A stretch of DNA of 64,000 bases from Bacillota bacterium (GTDB lineage Bacteria; Bacillota_I; Bacilli_A; Acholeplasmatales; Acholeplasmataceae), in the NCBI GenBank assembly GCA_018817915.1, contig JAHISX010000012.1, positions 1-64,000 on the forward strand, written 5' to 3'. The position numbers were made by a program, and so were the translations under genes. Positions 1 through 64,000 of the stretch are shown piece by piece. Position 1 is the stretch's first letter; each line of letters begins with the position of its first letter. The notes under the pieces were generated by a model. It was not told the origin of the DNA. It worked only from the letters and a program-made list of their open reading frames with translations, and did no database searches.

Positions 1-29
1 TGCGCCGGGGTACCATGAATGACTGTACG

Positions 30-150
30 CGGCTATGAAAGTCAATACTTAGAACTGCCTGTTGTTACGAAAACGATCTTTTTTCATGCCAAATATGTTT
101 CCATAAACAAGGCTATCAATTACTATGAAATAGCAGTATTATATGTGATT
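30..150. repeat. Diverged intergenic repeat, left copy
   Basis: No gene is visible in bases 1-196. Bases about 30-150 resemble bases 2924-3040: both contain CTATGAAAGTCA, then an ACTG(C/T)CTGTT segment, then CAAATATGTTTCCA followed by ACAAGG. The order and approximate spacing of these blocks are conserved, with many substitutions between them. The two copies bracket the genes at 197-2632. They may be remnants of one mobile element or a non-coding repeat family; no intact coding frame was found. Confidence 0.5.
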
Positions 151-196
151 AAAATATCGTTTTCTATTAAATAACTCATTCTTAGCATATATATTT

Positions 197-1489
197 TTAA
201 TCTTTCAGGCATCCTATTGGAATGATTTTAACCCCGTCATTACGAGTATATGCCATGCCTTCACCAGTTATTATCATTAACAAAGCAGGCTCTTTAATTT
301 TTGAATTTTTATTGTTTAAATTAGATTCTTTAATCAACCTAACCACTTCAAGTAAATGACTTGCACCTTCATCTATTTGTTTGCTTCCTAATTTAAATTC
401 TATTAGCGCATATCTTTCATCCCTCAAATGTAATACCGCATCGACTTCTAATCCTAATCTATCTCTATAATATGATATTTGTCCTCCTAAAGCTGAAGCA
501 TATACTTTTAAATCTCTTGTACAAAGATTTTCAAATATAAAACCAAAGGTATTAAAGTCATTCATCAATATATTTGGGCTTGAATCTAAAGACGCTACGG
601 CTATAGAAGGATCAATAAACATTTTTTTATTCAAACTTCTGATAACTGTTTTTGATATAATATTCGGGTTCCACGCTGGAACATCTTCAATAACAAATAA
701 ACGTGTTAATGCTTTAATGTATTCATAATATAGCGATTCAGATAAATTTATATTTGCATTAATATCATCAATAATTGTCTTGTTGGTTGCTTGTGTAGCT
801 ATATTTCTAGCATACGATCGTAGTAAATATCTCACTTTTTGGGGATCTTTACTTTTACCATCTACAGTTGAAACATCACTTTCAATAATATTATCAATAT
901 ATGCTTTTGAAATTAATAATTTTGCAGAATCATTTTTTAATCCTAAACTAGATGGCCAGCCACCCCTACATGCAGCAAATATCAAATTCTCTAGACTTAA
1001 ATCTGATTGTTTTCCATCAATATTATATTCATGATTATTGAATAGTTGTTCCAACGACACTTTCCCATTTGATTCTGCTGATTCATATAAACTCATAGGA
1101 TACATTTTTAATCTGGCAATTCTACCGGTTCCAGTGTGACTTATAAGTGAGTCGTCTATCGTTGTTGAACCAGTCAAAATATATAGCCCTTCTTCATTTC
1201 TATTGTCAACACTTGTTCTAATGGCATCCCAAAGCACTGGTGCCATTTGCCATTCATCAATTAGACGAGGATTGTCTCCTATTAAAAGTAATGACGGTTT
1301 ATTTTCAGCTGTTGCTAAATATCCTGCACTTTTATCAGGATCTTGTAACTTTAGTATGCTTTTAGCTTTTTGTTCTCCACTTGTAGTTTTTCCACACCAT
1401 TTTGGTCCGATAATTAAAACCGCTCCAAAAGCTTCTAAATATTTTTCTAATTCCTTATCTATGATTCTTGATAAGTATTTTCTTGTCAT
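197..1489 (-). CDS. AAA ATPase with C-terminal DUF4143 domain
   Basis: This is a 430-residue protein of the AAA_14/DUF4143 family common in accessory regions of bacteria and archaea. The P-loop is GPKWCGKTT (residues 28-36). A Walker B-like segment around LIDEWQ lies near residues 75-82 and is followed by an LTGST sensor-like motif. The C-terminal half, with FGFIFENLC and later EVDAVLHL and YALIEFKLG, matches the DUF4143 nuclease-like fold, where E and the EFK lysine resemble a PD-(D/E)XK core. The biological role of this family is poorly known. The ATG at 1489 follows an AAGGAG site with a longer than usual spacer. It is transcribed alone from the promoter at 1522-1550, with three 23-bp direct repeats just upstream. 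Confidence 0.85.
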   Translation of the reverse strand: MTRKYLSRIIDKELEKYLEAFGAVLIIGPKWCGKTTSGEQKAKSILKLQDPDKSAGYLATAENKPSLLLIGDNPRLIDEWQMAPVLWDAIRTSVDNRNEEGLYILTGSTTIDDSLISHTGTGRIARLKMYPMSLYESAESNGKVSLEQLFNNHEYNIDGKQSDLSLENLIFAACRGGWPSSLGLKNDSAKLLISKAYIDNIIESDVSTVDGKSKDPQKVRYLLRSYARNIATQATNKTIIDDINANINLSESLYYEYIKALTRLFVIEDVPAWNPNIISKTVIRSLNKKMFIDPSIAVASLDSSPNILMNDFNTFGFIFENLCTRDLKVYASALGGQISYYRDRLGLEVDAVLHLRDERYALIEFKLGSKQIDEGASHLLEVVRLIKESNLNNKNSKIKEPALLMIITGEGMAYTRNDGVKIIPIGCLKD

Positions 1490-1521
1490 AATTATAGGTC
1501 ACTCCTTAAATTGTTTCCTTT

Positions 1522-1550
1522 ATAATAGCACACTTGTATTTAAAAATCAA
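1522..1550 (-). promoter_or_regulatory. Promoter of the DUF4143 ATPase gene
   Basis: On the minus strand, TTGATT (1545-1550) and TATTAT (1522-1527) are separated by 17 bp. The start codon at 1489 lies about 30 bases downstream. The tandem repeats at 1555-1623 sit directly upstream of the -35 box. Confidence 0.6.
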
Positions 1551-1554
1551 TACC

Positions 1555-1623
1555 ACTGGATTGATTTGATACATTACACTGGAGTGATTTGATATATTTT
1601 ACTGGAGTGATTTGATATATATC
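1555..1623. repeat. Three 23-bp tandem direct repeats (iteron-like operator)
   Basis: Three head-to-tail 23-bp units occupy 1555-1577, 1578-1600 and 1601-1623. Units two and three share ACTGGAGTGATTTGATATAT; unit one differs at a few positions. The period is about two helical turns, as expected for cooperative protein binding on one DNA face. They abut the -35 box of the ATPase promoter, so a regulatory role is likely; the binding protein is unknown. Confidence 0.7.
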
Positions 1624-1912
1624 AACATATATCTATGCATTTTTTCAATTTTAATAAATATCAATATTTTGCCGATATTAATTAATACTACAATCATCTA
1701 ATTGTTCAAGGTAATTGCGAATATAATTGATTTTTTTGCAATTACCATGATATCTTGTATGTTTCTTTTTAGTACCGAAGATCACATTTCTAATAATTGT
1801 TTAGCATATCAACTTTTGTAAAAAATACGGAAGCTCATATTCTATCTCAATATGAACTTCTATAGATCTCAAACTATTTGTAACCTCGGCTACGATTTAG
1901 TTGAATGCTATC
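1624..1912. other. AT-rich non-coding stretch
   Basis: No convincing gene, hairpin or terminator is seen between the tandem repeats and the end of the AbiEi-like gene. It completes the gene-free interval 1490-1912. Confidence 0.5.
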
Positions 1913-2632
1913 TTATCGAGATGTAATAACATGATCTACCTCCATCTTATAAAAATCAAGTTGTGTTTTAAGTGGGTAATGTTCTACTACTTCATTTATT
2001 TCGGTTTTATCTAATTTTAGATCACTTAAGTATTTTTCAAATATGATTCGTGCATCTTCAATAGAGTGTTCACTATATCTTTTGAAATTTCCAATAAGAT
2101 CTAAAACTTGAAGCAACTTGTAGTTTTTTGATGTTACTGTAATTCTAGGTGAATTAATGACGAATCTGCGATTACTAATACGAACTTCTCTCAATTTATC
2201 AGCTACTGCATTCGAGTAGATATAACTGACATTCGTTACTTGTGTCGTTAATCCGAGTTGATTTGCTATATTGAATCCACTCTCGTATCCTATTACTTCT
2301 CCATTTGAATCTTTTAGAAACTTTTGTTCAATATACTTTTTAAAATTCAAAGTATGATTATCTAGTATTCTGTTAGGGTTTGATAAAAAATAGACACCTT
2401 GAATTTTGTCTGATTTTACAATTTTGTCTTCTTCAGATAACCGAATTAGAGTTTGTCTAATAGTTGCTGATTTTATGTTATCAAAAATAGTATATAATTC
2501 AGTTTGAACAATAGGATCGTCTGGTTGAAAGTTATTTTTAATATATAGATAAATGGGACTTTTAATATTTGTTGGCACACTACCATCTCCCTCATCAACA
2601 TCATAATAAACCATTTGTAACACTTTTTCCAT
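1913..2632 (-). CDS. AbiEi-like (DUF6088-type) protein without a toxin partner
   Basis: This 239-residue protein begins with a winged-helix-like region: about residues 20-85 contain two helices, a TIRQTLIRLSEEDKI recognition-like helix, then a strand pair ending in GVYFL. A second domain follows with SGFNIANQLGLTTQVT, a pattern also found in the protein at 33870-34499 (SGAYLLYKYKFTSQVS), so the two are homologous. This layout is that of AbiEi/DUF6088-type transcriptional antitoxins. No AbiEii nucleotidyltransferase lies beside it, so it is an orphan or has lost its partner. No good Shine-Dalgarno site precedes the ATG at 2632, so the start is uncertain; ATG at residue 8 is the alternative. 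Confidence 0.6.
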   Translation of the reverse strand: MEKVLQMVYYDVDEGDGSVPTNIKSPIYLYIKNNFQPDDPIVQTELYTIFDNIKSATIRQTLIRLSEEDKIVKSDKIQGVYFLSNPNRILDNHTLNFKKYIEQKFLKDSNGEVIGYESGFNIANQLGLTTQVTNVSYIYSNAVADKLREVRISNRRFVINSPRITVTSKNYKLLQVLDLIGNFKRYSEHSIEDARIIFEKYLSDLKLDKTEINEVVEHYPLKTQLDFYKMEVDHVITSR

Positions 2633-2675
2633 ATATATAAGAAATATTGTTACATTTCCATTATTTCATAATAAA

Positions 2676-2710
2676 AATGACTCAGTTGCAATATCCGCAA
2701 TTGAGTCATT
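2676..2710 (-). terminator. Hairpin terminator, probably end of capsule operon transcript
   Basis: A 14-bp stem (AATGACTCAGTTGC with GCAATTGAGTCATT, one G-U pair) has a 7-base loop. On the minus strand it is followed by a T-rich run (complement of 2672-2677). It lies about 540 bp beyond the last capsule gene. Confidence 0.6.
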
Positions 2711-2913
2711 CGTGTTCTTTATAAAATTAATCAAAATGTATTTCCTTTACTTTGAACATATAAAATTGATGAATTCCTTCACTTTGAACATAAGTTCTTC
2801 AGATTTTTTCAAAATGAGCTTATGCTGTTATTACGTCTTAATAGGGCGGTTATTGTGCGTTACATGTCGGTTACTGCCCTGTTACTGAAATAATTGCCCT
2901 GAGGGACCATTAA

Positions 2914-2966
2914 GGACTGTCTGTTACTATGAAAGTCATCACTTGGGACTGTCTGTTACTATGAAA
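2914..2966. repeat. Tandem direct repeat, period 32 bp
   Basis: GGACTGTCTGTTACTATGAAA occurs at 2914 and again at 2946, identical over 21 bases. The second unit overlaps the right copy of the diverged repeat that also occurs at the window start. Confidence 0.7.
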
Positions 2967-3040
2967 TGGATACCCTTTTCTTACCAAATATGTTTCCACA
3001 CACAAGGTTGTTTATATGAAAGGCATACTGTGGAACTGTC
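2924..3040. repeat. Diverged intergenic repeat, right copy
   Basis: Same block order as bases 30-150: CTATGAAAGTCA, ACTGTCTGTT, CAAATATGTTTCCA and ACAAGG. Divergence suggests an old duplication. It closes the accessory cassette of the ATPase and AbiEi-like genes on the capsule side. Confidence 0.5.
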
Positions 3041-3251
3041 TTTCTCAAGTCATTTGTACGAAACCCTCAAAAAATTCTTTTTTTGATTACTCTATTTTAC
3101 TATTTGTAGAGGTACTTATTTGCTTTAGATTAAGTCAGTTTCTCCTGTTTTGAGTTATATAGGGGATTATGATTCAACTGACAATGCTTATTGCTTTTGT
3201 ACTGACTGAGTGTCTTTCAATTAGCATAAATGTTATTTTTGCAAACCTGAA

Positions 3252-4382
3252 CTACTCCAAGTATTTCTGCCAAACGACTCTGTTTATATAATCAGTGTAA
3301 CTAAGTATAATTCTAACTACTTTCTCGGATACATTAGGCATCTCATAATCAGCAACGTGTCTAAGAGTATTTTTGTCTTGATGCTCCAACATAATTAACG
3401 CTTGTAAAATCCTAACCTTGTTTAACCCAACCATCATGACAGCGCCTTCTTCCATTGCCTCGGGTCTTTCATGGGTTTCTCTAATGTTTAGCGCTCTAAA
3501 ATTTAGAATTGATGATTCTTCACTAATAGTTCCAGAATCGCTCAGTACTGCTTTAGACTCTACTTGCAGTTTGTTGTAATCAATGAATCCAAGAGGTTTT
3601 AATGTTTGGATCAGAGGATGGAACTCAATATTTTTTTCTATTATCATGTTTCTTGTTCTTGGGTGTGTAGATATAATGACAGGAATTTGATATTTTTCTG
3701 CAATTGTGTTTAAGGTATCAACAAGACAAGTAAAATTATTCGAATTTATGTTTTCTTCACGGTGAGCAGATACTAGAAAGTATTTGCCAGGTTCTAGGTT
3801 TAATCTTTCTAAAATATCTGAATTGCTAATCTCATTAGTTTTGTTCATTAAAACTTCAAATATAGGGCTGCCGGTTTTTATAATTCTATCAGAAGAAAGT
3901 CCTTCATGTATTAAATGTTCTCTAGCAATTGAACTATAAGGTAGATTAATGTCAGCGATATGATCTACAATTTTTCTGTTTGTTTCTTCAGGTACCCTTT
4001 GGTCAAAACAACGGTTGCCTGCTTCCATATGAAATATGGGTACCTTTTTTCTTTTTGCCACTAATGCAGATAAACAACTATTAGTGTCTCCTAAAATTAA
4101 AAACGCATCTGGTTTGACTTTCTCAATAATAGGATCAATTCTTATTAAGATGTTTCCGATTGTTTCTATCGCACTTCCGGTTGCGGCGTTAAGAAAGTAG
4201 TCTGGTTTTTTAATATTTAAGTCCTGAAAGAATACCTCATTCAACTCGTAATCATAATTTTGACCAGTGTGAACCAAAGTATGTTCTATAGTTTCGTAAC
4301 TATTAAGTTTCCCAATAACCGCTGACAATCTAATTATCTCTGGTCTAGTACCAACAACAGTCATGACCTTTAGTTTCTTCAT
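3252..4382 (-). CDS. fnlC: UDP-N-acetyl-hexosamine 2-epimerase (FnlC/CapG/WbjD type)
   Basis: This 376-residue member of the non-hydrolysing UDP-GlcNAc 2-epimerase family begins with VVGTRPEIIRLS, carries HTGQNYDYE, and has MEAGNRCFDQRVPEE near residue 120. The GNRCFDQR signature is typical of the FnlC/WbjD/CapG branch, which inverts C2 of a 6-deoxy-L-hexosamine nucleotide, rather than of WecB proper. It is the last gene of the capsule operon, directly after a 4-reductase and a 5-inverting 4,6-dehydratase. Together they should convert UDP-GlcNAc to UDP-L-FucNAc or UDP-L-QuiNAc in the cytoplasm. The ATG at 4382 follows AAAGGAGAT. The symbol assumes this pathway. Confidence 0.85.
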   Translation of the reverse strand: MKKLKVMTVVGTRPEIIRLSAVIGKLNSYETIEHTLVHTGQNYDYELNEVFFQDLNIKKPDYFLNAATGSAIETIGNILIRIDPIIEKVKPDAFLILGDTNSCLSALVAKRKKVPIFHMEAGNRCFDQRVPEETNRKIVDHIADINLPYSSIAREHLIHEGLSSDRIIKTGSPIFEVLMNKTNEISNSDILERLNLEPGKYFLVSAHREENINSNNFTCLVDTLNTIAEKYQIPVIISTHPRTRNMIIEKNIEFHPLIQTLKPLGFIDYNKLQVESKAVLSDSGTISEESSILNFRALNIRETHERPEAMEEGAVMMVGLNKVRILQALIMLEHQDKNTLRHVADYEMPNVSEKVVRIILSYTDYINRVVWQKYLE

Positions 4383-4397
4383 AATAGTTCATCTCCT

Positions 4398-5267
4398 TTA
4401 TAATTTGTAACTCTTATAATACTCTTTATGGGTTAAAACCCACTCAGACATTTCCTTAACCATTTCTTCATATGAAGGAACTTCAAATTTAAAATCTGAC
4501 CTTGTTCTAAGTAGTGACTTATCTATTTTAACTTCATCGTTCTTTTCAATTTTTACTGAACTCTTTCTAAAATACATATTGAACAACTGTAAAAGTTCAT
4601 ATTTAGAAATACTTTGATTGTTAACCAAGTTGTAGATTCCTGTTAAATTCTGCACTATTGCTTGTTCCATTGCTCTTGCTAATGTCACTGTTGTAACTCC
4701 AGTCCACATAGCCCTAGAATAGCCTTTAATTGGCTTGTCCTGTTTCATAAACCAATTAAACAAGCCAATTCCATTTTCATTAATATCTGGTCCGATTATT
4801 GAATTCCTAAACGTCAAGTCTTTATTGTTATCTATTTCTCCTAATGCCTTACTTCTGTCATAAAAAGTCTCACCATCTTTGAAGTCATATTCAGCATATT
4901 GTCCTTTTTTGCCAGAAAACACACAATCCGTACTCATTTGAATAATCTTTGTTTTAGTGTTTTTTGTCAAATTTGAAAGATAGTGTGGTAAATAGCTGTT
5001 TAAATAAATTGCTTTGTCGGGGTTATTATTAGCGAACTCATTTAAGATGCCAACACAATTTATAATAGCATCAAAATCACCCTCATTAATAATATTTTCA
5101 AGTTTTTCTCTTTCAAATACATCTAAAACTATATTCTTATTAGCAAAAACACTAAAATGATTTTGTGTTAATGTTGATACATCATATCCTTTTTCTTGAA
5201 AATATAATGTTATGGTATGACCTGCCATCCCTGAAGCACCCAAAACTAGTATTCTATTGTTTTTCAT
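4398..5267 (-). CDS. RmlD-like UDP-sugar 4-reductase (short-chain dehydrogenase)
   Basis: This is an RmlD-type SDR of 289 residues. The NAD(P)-binding motif GASGMAGH is near residue 10, STDCVFSG is in the catalytic strand, and the YDRSK catalytic YxxxK is near residue 137. It has no C-terminal cupin domain, unlike the roughly 370-residue CapF/WbjC reductases of UDP-L-FucNAc synthesis. RmlD-like enzymes of this size (WbvR type) make UDP-L-RhaNAc, which the FnlC-like enzyme can turn into UDP-L-QuiNAc; that assignment is an inference. I chose the ATG at 5267 because GGGAG lies 8 bases before it; it starts just after the dehydratase stop. Confidence 0.75.
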   Translation of the reverse strand: MKNNRILVLGASGMAGHTITLYFQEKGYDVSTLTQNHFSVFANKNIVLDVFEREKLENIINEGDFDAIINCVGILNEFANNNPDKAIYLNSYLPHYLSNLTKNTKTKIIQMSTDCVFSGKKGQYAEYDFKDGETFYDRSKALGEIDNNKDLTFRNSIIGPDINENGIGLFNWFMKQDKPIKGYSRAMWTGVTTVTLARAMEQAIVQNLTGIYNLVNNQSISKYELLQLFNMYFRKSSVKIEKNDEVKIDKSLLRTRSDFKFEVPSYEEMVKEMSEWVLTHKEYYKSYKL

Positions 5268-5269
5268 AA

Positions 5270-6274
5270 TCATAACTCCCATTTTATTTCATCTAATTTT
5301 AGAAGTAGTTCTTTCATTTCTTTTACATCAAGTCTTTTTGTATTATGAGAGTGATATGATTCAGTTAATTCGATTTGCTTATTTCCCTTATCAAAATATA
5401 TATCATAATTTAGATTTCTGTTATCCGCTGGTACTTTATAGAAACCACCTAAGTCAATTGCCTTAATCATCTCTTCTTCTGTAACCAACACCTCATATAA
5501 CTTTTCTCCATGTCTAGTACCTATATATACTGGTTTAAGTTTGCTCCCTTTTAGTTCTAGTACTGCTTTAGCCAAAACTTCAATTGTTGAAGCCGGTGCT
5601 TTTTGAACAAGCAGATCACCTTGTTCACCAAATTCAAAAGCATATAGAACTAAATCTACTGCCTCTTCTAAAGTCATCATAAACCTAGTCATTTCAGGAT
5701 TTGTAATTGTTATCGGCTTATTTTTTTCTATCTGGTCAACAAACAAAGGAATAACAGAACCACGAGAGGCCATTACATTTCCATATCTTGTTAAACATAA
5801 TACGGTATCATTCGCTCCTAATTGTCTACTTCTTGCCACTACATTCTTTTCCATTAGTGCTTTACTCATTCCCATAGCATTAATGGGATAGGCAGCTTTA
5901 TCTGTTGATAAGAAAATTGCTTTCTTAACTTTGTTCTTTACACATGCAGAAATAACATTGTCACTACCTATAATGTTTGTCTTAACGGCTTCCATTGGAT
6001 AAAATTCACAAGAAGGGACTTGTTTTAATGCAGCGGCATGAAAAACATAATCCGCGCCAATAAAAGCTCCTTCTATAGAATTATAGTCTCTTACATCACC
6101 AATATAGAATTTGAGCTTATCATTATTGTATTTCTTTCTCATATCTTCTTGTTTTTTTTCATCTCTTGAAAGAATACGTATCTCTTTAATTTGACTATTT
6201 AGAAATCTCGATACAATAGCATTACCAAATGAGCCTGTACCACCAGTAACTAACAGTATTTTATCTTTGAACAT
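5270..6274 (-). CDS. fnlA: UDP-GlcNAc 4,6-dehydratase (5-inverting), FnlA/CapE type
   Basis: This 334-residue SDR has TGGTGSFG at residues 10-17, the FHAAALKQVPSCE segment, LSTDKA, and YPINAMGMSK. Here the usual catalytic Tyr of YxxxK is Met, as in the 5-inverting dehydratase branch (FlaA1/PseB/FnlA/CapE). It starts the L-6-deoxy-HexNAc branch by dehydrating UDP-GlcNAc with C5 epimerisation. It is followed by the 4-reductase and 2-epimerase with almost no spacing. The ATG at 6274 follows GGAGG by 9 bases. Confidence 0.88.
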   Translation of the reverse strand: MFKDKILLVTGGTGSFGNAIVSRFLNSQIKEIRILSRDEKKQEDMRKKYNNDKLKFYIGDVRDYNSIEGAFIGADYVFHAAALKQVPSCEFYPMEAVKTNIIGSDNVISACVKNKVKKAIFLSTDKAAYPINAMGMSKALMEKNVVARSRQLGANDTVLCLTRYGNVMASRGSVIPLFVDQIEKNKPITITNPEMTRFMMTLEEAVDLVLYAFEFGEQGDLLVQKAPASTIEVLAKAVLELKGSKLKPVYIGTRHGEKLYEVLVTEEEMIKAIDLGGFYKVPADNRNLNYDIYFDKGNKQIELTESYHSHNTKRLDVKEMKELLLKLDEIKWEL

Positions 6275-6275
6275 T

Positions 6276-7439
6276 TTAATTAACCTCCATCAGGTATTTT
6301 AGTCTGTCTTTGAACTTTTCATTTTGTTTATTCTTTATATAGTATGATGCCTCATTTATATTAATTGTGTTTTTCACTCTATAAACCTTACACTTCCCTA
6401 TTAATTTTCTAGCAATTCTGCGAACAACCTTGTTGCATATAATTTTATACTTGAAAAAAGAGTTAACAAAAAAATTGTTGTTTTTTTTGTATTGGACTTC
6501 TTTTAATATATCTGAATATTTTTTGTATAATAGAAACTCTAGATACTTTATGTTGAATTTATTTATCATCTTTTCCATGTCAAAATCACGAAGTGCTTTT
6601 ATGACTGTTTCAGCCCATATTGTTTCAACACTATAAATTTGTGGGATTAATTTTTCCCAAATATAATTCTCATGACCTTTAAAATGTGGTGCATCACTTA
6701 ACTTCCCTTTGTGTATTCCAGTTGCTGAGTCAGAAGAACCGCTTTTTTCACAAATTCCAGAAATGGTTATAGGAAATGTTGTTCTAATGACATTTTTAGC
6801 GTGTAAAGAGGCAGAAACAGCTATGTAAATATCAGGTGTTAGTCCACCAAAATATTTGCCTTCAATATTTGATTTAATCACGTCTTTTCTAACTATACCG
6901 TGGTAAAGTCTTGCCAGATCAGCACTTTGATATTCTTGGCCTGCTTTGCTTAACAGTCTGTGTATACCATTTTGTGTTTCTATAAAAATAATTTTTGGAT
7001 CTTTTTGAGAATATATTAAGAGCCCAGATTTGCTGTCTTTAACAATGTCACTATTACTTGGCCAAAAATAGACAGCACCTAAATCGGGTACAATTGCATC
7101 TATATTGTTATTATATGCATAAGACAGTAATTGAAACATTTCAGGTAAAATGCCATCATCGTCGCCAATCGCAATTAAATAATCACCGTTTGCCTTTTTT
7201 AGTGCATAATCAAAATTATCTACAAATGAGACAATTCCGGGATTATAGTAGTACTTTATAAATGATTTGTTTAATTCTCTAATTTTATATTCCAAATCCT
7301 TGTTATTACTATTGTCGCAAACTATAACTTCTACTTCGTAATTTGAATCTAGGACAACATTAATGATTTGCTTTAAAGATTCATAGCAATAATATTGCCT
7401 GTTTTTTGTAGGTATGATAATTGATAGATTATATTTCAT
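6276..7439 (-). CDS. Family 2 glycosyltransferase
   Basis: This 387-residue GT-A fold enzyme has an N-terminal NLSIIIPTKNR nucleotide-binding strand, an ECxxSLK-like helix, and GDYLIAIGDDDGI at about residues 90-102, which supplies the metal-binding DxD. The C-terminal part is basic and may touch the membrane. It probably adds one sugar of the repeat unit to undecaprenyl-linked oligosaccharide on the cytoplasmic side. Donor and acceptor cannot be read from sequence. It ends one base before the dehydratase ATG. Confidence 0.85.
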   Translation of the reverse strand: MKYNLSIIIPTKNRQYYCYESLKQIINVVLDSNYEVEVIVCDNSNNKDLEYKIRELNKSFIKYYYNPGIVSFVDNFDYALKKANGDYLIAIGDDDGILPEMFQLLSYAYNNNIDAIVPDLGAVYFWPSNSDIVKDSKSGLLIYSQKDPKIIFIETQNGIHRLLSKAGQEYQSADLARLYHGIVRKDVIKSNIEGKYFGGLTPDIYIAVSASLHAKNVIRTTFPITISGICEKSGSSDSATGIHKGKLSDAPHFKGHENYIWEKLIPQIYSVETIWAETVIKALRDFDMEKMINKFNIKYLEFLLYKKYSDILKEVQYKKNNNFFVNSFFKYKIICNKVVRRIARKLIGKCKVYRVKNTININEASYYIKNKQNEKFKDRLKYLMEVN

Positions 7440-7533
7440 TGCAAATTCTCCATTTCATGACAACTTAGTTTTTCTTCACTCAAAATTATTCCAAAGAGGT
7501 AGTATTAAGTATTCTGTTAGATTTAAATTCACT

Positions 7534-8859
7534 TTACAAAATAAACGTTTGATTCCTAAGTATCTTCTTTAAATCTATATACTCAACTACAACATATGGA
7601 ACAAATACTACAAGATCTATAAAAACAATAACAATCCATAACTGATAATATCTTGTTAGAAAAAGTACCATAATGATCTTAAAAACGACTGCTACTCCGT
7701 ACATTATTGCTTGCAATTTTGTTTTATTAAAGCCCATAGCAAACGTTGATACCGTGGACTGTAATATAAATACGCCACCAAATATTGCAAATATAGTCGC
7801 CCACAAATAATCAACAGTTGGAGCGTTATCACCTAGCCAAAGGTTAAATGCTATTTGAAGTAACAATATGGCAAATAATTGAAATAATAAAACAAATAGT
7901 GAACCAAGTAACATTAAGTTGAAGTATTTGTTTATCCATACATAATTCTTCTCCACATGTGCCTTGGTAACTGCCGACCATAGTGGTGTAAGTGCGAGCA
8001 TGTATAGTGAACCCGATAAAATAAAAACTCTATAATAAATTTGATATTCAACAACTTGTTCTGGACTGATAAAATATGAGATTATGAATGCATTCGAGGC
8101 AGTTAATATAAGATATAAAATTTGATTAATAAAAATAGCTCCACCGTTAAACAAAACAATCTTAGCTTTATCTTTGTTGTAGTGATTAATATTAGGGCTC
8201 ATACCTTTTAAATCTTTTAAAAATATATAAACTGTTATAAGTATTAACGGTAGAATAACGCTTAATAGGTGAACAATAGATAATACTATCAAATTAGACG
8301 CTGTACTGTCTCCTTTATAAAATAACACAAACAAAAGTTGCGATGAAGCTGTGATTAATGCTAAAAAATTGTTGATTGCAGATTTATTTAGTGCATAAAT
8401 TATAGAGTTAATTATTCTCATAAAAAATTGCAACAATATTGCACACATGTTAATTAAAACAACTTTGAGTAATAAGTCATTATCAATTATAGTTTTACTA
8501 ATATTAAAAACCTTATTCCAATCTAATACAATAACTAATGGAATTACAAGTATAGCTATAATAATTGTTAAAACCCCTAAAATAAAATAGGAAGATGAAA
8601 TGTATTCTTTAACTTCTTTATAATTATTTTCTTGTAACGGTTTAACTATTCTATTTCTAAGTCCATTCCCGATTCCGAAATCAAACGTCAAGACCCATGT
8701 TAATACTGACAAAATAGTAAACCACAGTCCTAATATCATATCATTTTCGAAATATTTAATATATGCAGGAAGACTAACAAATGAAATAAGTAAGGCTAAC
8801 CCTTTTATAAAAAAGGCAGAACCAATATTAAACATCAGTCTTTTATCATCTTTTCCCAA
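7534..8859 (-). CDS. wzx: Wzx-type polysaccharide flippase
   Basis: This is an integral membrane protein of about 441 residues with 12-14 hydrophobic segments, of the MATE/MVF polysaccharide flippase superfamily. The N-terminal FIKGLALLISFVSLPAYIKYF and the following DFGIGNGLRNRI segment are characteristic of Wzx/RfbX proteins. It should flip undecaprenyl-pyrophosphate repeat units across the cell membrane for Wzy. The frame opens at a TTG at 8883; I prefer the TTG at 8859 because AGAGGAG lies 8 bases before it, with ATG 8835 as alternative. A 247-bp gap separates it from the upstream glycosyltransferase. Confidence 0.85.
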   Translation of the reverse strand: MGKDDKRLMFNIGSAFFIKGLALLISFVSLPAYIKYFENDMILGLWFTILSVLTWVLTFDFGIGNGLRNRIVKPLQENNYKEVKEYISSSYFILGVLTIIIAILVIPLVIVLDWNKVFNISKTIIDNDLLLKVVLINMCAILLQFFMRIINSIIYALNKSAINNFLALITASSQLLFVLFYKGDSTASNLIVLSIVHLLSVILPLILITVYIFLKDLKGMSPNINHYNKDKAKIVLFNGGAIFINQILYLILTASNAFIISYFISPEQVVEYQIYYRVFILSGSLYMLALTPLWSAVTKAHVEKNYVWINKYFNLMLLGSLFVLLFQLFAILLLQIAFNLWLGDNAPTVDYLWATIFAIFGGVFILQSTVSTFAMGFNKTKLQAIMYGVAVVFKIIMVLFLTRYYQLWIVIVFIDLVVFVPYVVVEYIDLKKILRNQTFIL

Positions 8860-9106
8860 ATTCTCATCTCCTCTATTAAACAATAATATGATAACTTATT
8901 TACAAATAATTCAATTTGTATAGTTTTTCTACACTAACATTTTCAGTTATGAATAATGTGTTAATCATAATTTAGGCTATTATTCTAAATTCTATCTATT
9001 TCATCTTGAGTTACAAATCTTTTTTCCTCTTTCAAGAAATCAGTTTTAACGATAATCTAAAAGTAATTTTTTACTCAATTTGTATAGCTTATTGCTACAA
9101 ATTAAA

Positions 9107-10324
9107 TTAGTTAACTTTCTTTTTTTGCAAAATTAATCGTATTTGTTCCAGTAATATTCTAAGTGCATTTTCTTTAGAGTGACGACTTAGTGACATCTTA
9201 TAGTTATTTTCACCTAATCTTTTCAATAATGCAGGATCATTAACAAGCTTCAATATCAAAAAGGATAATGATGCATATTTTCCAGGACTAAATGTTAATC
9301 CATTTACATCATGAACAATCAACTCTCTAATATTAGGAAAATCACTAATAACAGCAGTTTTCTTTTGCACTCCAATCTCGAATACAGGGCGAGCTTGATG
9401 AGGTTTAATCATTGGGAATATTAGGAAATCTGAAGCAGAATACGCGAGGGAAATATTTTTCTGAATACCTATAAAATATACCTTTTCTTCGATTTTATTT
9501 TTACGAATAAAATCCTTGATTTTCTTCGAATAAACTATTTGCTTATGTTTTTTAATTCTAGTTAAATAATACCTAATTAAATTAGATTCATTAACCACTC
9601 CATCGTCATTTCCAGCAATAATTAAAGATATTTTTTCGTTTTTTATTTCTACAAGAGCTTTCAATACTAAATCCACACCTTTTAGTCTGTTAATTCCACC
9701 AACAAAAAGTATATTCGTTGAATCAAAAGGAATATTCAGTTTTTTACATGAATCAGTTTTGCCATAGGAGTCAATATAGTCAATTTTATCTAAAAAATCA
9801 GGAACAACGAACGCATTGGTTTTCTTTAAGTTGGTTTGCTTTAAATCGAATTCTGATAAAAATGATACAGCTGAAAAATTCTCAAGATTTCTATTCATGT
9901 ACTTATTTATCAAAGAATTTGTCTTTCCTGCAATTGTTTCACGTACAAAACATAGAGTAGCGGACTTTTTAAATATTTTTCCCATCCATGAAAGTACTTT
10001 AGAGTTTACAATGATCAAGTCAGGATTTTCTTCAATTTCGATTCTCTGCCAATACTTAACTTGAAACATAGAATGTAGTGCGTGATACCAAAATCTAGGT
10101 TGTAATAGAGAATTTCCCCCACTATAGTGAGTGATTTTACCTAACTTAAAAGGGAAAACTTTTGGTTTTAGTCCTTTGCTAGTTAAAAAATCAAAAAGTT
10201 GACTGGGGCTATTAGGTATGTATGTGACAACCTCGTAGTAATCTTGTAATTCAAGCCAGGTATTGTACAAGCTAATTCCTGCACCGCCATGTAAACCCGA
10301 GTGATGGATGATAAGAATTTTCAT
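9107..10324 (-). CDS. Family 4 glycosyltransferase
   Basis: This is a 405-residue GT-B enzyme. The N-terminal domain has the glycine-rich HHSGLHGGAGIS loop at residues 7-18. The C-terminal domain has ILFVGGINRLKGVDLVLKAL and a late nucleotide-binding segment, FEIGVQKKTAVISDFPNIRELI, in place of the usual EGFGLPLLEA. It probably builds the capsule repeat unit on undecaprenyl phosphate. GAGG lies about 9 bases before the ATG. Substrate cannot be assigned. Confidence 0.82.
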   Translation of the reverse strand: MKILIIHHSGLHGGAGISLYNTWLELQDYYEVVTYIPNSPSQLFDFLTSKGLKPKVFPFKLGKITHYSGGNSLLQPRFWYHALHSMFQVKYWQRIEIEENPDLIIVNSKVLSWMGKIFKKSATLCFVRETIAGKTNSLINKYMNRNLENFSAVSFLSEFDLKQTNLKKTNAFVVPDFLDKIDYIDSYGKTDSCKKLNIPFDSTNILFVGGINRLKGVDLVLKALVEIKNEKISLIIAGNDDGVVNESNLIRYYLTRIKKHKQIVYSKKIKDFIRKNKIEEKVYFIGIQKNISLAYSASDFLIFPMIKPHQARPVFEIGVQKKTAVISDFPNIRELIVHDVNGLTFSPGKYASLSFLILKLVNDPALLKRLGENNYKMSLSRHSKENALRILLEQIRLILQKKKVN

Positions 10325-10335
10325 TTGTTAAAACC

Positions 10336-11397
10336 TCATTTCCAGAAGAATTTATAATTGTCAATACCTAAACTTCCTCCTTGAGTTGTAATCAGAAACA
10401 TAATCAACGGGAGTATTATGCATGCAACAATAGATGCAGTTTTTAAGTGTTTATTTTTTATATCCATAATAACATTTGGAATTAGAATTGTGGTAAAAAC
10501 CATAAAATAGTAAATTAACCTTTCAAATAAGGAGATTTCGGTTGCAAAAAAGTAAATAACAACGCTAAAAAATGATAGTAAAAGTAACTTTGAAATTAGA
10601 GAATCAGATAAATTTGGTTTAATTGTTGGTTTCCAAATAATTAACACTGCTAAAGGAATTAATAGATAAACTACTATGACTAATGGGTTAATATTTACTT
10701 CAAGATGCAAATACCTTTCCAAATATCTTTCTGGGATTATATTTGTAACTAATGGAATGAGTATGGATAATGCAAAATATGAAGTAAGCGAAATAACGTA
10801 TAGGATTATTGCTTTAAATTTTTTCATCTCAAAATCCTTAACTAAATAAACAACTAAAAAAATAATTGCTGAATTGTGAAAAAATGTAGCCAATATAACA
10901 AGACAGATAAATAGAAGTTTCTTGTTATTCATTAAAAACATAAAAGCAATTATTGAAATAGTTACAGCTAAACTTTGCCTAATACCCGACATTGTCATAG
11001 CAAAAAGCCCTAAGGTAACAAACAAATAAAAACTTAATATGATATTTTTAGAGTATTTTTTATAAAGTTTGGATATTACTATCACAATAAACGATGCTAT
11101 TATAAAAAGATAAAGTTGAAATCCTATTCCTGATTTACTAAAAAATAAATTGAAATAAGAATACCCTCTTTCGGAAGTTCTGAACTGAAGATATTGTTCT
11201 GGGTTTAAAAACTCATTATAGTAGCTCATAACGTCTGTTCCAACTGTAACATCTCTTAATCCCATAAGAAAAAGAAGTGATCCACCAGCAATATAAATAT
11301 AGATATTTCGCTTTTGTCTTAAACTTATGCGACTATTTTGACTTACAAATAAGCTTATAAAACCCCAAAACGCAATAACAATTAAATAAATTGTCAT
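10336..11397 (-). CDS. wzy: Wzy-type polysaccharide polymerase (EpsG family)
   Basis: This is a highly hydrophobic protein of 353 residues with about ten membrane segments and a periplasmic-type loop containing LRDVTVGTDVMSYYNEF, typical of EpsG/Wzy polymerases (GTD followed by YY). It should join flipped repeat units at the outer face of the membrane. The open frame extends to 11463, but that would overlap the upstream gene by 65 bases; the ATG at 11397 lies directly after that gene's stop and starts with a clean membrane segment. The symbol is functional, since Wzy proteins are poorly conserved. Confidence 0.8.
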   Translation of the reverse strand: MTIYLIVIAFWGFISLFVSQNSRISLRQKRNIYIYIAGGSLLFLMGLRDVTVGTDVMSYYNEFLNPEQYLQFRTSERGYSYFNLFFSKSGIGFQLYLFIIASFIVIVISKLYKKYSKNIILSFYLFVTLGLFAMTMSGIRQSLAVTISIIAFMFLMNNKKLLFICLVILATFFHNSAIIFLVVYLVKDFEMKKFKAIILYVISLTSYFALSILIPLVTNIIPERYLERYLHLEVNINPLVIVVYLLIPLAVLIIWKPTIKPNLSDSLISKLLLLSFFSVVIYFFATEISLFERLIYYFMVFTTILIPNVIMDIKNKHLKTASIVACIILPLIMFLITTQGGSLGIDNYKFFWK

Positions 11398-11398
11398 C

Positions 11399-12589
11399 TT
11401 AAACACCAACCTTTTTGAAAAAATCCTCAATATCAATTTCCCACTTTGTATAATCAAATACATTGGTTTGATAGCAATAATCTTTTAACGTGTTTTTTTG
11501 TTGATTATTTTGACTTAGTATAGATATAAATTTATTCAAATCATAATCTTCACTATTAAGGTTTAGGAAGAAACCGTTTTTACCATCAACTAGATAATTT
11601 TCTAAATCACTCGTCTTTGTAGTAATAACTGGAACATTTAGTTTGATGCTTTCAGTGAATTTTGTAGGAAAACCGGAATTAGATGTTATATTGCTCTCTC
11701 TTAATAAAATTGAAAAATCAGCTTCAGCTATTTCCTTTTGTAACAAAAAGTTATCAACTTTTCCGTGAAATCTAATGTACTTACAAGAAACATTAACAAT
11801 TTCTTGATCTTCAGGTAACACTTCCAGATATTGCTCTTTTGTTAAACCATAAATATCAAAAACAATGTCTTTTTTTCCTATAACAAATGCATTATGAACT
11901 AGTTTTATAGCGATATCCAATCTATCTTTTGCTAGACTTCTTTTGTTTAACTTTTTACCTAGTTCAAATGGAGTACCTGCATATATTATTCTCGTAATCT
12001 CACTTGAGTTATAAACCGGTGTAATATCATCTTTTGTATAAATCAATGTAGGTATTACAACTGATAGATTTTTTTTGTAATAGCGACTTAAGAACTGACT
12101 AGACAAAATTAACGCATCAACTTTCTTGTTTACAACTTTCATTCTCAAGTTAGAATCAATAGTTTTAATGGATTTTAGTATATAATTATTATCCGATTGA
12201 GTATACCACTCTGTTGTATCAGAGATTATTTTTATATTACGTTTTCTACAATATCTGAGTATCCGTACAAACGGAAGTGAATGATAATTGTAGCAAATGA
12301 TCGCTTTTACATCACTATACTTTTCAATAATTTTAACCACTGGTTTTATACTCATCATAAATTTAAGCCACTGTAGTTTTCCAATCGGATACGTTCTTTC
12401 CCAAACATCGAATTCATCAATTTTCGAGTAAGTTACTTCATTTTTAATAGAATTTTTTTTGATTCCAATCAGTACCGTTTTATAACCAAGATTAGTGAAT
12501 AACATAGAGTTTGCATAAACTCGATTAGCTGAAGCATTTTTATTTGGTAGTTCAAATCCTCCGATATAGATTATTGTCCCGTTACTCAT
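11399..12589 (-). CDS. Family 4 glycosyltransferase
   Basis: This 396-residue GT-B glycosyltransferase starts with IIYIGGFELPNKNASANRV. Its C-terminal Rossmann domain contains IIYAGTPFELGKKL, IYGLT and FSILLRESNITSNSGFPTKFTESI, the last being the E-rich donor-binding loop of GT4 enzymes. It starts inside the last codons of the epimerase gene (8-base overlap) and AAGGAG lies 10 bases before the ATG. The donor is unknown. Confidence 0.82.
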   Translation of the reverse strand: MSNGTIIYIGGFELPNKNASANRVYANSMLFTNLGYKTVLIGIKKNSIKNEVTYSKIDEFDVWERTYPIGKLQWLKFMMSIKPVVKIIEKYSDVKAIICYNYHSLPFVRILRYCRKRNIKIISDTTEWYTQSDNNYILKSIKTIDSNLRMKVVNKKVDALILSSQFLSRYYKKNLSVVIPTLIYTKDDITPVYNSSEITRIIYAGTPFELGKKLNKRSLAKDRLDIAIKLVHNAFVIGKKDIVFDIYGLTKEQYLEVLPEDQEIVNVSCKYIRFHGKVDNFLLQKEIAEADFSILLRESNITSNSGFPTKFTESIKLNVPVITTKTSDLENYLVDGKNGFFLNLNSEDYDLNKFISILSQNNQQKNTLKDYCYQTNVFDYTKWEIDIEDFFKKVGV

Positions 12590-13565
12590 TTAGAAGGATC
12601 TCCTTGTAATGGGATATAGCTACATTAATGCCTTTTTCGAAACTCCATTCAGGTTGATAATTCAATTGTAGTCTAGCTTTTTCTATACTTGCATTACTAT
12701 GCTTTATGTCACCTTTTCTTGCAACCTCATAAAGTGGTTCAATCTTTTTGTCTAGTTGTTTACATAAAACTCGATAGATGTCAATCAAGTGCTCTCTTCC
12801 CCCGTAAGCAATATTATACACGTCACCTGCATACAAACTTTCTGCAAAACAGGCCTTAAGATTAGCTTCTACAACATTTTCTATGTATGTGAAATCTCTA
12901 CTCTGATTTCCATCACCATGTATAATGGGTCTTTCATTTTTTAGTAGTTGCTTAATGAACTTAGGTATTACAGCTGCATAATCACCATTTGGGTTTTGTC
13001 TTTTACCAAAAACATTAAAATATCTGAGACCATAAGTATCCAAATTATAAAGCATTTTATATAGTTTTCCGTATTCCTCGTTTACCCTTTTAGTAATTGC
13101 GTACGGTGAAAGTAGATTGCCTTCTCTGCCTTCAATTTTTGGTAATTTAGGTTCATCACCATAAACAGATGAACTTGAAGCATAGACAAATTTCTTAACA
13201 CCATTTTGTTTAGCCGCTTCAAGCATATTTAATGTGCCCTTAATGTTTATTTCTTCATATAGTAAAGGCATTTCAATGCTTCTTGGGACACTGCCCCATG
13301 CAGCTTGGTGCAAAACGTAGTCAACTCCTGAACAAGCAATTATACAAGTATCGAAATCTCTAATGTCACCTAGAATAAATTCGAAATTTGGGTTTGAAAC
13401 AAACAAATCAACATTTTTTTGGAAACCAGTTGATAAATTGTCCAAACACTTAACCTTATAGCCCATTTCAAGTATAGATTCAACTAAATTAGATCCAATA
13501 AATCCAGCACCGCCAGTAACTAGAAATACTGAATCATCAGGAAATTTCAACTCTTTATAACTCAT
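12582..13565 (-). CDS. UDP-GlcNAc(A) C4-epimerase, WbpP/TviC type
   Basis: This 327-residue extended SDR has TGGAGFIGSN at residues 17-26, SSSSVYGDEPKLPK, and YAITK as the catalytic YxxxK. FNVFGKRQNPNGDYAAVIPKF and the region after it closely follow the WbpP/Gne/TviC family that interconverts UDP-GlcNAc and UDP-GalNAc, or their uronic acids. Its upstream neighbour is a WbpO/TviB-type dehydrogenase, as in the Pseudomonas O6 and Vi antigen loci, so the pair should supply UDP-GalNAcA. It follows the dehydrogenase by 10 bases, and GAGGTG precedes the ATG. Confidence 0.87.
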   Translation of the reverse strand: MSYKELKFPDDSVFLVTGGAGFIGSNLVESILEMGYKVKCLDNLSTGFQKNVDLFVSNPNFEFILGDIRDFDTCIIACSGVDYVLHQAAWGSVPRSIEMPLLYEEINIKGTLNMLEAAKQNGVKKFVYASSSSVYGDEPKLPKIEGREGNLLSPYAITKRVNEEYGKLYKMLYNLDTYGLRYFNVFGKRQNPNGDYAAVIPKFIKQLLKNERPIIHGDGNQSRDFTYIENVVEANLKACFAESLYAGDVYNIAYGGREHLIDIYRVLCKQLDKKIEPLYEVARKGDIKHSNASIEKARLQLNYQPEWSFEKGINVAISHYKEILLNE

Positions 13566-13575
13566 TTTCGCACCT

Positions 13576-14895
13576 CTACAATCGGAAGTAATTATATCCT
13601 AATCTTTCATATATATTTCGATCTAATATGCTTTTGATATCAATAATTACTCTATTTTTATTTTGATTTTTTTTGAATAACTTATTTAAGTCTTCAATAG
13701 ACATGTTTCTGAATTCATCATGACTTACAGCAATGACTACAGCGTCCATATCTTTTGCAGTGTTGATGCTAGTCAAATCAATACCGTATTCATGATATGT
13801 TTCATCTTTGTCAGCTTGAGGATCAATAATGATTGGAGTTATTTCATATTCTTTGAGTTCGTTGTATATATCAATCACTCTTGTGTTCCTAATATCTGGA
13901 CAATTTTCTTTAAATGTTAATCCTAATATTGCAACTTTTGCATTTTTAACCGAAACATCAGCTTTTATTAATTGTTTGATTATATTCTCTACAACATACT
14001 TTCCCATACCATCATTTATCTTGCGACCAGACAGTATTATTTGAGAATGATATCCTACTTGTTCTGCTTTATAAGTCAAATAATATGGATCAACACCAAT
14101 GCAATGACCTCCAACGAGACCAGGCGTAAATTTCAAAAAGTTCCATTTAGTACCTGCTGCAGCTAAAACAGAGGATGTATCTATCCCTAACTTGTTAAAT
14201 ATAATGGATAGTTCATTCATAAATGCTATATTGATGTCTCTTTGTGAGTTCTCTATTACTTTCGCTGCTTCTGCGACTTTAATTGAATTTGCTCTGTATA
14301 CTCCTGCATCTACAACCAATTCGTATATTTTCGCAATTACATCTAACGACTCATCATCCATACCAGCTACTATCTTGACAATAGTTTCTAGTCGATGAAT
14401 TTTATCACCTGGATTAATCCTTTCAGGTGAATACCCAATTTTAAAGTCAACACCACATTTTAACCCTGATTCTTTCTCCAAAATCGGAACACATATCTCC
14501 TCAGTAACTCCAGGATATACTGTAGACTCGTATACTACAATCGATCCTTTTACAAGATTTCTGCCAACGGTCCTTGAAGCGGATTCAACTGGTCTTAAAT
14601 CAGGTGTATGATCTGAATTTACTGGTGTTGGTACAGCAACTATATGAAATTTTGCGTCTTTCAGTTTATTTTCATCATATGTAAAATAAACTGAAGTCTG
14701 CTTTATAACTTCATTTCCAACTTCCTTTGTTGGATCTATTCCTTTTTTATATAAGTAAATTTTTTCTTTAGATATATCAAACCCTATCACGCTTGCTTTT
14801 CTAGCAAATGATACTGCAATTGGCATCCCGACATAGCCTAAACCTATTACCGATATTCTTTCTTCTCCACTCACTATCTTTTCATATAAACTCAT
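13576..14895 (-). CDS. UDP-HexNAc 6-dehydrogenase, WbpO/TviB type
   Basis: This 439-residue member of the UDP-glucose/UDP-ManNAc dehydrogenase family has the GLGYVGMPIA NAD-binding motif near residue 18. Catalytic Lys and Asn lie in AAKVIENSQRDINIAFMNE, and the catalytic Cys in GLVGGHCIGVDPYYL. It should oxidise UDP-GlcNAc or UDP-GalNAc to the uronic acid with two NAD+. With the adjacent C4-epimerase the likely product is UDP-GalNAcA. The ATG at 14895 is preferred to an upstream GTG: AAGGAG is correctly placed and the ATGA overlaps the preceding gene's stop at 14892. Confidence 0.88.
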   Translation of the reverse strand: MSLYEKIVSGEERISVIGLGYVGMPIAVSFARKASVIGFDISKEKIYLYKKGIDPTKEVGNEVIKQTSVYFTYDENKLKDAKFHIVAVPTPVNSDHTPDLRPVESASRTVGRNLVKGSIVVYESTVYPGVTEEICVPILEKESGLKCGVDFKIGYSPERINPGDKIHRLETIVKIVAGMDDESLDVIAKIYELVVDAGVYRANSIKVAEAAKVIENSQRDINIAFMNELSIIFNKLGIDTSSVLAAAGTKWNFLKFTPGLVGGHCIGVDPYYLTYKAEQVGYHSQIILSGRKINDGMGKYVVENIIKQLIKADVSVKNAKVAILGLTFKENCPDIRNTRVIDIYNELKEYEITPIIIDPQADKDETYHEYGIDLTSINTAKDMDAVVIAVSHDEFRNMSIEDLNKLFKKNQNKNRVIIDIKSILDRNIYERLGYNYFRL

Positions 14896-15989
14896 TTTAA
14901 ACACTCCTTAAATTTATTTATTTCCTTTAGATATGAATCAATGATAATATTTCTATTAAACTCTTTTTCTGCTTTTCTACGAGCATTTCGTCCCATTTGC
15001 TTTTTTGTTTCATAGGGTATATGAATAAACTTGTCAATTGCATCTATGATGCCTGATAAACTTTTAGGCTCAAAACCAAATCCACTTATTTTCTCATCAA
15101 ATGTTTCTTTACAGCCCGGGATATTTGAAGCCAAAATTGGTCTACCCATTGATGCAGCCTCTAATAATACATTAGAGAGACCTTCGTGATAAGAAGGAAG
15201 AATGATAGCATGGCATAACTTGATTTGCTCACGAACATCATTTAACTGTCCATGATAGAATATTGTATTATTCGCATTAAGTTCTTGAAGTGTTTCATTA
15301 GACTCGGTTTCATTAAATCCGATTATATGAAATTCAATATCAGCTGAACTATCTTTATAATGCTTTGCTGCATCTAAAAGTTCAGTAATTCCTTTATTTT
15401 TCATTAACCTTCCAATAAATAATAATCGAACCGTACCATTTTTTGGATATTCTTGAAATTTATACTCATTTAGATTAATGCCTGAGCCAGGAATAACCTT
15501 ATAGTTCCCACTAATAACTTTTTTATCTAAAAAATAGTTTTTGTTTGAATCATTTTGAAAAAACACACATGTAGCATTTTTAAGTCCGAAACGATACATA
15601 AATAAGGTGAACTTTTGTAATAAACCTTTGTTCTCGATGGAAGTACCTAGTCCAGTAACATTAGGTAGATAAGGGGTTCTATTCATTCTGCTAACAATTC
15701 CACCGTATATATTTGGTTTGATAGTATAACTAAGTATAATATCTGGTTTTGTGTTTTTGACTATTCTTCTATACTTATGAATCAAAACGATGTCATTAAG
15801 TGGATTAGTTCCTCTTCTGTCAACTCTAGTTTCAATAAATTTGCACCCCAAATCAATTAACAACGGAACATAATCATCATAGGGTAATGAAACGTATACT
15901 TCGTCTCCAAGTTGAATCAGTTGTTGCAAGAGTTCCTTTCTAAATTTATACAATCCCATTCCAAAATTCGCTAGAACTAGAATTTTCAT
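14892..15989 (-). CDS. Family 4 glycosyltransferase (PglA/CapM-like)
   Basis: This 365-residue GT-B glycosyltransferase contains NVTGLGTSIENKG, FQNDSNKNYF, PGSGINLNEY, RLLFIGRLMKNKGI and LPSYHEGLSNVLLEAASMGRPILASNIPGC. That order matches the PglA/CapM/WbyL-like branch, which often adds the second sugar onto a PglC-primed lipid. Its position just after pglC, pglD-like genes agrees. It overlaps both neighbours by ATGA, which implies translational coupling. Confidence 0.85.
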   Translation of the reverse strand: MKILVLANFGMGLYKFRKELLQQLIQLGDEVYVSLPYDDYVPLLIDLGCKFIETRVDRRGTNPLNDIVLIHKYRRIVKNTKPDIILSYTIKPNIYGGIVSRMNRTPYLPNVTGLGTSIENKGLLQKFTLFMYRFGLKNATCVFFQNDSNKNYFLDKKVISGNYKVIPGSGINLNEYKFQEYPKNGTVRLLFIGRLMKNKGITELLDAAKHYKDSSADIEFHIIGFNETESNETLQELNANNTIFYHGQLNDVREQIKLCHAIILPSYHEGLSNVLLEAASMGRPILASNIPGCKETFDEKISGFGFEPKSLSGIIDAIDKFIHIPYETKKQMGRNARRKAEKEFNRNIIIDSYLKEINKFKECLK

Positions 15990-16609
15990 AATTGTAATCT
16001 CTTTATCGGAACACCAATATAAGTTCCGGAATCAATTACGTCTTTAATAACTAATCCGGCAGCACCAATGATACAATCATTGGTGATACGGACGTTATTA
16101 ACAACAACACTTCCAATACCTAACCACGTTCTCTTTCCAACAGTTACGTTACCGCCACATCTTACACCTGGAGATAAGTGTACATAATCATCTATAATGT
16201 TCTCATGATCAATACTCGAACTTGTATTGAGAATACAACCAAATCCAATCTTGCTACTATTATTGACTACGACACCGGCCATAATAACCGTACCCAATCC
16301 AATTTCAACATCGCTACCTATAATAGACTGAGGGTGAATAATAGTCACAATTTTACATCCTAGCTCTATAAGTTTGTTACTGATCTTCTCCCGTATACAA
16401 TTGCTTCCGATTGCAACAAAAAAATCATGAGTCTCTTTGAATTTGTAAGCATCTGATATGGTTCCAATAACATTTGCTTTTGTACCTTTATATTTTTCTA
16501 AATCATCATCAAGATACACAATAGACTGCCAATGTGACATAAGTTTAGCTATATCAGCTACCACTTTTCCGTGACCACCTGCACCGACTATAATTAGATT
16601 GTTTTTCAT
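15986..16609 (-). CDS. Sugar O/N-acetyltransferase, PglD-like
   Basis: This is a 207-residue NeuD/PglD-family protein. An N-terminal Rossmann-like region has the IIVGAGGHGKVVADI motif, and it is followed by hexapeptide left-handed helix repeats with VVNNSSKIGFGCILNTSSSIDHENII, the catalytic His being in SIDHE. In the bacillosamine pathway PglD acetylates the 4-amino group of UDP-4-amino-sugar made by PglE. A PglC-like and a PglE-like gene lie immediately upstream, so that role is likely. AAGGAAATG precedes the ATG. Confidence 0.83.
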   Translation of the reverse strand: MKNNLIIVGAGGHGKVVADIAKLMSHWQSIVYLDDDLEKYKGTKANVIGTISDAYKFKETHDFFVAIGSNCIREKISNKLIELGCKIVTIIHPQSIIGSDVEIGLGTVIMAGVVVNNSSKIGFGCILNTSSSIDHENIIDDYVHLSPGVRCGGNVTVGKRTWLGIGSVVVNNVRITNDCIIGAAGLVIKDVIDSGTYIGVPIKRLQL

Positions 16610-16650
16610 CGTATCATTTCCTTATCAAAAATATAGATAAAAATAAATAT

Positions 16651-17286
16651 CTAGTTCTCATTGCTTGAATTACTTCCTAAAAATTCTTCCATAGTTGAAG
16701 AAGTTTTAGAAGCGACTCCTTCGCGAACAAGCACTTTATGGACAGTCTTAAATATAATCGACAAATCACCTAGTAATGATATATTTTCAACATACTTAAT
16801 ATCAAAGTTAAATTTTTCTTCCCAAGTAATTGTATTTCTTCCATTAACCTGTGCAAACCCTGTTAAACCCGGTCTTACATTATGTCTTTTTCTTTGGGAT
16901 TCATTGTAAAGTGGTAGATACTTTATGAGCAAAGGTCTTGGTCCGACTATACTAAGGTCACCTTTGATAATATTTATTAGACCAGGTAGTTCGTCTAAAC
17001 TTGTGGACCGAAGGAATTTACCGAATTTTGTCAATCTATTTTCATCTGGCAGTAATTGACCATCAGAGTCCTTTTGATTAGTCATGGTTCTAAACTTGTA
17101 CAGATTAAAAATCTTTTCATTAAGACCCGGACGTTGCTGTTTAAAAATAATAGGGCTTCCAATCATGACTCGTACTAAAATTGCTAGCATTATAAATACA
17201 GGAGAAAAAACTACTAGAGCTAATAAGCTTAGTATAAAATCAAATGGTCTTTTTAAGAATTTCTCATAAAATCCTTTTTTATGCAT
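16651..17286 (-). CDS. Initiating phosphosugar transferase, PglC-like
   Basis: This 211-residue monotopic phosphoglycosyl transferase has an N-terminal reentrant membrane helix (FDFILSLLALVVFSPVF), KQQRPGLNEKIFNLYKFRTM, then RSTSLDELPGLINIIKGDLSIVGPRPLL. DE of SLDELP is the catalytic Asp-Glu pair of this family. It should start the repeat unit by moving a phosphosugar, plausibly diNAcBac-1-P, to undecaprenyl phosphate. The frame is open to 17481, but the start at 17286 (8-base overlap with the aminotransferase) gives the normal family length. Confidence 0.88.
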   Translation of the reverse strand: MHKKGFYEKFLKRPFDFILSLLALVVFSPVFIMLAILVRVMIGSPIIFKQQRPGLNEKIFNLYKFRTMTNQKDSDGQLLPDENRLTKFGKFLRSTSLDELPGLINIIKGDLSIVGPRPLLIKYLPLYNESQRKRHNVRPGLTGFAQVNGRNTITWEEKFNFDIKYVENISLLGDLSIIFKTVHKVLVREGVASKTSSTMEEFLGSNSSNEN

Positions 17287-18397
17287 TTTGAAATACACCT
17301 CGTATAACACCAATGACTTTCTCTTGTTGCTCTTTTGTCGTTTTTGAGTCACTTGGTAAGCATAGACCTCGAGTAAACAAATCATCTGACACTCTATTGC
17401 CAATAAAGTCATATTTCTCAAAAAACGGTTGTAAATGCATCGGTTTCCATAATGGTCTAGATTCAATGTTTTCTTTTTCAAGTGCTAAAATTAAATCAAC
17501 CGGAATAATCTTCCCTTTTAAAGTGATACTCGTTAACCAACAATTGGAATAGTTCCACTCATTCATTGGCATGAATCCGATTTCTTGAATGTCTTTCAAG
17601 GATTCTTTATAGTAATGAAATATTTGTCTCTTCTTTTCGACTCTTTGATCTAATACTTTCAGCTGACCACGACCAACTCCGGCAACCACATTACTCATTC
17701 TATAATTAAAACCTAATTCAGAATGCTGATAATGTCTTGCTTGATCTCTTGCTTGTGTTGACCAAAAACGTACTTTTTGAATTCTTTCAGCATTATTTGA
17801 AACAAGCATACCTCCACCAGAGGTAGTAATAATCTTATTACCATTAAAACTGAAAATACCATAATCACCAAAAGTGCCTGTATATTTTCCTTTATATGTA
17901 GTACCTAGTGACTCAGCAGCATCTTCAATCAATGTAACTTTGTACTTTTTACATAAATCAACAATCTTATCCATATCTGCAGATAATCCGTATAGATGAA
18001 CAACTAATACAGCTTTTGCATTAGGATATTTGATTAATGCTTCTTCAAGATATTTTGGGCTCATATTCCATGTTTCATAATCACTATCTATAAATACAGG
18101 GATTGCATTTTCATAAATTATGGGATTAGCTGTTGCAGAAAATGTTAAAGATTGACATAAAACTATGTCACCTTGTTTAACTCCCGCTGCTTTTAAGGCC
18201 ATTTGAATGGCTGCTGTTCCAGATACTAACGCAGCTGCATGACCAATACCAACTTTAGAAGCAATTTCAATTTCAAAATTAGTAACATTTGGTCCAAGTG
18301 GAGCTATCCAATTAGTATCAAAAGCCTCTTTAACAAATTGTTGTTCATAACCTTCATCACTCATATGAGGTGATGATAATAATATTCTTTCGTTCAT
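17279..18397 (-). CDS. DegT/DnrJ/EryC1 aminotransferase, PglE-like
   Basis: This is a 372-residue PLP-dependent aminotransferase acting on 4-keto sugar nucleotides. It has VSGTAAIQMALKAAGV, LIEDAAESLGTTYKGK (cofactor Asp) and FSFNGNKIITTSGGGML, in which the Lys of NGNK is the Schiff-base residue. FNYRMSN follows, as in family members. With PglC- and PglD-like genes directly downstream it most likely makes UDP-4-amino-4,6-dideoxy-GlcNAc. The dehydratase that should supply its substrate is not in this operon; a PglF-like enzyme lies at 49563-51434. Confidence 0.87.
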   Translation of the reverse strand: MNERILLSSPHMSDEGYEQQFVKEAFDTNWIAPLGPNVTNFEIEIASKVGIGHAAALVSGTAAIQMALKAAGVKQGDIVLCQSLTFSATANPIIYENAIPVFIDSDYETWNMSPKYLEEALIKYPNAKAVLVVHLYGLSADMDKIVDLCKKYKVTLIEDAAESLGTTYKGKYTGTFGDYGIFSFNGNKIITTSGGGMLVSNNAERIQKVRFWSTQARDQARHYQHSELGFNYRMSNVVAGVGRGQLKVLDQRVEKKRQIFHYYKESLKDIQEIGFMPMNEWNYSNCWLTSITLKGKIIPVDLILALEKENIESRPLWKPMHLQPFFEKYDFIGNRVSDDLFTRGLCLPSDSKTTKEQQEKVIGVIRGVFQNA

Positions 18398-18414
18398 TGA
18401 TTTACCCTCATTAT

Positions 18415-19038
18415 CTAAAGACTAAAAAACTGAATAATCTTGTCTTTTGAATATCCTACCTGCATAAGTCTATAGTATATACTTTCATTGTTTGTGTAAC
18501 TTGATATTAATATGCCATCATGTTGAAAATTGCTGATAGATTCTCTTGAAATAATATTGGTTGATCCTATCTTATTTCCTATTTTATCAATGTTATCATC
18601 TACGATTGCTAGTGCTTTGATATTAACTACTTTACTACTTTTCATTGCATTTAATAGTATTTCACATACTTCTCCAGCACCGTATAAAAGAATGTTCTTA
18701 AAACCCGTATTCTCAATTTGTATTAAGAAGCTTTCAATATTCTCTTTTGCGGAATTATAAAGTTTCTGAGATGCACTTAAATAAGAAATATTTAAAACCT
18801 TTTTTCGTTCAGAACCAGTTTTAGTGACAAAATACTCAACTGTTTTAGTTGAGATGTATTTCCTTTTGATAAATCCTTTTTGCTCATATTGATCTACATA
18901 TGAGTTAATCATTGAGACTGCTACCCCAATAGTAATGCTCATTTCTCTTTGAGTAATATTTTTATTTTTCTCAATGAGATCTAGAATCATAAATTCCTTA
19001 TATAGGGGTGTTGGTTTGAAAAAAGAGTTGTTACTCAA
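18415..19038 (-). CDS. Winged-helix plus Rossmann-like capsule regulator
   Basis: The protein of about 207 residues has two parts. An N-terminal winged helix (LIEKNKNITQREMSITIGVAVSMINSYV, then KGFIKRKYI) is MarR-like. The C-terminal half, with ILLYGAGEVCEILLNAM and later ALAIVDDN, resembles the PglD N-terminal or sugar-nucleotide-binding Rossmann fold. Such proteins often open capsule operons and may sense a sugar nucleotide, though this is inference. The frame opens with GTG at 19047, but TTG at 19038 has GGAAGG at a normal distance. It is the first gene after the operon promoter. Confidence 0.7.
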   Translation of the reverse strand: MSNNSFFKPTPLYKEFMILDLIEKNKNITQREMSITIGVAVSMINSYVDQYEQKGFIKRKYISTKTVEYFVTKTGSERKKVLNISYLSASQKLYNSAKENIESFLIQIENTGFKNILLYGAGEVCEILLNAMKSSKVVNIKALAIVDDNIDKIGNKIGSTNIISRESISNFQHDGILISSYTNNESIYYRLMQVGYSKDKIIQFFSL

Positions 19039-19076
19039 TAGACTCACCTTCCATTGTTCGTTAATTGAATAATTTT

Positions 19077-19105
19077 ATTATATAATAATGAATCTCATTT
19101 TACAA
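19077..19105 (-). promoter_or_regulatory. Main promoter of the capsule operon
   Basis: On the minus strand TTGTAA (19100-19105) and a perfect TATAAT (19077-19082) are 17 bp apart. The first gene's start is about 32 bases past the expected transcription start. No other equally good promoter was noticed in the operon, so this may drive all 15 genes down to 3252. Confidence 0.75.
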
Positions 19106-19198
19106 GGACATATATGACTTTTGTTCTAAAATCGAATGAAAATTAGAAATACATTTTTGAGATTTTCAAAAATATGGTCCTGCGTATTTTAATTGCCC

Positions 19199-19250
19199 TA
19201 CCGTACGGTACCCCTTGAACGTCTTAATTGAGCTATGGGGGGGGTATAAA
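19199..19250. other. GC-rich palindrome and G-run
   Basis: TACCGTACGGTA is a perfect 12-bp palindrome at about 19199-19210, followed 30 bases on by a run of eight G. This is out of character for the AT-rich surroundings. It lies between the capsule promoter and the first island gene, so it may mark an old insertion junction. No function can be shown. Confidence 0.3.
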
Positions 19251-19326
19251 AACAGAGTTAAAGTTTTCACTCTAACTCTAAAGTCTTTCGCATCCACATA
19301 TATTGAGAAACATAATTACTTACTAG

Positions 19327-19857
19327 CTATTGACACTCTTCACGATACTTCATTATTTTATCTTCCATAATTTTATATGCTACTTTGTATTCATAATAAT
19401 CATTCCAGATATCGATATGTCTATTGTTTAAAATAAAAGAAATCTTTCTTTGAATAAGCTCACGACGATCAATATTTGAAATGAACTCTTCTTTGAATAA
19501 AGTAAGCATCTCTGATATTGCTTCAATATGAATGTAATAATATTCGTTAGATACATTGACTTCACAAATTTGATCCAAATATAAGGAAATCAACTCCATA
19601 GGGTACTGCAGATCTTTCATGATTTGTAAAATTGCTTCTGTTATAACACTTTTGTTTAGCTCTACTTTTGATTTATCATTATAATACAAGACAAATACGA
19701 TGCCACTTCCATCGTTTAAAAATATCGAAAATACATCATCCTTGTTTTGAACCTGAATCACATGCCACGAAAAAATATCATATCCATGAATTTCATTCGT
19801 TATCTTATTATATTTTCCAAGCATCTTAAAGGCTTCTTCTGTGCAGTAAAATAGCAT
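19327..19857 (-). CDS. Hypothetical protein, possibly DUF6933-like
   Basis: This is a 176-residue soluble protein with a beta-rich first half (MLFYCTEEAFKMLG, then SWHVIQVQNKDDVFSIFLNDGSGIVFVL) and a helical C-terminus. The opening Cys-Thr pair and the strand that names a functional 'NDG' turn recall DUF6933 proteins, but I cannot confirm this by eye. A GGGGAT Shine-Dalgarno precedes the ATG, supporting a real gene. It stands alone between the capsule operon and the recombinase operon. Confidence 0.55.
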   Translation of the reverse strand: MLFYCTEEAFKMLGKYNKITNEIHGYDIFSWHVIQVQNKDDVFSIFLNDGSGIVFVLYYNDKSKVELNKSVITEAILQIMKDLQYPMELISLYLDQICEVNVSNEYYYIHIEAISEMLTLFKEEFISNIDRRELIQRKISFILNNRHIDIWNDYYEYKVAYKIMEDKIMKYREECQ

Positions 19858-20100
19858 CTTTATCCCCTTTTGTTTTTATGTTAGCAAATCGATTGAATTT
19901 TTAGAAACTGTAATTGTTTACCAGTTGAATATCACTTCCAAGTAGAAACTGAAGTTATTGAATAGTTGTATTAAATTTCACTGAAAATTAACCCGATTTT
20001 TTAAGTACCAAAATATTAACTTCATATTGCATTGTAAGAAACCACATAATAAAATACAGTATGACACATACTCATAAAATATTTCATTCGTTTATGATTA

Positions 20101-20913
20101 TCACTCTTTACCATTATTTGGAACGTTATTTCTTTGTTCTAATAGTTTTTGAAACATTTCCTCTACACTGCCATATTTTTTGCTAGTCGTAAGCTGCTTC
20201 AGGTTATCTTTTATGGATTTACTGAAATAATTATATTTACCATCAATATTGACACTTGATCTTGAAGCATAATGACACAAGTACTTTGTAGTATCAAATA
20301 GTAAGTTTGAATCATATTCAGACTCTAATTCTTCAAATAGATCATTGAACTTAAAGATATCTAGTGAATATTCATCGATATACCGATAAGTGATTAAACA
20401 AGATGTTAGGAAATGTTTATTTGGTGCATGCTCTTTGATTTCTTTTATCTTTTGGTTCATTCTTTTATGCTTTTTACTTAATGGCACTTCTTCTTGCTTT
20501 ATTTCAAGTTTGTCTTCTTGTATATGATCACTAAGTAACCAATAAGGATAAACCTCTTGCTTCGTCCTTTTCTTAGCCGCAATAACGAACATCTCTTGGA
20601 TACCAACTGATGTTACAATGTTTTCTGTAAATAACTCTTTATCAAATAAATCTAACTCTACCATATATAAGATGACTTCTTGAAGCTTATTATTCCCATT
20701 GATATATTTTGATGGAATATGCTTGAGTAATAAATACGCAAGCGTATCCAAATTATATTCAACATAATATCCTTTGGTATAAATGTGGCTGATGATGATC
20801 ATATAAGACATGAAGCCTAGTGGACCGTATCTCTTAATTAACTGAAAAATCTTCACATTTGACATAATATTGACATCAATACTAAAATATTCTAAGCCTT
20901 TAATCTTTTGCAT
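20101..20913 (-). CDS. Lin1244/Lin1753-like (DUF4373) mobile-element protein
   Basis: In this 270-residue protein the first 120 residues match the Lin1244/Lin1753 N-terminal domain found in phage and integrative-element replication proteins: an opening YFSIDVNIMSNVKIFQLIKRYGPLGFMSYMIII, a TYP helix pattern, then a KRTKQEVYPYWLL tail. The C-terminal part is charged and helical. Replication or primosome-type function is inferred from its family and context. It is the last gene of the overlapping operon with excisionase and integrase (14-base overlap). Confidence 0.65.
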   Translation of the reverse strand: MQKIKGLEYFSIDVNIMSNVKIFQLIKRYGPLGFMSYMIIISHIYTKGYYVEYNLDTLAYLLLKHIPSKYINGNNKLQEVILYMVELDLFDKELFTENIVTSVGIQEMFVIAAKKRTKQEVYPYWLLSDHIQEDKLEIKQEEVPLSKKHKRMNQKIKEIKEHAPNKHFLTSCLITYRYIDEYSLDIFKFNDLFEELESEYDSNLLFDTTKYLCHYASRSSVNIDGKYNYFSKSIKDNLKQLTTSKKYGSVEEMFQKLLEQRNNVPNNGKE

Positions 20914-21115
20914 CTTTTTTGATCTCGACTTTACGTTCTAGTCTTTGGATATAGTCGAGAATTTGTTTCCTCGTAAATCGCCATTTATTTCCAACCTTAA
21001 TGCCTTTTAGATTACCTGACTTCATATGATCATAAACTGTTCTTTGAGTAATTTGCATAAACTTTTCAACATCATGAATGGTGTAAACTTGTAAATCGTT
21101 ATTATCATCTAACAT
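20900..21115 (-). CDS. Excisionase-type small DNA-binding protein
   Basis: This 71-residue MerR-like winged-helix protein contains YTIHDVEKFMQITQRTVYDHMKSGNLKGIKVGNKWRF, the standard 'excisionase family DNA-binding' signature. It overlaps the integrase gene by 7 bases and the next gene by 14, consistent with a recombination directionality factor made together with the integrase. Confidence 0.8.
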   Translation of the reverse strand: MLDDNNDLQVYTIHDVEKFMQITQRTVYDHMKSGNLKGIKVGNKWRFTRKQILDYIQRLERKVEIKKDAKD

Positions 21116-22059
21116 TCTTCTTCCTCCTTTTCTTGAAATAGATAATTGCTGATACGGTCCACGGTATCATCTTTAATCCGGTTTAAGTGATGTGCATAAA
21201 TAAGGGTTGTTTCTATATTGGCATGTCTTAATAACTGTTGAGTTGCTTCTAGAGAGCCTCCTGTTTGCAAAGATAAGGTAGCACAGGTATGTCTTAGTGA
21301 ATGAACTGTAACTTTAGGTGAAGAAACCTGTGCTTCATCCATTAGTCTTTTTAAGGAATATCTAATCGTGTCAGTTGTAATTGGTTTGACTGTTTCTTTC
21401 TGATGATTAGTAATAAACAAATATTTATTCTTATCAGATCTTAGAAATAAATATTCCTGGATGACATCTTTTACTGGCTTTGAAATCTTGACAAACATGT
21501 CACTACCATCTTTGCCTTTTCCCTGGACATATAAAACATCATGTTTATCAATCGTGCTTAAATCACGTCTTTTTGCTCTTGCGACTTCAATCGTTCTTAG
21601 TCCAGTTGTTAGCATCAATAACAAGATTGCATAATTTCTTAGCCCAAACATAGTTCCTACTTTTGATTTTGATAGTTCAATCAATGCTTGAGCTTCTGCT
21701 AAAGTTAATGCTTCTTTCTTATAATTCTTTTCAATCTTTGCTCCTTTTAAACCTTCTGATACATCATGTTCATAAATCTCTTCAAAATGATAGAACTTAC
21801 GATTGATCCTAATCCACTTATAGAAGTTACGAATAATCACCATTTGCTTTTGAATCGTTGTTGCACTTAAATCTTCTTCCCACATCGAATCACGATAGGT
21901 GATGATATCAGAACGCTTAGCGTATCTGATATTACGGCTCTTTAGGTAATAGATATATCTTTTTAGAAGCAATTTATAGTCTCTAACGGTTTTATGTTTT
22001 AAATCAAGATTCTCTATATAGATGTCTAAAACATCTTCTAAGGGGTGGTATTTAATCAT
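21109..22059 (-). CDS. Tyrosine recombinase/integrase
   Basis: This is a 316-residue phage-integrase-family protein. An N-terminal SAM-like core-binding domain covers residues 1-100. The catalytic domain has Arg in TTGLRTIEVARAKR, a Lys in the beta-hairpin (GKGKDGSD), HSLRHTCATL (HxLRH), the second His in LLRHANIETT, and the nucleophile Tyr in LIYAHHLNR. The full R-K-H-R-H-Y set is present, so it is probably active. It overlaps the Xre gene by 8 bases and the excisionase by 7. Attachment sites were not identified. Confidence 0.92.
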   Translation of the reverse strand: MIKYHPLEDVLDIYIENLDLKHKTVRDYKLLLKRYIYYLKSRNIRYAKRSDIITYRDSMWEEDLSATTIQKQMVIIRNFYKWIRINRKFYHFEEIYEHDVSEGLKGAKIEKNYKKEALTLAEAQALIELSKSKVGTMFGLRNYAILLLMLTTGLRTIEVARAKRRDLSTIDKHDVLYVQGKGKDGSDMFVKISKPVKDVIQEYLFLRSDKNKYLFITNHQKETVKPITTDTIRYSLKRLMDEAQVSSPKVTVHSLRHTCATLSLQTGGSLEATQQLLRHANIETTLIYAHHLNRIKDDTVDRISNYLFQEKEEEEC

Positions 22060-22288
22060 AGAGCACCTCTTCTTTATTTTGATGTCTTAGTTCTAGTTGA
22101 TAGATTTCATCTAATGAATACTCGTATCCTTTCGCTAACTTACTCATCATCAAAAAGGATGCTTTATCGCCTTGATGACCGTTCTCAATGTTTAGTACAT
22201 AGTTATAACTCACATCAACCCTAAAAGCAAGCTCTTCTATCGATAATCCAAGTTCTTTGCGTCTTGTTTTTAAATAGGTTCGAATCAT
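22052..22288 (-). CDS. Xre-family regulator
   Basis: This 78-residue protein has a single HTH of Cro/CI type: LKTRRKELGLSIEELAFRVDVSYNYVLNIENGHQGD. It is the first gene of the integrase operon and probably represses it or decides excision. The Shine-Dalgarno site is weak. Confidence 0.82.
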   Translation of the reverse strand: MIRTYLKTRRKELGLSIEELAFRVDVSYNYVLNIENGHQGDKASFLMMSKLAKGYEYSLDEIYQLELRHQNKEEVLYD

Positions 22289-22728
22289 TTAAAATAACCA
22301 CGCATGAATGTGCTTTTATCCAAATTTATCAATTTATCTTTTCCTTTCTCTTTTCTTTCCTTTATCAGAAAAATATGTACTCATTGTCTTAATTTTGCAC
22401 CTCTAGAAAATGCAAAAAAATTGATTCACATCAACTCGCTTGGTAAATATCAATTGAATTTAAACACCGTATCAATCCTATTGTCATTCATATATCTACA
22501 TGAACAAACACAATATTGAATACAGGGTGATTTGCTATAAAAAGACATAACTTAATTTGGTGAGCAGATCTTTTATAACAGCCACTAAAAGTATTTGATT
22601 GGGTAGATGGCAAAGACAACTAATCTACCAAGCTATGCATGTGATTGCTTAAGCTTACCTCTATTGTATTAGAAAAGAAAAAGTAAATATTTAATTATTA
22701 ATAAATCGAGTTATGATACAATGTATTA

Positions 22729-22744
22729 GATTAATGTATACAAT
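22729..22744. promoter_or_regulatory. TGTATACA motif, copy 1
   Basis: GATTAATGTATACAAT is identical to 22895-22910. Its core ATTGTATACA/TGTATACAAT is palindromic, as expected for an Xre dimer site. It may be an operator of the Xre protein at 22943 or of the one at 22052. Confidence 0.5.
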
Positions 22745-22747
22745 TAA

Positions 22748-22887
22748 TTGGGTGAAATATAAGCCAGTGGCTTACAGTATTTGGTGATGACTTTCCAAAA
22801 GCTATGTTTTGAATGTAGGTCTATATGCCCTCTGTCGCTTTTTGCCACCGGTAACGAGATATATTTGATTTATTTTTGAACACCCAA
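22748..22887 (+). other. Possible structured RNA or recombination site
   Basis: TTGGGTG (22748-22754) can pair with CACCCAA (22881-22887), enclosing about 125 bases. Directly inside is a perfect 5-bp hairpin, AAGCC-AGT-GGCTT, and a weaker TTTGG/CCAAA pair. The segment is bounded on both sides by the 16-bp motif copies. It could be a 5' leader structure or an attachment site; the evidence is weak. Confidence 0.3.
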
Positions 22888-22894
22888 AATATTG

Positions 22895-22910
22895 GATTAA
22901 TGTATACAAT
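22895..22910. promoter_or_regulatory. TGTATACA motif, copy 2, upstream of Xre gene
   Basis: This second exact copy of GATTAATGTATACAAT ends 33 bases before the ATG at 22943. Its position around the expected promoter fits an autoregulatory operator. Confidence 0.55.
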
Positions 22911-22942
22911 ATCCAAAAATACAAAGAAAGTAGGTCTTCACC

Positions 22943-23635
22943 ATGGCCGAACCAAAATACCCAAAAATAGGCAGATATGCTCGCAATAGCCTAAGAATGA
23001 AAAGACAAACAGTCATAGATGAACTGAAAAAGTACGATATATCGATTGGACTCAACACCTTAAGTAATTATGAAAGTGGGATTACAGATACTCCCGCTTC
23101 TGTGTTACTACATTTGGCAAAAATTTATGATGCGGACATTAAATATTTATTTAGTAAAGACGAGCTTGAAGTCCTTGATTATTTTTATTTTCCCAATAAG
23201 ACTTTAAGCCTTTCAAGAAATTCAAATCGATTGACTGAAAAAGGCGAACGCTTATATGATTTGAATAAAAACGTCACCAGTCCTCATATCAATTATAAAT
23301 ACATTATTCTAGAAGAAGACGATCCTTACATGCATCTTCCAAAGAACACAAGACTAGTTTATAAAGAAGCTGATGGTAATCTGATCAGTATCAATGATGA
23401 GTTTGATTATTTCATTATTGCTAAAGACATATTAGAGGGTAATAATATGGTATCGAAAGCCTATTTAACAAAAGCAAAAAAGGTTCAAGAGTCACAAAAA
23501 CCAAAACTCGTCTATTATATTAACCATATTGGTGAAGAAGCATTTATGAGTGAAAGAGAATTTTTAGACTCCATTCAAGGTGTTATTACAAAGATTATTA
23601 TTGATATTAAAACAAAAAATACTGCGAATTTCTAA
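22943..23635 (+). CDS. Xre-family regulator with extended C-terminus
   Basis: This 230-residue protein has an N-terminal Cro/CI HTH (IGRYARNSLRMKRQTVIDELKKYDISIGLNTLSNYESG, residues 6-43). The C-terminal region of 140 residues is mostly beta and resembles a degenerate LexA/CI dimerisation fold, but no clear Ser-Lys peptidase pair is visible. It probably controls the downstream serine recombinases, since an inverted repeat overlaps their presumed promoter. The start follows AAAGTAGG. Confidence 0.75.
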   Translation: MAEPKYPKIGRYARNSLRMKRQTVIDELKKYDISIGLNTLSNYESGITDTPASVLLHLAKIYDADIKYLFSKDELEVLDYFYFPNKTLSLSRNSNRLTEKGERLYDLNKNVTSPHINYKYIILEEDDPYMHLPKNTRLVYKEADGNLISINDEFDYFIIAKDILEGNNMVSKAYLTKAKKVQESQKPKLVYYINHIGEEAFMSEREFLDSIQGVITKIIIDIKTKNTANF

Positions 23636-23637
23636 AT

Positions 23638-23681
23638 ACCAACAGTCGTTGGTTGTGACTATTTATTAAATGGTATATAAT
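23638..23681 (+). promoter_or_regulatory. Promoter with overlapping inverted repeat upstream of recombinases
   Basis: TTGTGA (23653-23658) and TATAAT (23676-23681) are 17 bp apart. The inverted repeat ACCAAC-AGTC-GTTGGT (23638-23653) touches the -35 box and begins three bases after the Xre stop codon. A protein bound there would block the promoter. Confidence 0.6.
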
Positions 23682-23703
23682 GATTGCGGTGAAGACAGAT
23701 CAA

Positions 23704-23745
23704 GGACATAACTCCCCTTTTGGGGGATTATGTTCTTTTTCTTTT
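23704..23745 (+). terminator. Strong hairpin terminator or attenuator before the recombinase genes
   Basis: GGACATAACTCCCC and GGGGGATTATGTTC form a stem of about 13 pairs around a TTTT loop, followed by a T-rich tail at 23736-23745. It is only about 20 bases past the expected start of transcription and ahead of the recombinase genes. It may make a very short RNA, attenuate the recombinases or end the Xre transcript. Confidence 0.75.
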
Positions 23746-23842
23746 ATATATACAAAGAATAGTCATTGGGTTAGCCAATAACACTTGATAAATCCCCCTA
23801 AATAGGTAATATACATACTAACCACCAAAGGAGGGTTTTTAC

Positions 23843-25540
23843 ATGAAATCATTTGTAGAAGTTATTGAACCAACCCCAAGATTTAAAAATGTTACGGAAG
23901 ACAATATCATTGGAAAGAAACGAGTAGCTGCTTATGCCAGGGTTTCTACTGATGAAACTGATCAGTTAAATAGTTATCAAGCACAGATTGCTGAATTCAC
24001 ATCCAGAATTAAAGACAAAGAGGAATGGGAGTTTGCCGGTATGTTTTGTGATGAGGGTATCACAGGAACGAGCATGAAGAAACGGCAAGGATTCTTAGAT
24101 ATGCTTGATGCGGCTAGAACGGGTCATATCGATTTGATTTTAACGAAATCAATCTCACGTTTTTCAAGAAACACAGTTGATATATTAACCGTCATTAAAG
24201 AACTGCGTTCTATTGAGGTTGAAATCTATTTTGAAAAAGAAAATATCAGTTCTGCAGATCCAAAAATTGATTTCATCTTAACTGTGATGTCATCGATGGC
24301 TCAAGAGGAATCTAGATCCATTAGTGAAAACACCAAATGGGGAATTAGAAAACGTTTCAAAGAAGGTAAACTTCTCATGACAACAAAGTATTTCCTAGGC
24401 TACGATAAAGATGAAGATGGTAATCTTGTTATCAATGAGGAACAAGCTCCTACTGTTCGTTATATCTATGATAAATATTTAAAGGGTATGGGGATTACCG
24501 AACTAGCTTTTCATTTGATTGATCAGAAGATTAAAAATGGTCGAGGTGTGGCTGTTTGGTATCCCGATACAGTAAAAGATATCTTAAAGAATGAAAAATA
24601 TGTTGGTGATGTCATGTTACAAAAAACGATTACTGTTGATTATCTCACGCATTCACAAGTTCAAAATGATGGACATGCGACCAAATACTATATCAAAAAC
24701 AATCACGAGCCCATTATTGATAGAGAAACTTACGATGTGATTCAAACCATGATTCAAGCAAGAGATATGATTCTAGCAACGGACAATAAAGAACGCTTAA
24801 AACATCTTGCTCAAAAACCAATCAAAGGTCTTGTGTATTGTAGTAAGTGTCACCGAATCTATAATTCAAAAATGCACAACTCTGGAACTCGCTTTAAAAA
24901 AAGTATGCTCAAATGTCATACTTCTGTTAATAATCCTGATAACTGTGATAATCATCCCATTCATGAGCCTTTACTTGAACGTGCAACACTTCATGTGATT
25001 GAAGCTTTAACCAAAACAGAAAAAATGCAACAAGAGATGATTTCAAATATGGAAGAATCCTTAAACTCTGTAAATTCTCATGAACCACTTAAAATACTAA
25101 AACAAAAACAAATCGATACAACAAATATGATTAAAGCCCATATCAAGAATCGAGTTCAAAGTAATCTATCAGAAATCGAATATAAGACGGAATATTCTCG
25201 TTTAGAAGCACTTTATAAAGAAACGGTAAATAGTATTGAGAAATTGAAACTAAGCATTCAAAGAGAGCATTTATTGCGTAGACGCTTCCATGCACTCAAA
25301 GCATTTATAGATACAAACTATCAAGATTTAAGCATCATTAAAAGTTTCTTTGGACTTGTATTAATTATGGATAAAAATCATGTTAGATATGTCATTGATG
25401 ATACTTTTTCTATCATCGATGAATTACATGAAGGAATTGAACAAATCAAACAACTACCAACAATCTTAACCGGAGCTTATTTTGATCTAATCACTAAAGA
25501 AAATTTATATTATGAGGTAACCAACTATGAAGGAAATTAA
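23843..25540 (+). CDS. Large serine recombinase
   Basis: This 565-residue enzyme has an N-terminal resolvase domain with catalytic Ser35 in YARVSTDE and the conserved SRFSRNTVD and MSSMAQEESRS blocks. A recombinase domain follows, then a zinc ribbon (C-x2-C in VYCSKCHR, later cysteines in LKCHTS and NCDNHP), and a coiled coil around residues 395-470. It should integrate or excise a circular element at att sites. AAAGGAGGG precedes the ATG. It overlaps the next recombinase gene by 14 bases. Confidence 0.93.
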   Translation: MKSFVEVIEPTPRFKNVTEDNIIGKKRVAAYARVSTDETDQLNSYQAQIAEFTSRIKDKEEWEFAGMFCDEGITGTSMKKRQGFLDMLDAARTGHIDLILTKSISRFSRNTVDILTVIKELRSIEVEIYFEKENISSADPKIDFILTVMSSMAQEESRSISENTKWGIRKRFKEGKLLMTTKYFLGYDKDEDGNLVINEEQAPTVRYIYDKYLKGMGITELAFHLIDQKIKNGRGVAVWYPDTVKDILKNEKYVGDVMLQKTITVDYLTHSQVQNDGHATKYYIKNNHEPIIDRETYDVIQTMIQARDMILATDNKERLKHLAQKPIKGLVYCSKCHRIYNSKMHNSGTRFKKSMLKCHTSVNNPDNCDNHPIHEPLLERATLHVIEALTKTEKMQQEMISNMEESLNSVNSHEPLKILKQKQIDTTNMIKAHIKNRVQSNLSEIEYKTEYSRLEALYKETVNSIEKLKLSIQREHLLRRRFHALKAFIDTNYQDLSIIKSFFGLVLIMDKNHVRYVIDDTFSIIDELHEGIEQIKQLPTILTGAYFDLITKENLYYEVTNYEGN

Positions 25541-27164
25541 AGTCATTGAAACACCTGAAGCATTAAATACCATAAAGTCACTCAAAAGAGTCGCTGCTTA
25601 TGCTAGAGTATCTACTAAACAAGAATTACAAGCATCATCTTTGAATATGCAAATCAAACATTATGTCAAAGAAATCATCTTCAATCCGGATTATATCTTC
25701 TCAGGCATTTATGCTGATCATGGAAAAAGTGGCACATCAATGAAAAATAGAGATGGGTTCCAAGATCTTATGAAAAAAGTTAGAGCAGGATACATTGATT
25801 TGGTTTTAGTCAAATCATTATCCAGGTTTGCTCGAAACACACTTGAAGCCTTAAAAATCATTCAAGAAACAAGAAAACTTGGAGTTGAGTTCTACTTTGA
25901 AAAAGAAAATATCTCAAGTCTAGATACTACTATCGATATGATCCTAACAATGATGGCAGGGATGGCTGAAGCTGAATCGTTATCCATATCTGAGAATATC
26001 ACATGGGGTTTTCGTAAACGGGCTGAAAAAGGACAAGTTCCCCTTCGCAAACTGATTGGTTACGATATTACAAAAGAAAGAAAGTATAAGATTAATTCTA
26101 ATGAAGCTAAGATCATCAAAGAACTCTTTCAAATGAAACTAAAAGGAGCCAAAGGTAGAGAAATGATTGACTACCTAAACTCAAATCAGATTACTTCAAC
26201 TGTTGGTAATTCTTTTACTGATAGCAACCAAGTCATCAACATTCTGAAAAATGAAGCTTATATCGGAAAAATGGTCTATGGCAAAAAGTATACGAAAGTA
26301 GTTAACAATCAAAAAGTTATTGTCGAAAACGATGGTATCAAACCCATGTATATCATCACAAACCATCATGAACCAATTATTGATGTAGATACATTCGATC
26401 AAGTTCAAGAACTATTTACTTCAAAACAAGATGGAAAACCTAAAACCCCGAATAAACATTCTGAATACACAAGATTTGTTTATTCTATGTACCATGATGC
26501 ATTTTTGTTTAAGAAGGCCAATAATAATAGAAATCCAGGGAATGAGATGTATGAAAATGACAAAGCAAGAAAAGCCGATTTCCCGCGTGTTTATGCTAGA
26601 AACGTATTGTTAGTGTTAGAACGTGCAATCAACGCACTGGGGCGAAATTTTGGCGATATTGAAGGCAAGTTAAACAAGCATGTCGAAGACATCACCAACA
26701 AACAAGAAATGGATCAGAAAATGAATGAAGCTTCAAGAATCATTGATAGCTATAAAGAAGAATACTATGCTTTATTAAAAAGAGGTAACAAAGATTCTGC
26801 AGATGCTGCACTACTTTCCGAACTTGAGGATATGATTATTAAATTCACTTTAGAGTATGTAGAGCTTGAAGATGAAGCAATCCAATACCTAGATGTATTC
26901 AAATCAGTGTATAGGCTCAAAAAAACTATTACTTCTCAGTCATATCCAATTCAAGATCTAACATCTGATATTGTTAAGAGTATCTTCTCATATGTGGTTG
27001 TGATAGATAAAGAAAATTACGCAGTCGTGATGAATCTTCAAAATAGAGATTTAACACCTGAAGAATTGAAAAAAGCAGCGACTGCTAAGCCACTGCTTCA
27101 AAGTAAATGTAAAGCACTATCAAATGACATTGATTACATTAATTGGAAAATAATAATCTTATAA
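25527..27164 (+). CDS. Second large serine recombinase, zinc-ribbon cysteines missing
   Basis: This 545-residue protein has a complete catalytic domain (Ser29 in YARVSTKQ; SRFARNT; MAEAESLSISEN) and a recombinase domain. The region where the zinc ribbon should be (about residues 300-350) has no cysteine pairs, unlike its partner. The C-terminal part is helical and charged. Two different recombinases translated from one overlapping transcript recall CcrA/CcrB of SCC elements, but homology to those is not claimed. It may act with the first enzyme, or be a diverged accessory subunit. Confidence 0.9.
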   Translation: MKEIKVIETPEALNTIKSLKRVAAYARVSTKQELQASSLNMQIKHYVKEIIFNPDYIFSGIYADHGKSGTSMKNRDGFQDLMKKVRAGYIDLVLVKSLSRFARNTLEALKIIQETRKLGVEFYFEKENISSLDTTIDMILTMMAGMAEAESLSISENITWGFRKRAEKGQVPLRKLIGYDITKERKYKINSNEAKIIKELFQMKLKGAKGREMIDYLNSNQITSTVGNSFTDSNQVINILKNEAYIGKMVYGKKYTKVVNNQKVIVENDGIKPMYIITNHHEPIIDVDTFDQVQELFTSKQDGKPKTPNKHSEYTRFVYSMYHDAFLFKKANNNRNPGNEMYENDKARKADFPRVYARNVLLVLERAINALGRNFGDIEGKLNKHVEDITNKQEMDQKMNEASRIIDSYKEEYYALLKRGNKDSADAALLSELEDMIIKFTLEYVELEDEAIQYLDVFKSVYRLKKTITSQSYPIQDLTSDIVKSIFSYVVVIDKENYAVVMNLQNRDLTPEELKKAATAKPLLQSKCKALSNDIDYINWKIIIL

Positions 27165-27166
27165 TC

Positions 27167-28000
27167 TCAATTGTATACATCAAATATCCTTATAAAATCT
27201 TCTCTAAACTTTTGTTCAAAATCCTCGTGTTGGTACCAATTATTTTGAAGAAGACTCAAATCTGATGGAGTAAATTTTCTTTTAGTTTCAAACTCAAAAT
27301 GTTTCTTCAAGCAACAATCCTTATACAATTTATTTGATCCACAAATACATATGCTATTAGGATTATTAAGTGAAAACCTTTTTGAATTTGCTAATTCATC
27401 TGATGCTGGGCCAATCCATGGCATACTGTATTTAATTTTATTCAATTGATTCCAAACTAAATGTTTCAATAACCATATTGAAGTTTGTTCCACAACATAG
27501 TCAATAATATTTTTTTCATTATTGAAAACTTCATAGTCATCCGTATAACATATTGATGCAGGAATTGTATTAAGCTCATATCCATTTAAGTGAGGGTGGT
27601 CAGGAAACACAGAAAAACTAATGACAGGATCTATGCCGAAAACTAAATATTGCCCACTAAACGCCTTTTGTGGATATCCCTTTACATACCTGAAATATGG
27701 ACTTCTTATAACAATTTTGAAGGAAGTATTCTCAACACTATAATGAATTTCATCCAAAACATCCTTGATTTTCTTAGGAAGTTGATGCGAGATGCTATCA
27801 CAATTTGTATAGTGTAGTACTTGACCTCTAGGGCTGATACTAACTGTCTTTTGTCTTAGTAAATCACTAATGACTTGATTTAATTCATCTTTATTTGTGA
27901 GAGGAGTAAGATTAACGATATACCAACTTCCAGAATATTTTCTAGTATACATCCCATCCACTTTTGTTACAGGGAAAAACTCGCTCATAACATTGTCCAT
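27167..28000 (-). CDS. Possible E2-like protein with C-terminal SEC-C motif
   Basis: This 277-residue protein has a clear zinc-binding SEC-C motif near the end: C218-x-C220, CC at 229-230, and nearby His234. Upstream, HPH (135-137) is followed 14 residues later by Cys151 in PASICY, with a preceding beta-rich segment (YLVFGIDPVISFSVFPD). That order, strand, HP-x then Cys, resembles ubiquitin-conjugating (E2) folds, including prokaryotic ones in antiviral loci; the match is by eye and moderate. The ATG follows AGGGTG. A 42-residue gene ends nine bases upstream, so the two form an operon. The serine recombinase gene ends 2 bases away, convergent. Confidence 0.55.
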   Translation of the reverse strand: MDNVMSEFFPVTKVDGMYTRKYSGSWYIVNLTPLTNKDELNQVISDLLRQKTVSISPRGQVLHYTNCDSISHQLPKKIKDVLDEIHYSVENTSFKIVIRSPYFRYVKGYPQKAFSGQYLVFGIDPVISFSVFPDHPHLNGYELNTIPASICYTDDYEVFNNEKNIIDYVVEQTSIWLLKHLVWNQLNKIKYSMPWIGPASDELANSKRFSLNNPNSICICGSNKLYKDCCLKKHFEFETKRKFTPSDLSLLQNNWYQHEDFEQKFREDFIRIFDVYN

Positions 28001-28009
28001 TAATTCACC

Positions 28010-28138
28010 CTAATTCGACAGCGAGTGAGGCTTCGCAGGAGTAACAGGCTTGTTTTCTCCGTGGCGCTTACCGCTATCGTTTCCCTTATCTGGTTTAGGG
28101 TCTGTTTCAGGAATGTGTTTAGACTTTTCATCATTCAT
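28010..28138 (-). CDS. 42-residue polar Lys/Pro-rich small protein
   Basis: This small gene encodes a very hydrophilic peptide rich in Lys, Pro, Asp and Ser (starting MNDEKSKHIPETDPKPDKG) that is probably disordered. AGAGGTGAT lies 7 bases before the ATG, better than many genes here, and the stop is nine bases before the E2-like gene. I recognise no family. Co-expression with the E2-like protein suggests a partner or substrate, but that is only inference. Confidence 0.55.
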   Translation of the reverse strand: MNDEKSKHIPETDPKPDKGNDSGKRHGENKPVTPAKPHSLSN

Positions 28139-28537
28139 TGAAATCACCTCTTGAATAACTAGTAAAATGCTGTGTCATAGAAAGCTTATTCAGGGTATTC
28201 ATGTAGAGCGAGTTTTTTACTGAACAATATTATTTTTTTACACAAATATTTGTCCTTGAAAACTTGGTTAGAGCATTCGCTTTTAGACACGTTACTATTA
28301 TATCACCTAAAAATGTTTTTTAATATCGCAAGTTTAATATATTAATGTTTTTTTATTTAACTATTGACAATGCATTCGTTTTTTGGTAAATTATATTTGC
28401 ATTTATTTTTTAGAAAAGTTTAGACAAGTAAAATGAAAAAAGTTCGGTTGGTTACCGATCTTTTTTATTTTTCGATTAATATAGGGATTTCTACCTGAAA
28501 TACCAATAAATATTTACAACTTACCTTAACCATTCTA
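28139..28537. other. Gene-free interval with one terminator
   Basis: Apart from the hairpin at 28436-28466 and the leader of the 42-residue gene, this AT-rich interval shows no gene. No promoter with two good boxes was found for the 42-aa/E2-like operon. Confidence 0.5.
28436..28466. terminator. Bidirectional-looking terminator after DUF1643 gene
   Basis: AAAAAAG plus TCGGT pairs with ACCGA plus CTTTTTT, with one T-T mismatch and a TGGTT loop. A and T runs on either side allow termination both ways; the DUF1643 transcript is the obvious user. Confidence 0.65.
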
Positions 28538-29191
28538 TCACTCAATATATGATATTTCGTTTCTCACACGTCTGGAGCTTGAAAACCTCTGAATTTCGAT
28601 GTCGTCATATGGTGTATATGCAGGATGAACATGTTTTGTACTGCTTTTAGATATAGTTAGATATAGATCACTACTGTTATTTACCATTAGATCTAATAAA
28701 TCATCATTCACCTTTGTGGTTCTACCCCAAAAAATAATAGTGTCAATACCATCTATTTTCATTAACAATTCTTTCAAGATCACACTTTCATATTCTAGTG
28801 TGACTGGAGTTTCATAAAATGCCTTTTTATCTTTTGAAATAAGAGGGTACAGATTAAATAGAAAATATCCTGAATAATTATCACTTAAATGATAAATTAA
28901 TTTTTTGTTTGTTAAGTCAAATTCATGAGATTCAGCTTTTGCGGGATTAAAACCTATAGCGATAGCATATTTTTTATTATCATTGTCGAATTCAATACTC
29001 TCTATAAATTTATATTCATCCTCTTTGTCATTATCGCACTCGGGGTTCTCAATTATAAAAGTCAAATACTTTCTCTCTTTTATAATTATGCTCCTGTTTT
29101 TACACTGTACCTTAAAAGACAAATCATTATTAGTTTTAGCTTCATAATGACTTCTAATTAATTCACTTAATTCATTCCACATTTTTTCCAT
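28538..29191 (-). CDS. DUF1643 domain protein
   Basis: This is a protein of 217 residues. The central segment GFNPAKA, then DLTNKKLIYHL, GYFLFNLYPL and later IIFWG follow the DUF1643 pattern (NPS-x-A, D-x-T, N-L-x-P, WG). The family occurs on phages, plasmids and in accessory islands, and its activity is not established. The start at 29191 is chosen because AGGAG lies directly upstream; the open frame extends to 29230. It is divergent from the small RNA promoter at 29272-29300. Confidence 0.75.
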   Translation of the reverse strand: MEKMWNELSELIRSHYEAKTNNDLSFKVQCKNRSIIIKERKYLTFIIENPECDNDKEDEYKFIESIEFDNDNKKYAIAIGFNPAKAESHEFDLTNKKLIYHLSDNYSGYFLFNLYPLISKDKKAFYETPVTLEYESVILKELLMKIDGIDTIIFWGRTTKVNDDLLDLMVNNSSDLYLTISKSSTKHVHPAYTPYDDIEIQRFSSSRRVRNEISYIE

Positions 29192-29271
29192 ATTAATCTC
29201 CTGAACAAAAATATATTTATTATAGTTCAAATCTGAGATACACTTTTCACTATCAATTTAAATAAGTTACT

Positions 29272-29300
29272 TTGACATTTTTCTTTATTTGTTTTATAAT
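29272..29300 (+). promoter_or_regulatory. Consensus promoter of the small RNA
   Basis: TTGACA (29272-29277) and TATAAT (29295-29300) are 17 bp apart: both boxes are exact consensus. No open reading frame follows; the next 110 bases fold into a closed structure ending in T9. Confidence 0.9.
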
Positions 29301-29306
29301 GTAAGT

Positions 29307-29417
29307 GGGTAGTAACTTGAGAAGGATAAACGATGTGTTGGCTAAGCCAGTAAGGATTAAGTTTTAGAACTTAGTCTGAGAATTCATCTCGCCTGGGGTT
29401 AACTACCCTTTTTTTTT
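29307..29417 (+). ncRNA. Structured small RNA next to the HEPN gene
   Basis: The predicted transcript is about 105-110 nt. GGGTAGT-AAC (29307-29316) pairs with GTT-A-ACTACCC (29398-29408), giving a 10-bp closing stem with one bulged A. Inside are three hairpins: TTGGC-TAA-GCCAG (29338-29350); a 10-bp stem with TTAG loop (29354-29377); and GAGA-ATTCA-TCTC (29378-29390). The closing stem runs into nine T (29409-29417), so it doubles as terminator. The 3' end overlaps the end of the convergent DUF3644 gene. It is not a tRNA: there is no T-loop or acceptor CCA context. I recognise no Rfam family. A role as antitoxin or guide for the HEPN protein, as with the ncRNA linked to AbiF, is inference. 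Confidence 0.8.
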
Positions 29418-30338
29418 ATATTTTTCCTTAAACTCCTCATCGTTACAATATTTGTAGACCACAAAATCAACAACTTCTTGAGAAAACTTCCTAACACCGC
29501 CACTATAATCAAAAATATAACAATATTTTTCATCAGTTTTTATTGGGTGGTCTTTACTAATCAAGTCAAAGGATCTGGTAGTAAATCCGTGGTCCTGCCC
29601 AAAATGTAACTCTAATGATTCTTGAATAGATTTAATTGCATCTTTATAAGTATAAGGGTATAGTTTATTAACATCCTTAGGAACTTTTACCATTCTTATA
29701 TTATTAGGACTATCTGGATCAACCCTAACACTTATGTCAGCATCGCTGGCTTTTTTTGTTACGTAAAATTGAATGTGTTGCCCAATTCCATCAATTGAAC
29801 ACATTTTAACTATTTCTTCCATAAAATATTTAGTATCATCTATTATCATCAATGGTGATGTTTCTTGTTTGGGAGACTTAGTAATTGAGATAAAAGGATT
29901 GATTGCCATATTGAAATTATAGTCGGGAAATTTATTTGAAAAAAACCTATTAAAATAGGTTAAATTTTGCTGGAACAATGGTGCAAATTCGTAATCGTAA
30001 TCAGGCAAAATTAAATGAGTTGAACGATTTCTAATAGTAACAACATGGTTTAAATTTGTTTTCACCTTATCGGTGGTACTGGTAAAAACTTTTTCAATAC
30101 AATCTGATAATCCAATTGTTCTAGCTGTTTTATCCTTATAATTAATGGAATTAATATCATCACTACTGATAATTATAAAAGCTTTTAGAAGCAACTCCCA
30201 GGCATTGCATATAAAAAAGCAAAAACCTTCAGTACGATATTTCAAAGTCGGTTTATTGACAATTTCTAAAGCCATTAAGTAACCTTCTTCAGATTTTTGA
30301 AGTAACGCATTTACATATTCATGTATTTCTTTTGGCAT
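29403..30338 (-). CDS. DUF3644 HEPN-type protein, putative RNase effector
   Basis: In this 311-residue protein the N-terminal domain is helical and has CNAWELLLKAFIII and the HEPN catalytic motif R103-NRST-H108 (Rx4H) in a VTIRNRSTHLI helix, as in many HEPN ribonucleases of toxin and antiphage systems. The C-terminal region (from about residue 180) has a beta-rich part, then FSQEVVDFVVYKYC; its role is unknown. It has its own promoter at 30394-30422 and a GGGGGAG Shine-Dalgarno. Its 3' end is overlapped by the small RNA, so expression of the two may interfere. Confidence 0.78.
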   Translation of the reverse strand: MPKEIHEYVNALLQKSEEGYLMALEIVNKPTLKYRTEGFCFFICNAWELLLKAFIIISSDDINSINYKDKTARTIGLSDCIEKVFTSTTDKVKTNLNHVVTIRNRSTHLILPDYDYEFAPLFQQNLTYFNRFFSNKFPDYNFNMAINPFISITKSPKQETSPLMIIDDTKYFMEEIVKMCSIDGIGQHIQFYVTKKASDADISVRVDPDSPNNIRMVKVPKDVNKLYPYTYKDAIKSIQESLELHFGQDHGFTTRSFDLISKDHPIKTDEKYCYIFDYSGGVRKFSQEVVDFVVYKYCNDEEFKEKYKKKG

Positions 30339-30393
30339 AAAATCTCCCCCTATTGAATTAATCGCACAAGTGAATTGTACTAACTATGCAATT

Positions 30394-30422
30394 ATTATAT
30401 CACTTAAAATTAAAGATTTAAA
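30394..30422 (-). promoter_or_regulatory. Promoter of the DUF3644 gene
   Basis: On the minus strand TTTAAA (30417-30422) and TATAAT (30394-30399) are 17 bp apart, ahead of the ATG at 30338 by about 50 bases. It separates this cassette from the peptidase-like gene. Confidence 0.55.
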
Positions 30423-30446
30423 GCCCCTATTTGATATAGCATCAGT

Positions 30447-30824
30447 TCAGATAAGAACCTGCCACGCTGTATAGACTGATAGGTATGTACAATCCCAGGT
30501 ATCATAAATTATTCCATCAATGCAAATTGTTACATGTTCTGCCATTTTTAAAATGTATGTTCCTCTTGAATGTAATTTTGTGAAATCACTCCCTTTGATT
30601 CTCGGTTCTCCCTTTATTGGCTTAAATATCAATCTCGGACAATCTTTTAAAAACTCATATAAAAATTTGGTATCTTTATAACTGGAGTATCCTAGTTCCC
30701 TTTTTCTTCTATTAAGATCTCTCCTTACTTCTAAATAATCTTTGTTTGCGGCTGTTGCGATTGCTCTTACTACACAATCATCTGTTTTAATTCCTTTCGG
30801 GTGTGCATTAAACTCTTTAAACAT
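30447..30824 (-). CDS. Small papain/C39-like cysteine peptidase-fold protein
   Basis: This is a 125-residue protein. DDCVVRAIATA (Cys near residue 17) opens a helix, EHVTICIDG gives a His near residue 97, and YDTWDC gives Asp residues at 108 and 111, the order of a Cys-His-Asp triad in papain- or C39-like folds. Similar small proteins occur in phages and accessory regions; whether they cleave anything is unknown. The ATG at 30824 has AAGGAG 9 bases upstream, whereas the one at 30833 abuts it. Confidence 0.65.
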   Translation of the reverse strand: MFKEFNAHPKGIKTDDCVVRAIATAANKDYLEVRRDLNRRKRELGYSSYKDTKFLYEFLKDCPRLIFKPIKGEPRIKGSDFTKLHSRGTYILKMAEHVTICIDGIIYDTWDCTYLSVYTAWQVLI

Positions 30825-31093
30825 CGAATTCATCTCCTTTTCTTTTGTTACTATATATCGCTCTAAACGGCCAATATAGCAAGTAGTATTTCTCCTATAG
30901 TGACGATATATAAAAGGCTAGACTTCGAATAACTATTTAATGGAGTTTTAATCAAATACATCAAAATGAGTATGAATATTTATAATTATTTTCAATAATA
31001 TAATTCACTAAAGATATCTCTGTTTAGCGGTAAAATGTACCTCATCTATAAATGAAAGTTAAGTATTGTCAATTGAAGCTTAAAAGCACAAAA

Positions 31094-31118
31094 AAAGACA
31101 GAATTTGCTTCTGTCTTT
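31094..31118 (-). terminator. Minus-strand hairpin terminator
   Basis: A perfect 10-bp stem (AAAGACAGAA with TTCTGTCTTT) with a TTTGC loop and, on the minus strand, a following T7. The loop and inner stem AGAATTTGCTTCT recur at 44164-44188. No minus-strand gene ends just before it. Confidence 0.65.
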
Positions 31119-31613
31119 CGAGTATATAGAGTATAGTTTGTTTCGATTTCATATCAGTTCATACTAACCACATAATGGTTCACAGTCACTCCACATGCCT
31201 TAGCGTGAGAAGTATAAAAAGAGCAAAAATTCAAGCACTTTTTACCTTTTGTGCTCTTAGTTTAGCCGTTAACTGCATATTATGAGCAAAATAAATTTTT
31301 AGACTTTTTATGTCTAAATACACTATTCCATAGCAATTAAAAATAGTCAACTCTGTAAACACTCCTAAATACGATTGTGCTTTAAGCACAAAATGAATCA
31401 TCTAGATCCAACAATGTTTCGAAGAATCGGTAATCAAGGGCAAACAAATAATATATTAAAAAGCGGATAAAAATATCTTGCATTTTACTAAAACACTCTT
31501 TATATAGCAAATCAAATGTGACGAGCACCATTGTATTAATTCCATGAACCTTTAGTGAAACATCATTCAGTGAATCATGTTTCACTATGAATTTATAAAT
31601 GATGAATACATGG

Positions 31614-31647
31614 AAAACATTGATTGTGTTGATATAATCAATGTTTT
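31614..31647 (-). terminator. Terminator of the AbiE operon
   Basis: AAAACATTGATT pairs perfectly with AATCAATGTTTT (12 bp) around a 10-base loop, two bases after the abiEii stop codon. Confidence 0.75.
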
Positions 31648-31648
31648 T

Positions 31649-32458
31649 CTATTTTATCCCATTAAAAAATAATGTTAATTCTTCTAAAATTGTATTAATA
31701 TCGCATCCAGTCCAATTATCGCTTCTTGAAAAATTTCCAATAAATATATCTGACTTTAGGAGTTCAGTCATAGAATTAATATAATGGTCCAGAGACTGCG
31801 CTTGGCCAGGATTAACAAAATACTGGTGAATTATTTCCATCACTTTTTGTTTTGAGTATGTTTGATTCTTAATTAGATAATAAATATCAAACAAGTCTTT
31901 CATTCTTGTAGATAATACACCAAACTTTATAAACGAACTTGTCTTTTCAACAATCATCTGTTCAATTGGATTCGCAAGCAATTCAATTCCTTTATCTGAG
32001 CAAGTGATGTCAAAAATTAATTTATCTTGCTCAATATGATATTGAGTATGTATACCGATATCCAATTTTAAAGAAAGAGTATCCTTAAGATCATCTGTAA
32101 ACAACAAAATTAATCTTTTGCCTTCATATGCTTCATGTTTTAATGATGTAATCTTATCTACAATGACTTCAAACTTAATTTCTAAACCAACATCAATTGC
32201 GCCCATACGATTAAATACTGTAATTAAATTTTGATCCGATACACTGATTTTCATCAAATCAACATCTAAATCCTCGGTACTTCTCCTTTGTTCTTTTGTC
32301 AATTGATACATGATAGTACCACCTTTTAGTAAAACAGAATCTCTATACTTTGAACAAGATAGTTTTATCATGAATATTTCTTGACAAGCTTTTACTTTAG
32401 CTCGATTCAATTTGAAACCATCTTCTCGTATAGAATCAACCATGTCTTTCAAATTCAT
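31649..32458 (-). CDS. abiEii: AbiEii nucleotidyltransferase toxin
   Basis: This 269-residue DNA polymerase beta-like nucleotidyltransferase has LLKGGT (residues 44-48) followed by RSTEDLDVDL with the metal-binding D63 and D65, and the C-terminal MKDLFDIYYLIK motif typical of AbiEii. In this family it acts as the toxin of a type IV toxin-antitoxin and abortive infection system. The AbiEi gene precedes it by 12 bases, and a perfect terminator follows. All visible motifs are intact, so it is probably functional. Confidence 0.9.
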   Translation of the reverse strand: MNLKDMVDSIREDGFKLNRAKVKACQEIFMIKLSCSKYRDSVLLKGGTIMYQLTKEQRRSTEDLDVDLMKISVSDQNLITVFNRMGAIDVGLEIKFEVIVDKITSLKHEAYEGKRLILLFTDDLKDTLSLKLDIGIHTQYHIEQDKLIFDITCSDKGIELLANPIEQMIVEKTSSFIKFGVLSTRMKDLFDIYYLIKNQTYSKQKVMEIIHQYFVNPGQAQSLDHYINSMTELLKSDIFIGNFSRSDNWTGCDINTILEELTLFFNGIK

Positions 32459-32470
32459 TTATAGGGCTCC

Positions 32471-33013
32471 TTACATTATAGAATTTTGGATAACACTGAC
32501 TATTTTTTTATAAGATTTAAACTGCTTGGCATAAGTCATTAATTTATTGAAATTTAAGTTGTCTTTATTGTTTCGAAACTTTCGTAGAACATGATGATAT
32601 TCTTCAAAAGGTATTTTGGTTTCATAACGGATTAATTCGATTAGAGTTCGTTCTAAATTATAGATTTTAATTGTATTTCCACCTTGCTTATATTCTTCTA
32701 TTCCAATTGAGTGATATTTGCCAGACATAAAAATTTGTTTGATATCATTATCCTTTATTGGATATGCATTCCTTGGTGTAGCAATATAAGTATAATCTGG
32801 AACATAATCTGTAACCCTATGATAATGAAAAGCAGATTGCAGGGTTAAAACAGCATCCTGTCTCTTGATGAAAACCTCTGGAATATCCATACTCAATTCA
32901 TTATTAGAATACAACCCTGGTTTCACTTTTAAAATCTCATTTCTAAGAATTGCTTTCTTTAATTGATAATCATTTTTATAGCGTTTAATCACTTCATCAT
33001 AAGTATAGAACAT
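32471..33013 (-). CDS. abiEi: AbiEi antitoxin and autorepressor
   Basis: This is a 180-residue protein. An N-terminal winged-helix (IKRYKNDYQLKKAILRNEILKVKPGLYS) is followed by the AbiEi second domain containing TYIATPRNAYPI and YNLERTLIELIRY. AbiEi neutralises AbiEii without stable complex formation in the studied case and represses its own promoter through inverted repeats. The ATG at 33013 with GAGGTGATAAA just upstream is chosen: the more upstream ATG at 33052 lies inside the promoter. Confidence 0.88.
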   Translation of the reverse strand: MFYTYDEVIKRYKNDYQLKKAILRNEILKVKPGLYSNNELSMDIPEVFIKRQDAVLTLQSAFHYHRVTDYVPDYTYIATPRNAYPIKDNDIKQIFMSGKYHSIGIEEYKQGGNTIKIYNLERTLIELIRYETKIPFEEYHHVLRKFRNNKDNLNFNKLMTYAKQFKSYKKIVSVIQNSIM

Positions 33014-33030
33014 TTTATCACCTCGCCTAT

Positions 33031-33079
33031 ATTTTATAGTAAACCTATGCATTTGTCAATATATTGCATAGATTTACTA
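33031..33079 (-). promoter_or_regulatory. AbiE promoter with 15-bp inverted-repeat operator
   Basis: On the minus strand TTGACA (33054-33059) and TAAAAT (33031-33036) are 17 bp apart. The -35 box lies in the spacer of an inverted repeat: TAGTAAACCTATGCA (33037-33051) and TGCATAGATTTACTA (33065-33079), 14 of 15 positions matching. AbiEi proteins bind inverted repeats at their own promoters, so this is a likely AbiEi operator. Confidence 0.8.
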
Positions 33080-33097
33080 AAATGTTTGATGATAAAT

Positions 33098-33134
33098 AAG
33101 ACTCCATAAAAATAATACCTGTCAATGGAGTCTT
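33098..33134 (-). terminator. Hairpin between the two toxin-type operons
   Basis: AAGACTCCAT pairs with ATGGAGTCTT (10 bp) around a 17-base loop. It ends at 33134, eight bases from the pRiA4b-type gene's stop, so it should terminate that transcript ahead of the AbiE promoter. Confidence 0.6.
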
Positions 33135-33142
33135 TTACTTGT

Positions 33143-33886
33143 TTATTTTCTTCTCTCAATATAATCAACTTCTTGATCTGTAGGTGGTATCTTGTCTTCA
33201 TAGCTGAGTTTATAGATTTTCGGAATAACTTGTAACCTTTGATTCATTTCCTCAATCTCAAATAAAGAAAAATCAAAATCATCGATACCTAACCAGTCTC
33301 TATATTCTTGATATGCTTTTGATTTCTTACTCTTAAATGCTTTGATGATATCATTTAATCTCCAGATGCCACCACAGTCTTCAATAATGCCAAATCCTTC
33401 TCCATCGATTACACTCGGTAATATATTTGAATCATCTGCATCAAATATATCCTTGAGTTTAATATCAATAAACCAATCATCCCCGAAATCATACCATAAT
33501 TCCATATATTCACCAATCATTGAAATAGCATGTTTTAATTTCTCTTTACACACATTATGAATAATGTCATTTCCTTTATTAGAGATAAACTGTGAGTCAA
33601 TCATATCCAGCAATTCATATTTATATTTAATTGTATGTATTTCTGGATGTTCTTTCTTAAATGATTGCTCATCAAATTCAGTACCAAGTTTCTTACGATA
33701 CTCTTCAACCAACATTGCACCTTTAGGCACAATAACTTTAAATAAGTGGCTTGCCTGCATTTCAAATAAGACCAATGCGATATAAGCAAATTCTGCGACT
33801 GACATTTTTTGATTCACTTGAAGTGTTCGCCATATTTTTGGTTTGGAATCACGAAGTACTAAATATAGCTCATATACTTTTTCCAT
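33143..33886 (-). CDS. Plasmid pRiA4b ORF-3 family protein
   Basis: This is a 247-residue protein: the opening YELYLVLRDSKPKIWRTLQVN and the later YDFGDDWFIDIKL are the signature segments of the pRiA4b ORF-3 (IS1096 TnpR-like) family. Function is unknown; the fold is thought to be beta-rich, and family members are frequent on plasmids and next to transposons. The start overlaps the upstream AbiEi-like gene by 17 bases, so the two are translationally coupled. Confidence 0.8.
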   Translation of the reverse strand: MEKVYELYLVLRDSKPKIWRTLQVNQKMSVAEFAYIALVLFEMQASHLFKVIVPKGAMLVEEYRKKLGTEFDEQSFKKEHPEIHTIKYKYELLDMIDSQFISNKGNDIIHNVCKEKLKHAISMIGEYMELWYDFGDDWFIDIKLKDIFDADDSNILPSVIDGEGFGIIEDCGGIWRLNDIIKAFKSKKSKAYQEYRDWLGIDDFDFSLFEIEEMNQRLQVIPKIYKLSYEDKIPPTDQEVDYIERRK

Positions 33887-34499
33887 AACGAATTACCTCT
33901 TCCACATGTTTACGAATATAAGACAAGCGATTTCCTTTATAATAACTACTATACTTCTCTAATAAATCTTTATCTAATTTCAAATCAAGAAATAAACTAG
34001 ATAGTTTCTCAACTCTTTCATTAAATTGATAATCGCTTAAATCAATATATTTAATGATTTCTATGAATTCCAAATATTGTATATTATCCTTGTTGATTTC
34101 AAATTTGGGCGATGAAACAATTACTTTCCCTTTATATTCCTTTTTCGATCTAGTATTTGAAGATACGTTATTACTCAATATTTCATAATATTCTGAAACT
34201 TGAGAAGTAAATTTATATTTATATAGCAAATATGCTCCTGAACGTATTCCATTGTAATTTTTAAGATATTTCTTATAAACAATATCATGAATAGAAGGTT
34301 TTAAATCTTCAAACTTTTTATTAGAGCTTTGAATATAATAAATTCCATTCTCGAATCTCTTTAAAACACCAAAAAGAACCATATTTGATAAGGCTTGGTT
34401 AAATGAGTTTTCATTATCAATTCGAATAACTTTCTTTATTTCCTCTTTCAAGATTGGCTCACGTTCTTGAAACGAGTTAAGAAGTGCATTTACATACAT
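33870..34499 (-). CDS. AbiEi-like (DUF6088-type) regulator
   Basis: This 209-residue protein has a winged-helix-like start (residues 10-60: KEEIKKVIR, then NQALSNMVLFGVLKRFENGIYYI) and a second domain with SGAYLLYKYKFTSQVS, homologous to the protein at 1913-2632. This is the architecture of AbiEi/DUF6088 antitoxin-type regulators. It is coupled to a pRiA4b-ORF-3 gene rather than to a nucleotidyltransferase, and has its own promoter with a palindrome. The ATG at 34499 follows GAAGGTG; the frame extends to 34523. Confidence 0.65.
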   Translation of the reverse strand: MYVNALLNSFQEREPILKEEIKKVIRIDNENSFNQALSNMVLFGVLKRFENGIYYIQSSNKKFEDLKPSIHDIVYKKYLKNYNGIRSGAYLLYKYKFTSQVSEYYEILSNNVSSNTRSKKEYKGKVIVSSPKFEINKDNIQYLEFIEIIKYIDLSDYQFNERVEKLSSLFLDLKLDKDLLEKYSSYYKGNRLSYIRKHVEEVIRYGKSI

Positions 34500-34539
34500 A
34501 TTAACACCTTCTTTTATATGCAATATATTTTATATAATA

Positions 34540-34571
34540 ATTATAGCATTGTATATTACTTTTGTAAAGTA
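34540..34571 (-). promoter_or_regulatory. Promoter with palindromic operator for the AbiEi-like operon
   Basis: TTTACA (34563-34568) and TATAAT (34540-34545) on the minus strand are 17 bp apart. TACTTT-TGT-AAAGTA (34557-34571) is a perfect palindrome covering the -35 box, which suggests autorepression. Confidence 0.7.
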
Positions 34572-35248
34572 TTTGATTGAATTGAATTTTATCCTTTTTA
34601 AATAGAGTCCTAGTATAACTTATCCATGTAATTTAATAAAATAATGCTCAAGTGTGAAATTAGAGTAAAATTATAGAATTAGTGTGAAAAAATTTACATT
34701 ATTTTCAGATTTACTAAATTAAATTATCGCCATATAAAGCGTTATGTATCATTCTGCGTTGTCTGAAAGTTTGAAAATGGTAATTTCGCCTATAAAACGA
34801 AAAAAAATGACAGATTTAAGTCTGTCATTAGGGTAATTGTAGATTTTAGTGTATAGGATGTTAAACCGTTCATTGAAACGACATTGTAATCGACAGTTCT
34901 ATATGATTGGTGACTGTGCAAATCACATTTCTTTCAAAAAGTAAAACAGCAATGTTCATTAATTATCTTTATTAAGCAGAAAAGTTCTTCTATAAATTTA
35001 CCTAAAGTACAAGATATTTTGAGAAGAATCTTAGCATATTGTGTTTATATTAGTTTACACTTTGCTCTTTTGAGCATTTCATCAAAAATCCATTGGTTTA
35101 CTATCCAGGGCAAAACCCACTATGATAACTTTTGATTGAATGGTTTGCAGACTATTTTGTGCAAACATAAGATTAAAGTAAGCATATGCTTAGCAATTAG
35201 TTTATTTCATCGATAAATGCATGATTCATATCTAATGCAAAAAATTCC
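34572..35248. other. Gene-free interval
   Basis: Nearly 680 bases carry only the terminator hairpin at 34806-34829. I see no coding frame with a ribosome-binding site, and no clear promoter. Confidence 0.55.
34806..34829 (-). terminator. Minus-strand hairpin terminator
   Basis: AATGACAGA and TCTGTCATT form a perfect 9-bp stem with loop TTTAAG; on the minus strand a T run follows. The nearest upstream gene is at 35249-35569, more than 400 bases away. Confidence 0.6.
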
Positions 35249-35569
35249 TTAGTCAAGAATTGGTAGATTATCTATCTCTTTTAGATATTTCATATACTCT
35301 TTGCTAGTAGGAAATGATTTAAGAAATGCTTCAGAACTAAGAGTGCTTAATTTAAACTTTTTCTTACTACCATTGATTTTATCAATTAAATATCTAAGAC
35401 TCTCTGGAGTTAACTCATAGTTTTTGTTTTCAAACTGTCCAGTTTTTATCCACGACCAATAACTAATACGAATTACTATTTTGTTAATATAAATCGACTT
35501 TAGACGTCTTAATTTAAAATTTACTGTTTGTTTGTCGATTGTTTCAATTGATACAATAGATTTTTTCAT
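35249..35569 (-). CDS. Hypothetical basic protein, 106 residues
   Basis: This is a small Lys-rich protein with no recognised family. Visible are a run of short beta-type segments (SIVSIETIDKQTVNFKLRR; IYINKIVIRISYW) and a helical C-terminus. AAGGAG lies about 8 bases before the ATG, which supports expression. It stands alone, divergent from the sce7726 gene. Confidence 0.55.
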   Translation of the reverse strand: MKKSIVSIETIDKQTVNFKLRRLKSIYINKIVIRISYWSWIKTGQFENKNYELTPESLRYLIDKINGSKKKFKLSTLSSEAFLKSFPTSKEYMKYLKEIDNLPILD

Positions 35570-35772
35570 TTTTTTCTCTCCTTTCTGACAATAATGTTAA
35601 TAACAAAGAATTTTAATGGGGAATTAAGAAGCCAATTTGGATCTTATTAACACATAAAAATTATGGTATAAAATTGTAATGCAGTTTTCTTGTTAACTAA
35701 AAAAGATGTATTGCATTTGACTAAAATGCATGATAAAATCAGTCTATACTATTTTGAAGGAGGAAATTGAAT

Positions 35773-36561
35773 ATGAAATCACTAAAGTTGGAAGATTTAA
35801 GACTTCTTTTTAATTGCTACTCTCCTCTAAAAACAAACATGCAGCTGATCAATCATTATAATCAGATTAGTCAATCAAGTTTTGATCTAAATAAAAATAT
35901 CCGTGATAAATATAACAATGAAATTCTCAAAGATTTTCTAAATGAATCCGTTATTAAGGCTGCATTTGTTGAAAAATTCAGTTTTAAGAAAACAAAATCA
36001 AGCACTGTCACAGTATTTGAACTTAATACAGGTTCTAGTCGAGCAGATATCTGCATGCTAAATGGTAAAAGTATGGTTTTTGAAATTAAAACAGAATATG
36101 ATACTTTTTATAGACTAGAAGGTCAAATTGCTGACTATAAGAGGGCTTATCAGTACCTAAACCTAATTATTCCTGAGAGCAAGTTTGATGAAGCTAAAAG
36201 AATTACTGATGAAACAATTGGTATCATCACATATACAAAAGTTAAAGGGAAAATTACTTTCAATATTGATAGAGAACCACTTCCTAATCAATCATATGAT
36301 TCTTTGTTCCAACTGGAGCAACTTACTAAAAAACAACTAACAAGTATTCTTTGTACTCCTGAACTATCAAAAGACAAAATGATTCAAAAAATTATTGAAT
36401 CGCACACTAAGGACCAAATTAACAGATTTTTCATTGATTTAATGAAGGAAAAGTATCAGGAACGTTGGTTATATCTCTATGAAAATAGAAATCTAATCAA
36501 ACCATTAGATTATCAATGGTTCTTTAAGAACAATATCTCAGTTGAAGCAGTCTATAGTTAA
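35773..36561 (+). CDS. sce7726-family protein, PD-(D/E)XK nuclease-like
   Basis: This is a protein of 262 residues. The core has SRADICML (Asp), then MVFEIKTEYDT, giving the D...ExK of a PD-(D/E)XK nuclease fold, in the order seen in sce7726 proteins; the rest is helical. It lies convergent with an sce7725-type gene, its usual neighbour. The ATG at 35773 has GAAGGAGG at the right spacing, while the open frame starts at a TTG six bases earlier. The stop codon abuts the neighbour's stop, with a terminator across both. Confidence 0.78.
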   Translation: MKSLKLEDLRLLFNCYSPLKTNMQLINHYNQISQSSFDLNKNIRDKYNNEILKDFLNESVIKAAFVEKFSFKKTKSSTVTVFELNTGSSRADICMLNGKSMVFEIKTEYDTFYRLEGQIADYKRAYQYLNLIIPESKFDEAKRITDETIGIITYTKVKGKITFNIDREPLPNQSYDSLFQLEQLTKKQLTSILCTPELSKDKMIQKIIESHTKDQINRFFIDLMKEKYQERWLYLYENRNLIKPLDYQWFFKNNISVEAVYS

Positions 36562-36576
36562 TTATAGGCTGCTTTT
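36546..36576 (+). terminator. Terminator spanning two abutting stop codons
   Basis: AGCAGTCTATA and TATAGGCTGCT form an 11-bp stem (one G-U pair) with loop GTTAAT, followed by TTTT on the plus strand. It lies inside the last codons of both convergent genes, sce7726 and sce7725. Confidence 0.7.
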
Positions 36577-37590
36577 CACTTGTGAGACATATCTTAACAC
36601 TGTAATGTACTTCCATTGTCCCCATTGACCAGGTTTACCTTGGCTATATAAATTTAAATACATATGCTCAAAGGCTGGACAGTTATTATTAGGGTCAAGG
36701 TTTGTTTTGTAAACATTAAATGCTTGGTGAAGAACATAAAGATGACCTCTTGTACCTTGATCAGTATCGGGATTCATAATCGAAAAGAATTGATTATTAG
36801 AACTGTCATAAAATAACCCCAATGCTGCACCTTTGCCATTACTACCATTAGTTGGTAACACATTTTTGAGTCCAGCATAGTCTGCAAAACCATCAAAGCC
36901 AAGCTTTTTATAGTCAACCTTAATGCTGTTATCAATTAAACCTGTATAATCTCCATCTAGATAACTTCCATTATTTAGTTTGCTAGAACGTGGTGAATGA
37001 AGCAAAACCATCTTATATGAACTACTTCTTCTGGATAATTGTTTTCTATCAAAAAATTTTGATTGAATCGAGTCTTCATTGATATCATAGATAAGTAAAT
37101 CATCTTCTCTGAGCAAAGGATCTATTTCCATAAAGAAGTTTTGCAGTAATGATGATTGAACTCGTACTGCTATTTTTGAGGTCAGAGCTTGTAACATTTG
37201 GATAAGTGATTTAATTGTTGCCTTGTTTAGTAGGAATTCTCTTCCTTTTTTTATTGAAATTACAGGGATTCCATGCTCAGTAGCACATACTAACGACAGT
37301 AAATCAAAATAGTCATTAATAGTATCATTTCTATGGGCAATATAAAAAGGAACCTGATTAAGATCATGCTTTGAATATTCTCCCTCTTCAAATGTGAAAA
37401 AATCCACAAAATAAGAAGAATTGATGTAGCTGTCATAAATAGAAAGTAATTCATCGATTTGCATTGGAGTTCGTCCAATTTTCTGATTCAATATTTCGAT
37501 GAGTGGTATAACTTTCTCGTCGAAATAGCTACTTTGCTCTCTTAAAAATTTATTTTCGAATAATCTATTCTTTAATACTGGTATGTACAT
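36562..37590 (-). CDS. sce7725-family (Beta protein) gene
   Basis: This 342-residue protein is of the 'beta family' known from phage T4 and bacterial islands, including sce7725. It begins MYIPVLKNRLFE, carries PLIEILNQKIGR, FVDFF, and later LLHSPRSSKLNNG, GFDGFADYAGLKNVLPTNG, and ends with a GQWGQWKYI segment. Biochemical activity is unknown. It follows HigA-ImmA by 12 bases in one operon. AGGAGG lies 8 bases before the ATG at 37590. Confidence 0.75.
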   Translation of the reverse strand: MYIPVLKNRLFENKFLREQSSYFDEKVIPLIEILNQKIGRTPMQIDELLSIYDSYINSSYFVDFFTFEEGEYSKHDLNQVPFYIAHRNDTINDYFDLLSLVCATEHGIPVISIKKGREFLLNKATIKSLIQMLQALTSKIAVRVQSSLLQNFFMEIDPLLREDDLLIYDINEDSIQSKFFDRKQLSRRSSSYKMVLLHSPRSSKLNNGSYLDGDYTGLIDNSIKVDYKKLGFDGFADYAGLKNVLPTNGSNGKGAALGLFYDSSNNQFFSIMNPDTDQGTRGHLYVLHQAFNVYKTNLDPNNNCPAFEHMYLNLYSQGKPGQWGQWKYITVLRYVSQVKSSL

Positions 37591-37602
37591 GTCTGTCACC
37601 TC

Positions 37603-38643
37603 CTATATCTTTCCTTTTAAATAGTTGAACTCACCATGTTTTATGACTTTATCGTGTTCTAAGAATCCTATAAGAACATCTGGTATGATTTTGTGCTTTT
37701 TTGATAATACAACAATGTTTTCTGCTGTGATAACACTATGTTGTTTAATGAAGTCTCGATACTCAGTATTGTCGATGAAAAAATCTCTTGCATATCTATT
37801 TACTAGTTTTTCCTCATCATCTTCAATAAGTATTTCATATATGTCTTTTGAAGCAGTTCTTTTTATGATATGCCCTATCTCATGGATGAATGCGAAATAC
37901 AGTGTATCTAACCTTTTATAGCGGTCTGAGACATAGATAACCGGTCTGTCATTGATAATTCTCACTGCACCTCTTATCTTTGCATTAGGTATAGACTCAT
38001 GAAATACAAAAATCATACCCAATTCATTTGAAAATCTTCTTAAATTATCAATAGCTAGATTGAAATCTTGAGTATACATTAAATCTCTAAATACTTCTAA
38101 GTTTCTTTCTAGTTCTTCAATCAAGAATGGAGGTATGTTATCAACATCATTTTGAATCTCTATTTCTGATTCACAGAGCTTCAACCATAATAGCATAGCT
38201 TTTTCATCTCCACCATCCTCCATAAAACTGAATGATAACTCTTTAAGCATATTATCTACTTCATCGAATGATTCAACACCTAGAATATCAAGCATTTTTA
38301 TTGCTTGTTCCTTAAGTGACATCTTCATTCCCTTAAATATGTGCTTAAATTGAAAATCCTCTGCTATGGTTCTTAATCTTAATATTTCTTTATCGTCATT
38401 TCTTAATAGATGTAATCGATAAGCTGTCTCTAGGTCCATCCAAAATTCAGCTTTAATGTCTTCGAAGACTTGCTCTAACTTGATTGCGAATTCTTCAGTT
38501 AACTTGATCTTTCCGTTGATCAAGTTGGATATGTGACGCTCACTGCTCTCAGTAATTTTCGCCAAATCCTTTTGAGTAATATTACGAGCATCCATATATT
38601 CTTTTAATATTGTTCCTGGTGAAACAACAAAATTAAAACCCAT
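37603..38643 (-). CDS. HigA-type HTH fused to ImmA/IrrE metallopeptidase
   Basis: This 346-residue protein has an N-terminal HTH (PGTILKEYMDARNITQKDLAKITESSERHISNLINGK, residues 9-45) of HigA/XRE type. The C-terminal half contains the zinc protease signature HEIGH at residues 254-258, within DTLYFAFIHEIGHIIKR, as in ImmA/IrrE proteases that cut repressors or antitoxins on phage or stress cues. It lies directly after a HigB-like toxin gene and before sce7725. It may act as antitoxin, regulator and sensor in one. Confidence 0.85.
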   Translation of the reverse strand: MGFNFVVSPGTILKEYMDARNITQKDLAKITESSERHISNLINGKIKLTEEFAIKLEQVFEDIKAEFWMDLETAYRLHLLRNDDKEILRLRTIAEDFQFKHIFKGMKMSLKEQAIKMLDILGVESFDEVDNMLKELSFSFMEDGGDEKAMLLWLKLCESEIEIQNDVDNIPPFLIEELERNLEVFRDLMYTQDFNLAIDNLRRFSNELGMIFVFHESIPNAKIRGAVRIINDRPVIYVSDRYKRLDTLYFAFIHEIGHIIKRTASKDIYEILIEDDEEKLVNRYARDFFIDNTEYRDFIKQHSVITAENIVVLSKKHKIIPDVLIGFLEHDKVIKHGEFNYLKGKI

Positions 38644-38657
38644 TATAATACCCTCCT

Positions 38658-38969
38658 TTAATGCGTGTCCGTTATTTCTTCTATTATTATTTTATTTATT
38701 TGATTTTCGTTTATAATATCCTTGTCGGATACTGTAAATAACAATCTATAATTCTTTGATACATCCACTGACCAATATCCCTCATAATTTCCACTGAGTT
38801 TATGTTTTCTCGGAGGTGGATTATGAGAAATCAACGATAAGTTTCTAACTGCTTGTAGTTCAGTCATTCTATTTTTGAGTCCAGAATAAATGCTTGAAAA
38901 GTGTTTCTTCATTAATCTATCATCTGATAGTATCTTCTCGAGTTTTTTTGATCGAAAATCAATTTCCAT
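38658..38969 (-). CDS. HigB/RelE-superfamily toxin
   Basis: This is a 103-residue protein. The core RKHKLSGNYEGYWSVDVSKNYRLLF matches HigB/YoeB-like ribosome-dependent mRNA interferases: Lys and Arg before the final strand, and a YRLLF strand. The short C-terminal extension is acidic. The HigA-ImmA gene follows by 14 bases. A consensus promoter lies directly upstream. Confidence 0.85.
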   Translation of the reverse strand: MEIDFRSKKLEKILSDDRLMKKHFSSIYSGLKNRMTELQAVRNLSLISHNPPPRKHKLSGNYEGYWSVDVSKNYRLLFTVSDKDIINENQINKIIIEEITDTH

Positions 38970-38993
38970 AGTGCACCTCCTTCATATACCTAA

Positions 38994-39022
38994 ATTATAT
39001 ATGCGATTACACTTCATGTCAA
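38994..39022 (-). promoter_or_regulatory. Promoter of the HigB/HigA-ImmA/sce7725 operon
   Basis: Exact TTGACA (39017-39022) and exact TATAAT (38994-38999), 17 bp apart, on the minus strand; the HigB ATG at 38969 is about 20 bases after the expected start point. GGAGG is well placed. Confidence 0.85.
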
Positions 39023-39139
39023 GTATAAAATATAAAAAACGGTTGAATATCTGTTTTTTTCTGTAATCAATCCCCAATTTTAACCTTATTCTTATTTCTG
39101 AAGTGCATTTTTATACTTCTACACAAACGAAATCAATAT

Positions 39140-39553
39140 CTAATTAAACCACTTAATCATTTCTTTTATAGAGTATGACTCGAATACTGGAGTTAAGAAA
39201 TTATTGGATTGTTCAAATACAGTATAACTATTTCTATTGTATGCATTACTTATTTGAACAACGAACAGTGTTGCATCTGTTTCGATATCAGCAAATCTAA
39301 AATCATCATAGAGCGCATCATCAAGAGGACAGTTGTTCCTAAACCATATATAACTCTTCTCAAGATTAATTTTGCCACCTGGTTTGATCTGTTCAATAAT
39401 GTTACCCATTCTTTTCGTCTTATTTGCTAAATTGCTATCCCTACAAAACCAATCATACCATCCAGCTTCAATCTGGGTTTGTACATCCCTAGATTCGTAT
39501 TTGCCGTCACAGAATCGTTCAACCCATTCTCTTATGCTTATCTCGTTTCTCAT
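39140..39553 (-). CDS. Hypothetical protein, 137 residues
   Basis: This soluble protein contains WVERFCDGKYESRDVQTQIEAGWYDWFC and a C-terminal FESYSIKEMIKWF. I recognise no domain, though such short tryptophan-rich proteins occur on phages and plasmids of Firmicutes. It has a modest Shine-Dalgarno site and lies between the Hig cassette and the 1265-residue gene. Confidence 0.55.
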   Translation of the reverse strand: MRNEISIREWVERFCDGKYESRDVQTQIEAGWYDWFCRDSNLANKTKRMGNIIEQIKPGGKINLEKSYIWFRNNCPLDDALYDDFRFADIETDATLFVVQISNAYNRNSYTVFEQSNNFLTPVFESYSIKEMIKWFN

Positions 39554-40157
39554 GCTTAAATCACCTTCCTTTGTATATATCTTAGGTATGTATATATATC
39601 ATTCAAAAGACGATAATTATCAAGTTAAATCCTTCATTCTCGTGAACTCATTCGTTTATCGGAAATAACTTGTAATGAGTATGTAGTGAGTTAACATAAC
39701 TTTTATGAAATCTTGTTTTTTTGAAAACCTCATATATGCTTCATGGTGCTGTGAATTCAATAATCTATTATGTAAAATAAAGCACTAAACAGACAAAACA
39801 GTTCTAAATAATAAAAAAAGATAGGATTTCGTCCTATCTGTGTCAATTGTTCATTTTCATGTGTAATAGATGTCAACTCACTGTATTCACATGCCAAATC
39901 ATCGACAGTTCTAATTTAGAGGTGGCGGTGTCTACTTTTATATTACCAGTTCTTAATAACCAAGTGTTCAAAAACCATACTAATCTTATTGGAATATTTT
40001 TGTTTTTTGATCACTATGTTAAATTATTCATCATCTTAAATATTCTGATATTTATAGACCATGTATTCCTATGTAAATTGGCCTGAAAATTCGTTCAAAC
40101 TTATCTATATATCGATGATTTCATGATTTATTTTACTGGTTTTAGTCTATTTATCCT
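39554..40157. other. Gene-free interval
   Basis: Only the terminator hairpin at 39819-39839 was found here. The plus-strand open frame at 39847-40086 lacks a ribosome-binding site. Confidence 0.5.
39819..39839 (-). terminator. Terminator after the 1265-residue gene
   Basis: AGATAGGA and TCCTATCT form an 8-bp stem with loop TTTCG; on the minus strand a T-run follows. It lies about 320 bases past the stop of the large gene. Confidence 0.65.
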
Positions 40158-43100
40158 TTAGTAACCAATCAAATGGTCTTTCTTGATTCGTTCTGATTCA
40201 CTTTTGTGATCATTAGCAATCATTCTAAATATCCTAGCTGTCTCTGGATAGTGTAGTTCAATCTCTTTTGCCTTTTCTTCAAACTGTTTAGATATCTCCC
40301 GTTCGTTTGTTCCATCATCGACAAATCTTGCTTCAAATGTATTTGTATAGCCTATTAAATATCCTTTTCTTAATTCTTCGTTTTTTGTATGTTCAATTAT
40401 TTTTCTTAGACTAATCGGTATAAAAATATCACCATTTTTCCTTGATGTTCGAGCGAATATCTCTCCCAATGTTTGCATTGCAATAATATTGTCCATTCTA
40501 TTCTGTTGAGGACAGTTTATAAATGCATCTGCAAAATGAACCAACTTTTCATTGTCACTATAATAGTCATCTGGAAGATAATATTGCATTTTGACTGTGT
40601 ACCACAACTCATATTTCACATCCATAAGATTTAATAAGTCCAAAGGGTTATCAAAAAAATACTTTCTTATTGCTTTTAATAATTTTCGATGATGATTCAT
40701 ATTAAGAAATTTAAATGCTACAACAACTACTTTCTCATTATATAAATTATCATCAATTTTAGAAATTATTTTTTCCAGTGAGTGAAATGAATCTCTATGT
40801 TTTAGCAATTCATCTTCGGTCATATTTATTAAGATATCTAATATTTCATCAACGTTCCATTCGTTAAATTTGAGTTGATAATTGATGTAATGCAAATAAG
40901 CAATTGGGTTGTATTTCTTTATTTGATATTTTTCATTTGCATCACTTTTTGTTGTTAAATGTCTGTTTTCCCAATATACTTTTAGTAGATTTTCATCAGT
41001 AAGAACAGTTGTATCAAAATTTGCAATACCATTAAGACTGAATTTTTCTACTAGATCAGTCTTTTTTTTGTTTTCTAAAGAGTTAATGAAATCTGTCGAA
41101 TCACATCTATTATGTGTATAAGATATCAAGCATGACAACAGATTCATTTTGTTATTTATAGCTAAGTAACTAGACCACAATTGAATCTCATTTTCACCCA
41201 AAATATTAGCCAACATTAACCCAGATGAGCAATCATCCATGAGATGAGGGGCGAGCATTTCAATGATATTTTCACTTGTGTATTTTTCATTGAATTTAGC
41301 GTAGGTTTGCTTTAAAAACTCTAATTTATCTATCTGCTTTTTTTCTGATAAATAATGATAATCATCATCAAACTGACTAAATGTTTTGAAATAAATCAGG
41401 TTTGAAAAAAATAGATCTGTTGGTTTCATTTGCTTCACTAAACTAGAAAGGAAGTTAATAATATTTGCATACTCATCTTTTTCTTTAAATCTATTAATCT
41501 GGTTAATCTTGCGATACAGATATTCATAAATTTGAAATTTTACATCCTCTGAAGTCAAAACATTTATACAATAATTCTCAATTGATTGATTGATTTTTGA
41601 GTTTAAGAAGTGAAAATTGTCAATAATCTCTTTAATTATACCAATATCTGCTATTCCTAGATTATCAACAACAGTTATAAGTACCTCATTAATAAATATA
41701 AAAATCTCGTGATTGGTTAACTCTTGGTCACTCGTTTGAGGTATACGCCATTTCAAATATCCATCACTTATTAATATCGAATTCGAAAAAATAACTTTTG
41801 TTATAAGCTTATAAACAAAACTATCATTTTTTATACATTGAGCAATTAAAAAATCCTGTTTTTCATTAATTGATAGAGCATTGTTAGTATTTAAAACACT
41901 TAAAATATTGACTAAAGTATCTTCAGGTGATTTTGATAAATCGTGTTTTACATCTATTAAATATATCTCCAATAATATATTTATTGCCTGTATTTTAAAT
42001 CGATCCAGTAGTGTTAATGCTGTTAGACTATGAAGTATATACACATAATCGTTTACTCCAAAATAACTATTAATGCCGTTATCTTTCTTATACAAACTCA
42101 ACAGTATATCTTCATTGTTTTTTATAAATGAAGAGATAAAGTCTAAATAAACTTGAGGTGAACATTCAGCTAATTGCAAGTAATATTTGCATACAAACTT
42201 AATATTTCTTTGGTCTTTGGACAATTCGAGTATTTTCTTAACTGCACCATTAATTGTGTAATTAGAAGTTTCTGAATTTATCGCATTAATGGTTAAAAAG
42301 CTAATCAAACCGCTATATGAATAATCCGAAAACACTTCGTTACTTTTAAAAAAAGAGTATTTGCTCTCTTTCGTAACATTTAAATCTTCAGTAAACATTT
42401 TTATCAAACACTCACATACTATTTCAATTAATCTAGAGTCGATAAAATTATGAAGTTCATTCCACAATTCTATGCTTGAGTTAACTTTAATACTACTACC
42501 AATAAACATTAATGGTGATTCATCTATGGCTTTCCAGTTAGCTATCTTTTTTAAATATTCATTAGAATCAATACTTGTGATAAATTTTATTAATTCCATA
42601 TCTTTTAGATTATATGTTTCTATTCTTCCTAAAATAAGCATTGGAATTAAATCTACTAGATTATTGGTTTTTCTCCAACTAGGCTCAGCAAGAAATTGTT
42701 CACTAGCAAGAGCTCTAATTATGCACATGGTATTATTACCGCATTTGCTTGAAATCGAACTAATTCGACCACTATCCAAACCCAGATCATCACTCAAACA
42801 TTTACTAATAATTGAAAATGGTCTTTCTGCTAGCTTAATATCATAAGTGCGATTATCACTACTGCTATTTCCATAAAGAAATATATATCTATTTTTTGGT
42901 GATAAATCAATTTGTTCAACATCGAAATTTACTATAAGTACATTGTTGTCTACTAATTTTGATAAAAATTTAAAACTTACAATTTCATTAACTACTATTA
43001 TTGCATTATTAGGATTACTTCTAATAATCAACGATGATATGACAAACCCTAAAGCTTCATCTCTAGATGATGCACGAATATCAATTCGTTTTTTTGTGTC

Positions 43101-43955
43101 AGCTTCTATATATTTTAAAATCAGTTCTTTTTCATCATCCCGTCCTGCAAGAAATAATGATTCTTTAGTCTTTGGGGTAGTTCTATCGCTAATGGTATTC
43201 CACATTGAATCTACTGTTTTTAGATCAATTTTCATATTTTCCATTTGTTCAAGAGCATAGACACTAGTCTCTAAACATTGACTTAACCACTTTTCCAAAT
43301 CTAGTGCATCATACACAATAACTCTTTTCCACGAAGTATTAATTCTTTTTTCAAAGTTACTTTTCTGCTCTTTATATGCCCAAATTTTTGATGATATTAG
43401 AATGAATGTTGTGTCTTTCTTTTGTTCATAAGAATAAGTGTCATCTCTTTTTTTAAAATCCTCAGTAATTTTCTTGAGGGTACGACTTGTTGTACCTATC
43501 TCAATAATTACATCACCACTCGGAACAAAAGGTGTCTCAATTTGGTTGTTAACATTTGTGAATTTTCCATCAACACCAGGTATCCATACGTTGTCTCCTG
43601 TGGGTATCCTTAATCCTGCTATTTTACCATCAGTGGATTCAATTAACAGTTTTTCAATCAATTCTGGGATGAATGATTCAAACTTTCTTTTATCTTTTAA
43701 ACACCACTCCTCAATCATTCGTGCAGTAATCAATGTCAATCCAAACATAATTGATTTACCTTTATTCTTATCAACAAAAAAACCTTTACTCTTATAAAAA
43801 TCTAGAATTTCAGTTTGTCTCTTTTGGGATGGTTTATTGTGACCTTGTTCCCATCTATTTATTGTTGCAAATGAAACATTTAAGTCACTGGCCATTTCTT
43901 GTTGAGTTAGTTTATAATTTTCTCTAATGCTCGTAATAATTTCTGAGAAACTCAT
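40158..43955 (-). CDS. Large Xre-HTH, nuclease-like and STAND-like defence-type protein
   Basis: This is a 1265-residue protein. It opens with a Cro/CI HTH (ITSIRENYKLTQQEMASDLNVSFATINRWEQGH). About residues 70-230 hold a region with WIPGVDGKF, FVPSGDVIIEIGTTSRTL and ILISSKIWAYKEQ, which aligns by eye with the Mrr-like N-terminal block of large defence proteins. A following segment (SLFLAGRDDEKELILKY, then RIDIRASSRDEALGF) sits where a STAND P-loop would be, but has no GK(S/T), so nucleotide binding is doubtful. The remaining 800 residues are helical repeats. An antiphage role is inferred. Its promoter carries three tandem 9-bp repeats. Confidence 0.7.
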   Translation of the reverse strand: MSFSEIITSIRENYKLTQQEMASDLNVSFATINRWEQGHNKPSQKRQTEILDFYKSKGFFVDKNKGKSIMFGLTLITARMIEEWCLKDKRKFESFIPELIEKLLIESTDGKIAGLRIPTGDNVWIPGVDGKFTNVNNQIETPFVPSGDVIIEIGTTSRTLKKITEDFKKRDDTYSYEQKKDTTFILISSKIWAYKEQKSNFEKRINTSWKRVIVYDALDLEKWLSQCLETSVYALEQMENMKIDLKTVDSMWNTISDRTTPKTKESLFLAGRDDEKELILKYIEADTKKRIDIRASSRDEALGFVISSLIIRSNPNNAIIVVNEIVSFKFLSKLVDNNVLIVNFDVEQIDLSPKNRYIFLYGNSSSDNRTYDIKLAERPFSIISKCLSDDLGLDSGRISSISSKCGNNTMCIIRALASEQFLAEPSWRKTNNLVDLIPMLILGRIETYNLKDMELIKFITSIDSNEYLKKIANWKAIDESPLMFIGSSIKVNSSIELWNELHNFIDSRLIEIVCECLIKMFTEDLNVTKESKYSFFKSNEVFSDYSYSGLISFLTINAINSETSNYTINGAVKKILELSKDQRNIKFVCKYYLQLAECSPQVYLDFISSFIKNNEDILLSLYKKDNGINSYFGVNDYVYILHSLTALTLLDRFKIQAINILLEIYLIDVKHDLSKSPEDTLVNILSVLNTNNALSINEKQDFLIAQCIKNDSFVYKLITKVIFSNSILISDGYLKWRIPQTSDQELTNHEIFIFINEVLITVVDNLGIADIGIIKEIIDNFHFLNSKINQSIENYCINVLTSEDVKFQIYEYLYRKINQINRFKEKDEYANIINFLSSLVKQMKPTDLFFSNLIYFKTFSQFDDDYHYLSEKKQIDKLEFLKQTYAKFNEKYTSENIIEMLAPHLMDDCSSGLMLANILGENEIQLWSSYLAINNKMNLLSCLISYTHNRCDSTDFINSLENKKKTDLVEKFSLNGIANFDTTVLTDENLLKVYWENRHLTTKSDANEKYQIKKYNPIAYLHYINYQLKFNEWNVDEILDILINMTEDELLKHRDSFHSLEKIISKIDDNLYNEKVVVVAFKFLNMNHHRKLLKAIRKYFFDNPLDLLNLMDVKYELWYTVKMQYYLPDDYYSDNEKLVHFADAFINCPQQNRMDNIIAMQTLGEIFARTSRKNGDIFIPISLRKIIEHTKNEELRKGYLIGYTNTFEARFVDDGTNEREISKQFEEKAKEIELHYPETARIFRMIANDHKSESERIKKDHLIGY

Positions 43956-43968
43956 AGCAACACCACCT

Positions 43969-44006
43969 TATATAACAAATATAACATATATAACATTATT
44001 TGTCAA
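43969..44006 (-). promoter_or_regulatory. Promoter with three tandem 9-bp repeats
   Basis: TTGACA (44001-44006) and TATATT (43978-43983), minus strand, are 17 bp apart. Three direct 9-bp units (TATATAACA, AATATAACA, TATATAACA; plus strand) occupy 43969-43995 and cover the -10 box. The adjacent gene encodes an Xre HTH that probably binds them. Confidence 0.75.
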
Positions 44007-44163
44007 ATTTGAATGCGAATAATAAGAAAGTTTTAACGAGTTGTATTTTAAATCATAGAAATGAATATAGTAGCATATTTAAGGCGTAATACTTTTAATC
44101 AATCTTCAAGAATTACATTGTTGAAAAAATCAATTTTTGGACATTTCAGTAAAAACCAAAAAA

Positions 44164-44188
44164 AATGATAGAATTTGCTTCTATTGTT
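44164..44188 (-). terminator. Hairpin similar to the one at 31094
   Basis: The inner stem and loop AGAATTTGCTTCT are the same as at 31094-31118, with weaker outer pairs (two G-U). A T-run follows on the minus strand. No gene transcribed toward it is known. Confidence 0.45.
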
Positions 44189-44464
44189 CGTCTTTTTCTT
44201 CAAATTCATGCAATCATTTATTCAACTCATTTGTATGATTAATTTATAATACATTATATAGGTGGTAATTATGTGTCAAATTTTTCATAGCAGTCCATAA
44301 TGTTAATTTAAATGACTTCAAATCTTGCAGTAACAAAGATATGGAATCATATATTTCAGAAATTAGATCCTGATGATTTTCGAGCAATATATAACCTATA
44401 CTACTTTTTCACGTCAGCCCAATTGAGTTACAAAAAATATTTATATGAAAATGCAGTAGAGACC

Positions 44465-44525
44465 TTTACAACTGATTTATTTTTTGGTAGAATGATTTTG
44501 TATGAACAAGGAAAACGTTTTCCTT
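44465..44525 (+). promoter_or_regulatory. LacI-type promoter and 18-bp operator palindrome
   Basis: TTTACA (44465-44470) and TAGAAT (44488-44493) are 17 bp apart. Just downstream, at the expected transcription start, lies AAGGAAAACGTTTTCCTT (44508-44525), a perfect palindrome with the central CG typical of LacI-family operators. The lipoprotein gene starts at 44566, and a LacI-family gene lies beyond it. Confidence 0.75.
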
Positions 44526-44565
44526 TCACAAAATAACTAGAAATTCGCATAAAGGAGGATTTATT

Positions 44566-47500
44566 GTGAAAAAATTATTTGGATTTTTATTTGTATTATT
44601 GTTTGTTTTTTTCTTTGTTGGATGCACTGATAATCAAGAAATACCGGAAATAAATATTGATCACGAATCAATAACTTTAAAAACTGGAGATACTCTTGAT
44701 TTGATGGATGGTGTAACAGCTAAAGGTTTGAAGGGGGAGGATGTTATTGACTTAGTGATTATCAGTCATGAAATTCCACTCGACTCAAACGGTAAGTTAA
44801 CATCTACAGGTACATATTTGGTTACTTTCACTTTGACAATTGAAGGAAAATCCTATACAAAAACATTATCTGTAACTGTAAATAACTATACACCGTTAAT
44901 TACTGTATTGCATAAATCAATCAATTTATATGTTGGTGATGAGCTTACATTAATGGAAGGTGTAAGTGCAACAGGTTTAATCAACGAGGATGTAACAAAT
45001 CAAGTCACTGTCAGTCATTCAATTCCTGTAGATGATGATGGCAAGGTTACTACTGCAGGAAGTTATACTGTAACTTACCAATTGACAATCAGTGATCTAA
45101 ACTATCAAGATACTGCAACCTTTATCGTTGAAGACAATAGAGTTCCTGTAAGTATCACAAATGGTGATTTTGAATCAGGTACTATGTTACCATTTGTAAA
45201 AAGTGATTTTGAAGGTGCAAATTCAAGCACTTCTATCGTTGAAATGAGTGGAAATCATCTACTGAAGTTAGATATCACAGCTGTCTCATGGGGCTCTGCA
45301 TCACCAAGAATTGAATATAGTGGATTAGAACTAGATTCAAGCAAAATCTATCAAATTTCATTTGATGCCTATGCTGATGCTGAAAGAGCTATGCATGTTC
45401 AAGTTGGTGAACTACTCACAGCAAGTCCATGGTATCATGCAGCATTTGCTCAAACAAGATACTTTGATTTGACGACAGAAAGTCAAACATACACATGGAG
45501 ATTTCAACCTACTAGCACATTATCAGGAGCTGATTTATCTAATTTATCCTTATTATTTGAATTTGGGACAATTGAAAATAGAACTAGCGTTGCAACTAAT
45601 GTTTATTTAGACAACTTTGTAATTGAAGAGGTTAATGAATTAGAAGTGGACACAACTGCACCTGTGTTAGTCTTTAAAGAAGATAAGGAATATTTCTATC
45701 TCAATGACTACTTCTTAAATCTTACAACCAAATATATAGCTGTCATAGACGAACGAGGCGAATCACTAGAATTATTCATTGATGAAGCACTCTCAAACAT
45801 ACCTGCTATTAATGATGAATCAAGATTAACTGTATCAGGTTTTTATCATATTTTATTCTATGCAATTGATTCATCTGGTAATAAAGGGACTTTAGCATGG
45901 GACTTTGAAGTAAAAGATGCCTATCCAGTAACCAATGGATTCAACTTAATTGATTTTCTTTCTGGAACCGCAAGTGATATTACTGAAGGTAACACGCATA
46001 ATGGCTATGTATACGCAGTTAATCCTGAATCCACTTATGAATATGCCGAGGGTACTCTAACCATTGTTACTGCTCAAAGTCAATTAAATGATCCCTGGAC
46101 AGCAACTCAAGTGTTTATCAGAACTGTCAGACAAGAAGGGTTTTCTGGAGAAGGAGCAAAAAAATTCACATTGTCCTTTGATTTCACTTCAAATGTTGAA
46201 GGATACATTCAAGTCAACGGACTACCATTTAAGGTTGAAATTGGTTCAACACACATAGCTATTGAAGGCAATATCTTTAATTATAACTATAAGGATGTGA
46301 CCATCGTTCTTGGTGTTCATAGAAGTTTGATGTCACCTGAACAAAATATTGGACCATCTGAGGTTTCAATTTCAAACTTATCATTTGTGATGACACAGGA
46401 TATCGTATTAGACACAATTCCACCTGTTATCATGTTGAATTCAACAAAGACTTATTTTGTAGGAGATGATTTCAATTTATTATCAACTGTAAAATTAAGT
46501 GACTTTCGAGGTTCTACTGGAGCAACTCTTGTAGTTGACGAAGCAAATTCAGATATCATTCCTGTTTCTGAAGGTAAAGTAACTACAGCAGGTATTTATC
46601 ATGTTACATTTATTGCTACTGATGCATCTGGTAATACGTCAAACTATGAATTTGAATATGTTGTGAAAGATGTATTAGTCAATTCCGATGGATTCAGTAT
46701 CGAACAAATCACATTTGGCGAAGAAGGTTTAATCGATGATCCATCTATTGTATTCTTATGGCATGATAGTGCTGTGAATGTAACATCTGAAGTCATCGAT
46801 AGAAACAATTTTAGATTTACATCTGATCAAGCACTTGGTACAGATGTCCCATGGTATTCTACACAATTATTCTTTAAGAGTTTAGTTGTTGATACTTGGG
46901 GATTATACGAACTATCCTTTGATATCGTTTCTGATGTTGCTGGTCATATTACTGTAATGAATGAAGGTATTGAAATTCAAGCTGGAACAAATACAATTTA
47001 TAAAAAAGTAGCAATTCAAGCTGGAGGATATCAAAAAATAACAATGCAACTTGGTAGAAATACCTATGGTACTTTAGGACCATGTGAAATTGAAATTAGG
47101 AATCTTTCATTAGCACTATTTGATATTCCTGAAGGTAATTATTGGGAAGGTTATGGAATGACTGTGACAAATAACACTGATAATAGTGTGATCTCTTATT
47201 CAAACATTCCAGAATCCTGGTCAATTGTAAATGCAAGGACATATATATTTGATGCCACTTCTACATATCAAGCAGTCGCAATTGAATTTATTGGTACAGC
47301 AGGTCATCGATATCAATTCAAATTTGAAGGTATAAGCACTTCAATATATAATGCTTCATCTATTGAAGCGACTGGTGAAACACAAAGAATAATCATTGAT
47401 ACACGTAATAGAACCGAGGAACAAAGATTATCAATGTTTAATTTGCTTATGTTTGTTGAATCTGTAGGAGTCAGTGGTACGATTACAATTAATAGTTATA

Positions 47501-47910
47501 CTTTCTATGAAGATTTTACTGATGCATTTGGAACCATTTGGTTAGGTATGGGGATGAATGTGGTCGATGTTGATGAAATATCACATGTTACTTATTCCAA
47601 CACACCTTCAAACTGGTGGAATGCAAATGCTCAATTACCCATGAATGAAATGTTTACAGAAAATTCAGAATCAGTTTCATTTACATTTACTGGTGTAGAA
47701 GGTCATGTATATTTATTTAAAGTTGAAGGTGGTGGATACTCTAAAGAAGCTGCAATTACAGCTACTGGTTTAGAACAAGTATTCACACTTGATATATCAT
47801 CTATAGGAACAAATGTATCAAAGCTTAACCTTGCCATCATGTTCTGTCAATCTGTTGGGGCAAGCGGAACAATCATACTTGGGAATGTTGCTGTAAATGA
47901 AACCTCATAA
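44566..47910 (+). CDS. Large carbohydrate-binding surface lipoprotein
   Basis: This 1114-residue secreted protein has a lipoprotein signal peptide (MKKLFGFLFVLL..., lipobox FVGC near residue 20). Two repeated Ig-like domains of about 80 residues follow, then a carbohydrate-binding module-like domain starting ITNGDFESG, then more Ig-like (DUF5011-type) units opening with DTTAPVLVF and DTIPPVIML. Several beta-sandwich domains containing NDPWTATQVFI and VPWYSTQLFF recur. No catalytic glycosidase signature is seen, so it is probably a binding protein. GGAGG precedes the GTG start; the palindrome and promoter upstream imply LacI control. Confidence 0.78.
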   Translation: MKKLFGFLFVLLFVFFFVGCTDNQEIPEINIDHESITLKTGDTLDLMDGVTAKGLKGEDVIDLVIISHEIPLDSNGKLTSTGTYLVTFTLTIEGKSYTKTLSVTVNNYTPLITVLHKSINLYVGDELTLMEGVSATGLINEDVTNQVTVSHSIPVDDDGKVTTAGSYTVTYQLTISDLNYQDTATFIVEDNRVPVSITNGDFESGTMLPFVKSDFEGANSSTSIVEMSGNHLLKLDITAVSWGSASPRIEYSGLELDSSKIYQISFDAYADAERAMHVQVGELLTASPWYHAAFAQTRYFDLTTESQTYTWRFQPTSTLSGADLSNLSLLFEFGTIENRTSVATNVYLDNFVIEEVNELEVDTTAPVLVFKEDKEYFYLNDYFLNLTTKYIAVIDERGESLELFIDEALSNIPAINDESRLTVSGFYHILFYAIDSSGNKGTLAWDFEVKDAYPVTNGFNLIDFLSGTASDITEGNTHNGYVYAVNPESTYEYAEGTLTIVTAQSQLNDPWTATQVFIRTVRQEGFSGEGAKKFTLSFDFTSNVEGYIQVNGLPFKVEIGSTHIAIEGNIFNYNYKDVTIVLGVHRSLMSPEQNIGPSEVSISNLSFVMTQDIVLDTIPPVIMLNSTKTYFVGDDFNLLSTVKLSDFRGSTGATLVVDEANSDIIPVSEGKVTTAGIYHVTFIATDASGNTSNYEFEYVVKDVLVNSDGFSIEQITFGEEGLIDDPSIVFLWHDSAVNVTSEVIDRNNFRFTSDQALGTDVPWYSTQLFFKSLVVDTWGLYELSFDIVSDVAGHITVMNEGIEIQAGTNTIYKKVAIQAGGYQKITMQLGRNTYGTLGPCEIEIRNLSLALFDIPEGNYWEGYGMTVTNNTDNSVISYSNIPESWSIVNARTYIFDATSTYQAVAIEFIGTAGHRYQFKFEGISTSIYNASSIEATGETQRIIIDTRNRTEEQRLSMFNLLMFVESVGVSGTITINSYTFYEDFTDAFGTIWLGMGMNVVDVDEISHVTYSNTPSNWWNANAQLPMNEMFTENSESVSFTFTGVEGHVYLFKVEGGGYSKEAAITATGLEQVFTLDISSIGTNVSKLNLAIMFCQSVGASGTIILGNVAVNETS

Positions 47911-47925
47911 TCTTCTCTAAAGACG

Positions 47926-47959
47926 AAAAAGCGTTATTGTTGCTGCAATAACGCTTTTT
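47926..47959 (+). terminator. Terminator of the lipoprotein gene
   Basis: AAAAAGCGTTATTG pairs perfectly with CAATAACGCTTTTT (14 bp) around TTGCTG, with a T-rich end. It works on either strand but serves the plus-strand lipoprotein gene. Confidence 0.85.
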
Positions 47960-47993
47960 ACTTCATTACTTGTTTTTAAAGTGTTGGCAGGTT

Positions 47994-48035
47994 TTGACTT
48001 AAATCACAAAAAGTACTATAATATTACAGTAATAT
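47994..48035 (+). promoter_or_regulatory. Promoter of the LacI-type gene with palindrome
   Basis: TTGACT (47994-47999) and TATAAT (48017-48022) are 17 bp apart. ATATTAC-A-GTAATAT (48021-48035) is a perfect odd palindrome at the start point. It lacks the central CG of the operator at 44508, so it may bind another factor. Confidence 0.7.
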
Positions 48036-48085
48036 AATTATTAAATACTTCAACATATTGAACATTATAGAAGGGATTGATGATA

Positions 48086-49108
48086 ATGAAGAAAAAATTA
48101 ACAATTTTTGATATTGCAGATAAATTCAATTTATCTATCGGAACCATCTCGAAAATAATGAATGGAAAAGGCACAGTTAGCCCAGAAACTAGAAAGAATG
48201 TCCTTGAATATGTTAAAGAAGTCGGGTACTTTCCCATATCAAACGCTAGAAACCTTGTACTTAAAAGATCTTATTCTATAGGTGTTGTATTTTCAGAAGC
48301 ACTCGATATCGGATTAGAACATCCATTTTTCGCCAGTGTTATCCAACACTTTAAGAAATATGTCGAAATTAGAGGTTATGAAATCAGCTTTGTTGTTAGA
48401 CAAATCGGTGATCAAAAATTTACTTACCTAGATTGGTGTAGAAGCAGAAATATCGATGGTGTATATATAGTTGCTGGAAGTTTTGATGATCCAGGTATAC
48501 TGGAACTCGTTAATTCAAACATTCCTTGTGTTACAACAGAAATTGGATTTCCAAATGTTCATTCAGTGGTCAGTGATAATGCACAGGGCATTCAATTAAT
48601 TCTCGATTATATTCATAATGATCTAAAGAAAGAAAAAGTAGCTCTTATTTCTGGACCAATGAGCTCAAACTCTTTTAAAGAAAGAACAAAAAGTTTCATC
48701 GAATATTCGAAAAAGTTAAAAATGAAGGTTGAGGATAATTATATTGAAGTTTTAGATAATTATGAATTTAAGAGTGGCTATAATGCACTCAATAAGCTGA
48801 TAAATAAAACTGATGAAATGCCACAGGTAATTGTGGTAAGCTCAGATGATATCGCATTTGGTGTATTGAGAGCTTTATTTGATAAGAATATCAAAGTGCC
48901 TGATCATATACAAGTCATTGGATTTGATGATGTCCCCTACGCTGAAAGAGCAACTCCAGCTTTAACAACAATACGACAAAATAGGAAAATGCTTGGTGAA
49001 ACTGCTGCAGAGATATTATTAGATTTGATTAATGATGGAAAAACCGATTTTGCATGGTTAACTCATATTGAAACTGAGTTGATCATTAGAGAAACTACGT
49101 TAAAGTAA
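48086..49108 (+). CDS. LacI-family transcriptional regulator
   Basis: This 340-residue protein has an N-terminal LacI HTH (LTIFDIADKFNLSIGTISKIMNGKG, residues 4-28) and hinge, then a periplasmic-binding-like domain with SIGVVFSEAL, GVYIVAGSF, VVSDN, QVIVVSSDDIAFGVL and PDHIQVIGFDDVPYAERATPALTT. It probably senses a sugar handled by the adjacent lipoprotein and binds the palindrome at 44508-44525. The ATG at 48086 is 9 bases after GAAGGGA; the frame opens at TTG 48077. Confidence 0.85.
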   Translation: MKKKLTIFDIADKFNLSIGTISKIMNGKGTVSPETRKNVLEYVKEVGYFPISNARNLVLKRSYSIGVVFSEALDIGLEHPFFASVIQHFKKYVEIRGYEISFVVRQIGDQKFTYLDWCRSRNIDGVYIVAGSFDDPGILELVNSNIPCVTTEIGFPNVHSVVSDNAQGIQLILDYIHNDLKKEKVALISGPMSSNSFKERTKSFIEYSKKLKMKVEDNYIEVLDNYEFKSGYNALNKLINKTDEMPQVIVVSSDDIAFGVLRALFDKNIKVPDHIQVIGFDDVPYAERATPALTTIRQNRKMLGETAAEILLDLINDGKTDFAWLTHIETELIIRETTLK

Positions 49109-49253
49109 AAAAGTCTGTGTTAATAGAGTGAACCCTATTAAGTAGACAATAAATAAAAAAGGTTTATATCTTTAATGGGTTTTTGAGCACAGTAAAACAA
49201 TTTAATTATAAATGACACTTTCTTACTAGAATATGAGTATGGAGGTGTTTTTT

Positions 49254-49388
49254 ATGGCTAAAAAAGGACAAAAGAAAGAACAACTGCATCAACAAATGCC
49301 GAGGAGTCCATCGTATCGGATTGATGTGTATTCAGGTAGAGAGAATAGTTTTCTTACAATTTATTTCATCTCCATTGTCGTATCATAA
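49254..49388 (+). pseudogene. IS3-type transposase orfA remnant or small ORF
   Basis: This 44-codon frame starts MAKKGQKKEQ, like many IS3-family OrfA proteins, but then departs and stops. GGAGGTG is well placed ahead of the ATG. The most likely origin is the 5' end of a decayed insertion sequence; no inverted repeats or orfB were found. Confidence 0.45.
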
Positions 49389-49478
49389 GCAACCACTTCA
49401 GTAGTATTTTAATTTGACACTAATGATTAGAAACCTTATGTGCTTTATGTCCTGTATTTATTCTAGCTTTCTTAAAGT

Positions 49479-49515
49479 AAAAGACCTTGTGAGGGGGGGA
49501 TTCACAAGGTCTTTT
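49479..49515. terminator. Bidirectional terminator after pglF-like gene
   Basis: AAAAGACCTTGTGA and TCACAAGGTCTTTT form a perfect 14-bp stem around a 9-base G-rich loop. It ends 48 bases past the dehydratase stop. Confidence 0.8.
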
Positions 49516-49562
49516 ATATGATTTACATCATGTTCTATAAAAGTGAACATAAGTAACAATAT

Positions 49563-51434
49563 TTAAACATCACCGTTTCTCTTATAGGTGGGTATGATCT
49601 TTCCTACAAAAGCTTTAATCTCTTCATTGCTAAAGTTTTCTAATGTTTCAGTGATGCTGCTCAATTCTAATTCTTTTTCTTCTACATCTCTTGGTTTTTC
49701 AATATAAATCTTCTCATTGGGTGTTCTATTTTGTTGCCCATGTGAGTGATCGACTAATAGTTCTTCAAATAACTTTTCACCAGGTCTAAGACCGGTAATT
49801 TCAATTTGAATTTCTTCATAGGGTTTATATCCAGCAAGTTTGATCATCTTTTCAGCGAGTTCTTTAATTCTTACAGGTTCACCCATATCAAGAATAAAGA
49901 CTTCGCCACCTTGTGCATAAACACCACATTGTAAGATTAAACCAACTGCTTCTGGTATGGTCATGAAATATCTTGTGATATCTTCATGCGTTACGGTAAC
50001 AGGACCACCATCAGCAATTTGCTTCTTAAATAATGGAATCACACTACCATTAGAGCCTAAGACATTACCGAATCTAACAGCACTGAATTTAGTGCCCTCA
50101 GTATGCAACTGCTTTTCTTGAATAATGAGCTCAGCATAGCGTTTGGTTGCTCCCATGACGTTTGTAGACCTCACGGCTTTATCACTACTGACTAAAACAA
50201 ACTTCTTAACACCATATTTACTCGCTAGACATGAAGCATTATGTGTTCCAATCACATTGGTTCTCACAGCTTCTACTGCACTATCTTCCATCAGTGGTAC
50301 ATGCTTATATGCTGCAGCATGGAAGACCAAATCAGGTTGATAAGTTTTAAACACATGTTCCAATCTTTGCTTATTATAAACACTACCAATTAAAACTTTC
50401 AAATCGAGCGTTCGATTGGATTTAGTGAACTTTCTTAAAAGTTCCATTTGAATATCATAAGCATTATTTTCATAAATATCAAAGATAATGAGTTGTTTTG
50501 GTTCTAGTTCTGCAATTTGTCTGCATAACTCACTACCAATCGATCCACCACCACCAGTGACCAAGATAACTTGACCCTTAATGAAATCTTTGATACTTTC
50601 ATCTTCTAAATGAATGACTTCTCTATTTAATAAATCTTCGATTTTAACATCGATAATTTTCAGGTTCTTCTGATCTTCAACATTTGCCATGCTCATCAAT
50701 TTTTTGATGCGAATGCTCTTTTCACTCACTTTGCTAATTAAGACTTGTAAATCTTTAACTGAATATTCAGCAATAGCAATAATGACTTCTTCAATCTTTA
50801 ACTCATCGATAAAATGATTGATTTCACTAATAGGACCAACAATCTTAATACCAGAAAGTCTACTACCAATCTTTTTGTCATCATCATCTAAGAATGCGAC
50901 TGGAATATTATTTAAATCCTTATTCTTATAAATTTCTTTAACAACAAGCTCACCAGCAGATCCAGCACCAACAATCAGTGTTCTTCTGCCTAGTGCCTTA
51001 CTCCAATCCATATTGGTCTTAACATAAGTAATGATTCTATTTGCCATTCTGGGTAATGCTAATAAAGTAATTTCAAATGGTGTGATAAATAAAAATGCTG
51101 ATTTATACATGAAGATGATTCCAGATAGAGCAATGAAGATTACAATGATTATATTCGATAAAATAGAAATGACTGCAATCTTGATCACATCTTCGAATCC
51201 TACATGATTGACCAACATTCGATATAATCCAGTAATATAAAAGACAATGAGTTTAAATAAAACAACAAGAGGTAAAGAGATGACTAACAAACTGTAATCG
51301 ATAGATATCTCAAGAACATTGAACATAAAAATAGCCATTAAGTAAGTTAAAGCGATGGCTACTGCATCGATCAACATATACATTAAGATTTGAATAACGC
51401 GGTTTGTTTTAGTGTTTTTCATCTTAATCCCCAT
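49563..51434 (-). CDS. UDP-GlcNAc 4,6-dehydratase, PglF/CapD/WbpM type, membrane bound
   Basis: This 623-residue protein has four or five N-terminal membrane segments, a Rossmann domain (RTLIVGAGSAGELV) and a C-terminal SDR domain with VTGGGGSIGSELCRQ, SSDKAVRSTNVMGATKRYAE and RPGEKLFEE. This is the PglF/WbpM/CapD pattern, a C5-retaining 4,6-dehydratase that would supply UDP-4-keto-6-deoxy-GlcNAc to the PglE-like aminotransferase. It sits about 31 kb upstream of that gene, same strand, beyond the island. The start is uncertain (ATG 51434 or 51422). Confidence 0.88.
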   Translation of the reverse strand: MGIKMKNTKTNRVIQILMYMLIDAVAIALTYLMAIFMFNVLEISIDYSLLVISLPLVVLFKLIVFYITGLYRMLVNHVGFEDVIKIAVISILSNIIIVIFIALSGIIFMYKSAFLFITPFEITLLALPRMANRIITYVKTNMDWSKALGRRTLIVGAGSAGELVVKEIYKNKDLNNIPVAFLDDDDKKIGSRLSGIKIVGPISEINHFIDELKIEEVIIAIAEYSVKDLQVLISKVSEKSIRIKKLMSMANVEDQKNLKIIDVKIEDLLNREVIHLEDESIKDFIKGQVILVTGGGGSIGSELCRQIAELEPKQLIIFDIYENNAYDIQMELLRKFTKSNRTLDLKVLIGSVYNKQRLEHVFKTYQPDLVFHAAAYKHVPLMEDSAVEAVRTNVIGTHNASCLASKYGVKKFVLVSSDKAVRSTNVMGATKRYAELIIQEKQLHTEGTKFSAVRFGNVLGSNGSVIPLFKKQIADGGPVTVTHEDITRYFMTIPEAVGLILQCGVYAQGGEVFILDMGEPVRIKELAEKMIKLAGYKPYEEIQIEITGLRPGEKLFEELLVDHSHGQQNRTPNEKIYIEKPRDVEEKELELSSITETLENFSNEEIKAFVGKIIPTYKRNGDV

Positions 51435-51674
51435 GATCCCTTTGTTTTATACTACTATATCATTAGATATATCATAACATATTTTTAATAAATATTTAAG
51501 AGTTTGCATTCTATTGACAAAAGGTATTTTATCACATCTTGCTCAAATATAAAAGTAGTTCTAGCATAATTACTTTTTGAATGAACATAAAATAACTTAT
51601 TATGCTAAAGATTGACTTTCATCATCTAACAAAAGCGATTGATGAAAGAAGACATCACCTTGTTAAATTCAATT

Positions 51675-52130
51675 TTATATCTTTGCTTCTGCTTTATAAT
51701 TTTCTATCATCTTCATGATGACATCTTTTCTCTTCTTTGTTTTCCAATTGATGGAAGTCATAGACATCACTCTACCACCTTTATCTTCAACCAGTGATTT
51801 CATTTGTTTTAACGTGTGGTTGCCACCCAACCATGCATAAGGAAAATAATGCGTAATGAATAAATCAACAGTTTTGCCTGTGAGATCAGGTAATTGTTTT
51901 AAATATGCATGCATAATTCGACTCAAACTAAAACCATGAACAGGTGATGCAAAGACCAGATGGTTATATGGTTTCACATTAGGTTTATAAATCAATTCAG
52001 GTTTAGCGATATTTGGGTCATCAGATTGAGCTTTGACTTCCTCTAAATCAAAATCTGTGACTTTTTTAATTTTTTGAGCAACACTCAGTGTATTGCCTGT
52101 CTTTGAATAGATCACAATCAAACTTTTCAT
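51675..52130 (-). CDS. Flavodoxin-like protein
   Basis: This 151-residue protein begins LIVIYSKTGNT, the FMN-phosphate loop of flavodoxins. VFASPVHGFSL and a later Gly-rich turn supply the rest of the FMN site. It probably carries electrons or acts as an NAD(P)H quinone-type reductase; the exact role is unknown. GAGGATAAG precedes the ATG at 52130; the frame extends to 52157. Confidence 0.8.
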   Translation of the reverse strand: MKSLIVIYSKTGNTLSVAQKIKKVTDFDLEEVKAQSDDPNIAKPELIYKPNVKPYNHLVFASPVHGFSLSRIMHAYLKQLPDLTGKTVDLFITHYFPYAWLGGNHTLKQMKSLVEDKGGRVMSMTSINWKTKKRKDVIMKMIENYKAEAKI

Positions 52131-52214
52131 ACTTATCCTCAATTGACAATTATGCATTCATAACTATTATATATATAATATACCACAAAAAGGAACAAGC
52201 CAATGCGAAAAAAA

Positions 52215-52252
52215 GGTAAAAAAAAGTGTGAGTTCGTCACACTTTCTTTACC
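52215..52252. terminator. Terminator after the RsgI-like lipoprotein gene
   Basis: GTGTGA and TCACAC pair with loop GTTCG, extended by A/T pairs with one mismatch and GGT/ACC. It lies 16 bases beyond that gene's stop on the minus strand. Confidence 0.7.
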
Positions 52253-52268
52253 TTTAATATCATTTTTT

Positions 52269-53408
52269 TTAGTCTGTACTAATTTGTCTTCTAAATGTGA
52301 TTTCTATACCATCTTGATTTTCAAAGACAATACGGTTACCCAAAAGTTGAAATTCAATGGTTTCTTGTGCCTGATTCGTTAAAACCAATGCACCATCAAC
52401 AACTACCCAAGTACCAGTGTTTTCACCTGTTTGAACTTGTATTTGACCAGTTATTGTCCAGCTATAACTTTCAGTGTACGTACCATCACCTAATAATTCA
52501 TAATTATGATATGTAATAGCATAAGGTAATGTTTCATCTGAATTTTCAAATTGGTAAGTTCCAACTAAATATTGAGCGACTTCACCATTCATAACAGCAT
52601 ATGCATATTCAACTCTTTCTTCATTGCGAATTACAAATGCTTCTTTTAAGCCTTCATAATCATTTAAATAAGCTGCTTCAACACCTGTTGTGTCAGGTTG
52701 TTCTGCTGTGCCAGCGGCTACAGCATCAAGATGTGCTTGAACTTTACTTTGTAAAGCATCAGCTAATTCATCTTTAATTGCTTGTGCGCCAACCTGTCTT
52801 TGGTTTCTAAATGTGAGCATCTTTGATTCTTGTAAACCGACTAAAGCATCAATCAATTCTGCATTTGTCATTGCTAATGCATCTTCAATTGTGTTTGTTT
52901 CATCAATCGATAAATATGCATCAATTAACTTCGCATTTCCAAATGTAATATCATATTCATCAACAAGAGCTAATACAGCTTCATTGACTTCACCCTGATT
53001 AAGAACAACTGCACCTAACTTATTTTCTGCCATATAAGTTTGTAGCATACTTTGTACTTGAACTTGGAATTGATCTGCATCATCTTCATTTTCATTACAT
53101 GCTTGAATTGCTAACGCATTATCATTTCTTTCAACATCGATATATCCGGTTTGAACTGCTGCATTTAAATAAAGATGCAATGCTTCTTCATAATTCATAC
53201 CTTCTAATTCTAGACCTGCAGCAACTATTTCTGCTGCCTCATTACGCAAATTGTAACTTACTACATTGCCATCCTGGTTGATAATCATTTCCATTGTTGG
53301 ATTGATCTCTAAGAATAAATAAGTGTAATCTGTAGCTTCATCACTTGTGCAAGCTGCCATGCTAAGGAGCACGACCAACATGAATCCAAATGTCATTAAT
53401 TTTTTCAT
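52269..53408 (-). CDS. Lipoprotein with RsgI-like middle domain
   Basis: This is a 379-residue lipoprotein: signal MKKLMTFGFMLVVLLSMAAC with Cys20 lipidated. The mature N-terminus YLFLEINPTMEMIINQDGNVVSYN followed by EGMNYEEALHLYLNAAVQTGYI is the fold of the RsgI anti-sigma factor middle domain (beta strand, INPS-like, then helix). No sigma factor gene is next to it. A second domain of about 100 residues at the C-terminus looks like a lipocalin-like or DUF-type beta barrel. The usual role of such proteins in sensing is not shown for free lipoproteins. Confidence 0.65.
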   Translation of the reverse strand: MKKLMTFGFMLVVLLSMAACTSDEATDYTYLFLEINPTMEMIINQDGNVVSYNLRNEAAEIVAAGLELEGMNYEEALHLYLNAAVQTGYIDVERNDNALAIQACNENEDDADQFQVQVQSMLQTYMAENKLGAVVLNQGEVNEAVLALVDEYDITFGNAKLIDAYLSIDETNTIEDALAMTNAELIDALVGLQESKMLTFRNQRQVGAQAIKDELADALQSKVQAHLDAVAAGTAEQPDTTGVEAAYLNDYEGLKEAFVIRNEERVEYAYAVMNGEVAQYLVGTYQFENSDETLPYAITYHNYELLGDGTYTESYSWTITGQIQVQTGENTGTWVVVDGALVLTNQAQETIEFQLLGNRIVFENQDGIEITFRRQISTD

Positions 53409-53620
53409 TATTTTAAATCTCCTTTCGAATATTTCTTACACTTAACTTACAAAACTTAAGCCGTTTTTATTGGTATTTTTATAAATTAACTTAGATTTAC
53501 ACAATATAAGTCACTTTGAAAAGTAATGAAAATGATGATATGGCTATGTTTAATTGCATAACTAATCTTTAGATGCTACAATCTAATTAAGACAAATCAT
53601 CAATATCTAAGGAGTCTTTC

Positions 53621-54031
53621 ATGAGAAAATCCATTTTAACTATTTTACTTACCTTATGCTTATCTTTTTATTTAATGTCATGCACTGAATCAGGTGAAGA
53701 TACAGCAAAAAGCATGATTCAAACACTAGAAGATGCAGGATACGTCATAGAATCACAAGACAGTGAAGCCATAGACAGTTTTATGGCACATATCTTATTA
53801 GATGGTTACTCGATCAATGCAACAATCTCAGCATTATATATAGGCTATATCAATGAAAATGAAAGATGGGTGCAACTCATCGTCTTTGAGAACAAGGATC
53901 TAGCAGCAATCTATATACAAGCCTTATATGATGAGCAGGTTTCTGGAAGACTCTCATATGTCAGTGGATATGTGGTCATGATTACCTATTCACAAGAAAC
54001 AGTGGATTTATTTGAAATATTTCAAAATTAA
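53621..54031 (+). CDS. Small lipoprotein
   Basis: This is a 136-residue protein. It has signal MRKSILTILLTLCLSFYLMSC with a lipobox ending in Cys21, then a soluble domain with VIESQDSEAIDSFM, ASIYIQALYDEQVSG. No known domain is recognised. The start follows AAGGAG. It is convergent with the membrane protein gene, sharing the terminator at 54037. Confidence 0.72.
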   Translation: MRKSILTILLTLCLSFYLMSCTESGEDTAKSMIQTLEDAGYVIESQDSEAIDSFMAHILLDGYSINATISALYIGYINENERWVQLIVFENKDLAAIYIQALYDEQVSGRLSYVSGYVVMITYSQETVDLFEIFQN

Positions 54032-54036
54032 TATAG

Positions 54037-54084
54037 AAAAAAATCCTTGACATTATATAAAATCTAAGTTCAAAGGATTTTTTT
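54037..54084. terminator. Bidirectional terminator
   Basis: AAAAAAATCCTT and AAGGATTTTTTT form 12 perfect pairs between the convergent lipoprotein and membrane protein genes, flanked by A and T runs. Confidence 0.8.
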
Positions 54085-54094
54085 AACTCTTCGT

Positions 54095-54925
54095 TTATTC
54101 TATTTCTCCATAAGAAATAATTCTTTCCAGTTCTTCGCTAGATAGCATGGTAATCTCACCATCTATTAATATTTCTCCTAGATTATGATTGAATTTTTTT
54201 AATTTGTTATGAGTTATAAGCAGCGATAGGATACCGATACCAACAACTGAGAAAATCAGAAACGTATTGACGGTAGATAAAATTTGCGAAAACATGAATT
54301 CTATGGGTATATTATCCAAACTAATCTCAAAATCTGGTCTACCACCCATAGGTGGTGCTTCTCCAATCATTTGGTTAAATGAATCTGAATCAGGAATAAA
54401 TCCATCAGGTCTTTGACCCACACCAAATCCAAAGATCTTAGATTTTCCAAACAAATTTCTTTGACCTGTGAGTAGTGTTCCGAAATTCTGGATGTTACTG
54501 ACTAATTTGCTCCAAAATGTATTACTGAATCTTCCAAAACGCCCTTGTGATACACCGAAGATTGCACCTACTGTGGCAATTAAAACAAGGAGTAACGCAA
54601 TTGCACTATCATATTTTGGTATTTTGATTTGATTGCTTTTAATTACACTTTTATTGAGTTGATGTTCACATCCAATAGCAATATAAAATAAAGCCACATA
54701 AAAAATCATGATATAAGCTAAAAAGGTTGAGAAGAAAAAATAACTGATAACAATCAAAAAAATAGCTATAAATTTAAGTTTATATAAAACTTTAATATTA
54801 ATGATAAATTTATGTCTTTTATGCTTGATGCCTTTGATATCAAGTTTTTCTAGAATCTTTTGCTTTTTTTTCTGATTTTTGATTTTGATAGCACTTCTTT
54901 GTTTTTTTGATAGTTTTCTACTCAT
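54095..54925 (-). CDS. Membrane protein of the ABC exporter operon
   Basis: This is a 276-residue protein. The N-terminal 40 residues are very basic; membrane segments follow at about 46-85, 107-127 and 218-238. Between the last two is a polar region with a GxGVGQRPDG stretch. No family is recognised. It starts 12 bases after the ABC gene, so it is likely part of the same transporter or its sensing system. Confidence 0.6.
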   Translation of the reverse strand: MSRKLSKKQRSAIKIKNQKKKQKILEKLDIKGIKHKRHKFIINIKVLYKLKFIAIFLIVISYFFFSTFLAYIMIFYVALFYIAIGCEHQLNKSVIKSNQIKIPKYDSAIALLLVLIATVGAIFGVSQGRFGRFSNTFWSKLVSNIQNFGTLLTGQRNLFGKSKIFGFGVGQRPDGFIPDSDSFNQMIGEAPPMGGRPDFEISLDNIPIEFMFSQILSTVNTFLIFSVVGIGILSLLITHNKLKKFNHNLGEILIDGEITMLSSEELERIISYGEIE

Positions 54926-54936
54926 AAATAGATCCC

Positions 54937-56811
54937 CTATTCATAACGAAGTGCATCAACAGGATCTAGTTCTGATGCTTTCATTGATGGTGCAATCCCT
55001 GCGAGGATGCTTACAATGACACTAAGCATGATGCCTAAAGCATAATAAGGTAAATGATAGCTGATTAAGATTGCATCTAGTGAAATATTAGTAATAGTAT
55101 TGGTCACGATTGTGACCACTAAAGTAAAAATAACCCCAATCACACCACCCGCTACGCCCAGAATGGTTGCTTCAAAAATAAACATTTTTCGAATGTCTTT
55201 TTTTTGTGCCCCTATTGCTCGTAAAATACCAATCTCTTTAGTTCGTTCAGTCACACTGATATATAAAACGACAAAAATCATGATAGCAGCAACAATCATA
55301 GAAATGAAACCAACACCAGATAACACTTTTGTTCCTAAATCAATGTATGATATTAATTCTTGGGCAGAATTGTTTTCTTGATATGTGTGAAGTCTTAAAC
55401 TATTCATATCATCGATTACTGTATTGATATAAGTTACATCATCTAGCATCACATAAATTAGATTTGTTATTAAATCCTCACCAAATCGATTATATATATC
55501 CCCGCTTGCTACATAAGCATTTGTTGAAGTACTATTTTCTGATAAATCATCATAGATACCACTAATCACATATGAAGAAGTTGTACCATAATAGGAAATC
55601 AAAATATTTTGCCCAACAGCTGCAATAACGCTCTCTTCTGAAATCATACTTGCAAATTTCAAGTTAATCATAACACTTCCTGATTGCACTGGATAATTAC
55701 CATAAAGCAAATTTGGATACAGATCATTATCAAATTCTGATAAATAAGAAATGCTTTTTTCGGTATCTATATAAGTAAAACTTGCAGTTTCTATCATACT
55801 CGAATATATGATGCTTTCGACACCATCAAGATCTAAGATACGTTCTATTTCTAAATCATATATTAAATCGTAATTTGCTTTAGAAACGGTAATCAGTTTT
55901 GAAGTAAGATTATCTTCATAAACTTCTTTAATATACAATCTAAGTCCTAATCCTAAAGCAAGAATCAAGACGATTGCTGCTATACCAATCGACATGCCCA
56001 CAGAAACAAACAAATTGCGGCTTAGTTTTTGTTTGATGTTTCGATAAGACAACTTTGCAATGTCTTTTGTCTTAATTGGTTTAGGCATAATGACTTTTTC
56101 ATATTCACCTTTGATCGTTATCATATAGTTTACTTGATCAGAAATAATCTTTCCATCATCTATTTCAATGATTCTACTACACTGATCTGCAACAAGATGG
56201 CTATGTGTTACCAAAATAACGAGTTTACCTGATTCAACTATTTTTTTTAAGATACTCATGATGATTTCTGCAGATTCTTTATCAAGGGCACCTGTAGGTT
56301 CATCGGCTAGAATAATCGAAGGGTTATTGGCAAGAGCTCTTGCAATTGCAACTCTTTGTTGTTGACCTCCTGATAGTTGCGAGGGTAATTTTTTAGCATA
56401 TTGATCTAATCCTGCCATTTTTAATAAATCCATCGCTCTTTCCTTACGTATTTTAGGATCAATATCACTCATTTGCATTGCGATTTCTACGTTTTCTAAG
56501 ATGGTCATGTGGCTGATAAGATTATAATTTTGGAAAATCAAACCAACTCTTTTTTTTCGGTAATCATCCATTTCCGTTTCAGTAAAATCTCGAATATACT
56601 TTCCTTTGATAACGACACTCCCTGTGTATTCACTATCAAGTCCACCGAGTATGTTGATTAAAGTCGATTTTCCACATCCTGATTCACCAACTAAAGCGAC
56701 CATCTCTCCTTTATCAAGTTCGGCATTGATCCCTTTTAATACATCCTGTTTTGTTGTTCTGGTAATATAATAGCTTTTTTCAATGTTAGCTAATCTTAAA
56801 AGTTTGGCCAT
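54937..56811 (-). CDS. ABC exporter, ATPase fused to FtsX-like permease (MacB type)
   Basis: This is a 624-residue protein. The N-terminal ATPase has GESGCGKST (Walker A), QLSGGQQQRVAIARAL (signature) and ILADEPTGALD (Walker B). The C-terminal permease has four membrane helices and a large extracellular loop, ending with an FtsX domain (EIGILRAIGA). The arrangement is MacB-like: export or sensing of peptides or lipids. The response regulator and kinase genes are upstream, as for antimicrobial-peptide modules. The ATG at 56811 follows AAAGGAGAT. Confidence 0.88.
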   Translation of the reverse strand: MAKLLRLANIEKSYYITRTTKQDVLKGINAELDKGEMVALVGESGCGKSTLINILGGLDSEYTGSVVIKGKYIRDFTETEMDDYRKKRVGLIFQNYNLISHMTILENVEIAMQMSDIDPKIRKERAMDLLKMAGLDQYAKKLPSQLSGGQQQRVAIARALANNPSIILADEPTGALDKESAEIIMSILKKIVESGKLVILVTHSHLVADQCSRIIEIDDGKIISDQVNYMITIKGEYEKVIMPKPIKTKDIAKLSYRNIKQKLSRNLFVSVGMSIGIAAIVLILALGLGLRLYIKEVYEDNLTSKLITVSKANYDLIYDLEIERILDLDGVESIIYSSMIETASFTYIDTEKSISYLSEFDNDLYPNLLYGNYPVQSGSVMINLKFASMISEESVIAAVGQNILISYYGTTSSYVISGIYDDLSENSTSTNAYVASGDIYNRFGEDLITNLIYVMLDDVTYINTVIDDMNSLRLHTYQENNSAQELISYIDLGTKVLSGVGFISMIVAAIMIFVVLYISVTERTKEIGILRAIGAQKKDIRKMFIFEATILGVAGGVIGVIFTLVVTIVTNTITNISLDAILISYHLPYYALGIMLSVIVSILAGIAPSMKASELDPVDALRYE

Positions 56812-56940
56812 AATCAATCTCCTTTTATTTGTATTTCAATTCATTATAGAAAACAAAACTTAAATGAACCTTAAAAAGTGATTGTTCAAACGAATTATGG
56901 TATTTTTAATATATTAAGAAAAAAACACCTTTTTGAGATG

Positions 56941-58161
56941 TTAGATTTCAATAACAAAAGTAATTAGATTAGGTTCCTTGAGGAATGCTTTGATGCTTGC
57001 TCTATGATGCTGTAGAATTTGTCTTGCAATCGATAACCCTAAACCATAACTTCCAGATACTTGTCTCGATGGATCTTGTCTATAAAATCGATCGAACAGT
57101 TGTTCCAGATCAATATCATTGCTATGATCGAAAGGATTAGTAATTTCAAAAATTATTTTTTTATATTTATATAAACTGACTACAATTTCACCTTTTTCAC
57201 TGCAATACTTCATTGCATTATCAATAAGTAATTCAACAACTTCTGACAATAATTCTTGATTTCCTAAGCACATGATATCAGCTTCAATATTGTACTTAAG
57301 TGTTTTCACTTGCTGATGAATGAACATTTCATATCCTGTGACTATTTTTTGTATAAGACTTGATAAATTGATTGTCTGCATTGGAAATGAATAGAGTGGC
57401 TCTTCTAGTTTAGATATTTCAATCATCTTGTTGACAAGATTTGTCAGTGTCTTGCTTTGACGCATAATGCTTTTTAACCATTCATTATCTCCATTCATTT
57501 TAATCATGATTTCTGTATTCGCCTGAATGATTGTTAATGGAGTTTTAAGTTCATGGCTTGCATTGGTAATAAAAACTTTTTGTCTCTCGTGATTCTTAGC
57601 AATTGGCAGAACGACTTTTTTGGAAAATATGATGATGGGTATCGATACAAAAATCAAAATGATAGCTAATAAACTAAAAGATATGATCTGATAAGTATCT
57701 ATTGTAGTTTGATAGATAAATGCATCAACAAAGACAATCATATATTGTGAGTCAAGTTGAACAACTTTATATCGGTAATCACCATACCAACCAATGGTTT
57801 GATTGGTCAAAAGGACATCTTGTGCATAACTAATTGCCTGATCTTCTGTCACACTAAAAATGGCATCCATTAATGTCTCAGTCATTTGATATGAATCATC
57901 TAAATAGACAACAAAATATCTTGTCATGAATCTCGTTTCTGGTGTGAATGGAAGAAACGATACTTTTATCGGTTCTGTTCCAGGGTCACCAAAAACAGGG
58001 AAAATGCCATCGTTTTCAATTAAAATATCTATCCTTGAATCAATTTCTTTTCGATAACTATAAGAAATGATCCAGTTAATGGTTAATACGAGCATAAGAA
58101 GAACAATCAAAAAAGATAACATTGCGACCAGAATAAATCTGACTCGTAATTTTTTAATCAT
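56941..58161 (-). CDS. Sensor histidine kinase
   Basis: This 406-residue protein has two membrane segments (near residues 10-30 and about 170) flanking an extracellular domain. HAMP-like linker, then a phospho-accepting His in NASHELKTPL, N-box ELLIDNAMKYC, then GLGLSIARQIL (G box). The start at 58161 (overlap ATGATTAA with the regulator stop) is preferred over the frame start at 58218. It works with the response regulator and probably controls the ABC exporter downstream. Confidence 0.88.
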   Translation of the reverse strand: MIKKLRVRFILVAMLSFLIVLLMLVLTINWIISYSYRKEIDSRIDILIENDGIFPVFGDPGTEPIKVSFLPFTPETRFMTRYFVVYLDDSYQMTETLMDAIFSVTEDQAISYAQDVLLTNQTIGWYGDYRYKVVQLDSQYMIVFVDAFIYQTTIDTYQIISFSLLAIILIFVSIPIIIFSKKVVLPIAKNHERQKVFITNASHELKTPLTIIQANTEIMIKMNGDNEWLKSIMRQSKTLTNLVNKMIEISKLEEPLYSFPMQTINLSSLIQKIVTGYEMFIHQQVKTLKYNIEADIMCLGNQELLSEVVELLIDNAMKYCSEKGEIVVSLYKYKKIIFEITNPFDHSNDIDLEQLFDRFYRQDPSRQVSGSYGLGLSIARQILQHHRASIKAFLKEPNLITFVIEI

Positions 58162-58831
58162 GGAGAACCACCAAGCGATAACCAATATTTCTGACGACAT
58201 TAATTTCAAATGGAGCATCTTTCGCTTTTAATATTTTTCTCAAATGTGAAATATAAACCCATATGATATGTATATCAACTGATGTTTCTAATCCCCAAAT
58301 TGTTTCAAATAATTGATTATACGAAACAACTTGATTGCATTTTTCGATTAATTTTTCCATGATTTGAAATGCTTTATGACTGATATTTAAATCTGTATTT
58401 TTATATGTAATCTTATGTGTTTGTTTATTCAATATTAAATCATGATAGCATAAAATATCCGGTTCAAATGATGGTTTTCTTCTCATCAAGGCGCGTGTTC
58501 TAGCAAGAAGTTCTTCCATATCAAAAGGTTTAGATAAATAATCATCTGCACCAGTATTTAATCCAAGTATCTTGTCTTTAACATCTGATTTTGCTGTTAA
58601 CAACAAAACAGGTGTGTCAATATAATTATTTCGAATAATCTTCAAGACATCAATCCCATTTTTTTTAGGTAACATGATGTCTAATATAATACAGTCAAAG
58701 ATGTTGTTGTTGATTGTTTCAATTGCAGTGAGTCCATCATAACAAAATTCTACTGCATAGTGACTGTTTTTAAAGATTGTTACAAGTGCATGATTCAAAT
58801 CTATGTTATCTTCTACTACGAATAATCTCAT
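58154..58831 (-). CDS. OmpR-family response regulator
   Basis: This 225-residue protein has a receiver domain with acidic pocket (VEDN), phospho-accepting Asp in IILDIMLPKKNG, T in LLLTAKS and Lys in SKPF. A C-terminal winged helix ends in VRNIGYRLVV. It probably regulates the exporter operon together with the overlapping kinase gene. Confidence 0.9.
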   Translation of the reverse strand: MRLFVVEDNIDLNHALVTIFKNSHYAVEFCYDGLTAIETINNNIFDCIILDIMLPKKNGIDVLKIIRNNYIDTPVLLLTAKSDVKDKILGLNTGADDYLSKPFDMEELLARTRALMRRKPSFEPDILCYHDLILNKQTHKITYKNTDLNISHKAFQIMEKLIEKCNQVVSYNQLFETIWGLETSVDIHIIWVYISHLRKILKAKDAPFEINVVRNIGYRLVVLHD

Positions 58832-58973
58832 GATTTTTTACCTGCCATTCATTGATACAATCATAGTATAAAAGTCATTATTTTTTGCTAATTAAGAGAA
58901 AGATTACACACTCTTCTTATATTTCACATAATTCAAAAACTTCCAACATGTTTTAGATTGAACCTAAATTGTA

Positions 58974-59765
58974 CTAAATCAAGTTTGATACACAAGACAA
59001 AATTGCTTCTGCTGCTTTCTCCCAATCAGGATCGATCGTCATAAAGTGACATAAATCATCAATAAAGATAGGTTCAACACCAAAAGCCTTTGCTGTTTTT
59101 TCTGTTTTATCTTTGGTTACGATATGATCACCTAAAGATCCAATGACATATATTGGAATTTTTATCTTTTCATTTCCAGTCATAAAAGGTTTAAGTAAAT
59201 CCTTTTTGACCTTGCTTGATTCTTTCGTTAATTTGAGTCTAATTTCTTTAAGTTCTTGTGTAGAAAATCGATTAGAAAATATTGTCTCATTAATGAGCGT
59301 TTCAAGAGATAAATCTTGATTTGGATACATTTGACGCATAGACCTTAAGAAGCCTCTAGAATCGCTAAAAAAGAGTCCTAACGGCGAATCATCACTGATG
59401 CCTCCAGCTTCTGCGGATGCGAGTAATAGTGCACCTGCTAAATGATCTTGATCTTTACTTAAATATTTTTGAACAATCGCACCACCCATCGAGTGACCGA
59501 TGACTATTGGCTTTTCTTCTAATCTATTGATGACTGATTTCAAATCATCGACATAATCATCTAATCCAAAAGTATTTAATTCATCATAACCGTCACTTTT
59601 ACCATGCCCTCTTAGACTGAATGCATAACAGTCAAATCCCTTATTTGAAAAATAGGATAAGAAAGATTCAAAGTACCAGGCACCACCTGCTGCACCATGA
59701 ATAAATACTAAAGGTATATGACTTTTTTTGTTTTCAGCTTTGTGTACGAGCACTTCTAGTTTCAT
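58974..59765 (-). CDS. Alpha/beta-hydrolase
   Basis: This 263-residue protein has an HGAAGGAWYF oxyanion segment, nucleophile elbow GHSMGG (Ser about residue 93), catalytic Asp in IGSLGDHIV and His in DLCHFMT. It is a lipase-, esterase- or lysophospholipase-like hydrolase. It is 10 bases from the GNAT gene, in the same operon. Confidence 0.87.
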   Translation of the reverse strand: MKLEVLVHKAENKKSHIPLVFIHGAAGGAWYFESFLSYFSNKGFDCYAFSLRGHGKSDGYDELNTFGLDDYVDDLKSVINRLEEKPIVIGHSMGGAIVQKYLSKDQDHLAGALLLASAEAGGISDDSPLGLFFSDSRGFLRSMRQMYPNQDLSLETLINETIFSNRFSTQELKEIRLKLTKESSKVKKDLLKPFMTGNEKIKIPIYVIGSLGDHIVTKDKTEKTAKAFGVEPIFIDDLCHFMTIDPDWEKAAEAILSCVSNLI

Positions 59766-59775
59766 AAATCTCCTT

Positions 59776-60255
59776 CTAGCCTAGTTTGATTTCATAGATA
59801 TTCATTCTTGGCTTACCTAAGACATAAAAGATATGGTCTTTAGGGACTTCATAATCAGCAATAACCATCTTTCCACCGGCTCTTCTGATTACATGCTGCG
59901 ACCTAAAGTTATCGACACTTGTGGTAACAATCAAATATCTGAACCCATGGTCCATCGCTAAACATTTAATGATCTCTAGTGCGTAATAACCATAGTGATG
60001 ACCACGATAGGGTTCATCTATTTCATAACCTACTTGTCCATTGACAAGTGTGGTTTCATTATATCCTAAACGTAAGGAGATCTTACCGATTGCGATGTTG
60101 CTCAAATAAATTTCATACCAATAGTATGGGATACCATCTAATTGACTATCCGGATAGAAACTGATGAGCTTTAAATCGACAACTGGTCCTTTTAAATACT
60201 CTTTATCTTTAATTTGTGTATGTGTTATACAGTCATAATAATGAATATCATGCAT
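59776..60255 (-). CDS. GNAT-family N-acetyltransferase
   Basis: This 159-residue protein has a GNAT fold: IGKISLRLGYNET, then the acetyl-CoA loop in EPYRGHHYGYYALEIIKCLA, and VTTSVDNFRSQHVIRRAGGK. The substrate is unknown. It ends just upstream of the hydrolase. Confidence 0.83.
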   Translation of the reverse strand: MHDIHYYDCITHTQIKDKEYLKGPVVDLKLISFYPDSQLDGIPYYWYEIYLSNIAIGKISLRLGYNETTLVNGQVGYEIDEPYRGHHYGYYALEIIKCLAMDHGFRYLIVTTSVDNFRSQHVIRRAGGKMVIADYEVPKDHIFYVLGKPRMNIYEIKLG

Positions 60256-60274
60256 AAAATCACCTTCTTAATTA

Positions 60275-61678
60275 TTAATGAATCAGTTTTTTACTCAGAA
60301 CTACTTTTGGATCATCTAAAACACGTTTCATCTCTCTTTTTACAAAAATGTCATTACTCATTCTGCAATAGATGTAATAGTAGGATAAAGATGAAATGAT
60401 CGCGAAGATGAAACTTAATAAACTTACTTGATACATTACATGAAACATATCGTTTCCCATAATTTGAATGATAACATGTCCACCTGTATTTAATAATGGG
60501 AAGATTGCAACAATTAAAAATAACTTAGCTGCTGGAAAACGATTGATCTTCATGTACGGATAAAAATAGATATGAACAGCTAATGTGATGATCATAATTA
60601 CTAATGAAAGATAAAATGAGTTTTGACTCATGAAATTTAAGATTTCCAGGTTGATATTAAATGGATGTATCAGAGAATACATAACAAATGCAAAATTATA
60701 TAAGGCGTAGGCAAAACTTAACCAAATTAAAATCGGATAATATTTAAAAAGTGAAGGTTTATTAAATGGTAAAGCTTTAATAGATTTGTAGATGACAAAT
60801 GATAAAAATAAAGTGATGATTGCAAAGTCTAGTGACCAAAACTGTAATAACTGTGTTATTGCTTCAAACATACGTTCATTGGTTTGATTTTCAGATATTT
60901 TAGCAGCCCAGTATAAGAAATAAACACCAGCTTTAAGAATCGCATACCCAATGACAGGTAATCCAAGCAAAATCACTTTCTTAGATAAGAATCTTTGGCT
61001 GTTCTGCTCTTTAAGCATCATCTTTTCATCATAATCGATTTTCTCATAGACAGAAAATAGAATGTATTCAATGCTAAAGAACATAATCGATAAGATGATC
61101 GAACTGATGACAACCATCACTCGTTCAGTTGATATGGATAATGTCAAAGATAAACTATAGATGACTGTCGCATATCCAATAGCAGCTAACCAAAAGCCAC
61201 CAATATTTTTTAAGACAGATAAATAATAGGGTTTAGTTTCTTTTTCGATGATTTTATGATTTAAGTAGAAGTCATGTTTCTTTGTACTTACCACAGCAAC
61301 AATAAATCCTATTAAGATAAATAGTGATGTGAAGTTATTGCTATCAGAAAATAAAATATGATCATAAATGAGATTGGAGACGAAATGCAAGCCAATACCA
61401 CCCCATAAAATGAGGAAAAATCCAACATTGTTAATGATATATTTCTCTCTAATCGTTTTTTCATCTTTAACTGGTACACCAATTAACCTACACACTTGAA
61501 TACTCAAAACTAAGAGTGTCATCAACACGATATAGATCTCCATCATGCTTGATTCAAGATTAATCGTGATATTGTTCATAGCTCTTAAGACCAATGAACC
61601 CACTGCAAAAATCATCAAGTAAATCATGATGTTTTTCTTCATGCCATTCACTTTTGAATAAGTTACTTCATTTTTCAT
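60275..61678 (-). CDS. Multi-pass membrane protein coupled to an Xre regulator
   Basis: This 467-residue protein has about ten hydrophobic segments, two halves separated by a charged loop around residues 150-215. I recognise no family. Its ATG overlaps the stop of the Xre gene (ATGA), which supports a joint function. The frame extends to 61696, but the start at 61678 gives the tight coupling. Confidence 0.65.
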   Translation of the reverse strand: MKNEVTYSKVNGMKKNIMIYLMIFAVGSLVLRAMNNITINLESSMMEIYIVLMTLLVLSIQVCRLIGVPVKDEKTIREKYIINNVGFFLILWGGIGLHFVSNLIYDHILFSDSNNFTSLFILIGFIVAVVSTKKHDFYLNHKIIEKETKPYYLSVLKNIGGFWLAAIGYATVIYSLSLTLSISTERVMVVISSIILSIMFFSIEYILFSVYEKIDYDEKMMLKEQNSQRFLSKKVILLGLPVIGYAILKAGVYFLYWAAKISENQTNERMFEAITQLLQFWSLDFAIITLFLSFVIYKSIKALPFNKPSLFKYYPILIWLSFAYALYNFAFVMYSLIHPFNINLEILNFMSQNSFYLSLVIMIITLAVHIYFYPYMKINRFPAAKLFLIVAIFPLLNTGGHVIIQIMGNDMFHVMYQVSLLSFIFAIISSLSYYYIYCRMSNDIFVKREMKRVLDDPKVVLSKKLIH

Positions 61679-61875
61679 TTTTTGGTATCCTCCCAAAATA
61701 AATCATTTAAAGAGCAGTTTAATGCATGACATATTGCTTTGCAGATGAGTAATGAAGGGTTATACTCATTTTTTTCAATTAAAAGAATCGTCTGTCTACT
61801 GACTCCGATTGCTTTAGCAAGATCCAATTGAGATAAGCCTAATGCTGCTCGCGCAGCTTTCATCTTATAATTCAT
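61675..61875 (-). CDS. Xre-family small regulator
   Basis: This 66-residue protein is a single HTH (MKAARAALGLSQLDLAKAIGVSRQTILLIEKNEYNPS) followed by LLICKAICHALNCSLNDLF, the YozG type common before membrane protein genes. The ATG at 61875 with AGAGGG upstream is preferred over a start at 61917 inside the promoter. Confidence 0.85.
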   Translation of the reverse strand: MNYKMKAARAALGLSQLDLAKAIGVSRQTILLIEKNEYNPSLLICKAICHALNCSLNDLFWEDTKK

Positions 61876-61896
61876 ATTTATGCCCTCTATGTTTAA

Positions 61897-61925
61897 AATA
61901 TACAATATATGTTGCATTATGTCAA
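61897..61925 (-). promoter_or_regulatory. Promoter of the Xre/membrane protein operon
   Basis: TTGACA (61920-61925) and TATATT (61897-61902) on the minus strand are 17 bp apart. The start codon at 61875 is about 20 bases past the -10 box. Confidence 0.75.
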
Positions 61926-61949
61926 GTATATATTACATTTTAGCATAAA

Positions 61950-61972
61950 AAAAAGACCATCAAGGTCCTTTT
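61950..61972. terminator. Terminator after yhhN-like gene
   Basis: GACC and GGTC pair around ATCAA, extended by A/T pairs with one mismatch, with A and T runs. It lies just after the yhhN-like stop (minus strand). Confidence 0.7.
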
Positions 61973-61983
61973 CGTTTTCATTT

Positions 61984-62706
61984 TTAGATATATAAGATGG
62001 AAAGTGCGATGAATAGTTGTGCTGCATAATAAGTAACCAAGTTCAATCCAATGATCCACTTATTCTTATTTCCTTGATAATAGATGGGTGCGAGTAATAA
62101 ATCAGAAACGCTAAACATTATCGCACCTGCGCATACTAAGGAAGTAAATGTTGAGAAATCAGCTGCTATGCCATTGGCTAATGCTTGCCCTACCATCATA
62201 AAGATTAAGAAGGTATAAAAGATTGTAGGATATTTAGCTATACCCATTTCAAATTTAAGAACTTTACTACCCATAAAGACAATGACTGCCATGACTAAGC
62301 CAAGAATCACTGAAATATAACTAAATGATCCAATCATTAAGAGTGCAAATAGATAAAAGATATGACCAATTGCAAAATAAATGATCCCACCAACAATGAT
62401 CTTCTTATCCTTATCGGGACTTAAGAGTGGTCTTAAGGCTAAAAAGATATCACCTAAGAGTCCAAATACGAGTCCAAACAAGAAAACTAAGATGACTGTA
62501 TAAAGCCCCACATAGGCAGGTAAGACATGAATCGATCCGTTATAATATGTTGTTATTCTGTCAATGACAGCAAAACCGATGGTTAAGATGAACCCGAAGC
62601 TTGCAAATCCCTTCAAAAAGATAGCAATCAAGTACTTCTTCTTTAATTCAAAGTAAATAAAAGATCCTAAAGCTAATAAAGCAAATATCAATGCGTATAA
62701 AGTCAT
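61984..62706 (-). CDS. YhhN/TMEM86-family membrane protein (lysoplasmalogenase type)
   Basis: This 240-residue protein has about eight membrane helices. The conserved GLLGDIFLAL and the following FAIGHIFYLFAL segments are the family's acidic and His motifs. Mammalian TMEM86B cleaves lysoplasmalogens; the bacterial substrate is unproven. It is close to the two kinases downstream in the same direction. Confidence 0.83.
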   Translation of the reverse strand: MTLYALIFALLALGSFIYFELKKKYLIAIFLKGFASFGFILTIGFAVIDRITTYYNGSIHVLPAYVGLYTVILVFLFGLVFGLLGDIFLALRPLLSPDKDKKIIVGGIIYFAIGHIFYLFALLMIGSFSYISVILGLVMAVIVFMGSKVLKFEMGIAKYPTIFYTFLIFMMVGQALANGIAADFSTFTSLVCAGAIMFSVSDLLLAPIYYQGNKNKWIIGLNLVTYYAAQLFIALSILYI

Positions 62707-62728
62707 GTTTGACCTTCTTTCTTATTTC

Positions 62729-63298
62729 CTATAAGCTTGAATCATTTAACTTCCATTCTAATTTATCAATCACCTGATGCATCAAGATGCGGTAATCTTG
62801 TTCATCAAAAGTTGTCGTATCTACTTCTATGGTATGTTCTTGTTTCAATGTAGGACTGATAGGAATCCAAGTATCTTTAAAATCTAGAATATCAAGGATG
62901 ACATCTGATCTTTTAAACATGACATCATAAGGTGCTCTTTGACTATATCTTTTAAACAAGACATCAGCATCACCAGTCATGAAAAGTGTGACAGATTCAA
63001 ATCCATGATCTTTACACAAGGTAACGAGTGGTGAATAAAATACATCTAAGTAAGGTATATCCACGATGACACTGTCTTGAACTTCTAGTGTGTCTACAAT
63101 CAGTTTCTTGATTAATTTTAAGGCTAGTTTTCTGTAATAATTGTGGTTGACATCTTCATTGATCGCGTCATGATGCATGATGATATCCTTCATTTCTTCC
63201 AAATGGTAAACCAACAAACCTAAGTCACTTCCTAGTTGGCGTGAAACAGTTGTTTTTAAGGCTGCGTGATGACCGGTGACAATAATGACTTTCTTCAT
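62729..63298 (-). CDS. P-loop kinase-like protein with altered Walker A
   Basis: This 189-residue protein resembles small nucleoside or zeta-type kinases. The P-loop reads TGHHAALKTT: the usual last Gly before Lys is Leu. It then has EEMKDII and an MTGDADVLFKRY and QRAPYD lid-like region. The paralogue 60 bases upstream shares this layout. Substrate is unknown; the Leu change is shared by both, so it is probably a family trait. Confidence 0.7.
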   Translation of the reverse strand: MKKVIIVTGHHAALKTTVSRQLGSDLGLLVYHLEEMKDIIMHHDAINEDVNHNYYRKLALKLIKKLIVDTLEVQDSVIVDIPYLDVFYSPLVTLCKDHGFESVTLFMTGDADVLFKRYSQRAPYDVMFKRSDVILDILDFKDTWIPISPTLKQEHTIEVDTTTFDEQDYRILMHQVIDKLEWKLNDSSL

Positions 63299-63360
63299 AA
63301 ATTTAAATCTCCCATATTTTTATTTTTTTTATGTAATCAATCATGCGATTGAATGCATCT

Positions 63361-63906
63361 TTATGCCATCCTATTTTTTAAGATTGTTAAGAGTTCCTGA
63401 TAATCTGACTCATTAAAGCTCGATGTATCAACAATCAAAGCTTGTTCTCCATATAAGGAAGGATCAAAAGGTTTCATAACGATTTCAAATGTATCTAGAT
63501 CCAGTGTACCTGTTGATGTATGCACCTTATGTCTTAATGGTTGTCTTTCTAAATATCTTTGATATAAGACTTCTGACTTGCCAGTCAGAAAGACAACAAT
63601 CAGCTTGGCATCAAGTAGGCGACATCTTTCTTGAATCTCTTCGACTTCATATGTTCTAAAATTGCTTTCTAGGATGACTTCGTCATGGACAAGCAAGGTT
63701 TGCTGCATATCATCAACCATCAGTTTAAAGGTTGCTTCACTGAGCTTTAGATTTTCATCTCTAGTTTTAAAACCAATAGTATCTCCTAATATTTCTTTAA
63801 TTTTATCCTTGCAAAAGACAATGATATTTAAATCTTTGCCTAATCTTGTGGCGACAGTAGACTTTAATGCAGCAAGATGACCAGTAATCATTATCACTTT
63901 TTTCAT
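63361..63906 (-). CDS. P-loop kinase-like protein, paralogue
   Basis: This 181-residue paralogue of the previous gene has P-loop TGHLAALKST (Leu in place of Gly before Lys15), FCKDKIKEILGDT, ILESNFRTYE and FLTGKSEVLYQRY. It looks like a phosphotransferase of unknown substrate. The tandem pair probably arose by duplication. Confidence 0.7.
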   Translation of the reverse strand: MKKVIMITGHLAALKSTVATRLGKDLNIIVFCKDKIKEILGDTIGFKTRDENLKLSEATFKLMVDDMQQTLLVHDEVILESNFRTYEVEEIQERCRLLDAKLIVVFLTGKSEVLYQRYLERQPLRHKVHTSTGTLDLDTFEIVMKPFDPSLYGEQALIVDTSSFNESDYQELLTILKNRMA

Positions 63907-63918
63907 ATAATATAACTC

Positions 63919-64000
63919 CTAAAGATAGATCCAATATCTTTTGATATATCCATCAGTCTTGTAGACCTTATTTTCTAATTTGCCACCTTGAGATAAGATG
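63919..64000 (-). CDS. 3' end of a gene running off the window
   Basis: On the minus strand a frame with no stop back to the window edge ends in a TAG (63919-63921); the last residues read GGKLENKVYKTDGYI and KRYWIYL. AGGAG then precedes the kinase ATG at 63906. It looks like the C-terminus of a protein in the same operon. The family cannot be named from 26 residues. Confidence 0.5.
   Translation of the reverse strand, partial: ILSQGGKLENKVYKTDGYIKRYWIYL

Follow-up and report, generated by a model that had tools for sequence, protein, structure and literature searches.

A four-gene toxin cassette with a probable anti-phage role joins parts of PD-λ-2 and P4 gop-β-cII

The locus at positions 35,773–39,022 of the window (the whole 64,000-nucleotide stretch analysed here) is probably a four-gene toxin cassette with an anti-phage role. 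It joins two published anti-phage systems, PD-λ-2 and P4 gop-β-cII: two Escherichia coli defence systems catalogued apart have one gene family in common, and parts of both are joined in a single four-gene module in many bacteria. We favour, with a probability of roughly 0.55, an abortive-infection toxin–antitoxin module in which the sce7725-family protein Beta and the sce7726-family protein Cll would sense infection or license the response, and a protease would free the toxin HigB.

Organization of the locus

The higB, higA-immA and beta genes form one operon, with a gap of 3 nt between beta and higA-immA, and the beta and sce7726 (cll) genes face each other with abutting stop codons (gap 0; Table 1). 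All four genes and the consensus promoter ahead of higB had been named in a preliminary description, and both are confirmed; the promoter scores 12/12. A similar promoter box occurs upstream of higB in L029 (same genus) and L025, in the latter at the same place, and the L025 HigB is 61% identical to that of the window. The sce7726 gene starts at an ATG with AGGAGG upstream; for beta a GTG start is listed, but an ATG is better placed after GGAGG.

Table 1. Features of the cassette, with window coordinates
Feature	Positions	Strand	Details
Cll/sce7726-family gene	35773–36561	+	262 aa, ATG 35773, stop 36561, convergent with the Beta gene
Inter-gene hairpin at the Beta/Cll stops	36545–36576		13-bp stem, 6-nt loop
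Beta/sce7725-family gene	36562–37599	−	likely start ATG 37590, 342 aa
HigA-ImmA fusion gene	37603–38643	−	346 aa; HTH residues 7–81, HEIGH 254–258
HigB toxin gene (higB)	38658–38969	−	103 aa, PF05015 (HigB-like/RelE fold)
Promoter of the higB-higA/immA-beta operon	38994–39022	−	TTGACA-17-TATAAT
Transferred block	35730–39930		93.5% identity to the L029 copy, flanks differ

The two stop codons make up exactly the loop of the inter-gene hairpin (RNA fold z = −2.8), which is probably a weak terminator; because its U-tract has only four U, the automatic terminator scan did not call it. This hairpin is the terminator earlier proposed to span both stops. In P4, where the Beta–cII gap is 27, a terminator is annotated at the equivalent position. 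Neither a clear HigA operator palindrome nor, beyond A+T-rich strings, an operator common to the higB and cll promoters was found. Among the relatives surveyed, higB and cll diverge within 126 bp in 14 loci, an arrangement fit for shared control.

The predicted proteins

HigB matches PF05015 (9e-10) and the structure of Proteus vulgaris HigB (4px8, E = 0.0011). Its conserved residues are His56, Lys57, Arg75, Asp101 and His103, with His56 and His103 kept in 31/31 relatives. HigA-ImmA matches TIGR02607 (4e-14) and, over residues 14–332, the PADLOC PD-Lambda-2_B model (2e-20); its M78 score of 17.2 bits falls below the cut-off of 22, and its match to the RmrA models is weak (1.6e-6). The HExxH motif (H254, E255 and H258) is invariant in all 31 relatives, which bears out the earlier description of an intact HEIGH motif.

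The structure models are confident (pLDDT 94–96) and backed by fold matches. Cll belongs to NF033832 (E = 1.2e-37) and is matched by P4 cII in BLAST (1e-13), and its model superposes on 3dnx (Z 11.2, 3.4 Å over 139) and PaqCI (Z 8.8). Residues E58, D92, E104xK106 and Q118xxxY122, conserved in 42/42 sequences, form an intact PD-(D/E)XK-QxxxY site, described here for the first time, from which a nuclease is predicted; fold and site both support the nuclease-like character proposed initially. As a single sequence Cll had no match among viral contigs, and the Cll alignment used as query does match there.

For Beta, single-sequence family scores lie below cut-off (PF14350, 24.4 versus 27 bits; NF033831, 17.9 versus 60 bits), BLAST against P4 Beta was not significant (E = 0.05), tblastn with the single sequence gave no phage or plasmid match, and PDB sequences gave no significant match, profile included. 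With single-sequence searches failing, relatives are detected only by profile–profile comparison and fold. A profile built from 39 relatives aligns with P4 beta along its full length (hhalign 3e-42), and the window Beta profile matches the Beta of L195, a PD-λ-2-type locus (hhalign 3e-8, ~16% identity).

The AlphaFold model of Beta (pLDDT 94.2) predicts a (βα)8 TIM barrel, a fold newly assigned here, with ribulose-phosphate epimerase (Z 13.7), the TGT 3s1g (Z 13.2 over 262) and DpdA 7ui4 (Z 12.7 over 274) among its matches. Many TIM barrels score alike (Z 12.5–13.7), so a specific enzyme identity was dropped and the coverage of Beta by TGT and DpdA is only a lead. Residues D66, P112 and D240 are near-invariant at strand ends. 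In a larger alignment some positions become indistinct among distant members and D66 is not recovered, so only Y5, E15, P32 and D240 are called near-universal. Near-invariance of strand-end residues across toxin classes suggests a ligand-binding or catalytic function for a protein hitherto described as an antitoxin or antitoxin-related.

Linkage and relation to known systems

In an even sample of 392 related genomes, all five that encode a window-type Beta carry adjacent sce7726 and HigA-ImmA genes (P = 4e-7). A broader survey, ordered by resemblance to the window’s Cll, found Cll, Beta and HigA-ImmA together in 32 loci and five gene orders, 31 of them also with HigB, contrary to the possibility that the four genes occur together only here. 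L100 is a relative from Bacillus/Priestia. Pairwise divergence among the four genes correlates (0.71–0.86), all four are 84–89% alike between a Bacteroidales MAG and a Lachnospiraceae genome, and the copy in L029 sits between other flanks (Table 1), which points to block transfer. These observations support the movement of the four genes as one block and their joint divergence. Of the ‘unit of unknown mechanism’ in the preliminary description, the four-gene unit therefore stands, on co-occurrence, survival of gene-order changes, joint divergence and block transfer; its novelty does not, the operon architecture of PD-λ-2 and the Beta/cII pair of P4 being already published.

PD-λ-2, an Abi defence system of HigB, a HigA-peptidase and a P4-beta relative (Vassallo et al. 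2022, PMC9519451), shares with the window a HigB-type toxin, a HigA-ImmA-type peptidase fusion and a Beta-family third gene, in the same order and in one operon. The HigB of L195 belongs to PF09907, whereas that of the window belongs to PF05015, and the PD-λ-2 HigA-ImmA is about 400 aa long, exceeding that of the window. The three PD-λ-2-type E. coli loci inspected lack the convergent Cll of the window, so Cll is not required in every member. The P4 satellite system, listed as gop_beta_cll in DefenseFinder/PADLOC, blocks λ and P1 (Rousset et al. 2022, PMC9122126) and, like the window, has a beta gene that converges on an sce7726-family cII/cll gene, a hairpin separating the two stop codons. 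Its toxin is the membrane/coiled-coil protein Gop, encoded upstream of beta and neutralised by Beta (Ghisotti 1990, as cited in PMC9122126); the window has HigB with HigA-ImmA instead, and P4 Gop has no match in the neighbourhood of the window’s cassette.

Other systems share single elements. Classical two-gene HigBA has a small HigA (~100 aa) without other domains, in contrast to the ImmA fusion of the window. RosmerTA (PMC10440598) likewise uses an HTH and ImmA protease as antitoxin (RmrA), but with a different toxin, with varied toxins among its members, and in a description without Beta or Cll. In PprI/IrrE–DdrO (PMC10904395) an M78-type protease acts on an HTH repressor, but the two are separate proteins that regulate the response to DNA damage, and no toxin is involved. 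The sce7726-sce7725-RES operons found here place homologous Cll and Beta beside a toxin-like gene; unlike the window, they are co-directional and their partner is a RES-domain (ART superfamily) protein rather than HigBA.

Beta–Cll thus adjoins alternative toxins, an observation new here: among 104 distinct loci, partners besides HigBA-ImmA are RES (33 loci), gop (8) and FRG (6), and about 29 have no recognised partner, a prophage pair in L056 being one example of a pair without a recognised toxin. No locus typed here combines RES with HigBA, Gop or FRG, and HEPN and DUF6932 proteins are perhaps also among the partners. We found no papers linking sce7725/sce7726 to HigBA, RES or FRG in a literature coverage that was incomplete. 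It is an even call whether Beta and Cll form the portable sensor or licensing core of one large defence superfamily with interchangeable toxins. On that view PD-λ-2 and gop-β-cII would each be a branch, the window locus would be the version that has every part, and the barrel of Beta would bind a ligand or catalyse a reaction instead of serving only as an antitoxin. The general question is then how one sensor/nuclease pair could control NAD-targeting (RES, FRG), mRNA-cutting (HigB) and membrane (Gop) toxins.

Proposed mechanism and alternatives

In the module that we favour, the HTH part of HigA would bind HigB and repress the strong higB promoter, so that HigB, a putative RelE-fold ribosome-dependent mRNA nuclease, stays silent. 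The zinc protease of ImmA type fused to HigA would be the switch, and its proposed role as infection sensor is plausible. We infer that, once activated by infection, it cuts the HTH part of HigA itself, either in cis or across subunits; HigB would then be freed and the operon derepressed, and translation and phage growth would stop. Beta and Cll would act as the sensing or licensing pair. The third gene of PD-λ-2 is required for defence against λvir and dispensable for neutralisation (PMC9519451), so by analogy Beta may serve triggering rather than neutralising. The probable target of Cll is incoming DNA, whose cleavage would leave single strands or ends that may serve as the signal for the protease, as its IrrE relative PprI is activated by ssDNA in Deinococcus (PMC10904395). 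Against this module stand the reversed roles in PD-λ-2, where toxicity lies in the HigA-peptidase and HigB rescues (PMC9519451); the E. coli loci without Cll; the ranking of the survey by the window’s Cll; and the frequency of HigB-HigA/ImmA without Beta–Cll, in 18 of the 23 genomes that carry it in the 392-genome sample.

This solitary occurrence of HigB-HigA/ImmA, together with the varied or absent partners of Beta–Cll and the intact nuclease site of Cll, would also fit a different division of labour, in which defence or surveillance falls to Beta–Cll itself: Beta would control the cutting of phage DNA by Cll, and HigB-HigA/ImmA, as guard or addiction module, would kill the cell on inhibition or loss of Beta–Cll. 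We consider this unlikely, as PD-λ-2 defends without Cll and P4 Beta neutralises its toxin, which points to direct toxin control by Beta. More doubtful still is that Beta simply serves the HigB/HigA-peptidase complex as chaperone or additional antitoxin, with Cll a co-travelling nuclease that has no part in triggering: the neutralisation of Gop in P4 and the description of PD-λ-2C as ‘related to a P4 phage antitoxin’ (PMC9519451) argue for it, whereas the need for PD-λ-2C in defence but not in neutralisation, and the strand-end residues kept across toxin classes, argue against.

It is very improbable that the locus is just a HigBA addiction module of the usual kind, belonging to a mobile island, and that Beta and Cll lie next to it by chance: HigBA is frequently a stabilisation module, and the island carries one integrase and two serine recombinases, but the co-occurrence in the even sample, the linkage surviving five gene orders and the presence of HigA-ImmA in 28/61 convergent versus 0/43 co-directional Cll–Beta loci all speak against chance. 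AbiE and PDC-S19 genes lie in the same island, making the cassette one among several defence-like loci there.

Layout and products of the cassette

The four genes placed in this region by the preliminary description were all found there, in an Acholeplasmataceae genome of about 2.1 Mb and 89 contigs. HigB, HigA-ImmA (a HigA antitoxin/repressor fused to an ImmA-type zinc protease) and Beta lie close together on the minus strand, downstream of a sigma-70 promoter with a 12/12 match and 17-bp spacing, a recognisable version of which also lies upstream of higB in a related locus, L025, whose HigB is 61% identical. The sce7726 gene (cll/cII) points at Beta, and the two abutting stop codons make up the loop of a hairpin with a 13-bp stem, predicted by consensus to be a weak terminator because only four U follow the stem. 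A 137-residue open reading frame just upstream of higB travels with the cassette in a second genome of the genus (L029); no copy was found next to higB in L025, a more distant relative. The setting of the cassette, a mobile island whose PDC-S19 gene encodes DUF3644 and an endonuclease-like domain, is indirectly in keeping with a defence role.

Coordinates of the cassette and of associated features
Feature	Location	Coordinates	Description
Cll (sce7726)	window	35773-36561 (+)	
Beta (sce7725)	window	36562-37599 (-)	
HigA-ImmA	window	37603-38643 (-)	
HigB	window	38658-38969 (-)	
137-aa ORF	window	39140-39553	no known family
1265-aa protein	window	40158-43955	adjoins cassette; N-terminal XRE HTH, long C-terminal part without recognised domain
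Mobile defence island	window	21109-34523	tyrosine integrase, two large serine recombinases, DUF1643, PDC-S19, AbiEii, AbiEi, second AbiEi-like gene
Transposase-like gene(s)	L099	7903-9704	between cll and beta
Transposase-like gene(s)	L107	4747-6063	between cll and beta
SIR2-family gene	L248 (E. coli C)	6807-8324	runs towards Beta in a PD-λ-2-type locus
Beta-Cll pair with TnsE-like gene	L108	5741-7387	the two are neighbours

HigB belongs to PF05015, is similar to Proteus HigB, and has His56, Lys57, Arg75, Asp101 and His103 as conserved residues. HigA-ImmA combines a TIGR02607 HTH with an M78-type domain; its HExxH is invariant (31/31 relatives), and the PADLOC model PD-Lambda-2_B matches it over residues 14-332. 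The window Beta alone falls below the Pfam cut-off for Beta_protein, and a profile built from 39 Beta relatives aligns over its full length with phage P4 beta (hhalign 3e-42). The fourth gene product matches sce7726, PADLOC 'cll' and P4 cII (BLAST 1e-13).

AlphaFold models of Beta and Cll are confident (pLDDT 94.2 and 95.7). Beta is a predicted TIM barrel (best Z 13.7), most of whose residues are covered by TGT and DpdA at Z about 13, and no enzyme family can be named from these matches. Residues near the strand ends, such as P32, D66, P112 and D240, hardly vary across the 39 aligned sequences, and 107 of the 108 Betas, taken over all classes, retain D240, the pattern that a ligand-binding or catalytic pocket would produce. 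The modelled fold of Cll is that of a PD-(D/E)XK nuclease, matching the MmcB family member 3dnx (Z 11.2) and PaqCI (Z 8.8); E58, D92, E104-x-K106 and Q118xxxY122 are invariant in 42/42 sequences.

Linkage of the four genes

The cassette is a real, widespread four-gene module that joins two known defence systems in a new variant. Among 392 genomes drawn evenly from the phylum of the window's host, this Beta occurred in 5, a clear cll in 8 and full-length HigA-ImmA in 23; all five Beta genomes hold cll and HigA-ImmA, adjacent (Fisher P = 4e-7 and 7e-10). A wider, cll-anchored scan covered 85,000 species genomes; its ranking followed resemblance to the window cll and so favoured this type. Together with the other loci analysed, it gave 32 in which Cll, Beta and HigA-ImmA co-occur, with HigB found in 31. 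Five gene orders were observed. The window order is found in 14 loci; HigBA and cll diverge in another 14, and HigBA and Beta in 2; L089 carries the four genes on a single strand, and L028 has a fifth order. In the 14 loci with higB and cll divergent, these genes lie -10 to 126 bp apart, and HigA could therefore regulate both there.

Hosts comprise Mycoplasmatota, Bacillota, Coriobacteriia, one spirochaete and one Bacteroidales MAG, whose four proteins are all 84-89% identical to those of a Lachnospiraceae genome, possibly through MAG contamination. The four proteins show correlated divergence (Mantel rho 0.71-0.86), and the same 4.2-kb block (window 35730-39930) recurs in L029 at 93.5% identity in different surroundings. 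Two cassettes, L099 and L107, are intact except for transposase-like genes. On a Leptospira plasmid (L011) and a Pantoea plasmid (L012), HigA-ImmA is followed by convergent gene(s) of unknown function and thymidylate synthase, so that this antitoxin-protease has another set of partners there.

Relation to known systems and proposed mechanism

PD-λ-2, which acts by abortive infection, comprises a HigB-like toxin, a HigA-peptidase fusion and a protein related to the P4 antitoxin, the third gene being required for defence and not for neutralisation (Vassallo et al. 2022, PMC9519451). P4 gop-β-cII guards against λ and P1, and Gop is toxic without β (Rousset et al. 2022, PMC9122126). Its genes run gop, β and then, facing β, cII, and a terminator separates the two stops; the β/cII geometry is that of Beta and Cll in the window, whereas Gop is a short membrane/coiled-coil protein unlike HigB. 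In the window, therefore, a PD-λ-2 operon is joined to the β/cII pair of P4. In contrast to the window, three of three inspected PD-λ-2-type E. coli loci lack cll, whose place in L248 is occupied by a SIR2-family gene. Near relatives of PD-λ-2 from the class to which the Shewanella genome G425 (locus L161) belongs are divided: L195 and L196 are without cll, and L197 and L203 have Beta facing cll.

In the mechanism we propose, HigB would be kept in check by HigA until infection activates the ImmA-type protease, which would destroy HigA and free HigB, with Beta and Cll supplying a sensing or licensing step. The protease signal may perhaps be DNA ends or ssDNA made by Cll, since PprI, a relative of the protease, is ssDNA-activated (PMC10904395). 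The main rival reading makes Beta-Cll the defence and HigBA its guard. For release of HigB by proteolysis, PD-λ-2 carries a warning: there, unexpectedly, the peptidase fusion is the toxic part and HigB the rescuer (PMC9519451), so toxicity may reside in the fusion protein.

Exchange of partners beside Beta-Cll

Among 104 distinct Cll+Beta loci, the partner is HigBA-ImmA in 28, Gop-like in 8 and an FRG-domain protein in 6; in about 29, some of them in viral contigs, this typing recognised none. The FRG-domain (PF08867) gene lies directly upstream of Beta, with Beta facing Cll (L110, L113, L120-L123), and is a further toxin-like partner. Single cases in the toxin position are a HEPN-like protein in L115 (weak) and a DUF6932 protein in L203. 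Co-directional sce7726-sce7725 pairs (for example L124, L126, L133 and L137) are frequent in Bacteroidota, among other groups; of 43 such loci, about 33 have a RES-domain gene next in line, mostly at a few bases' distance, and no RES match was found in any HigBA or convergent Cll-Beta locus. RES and FRG are both members of the ART superfamily, as are some NADases (PMC9503650). No description of the sce7726-sce7725-RES three-gene operon was found in the literature, nor, within the limits of our search, of the wider partner-exchange pattern.

Cll proteins of the HigBA type fall into a single group of the Cll tree, with good support (98/91) and several gene orders within it; the exceptions are the long-branched L028, outside it, and L119, a short contig, inside. 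What stays constant across the larger family is thus Beta-Cll and not HigBA. The TnsE-like gene beside the Beta-Cll pair of L108 suggests that this pair is cargo of a Tn7-like element.
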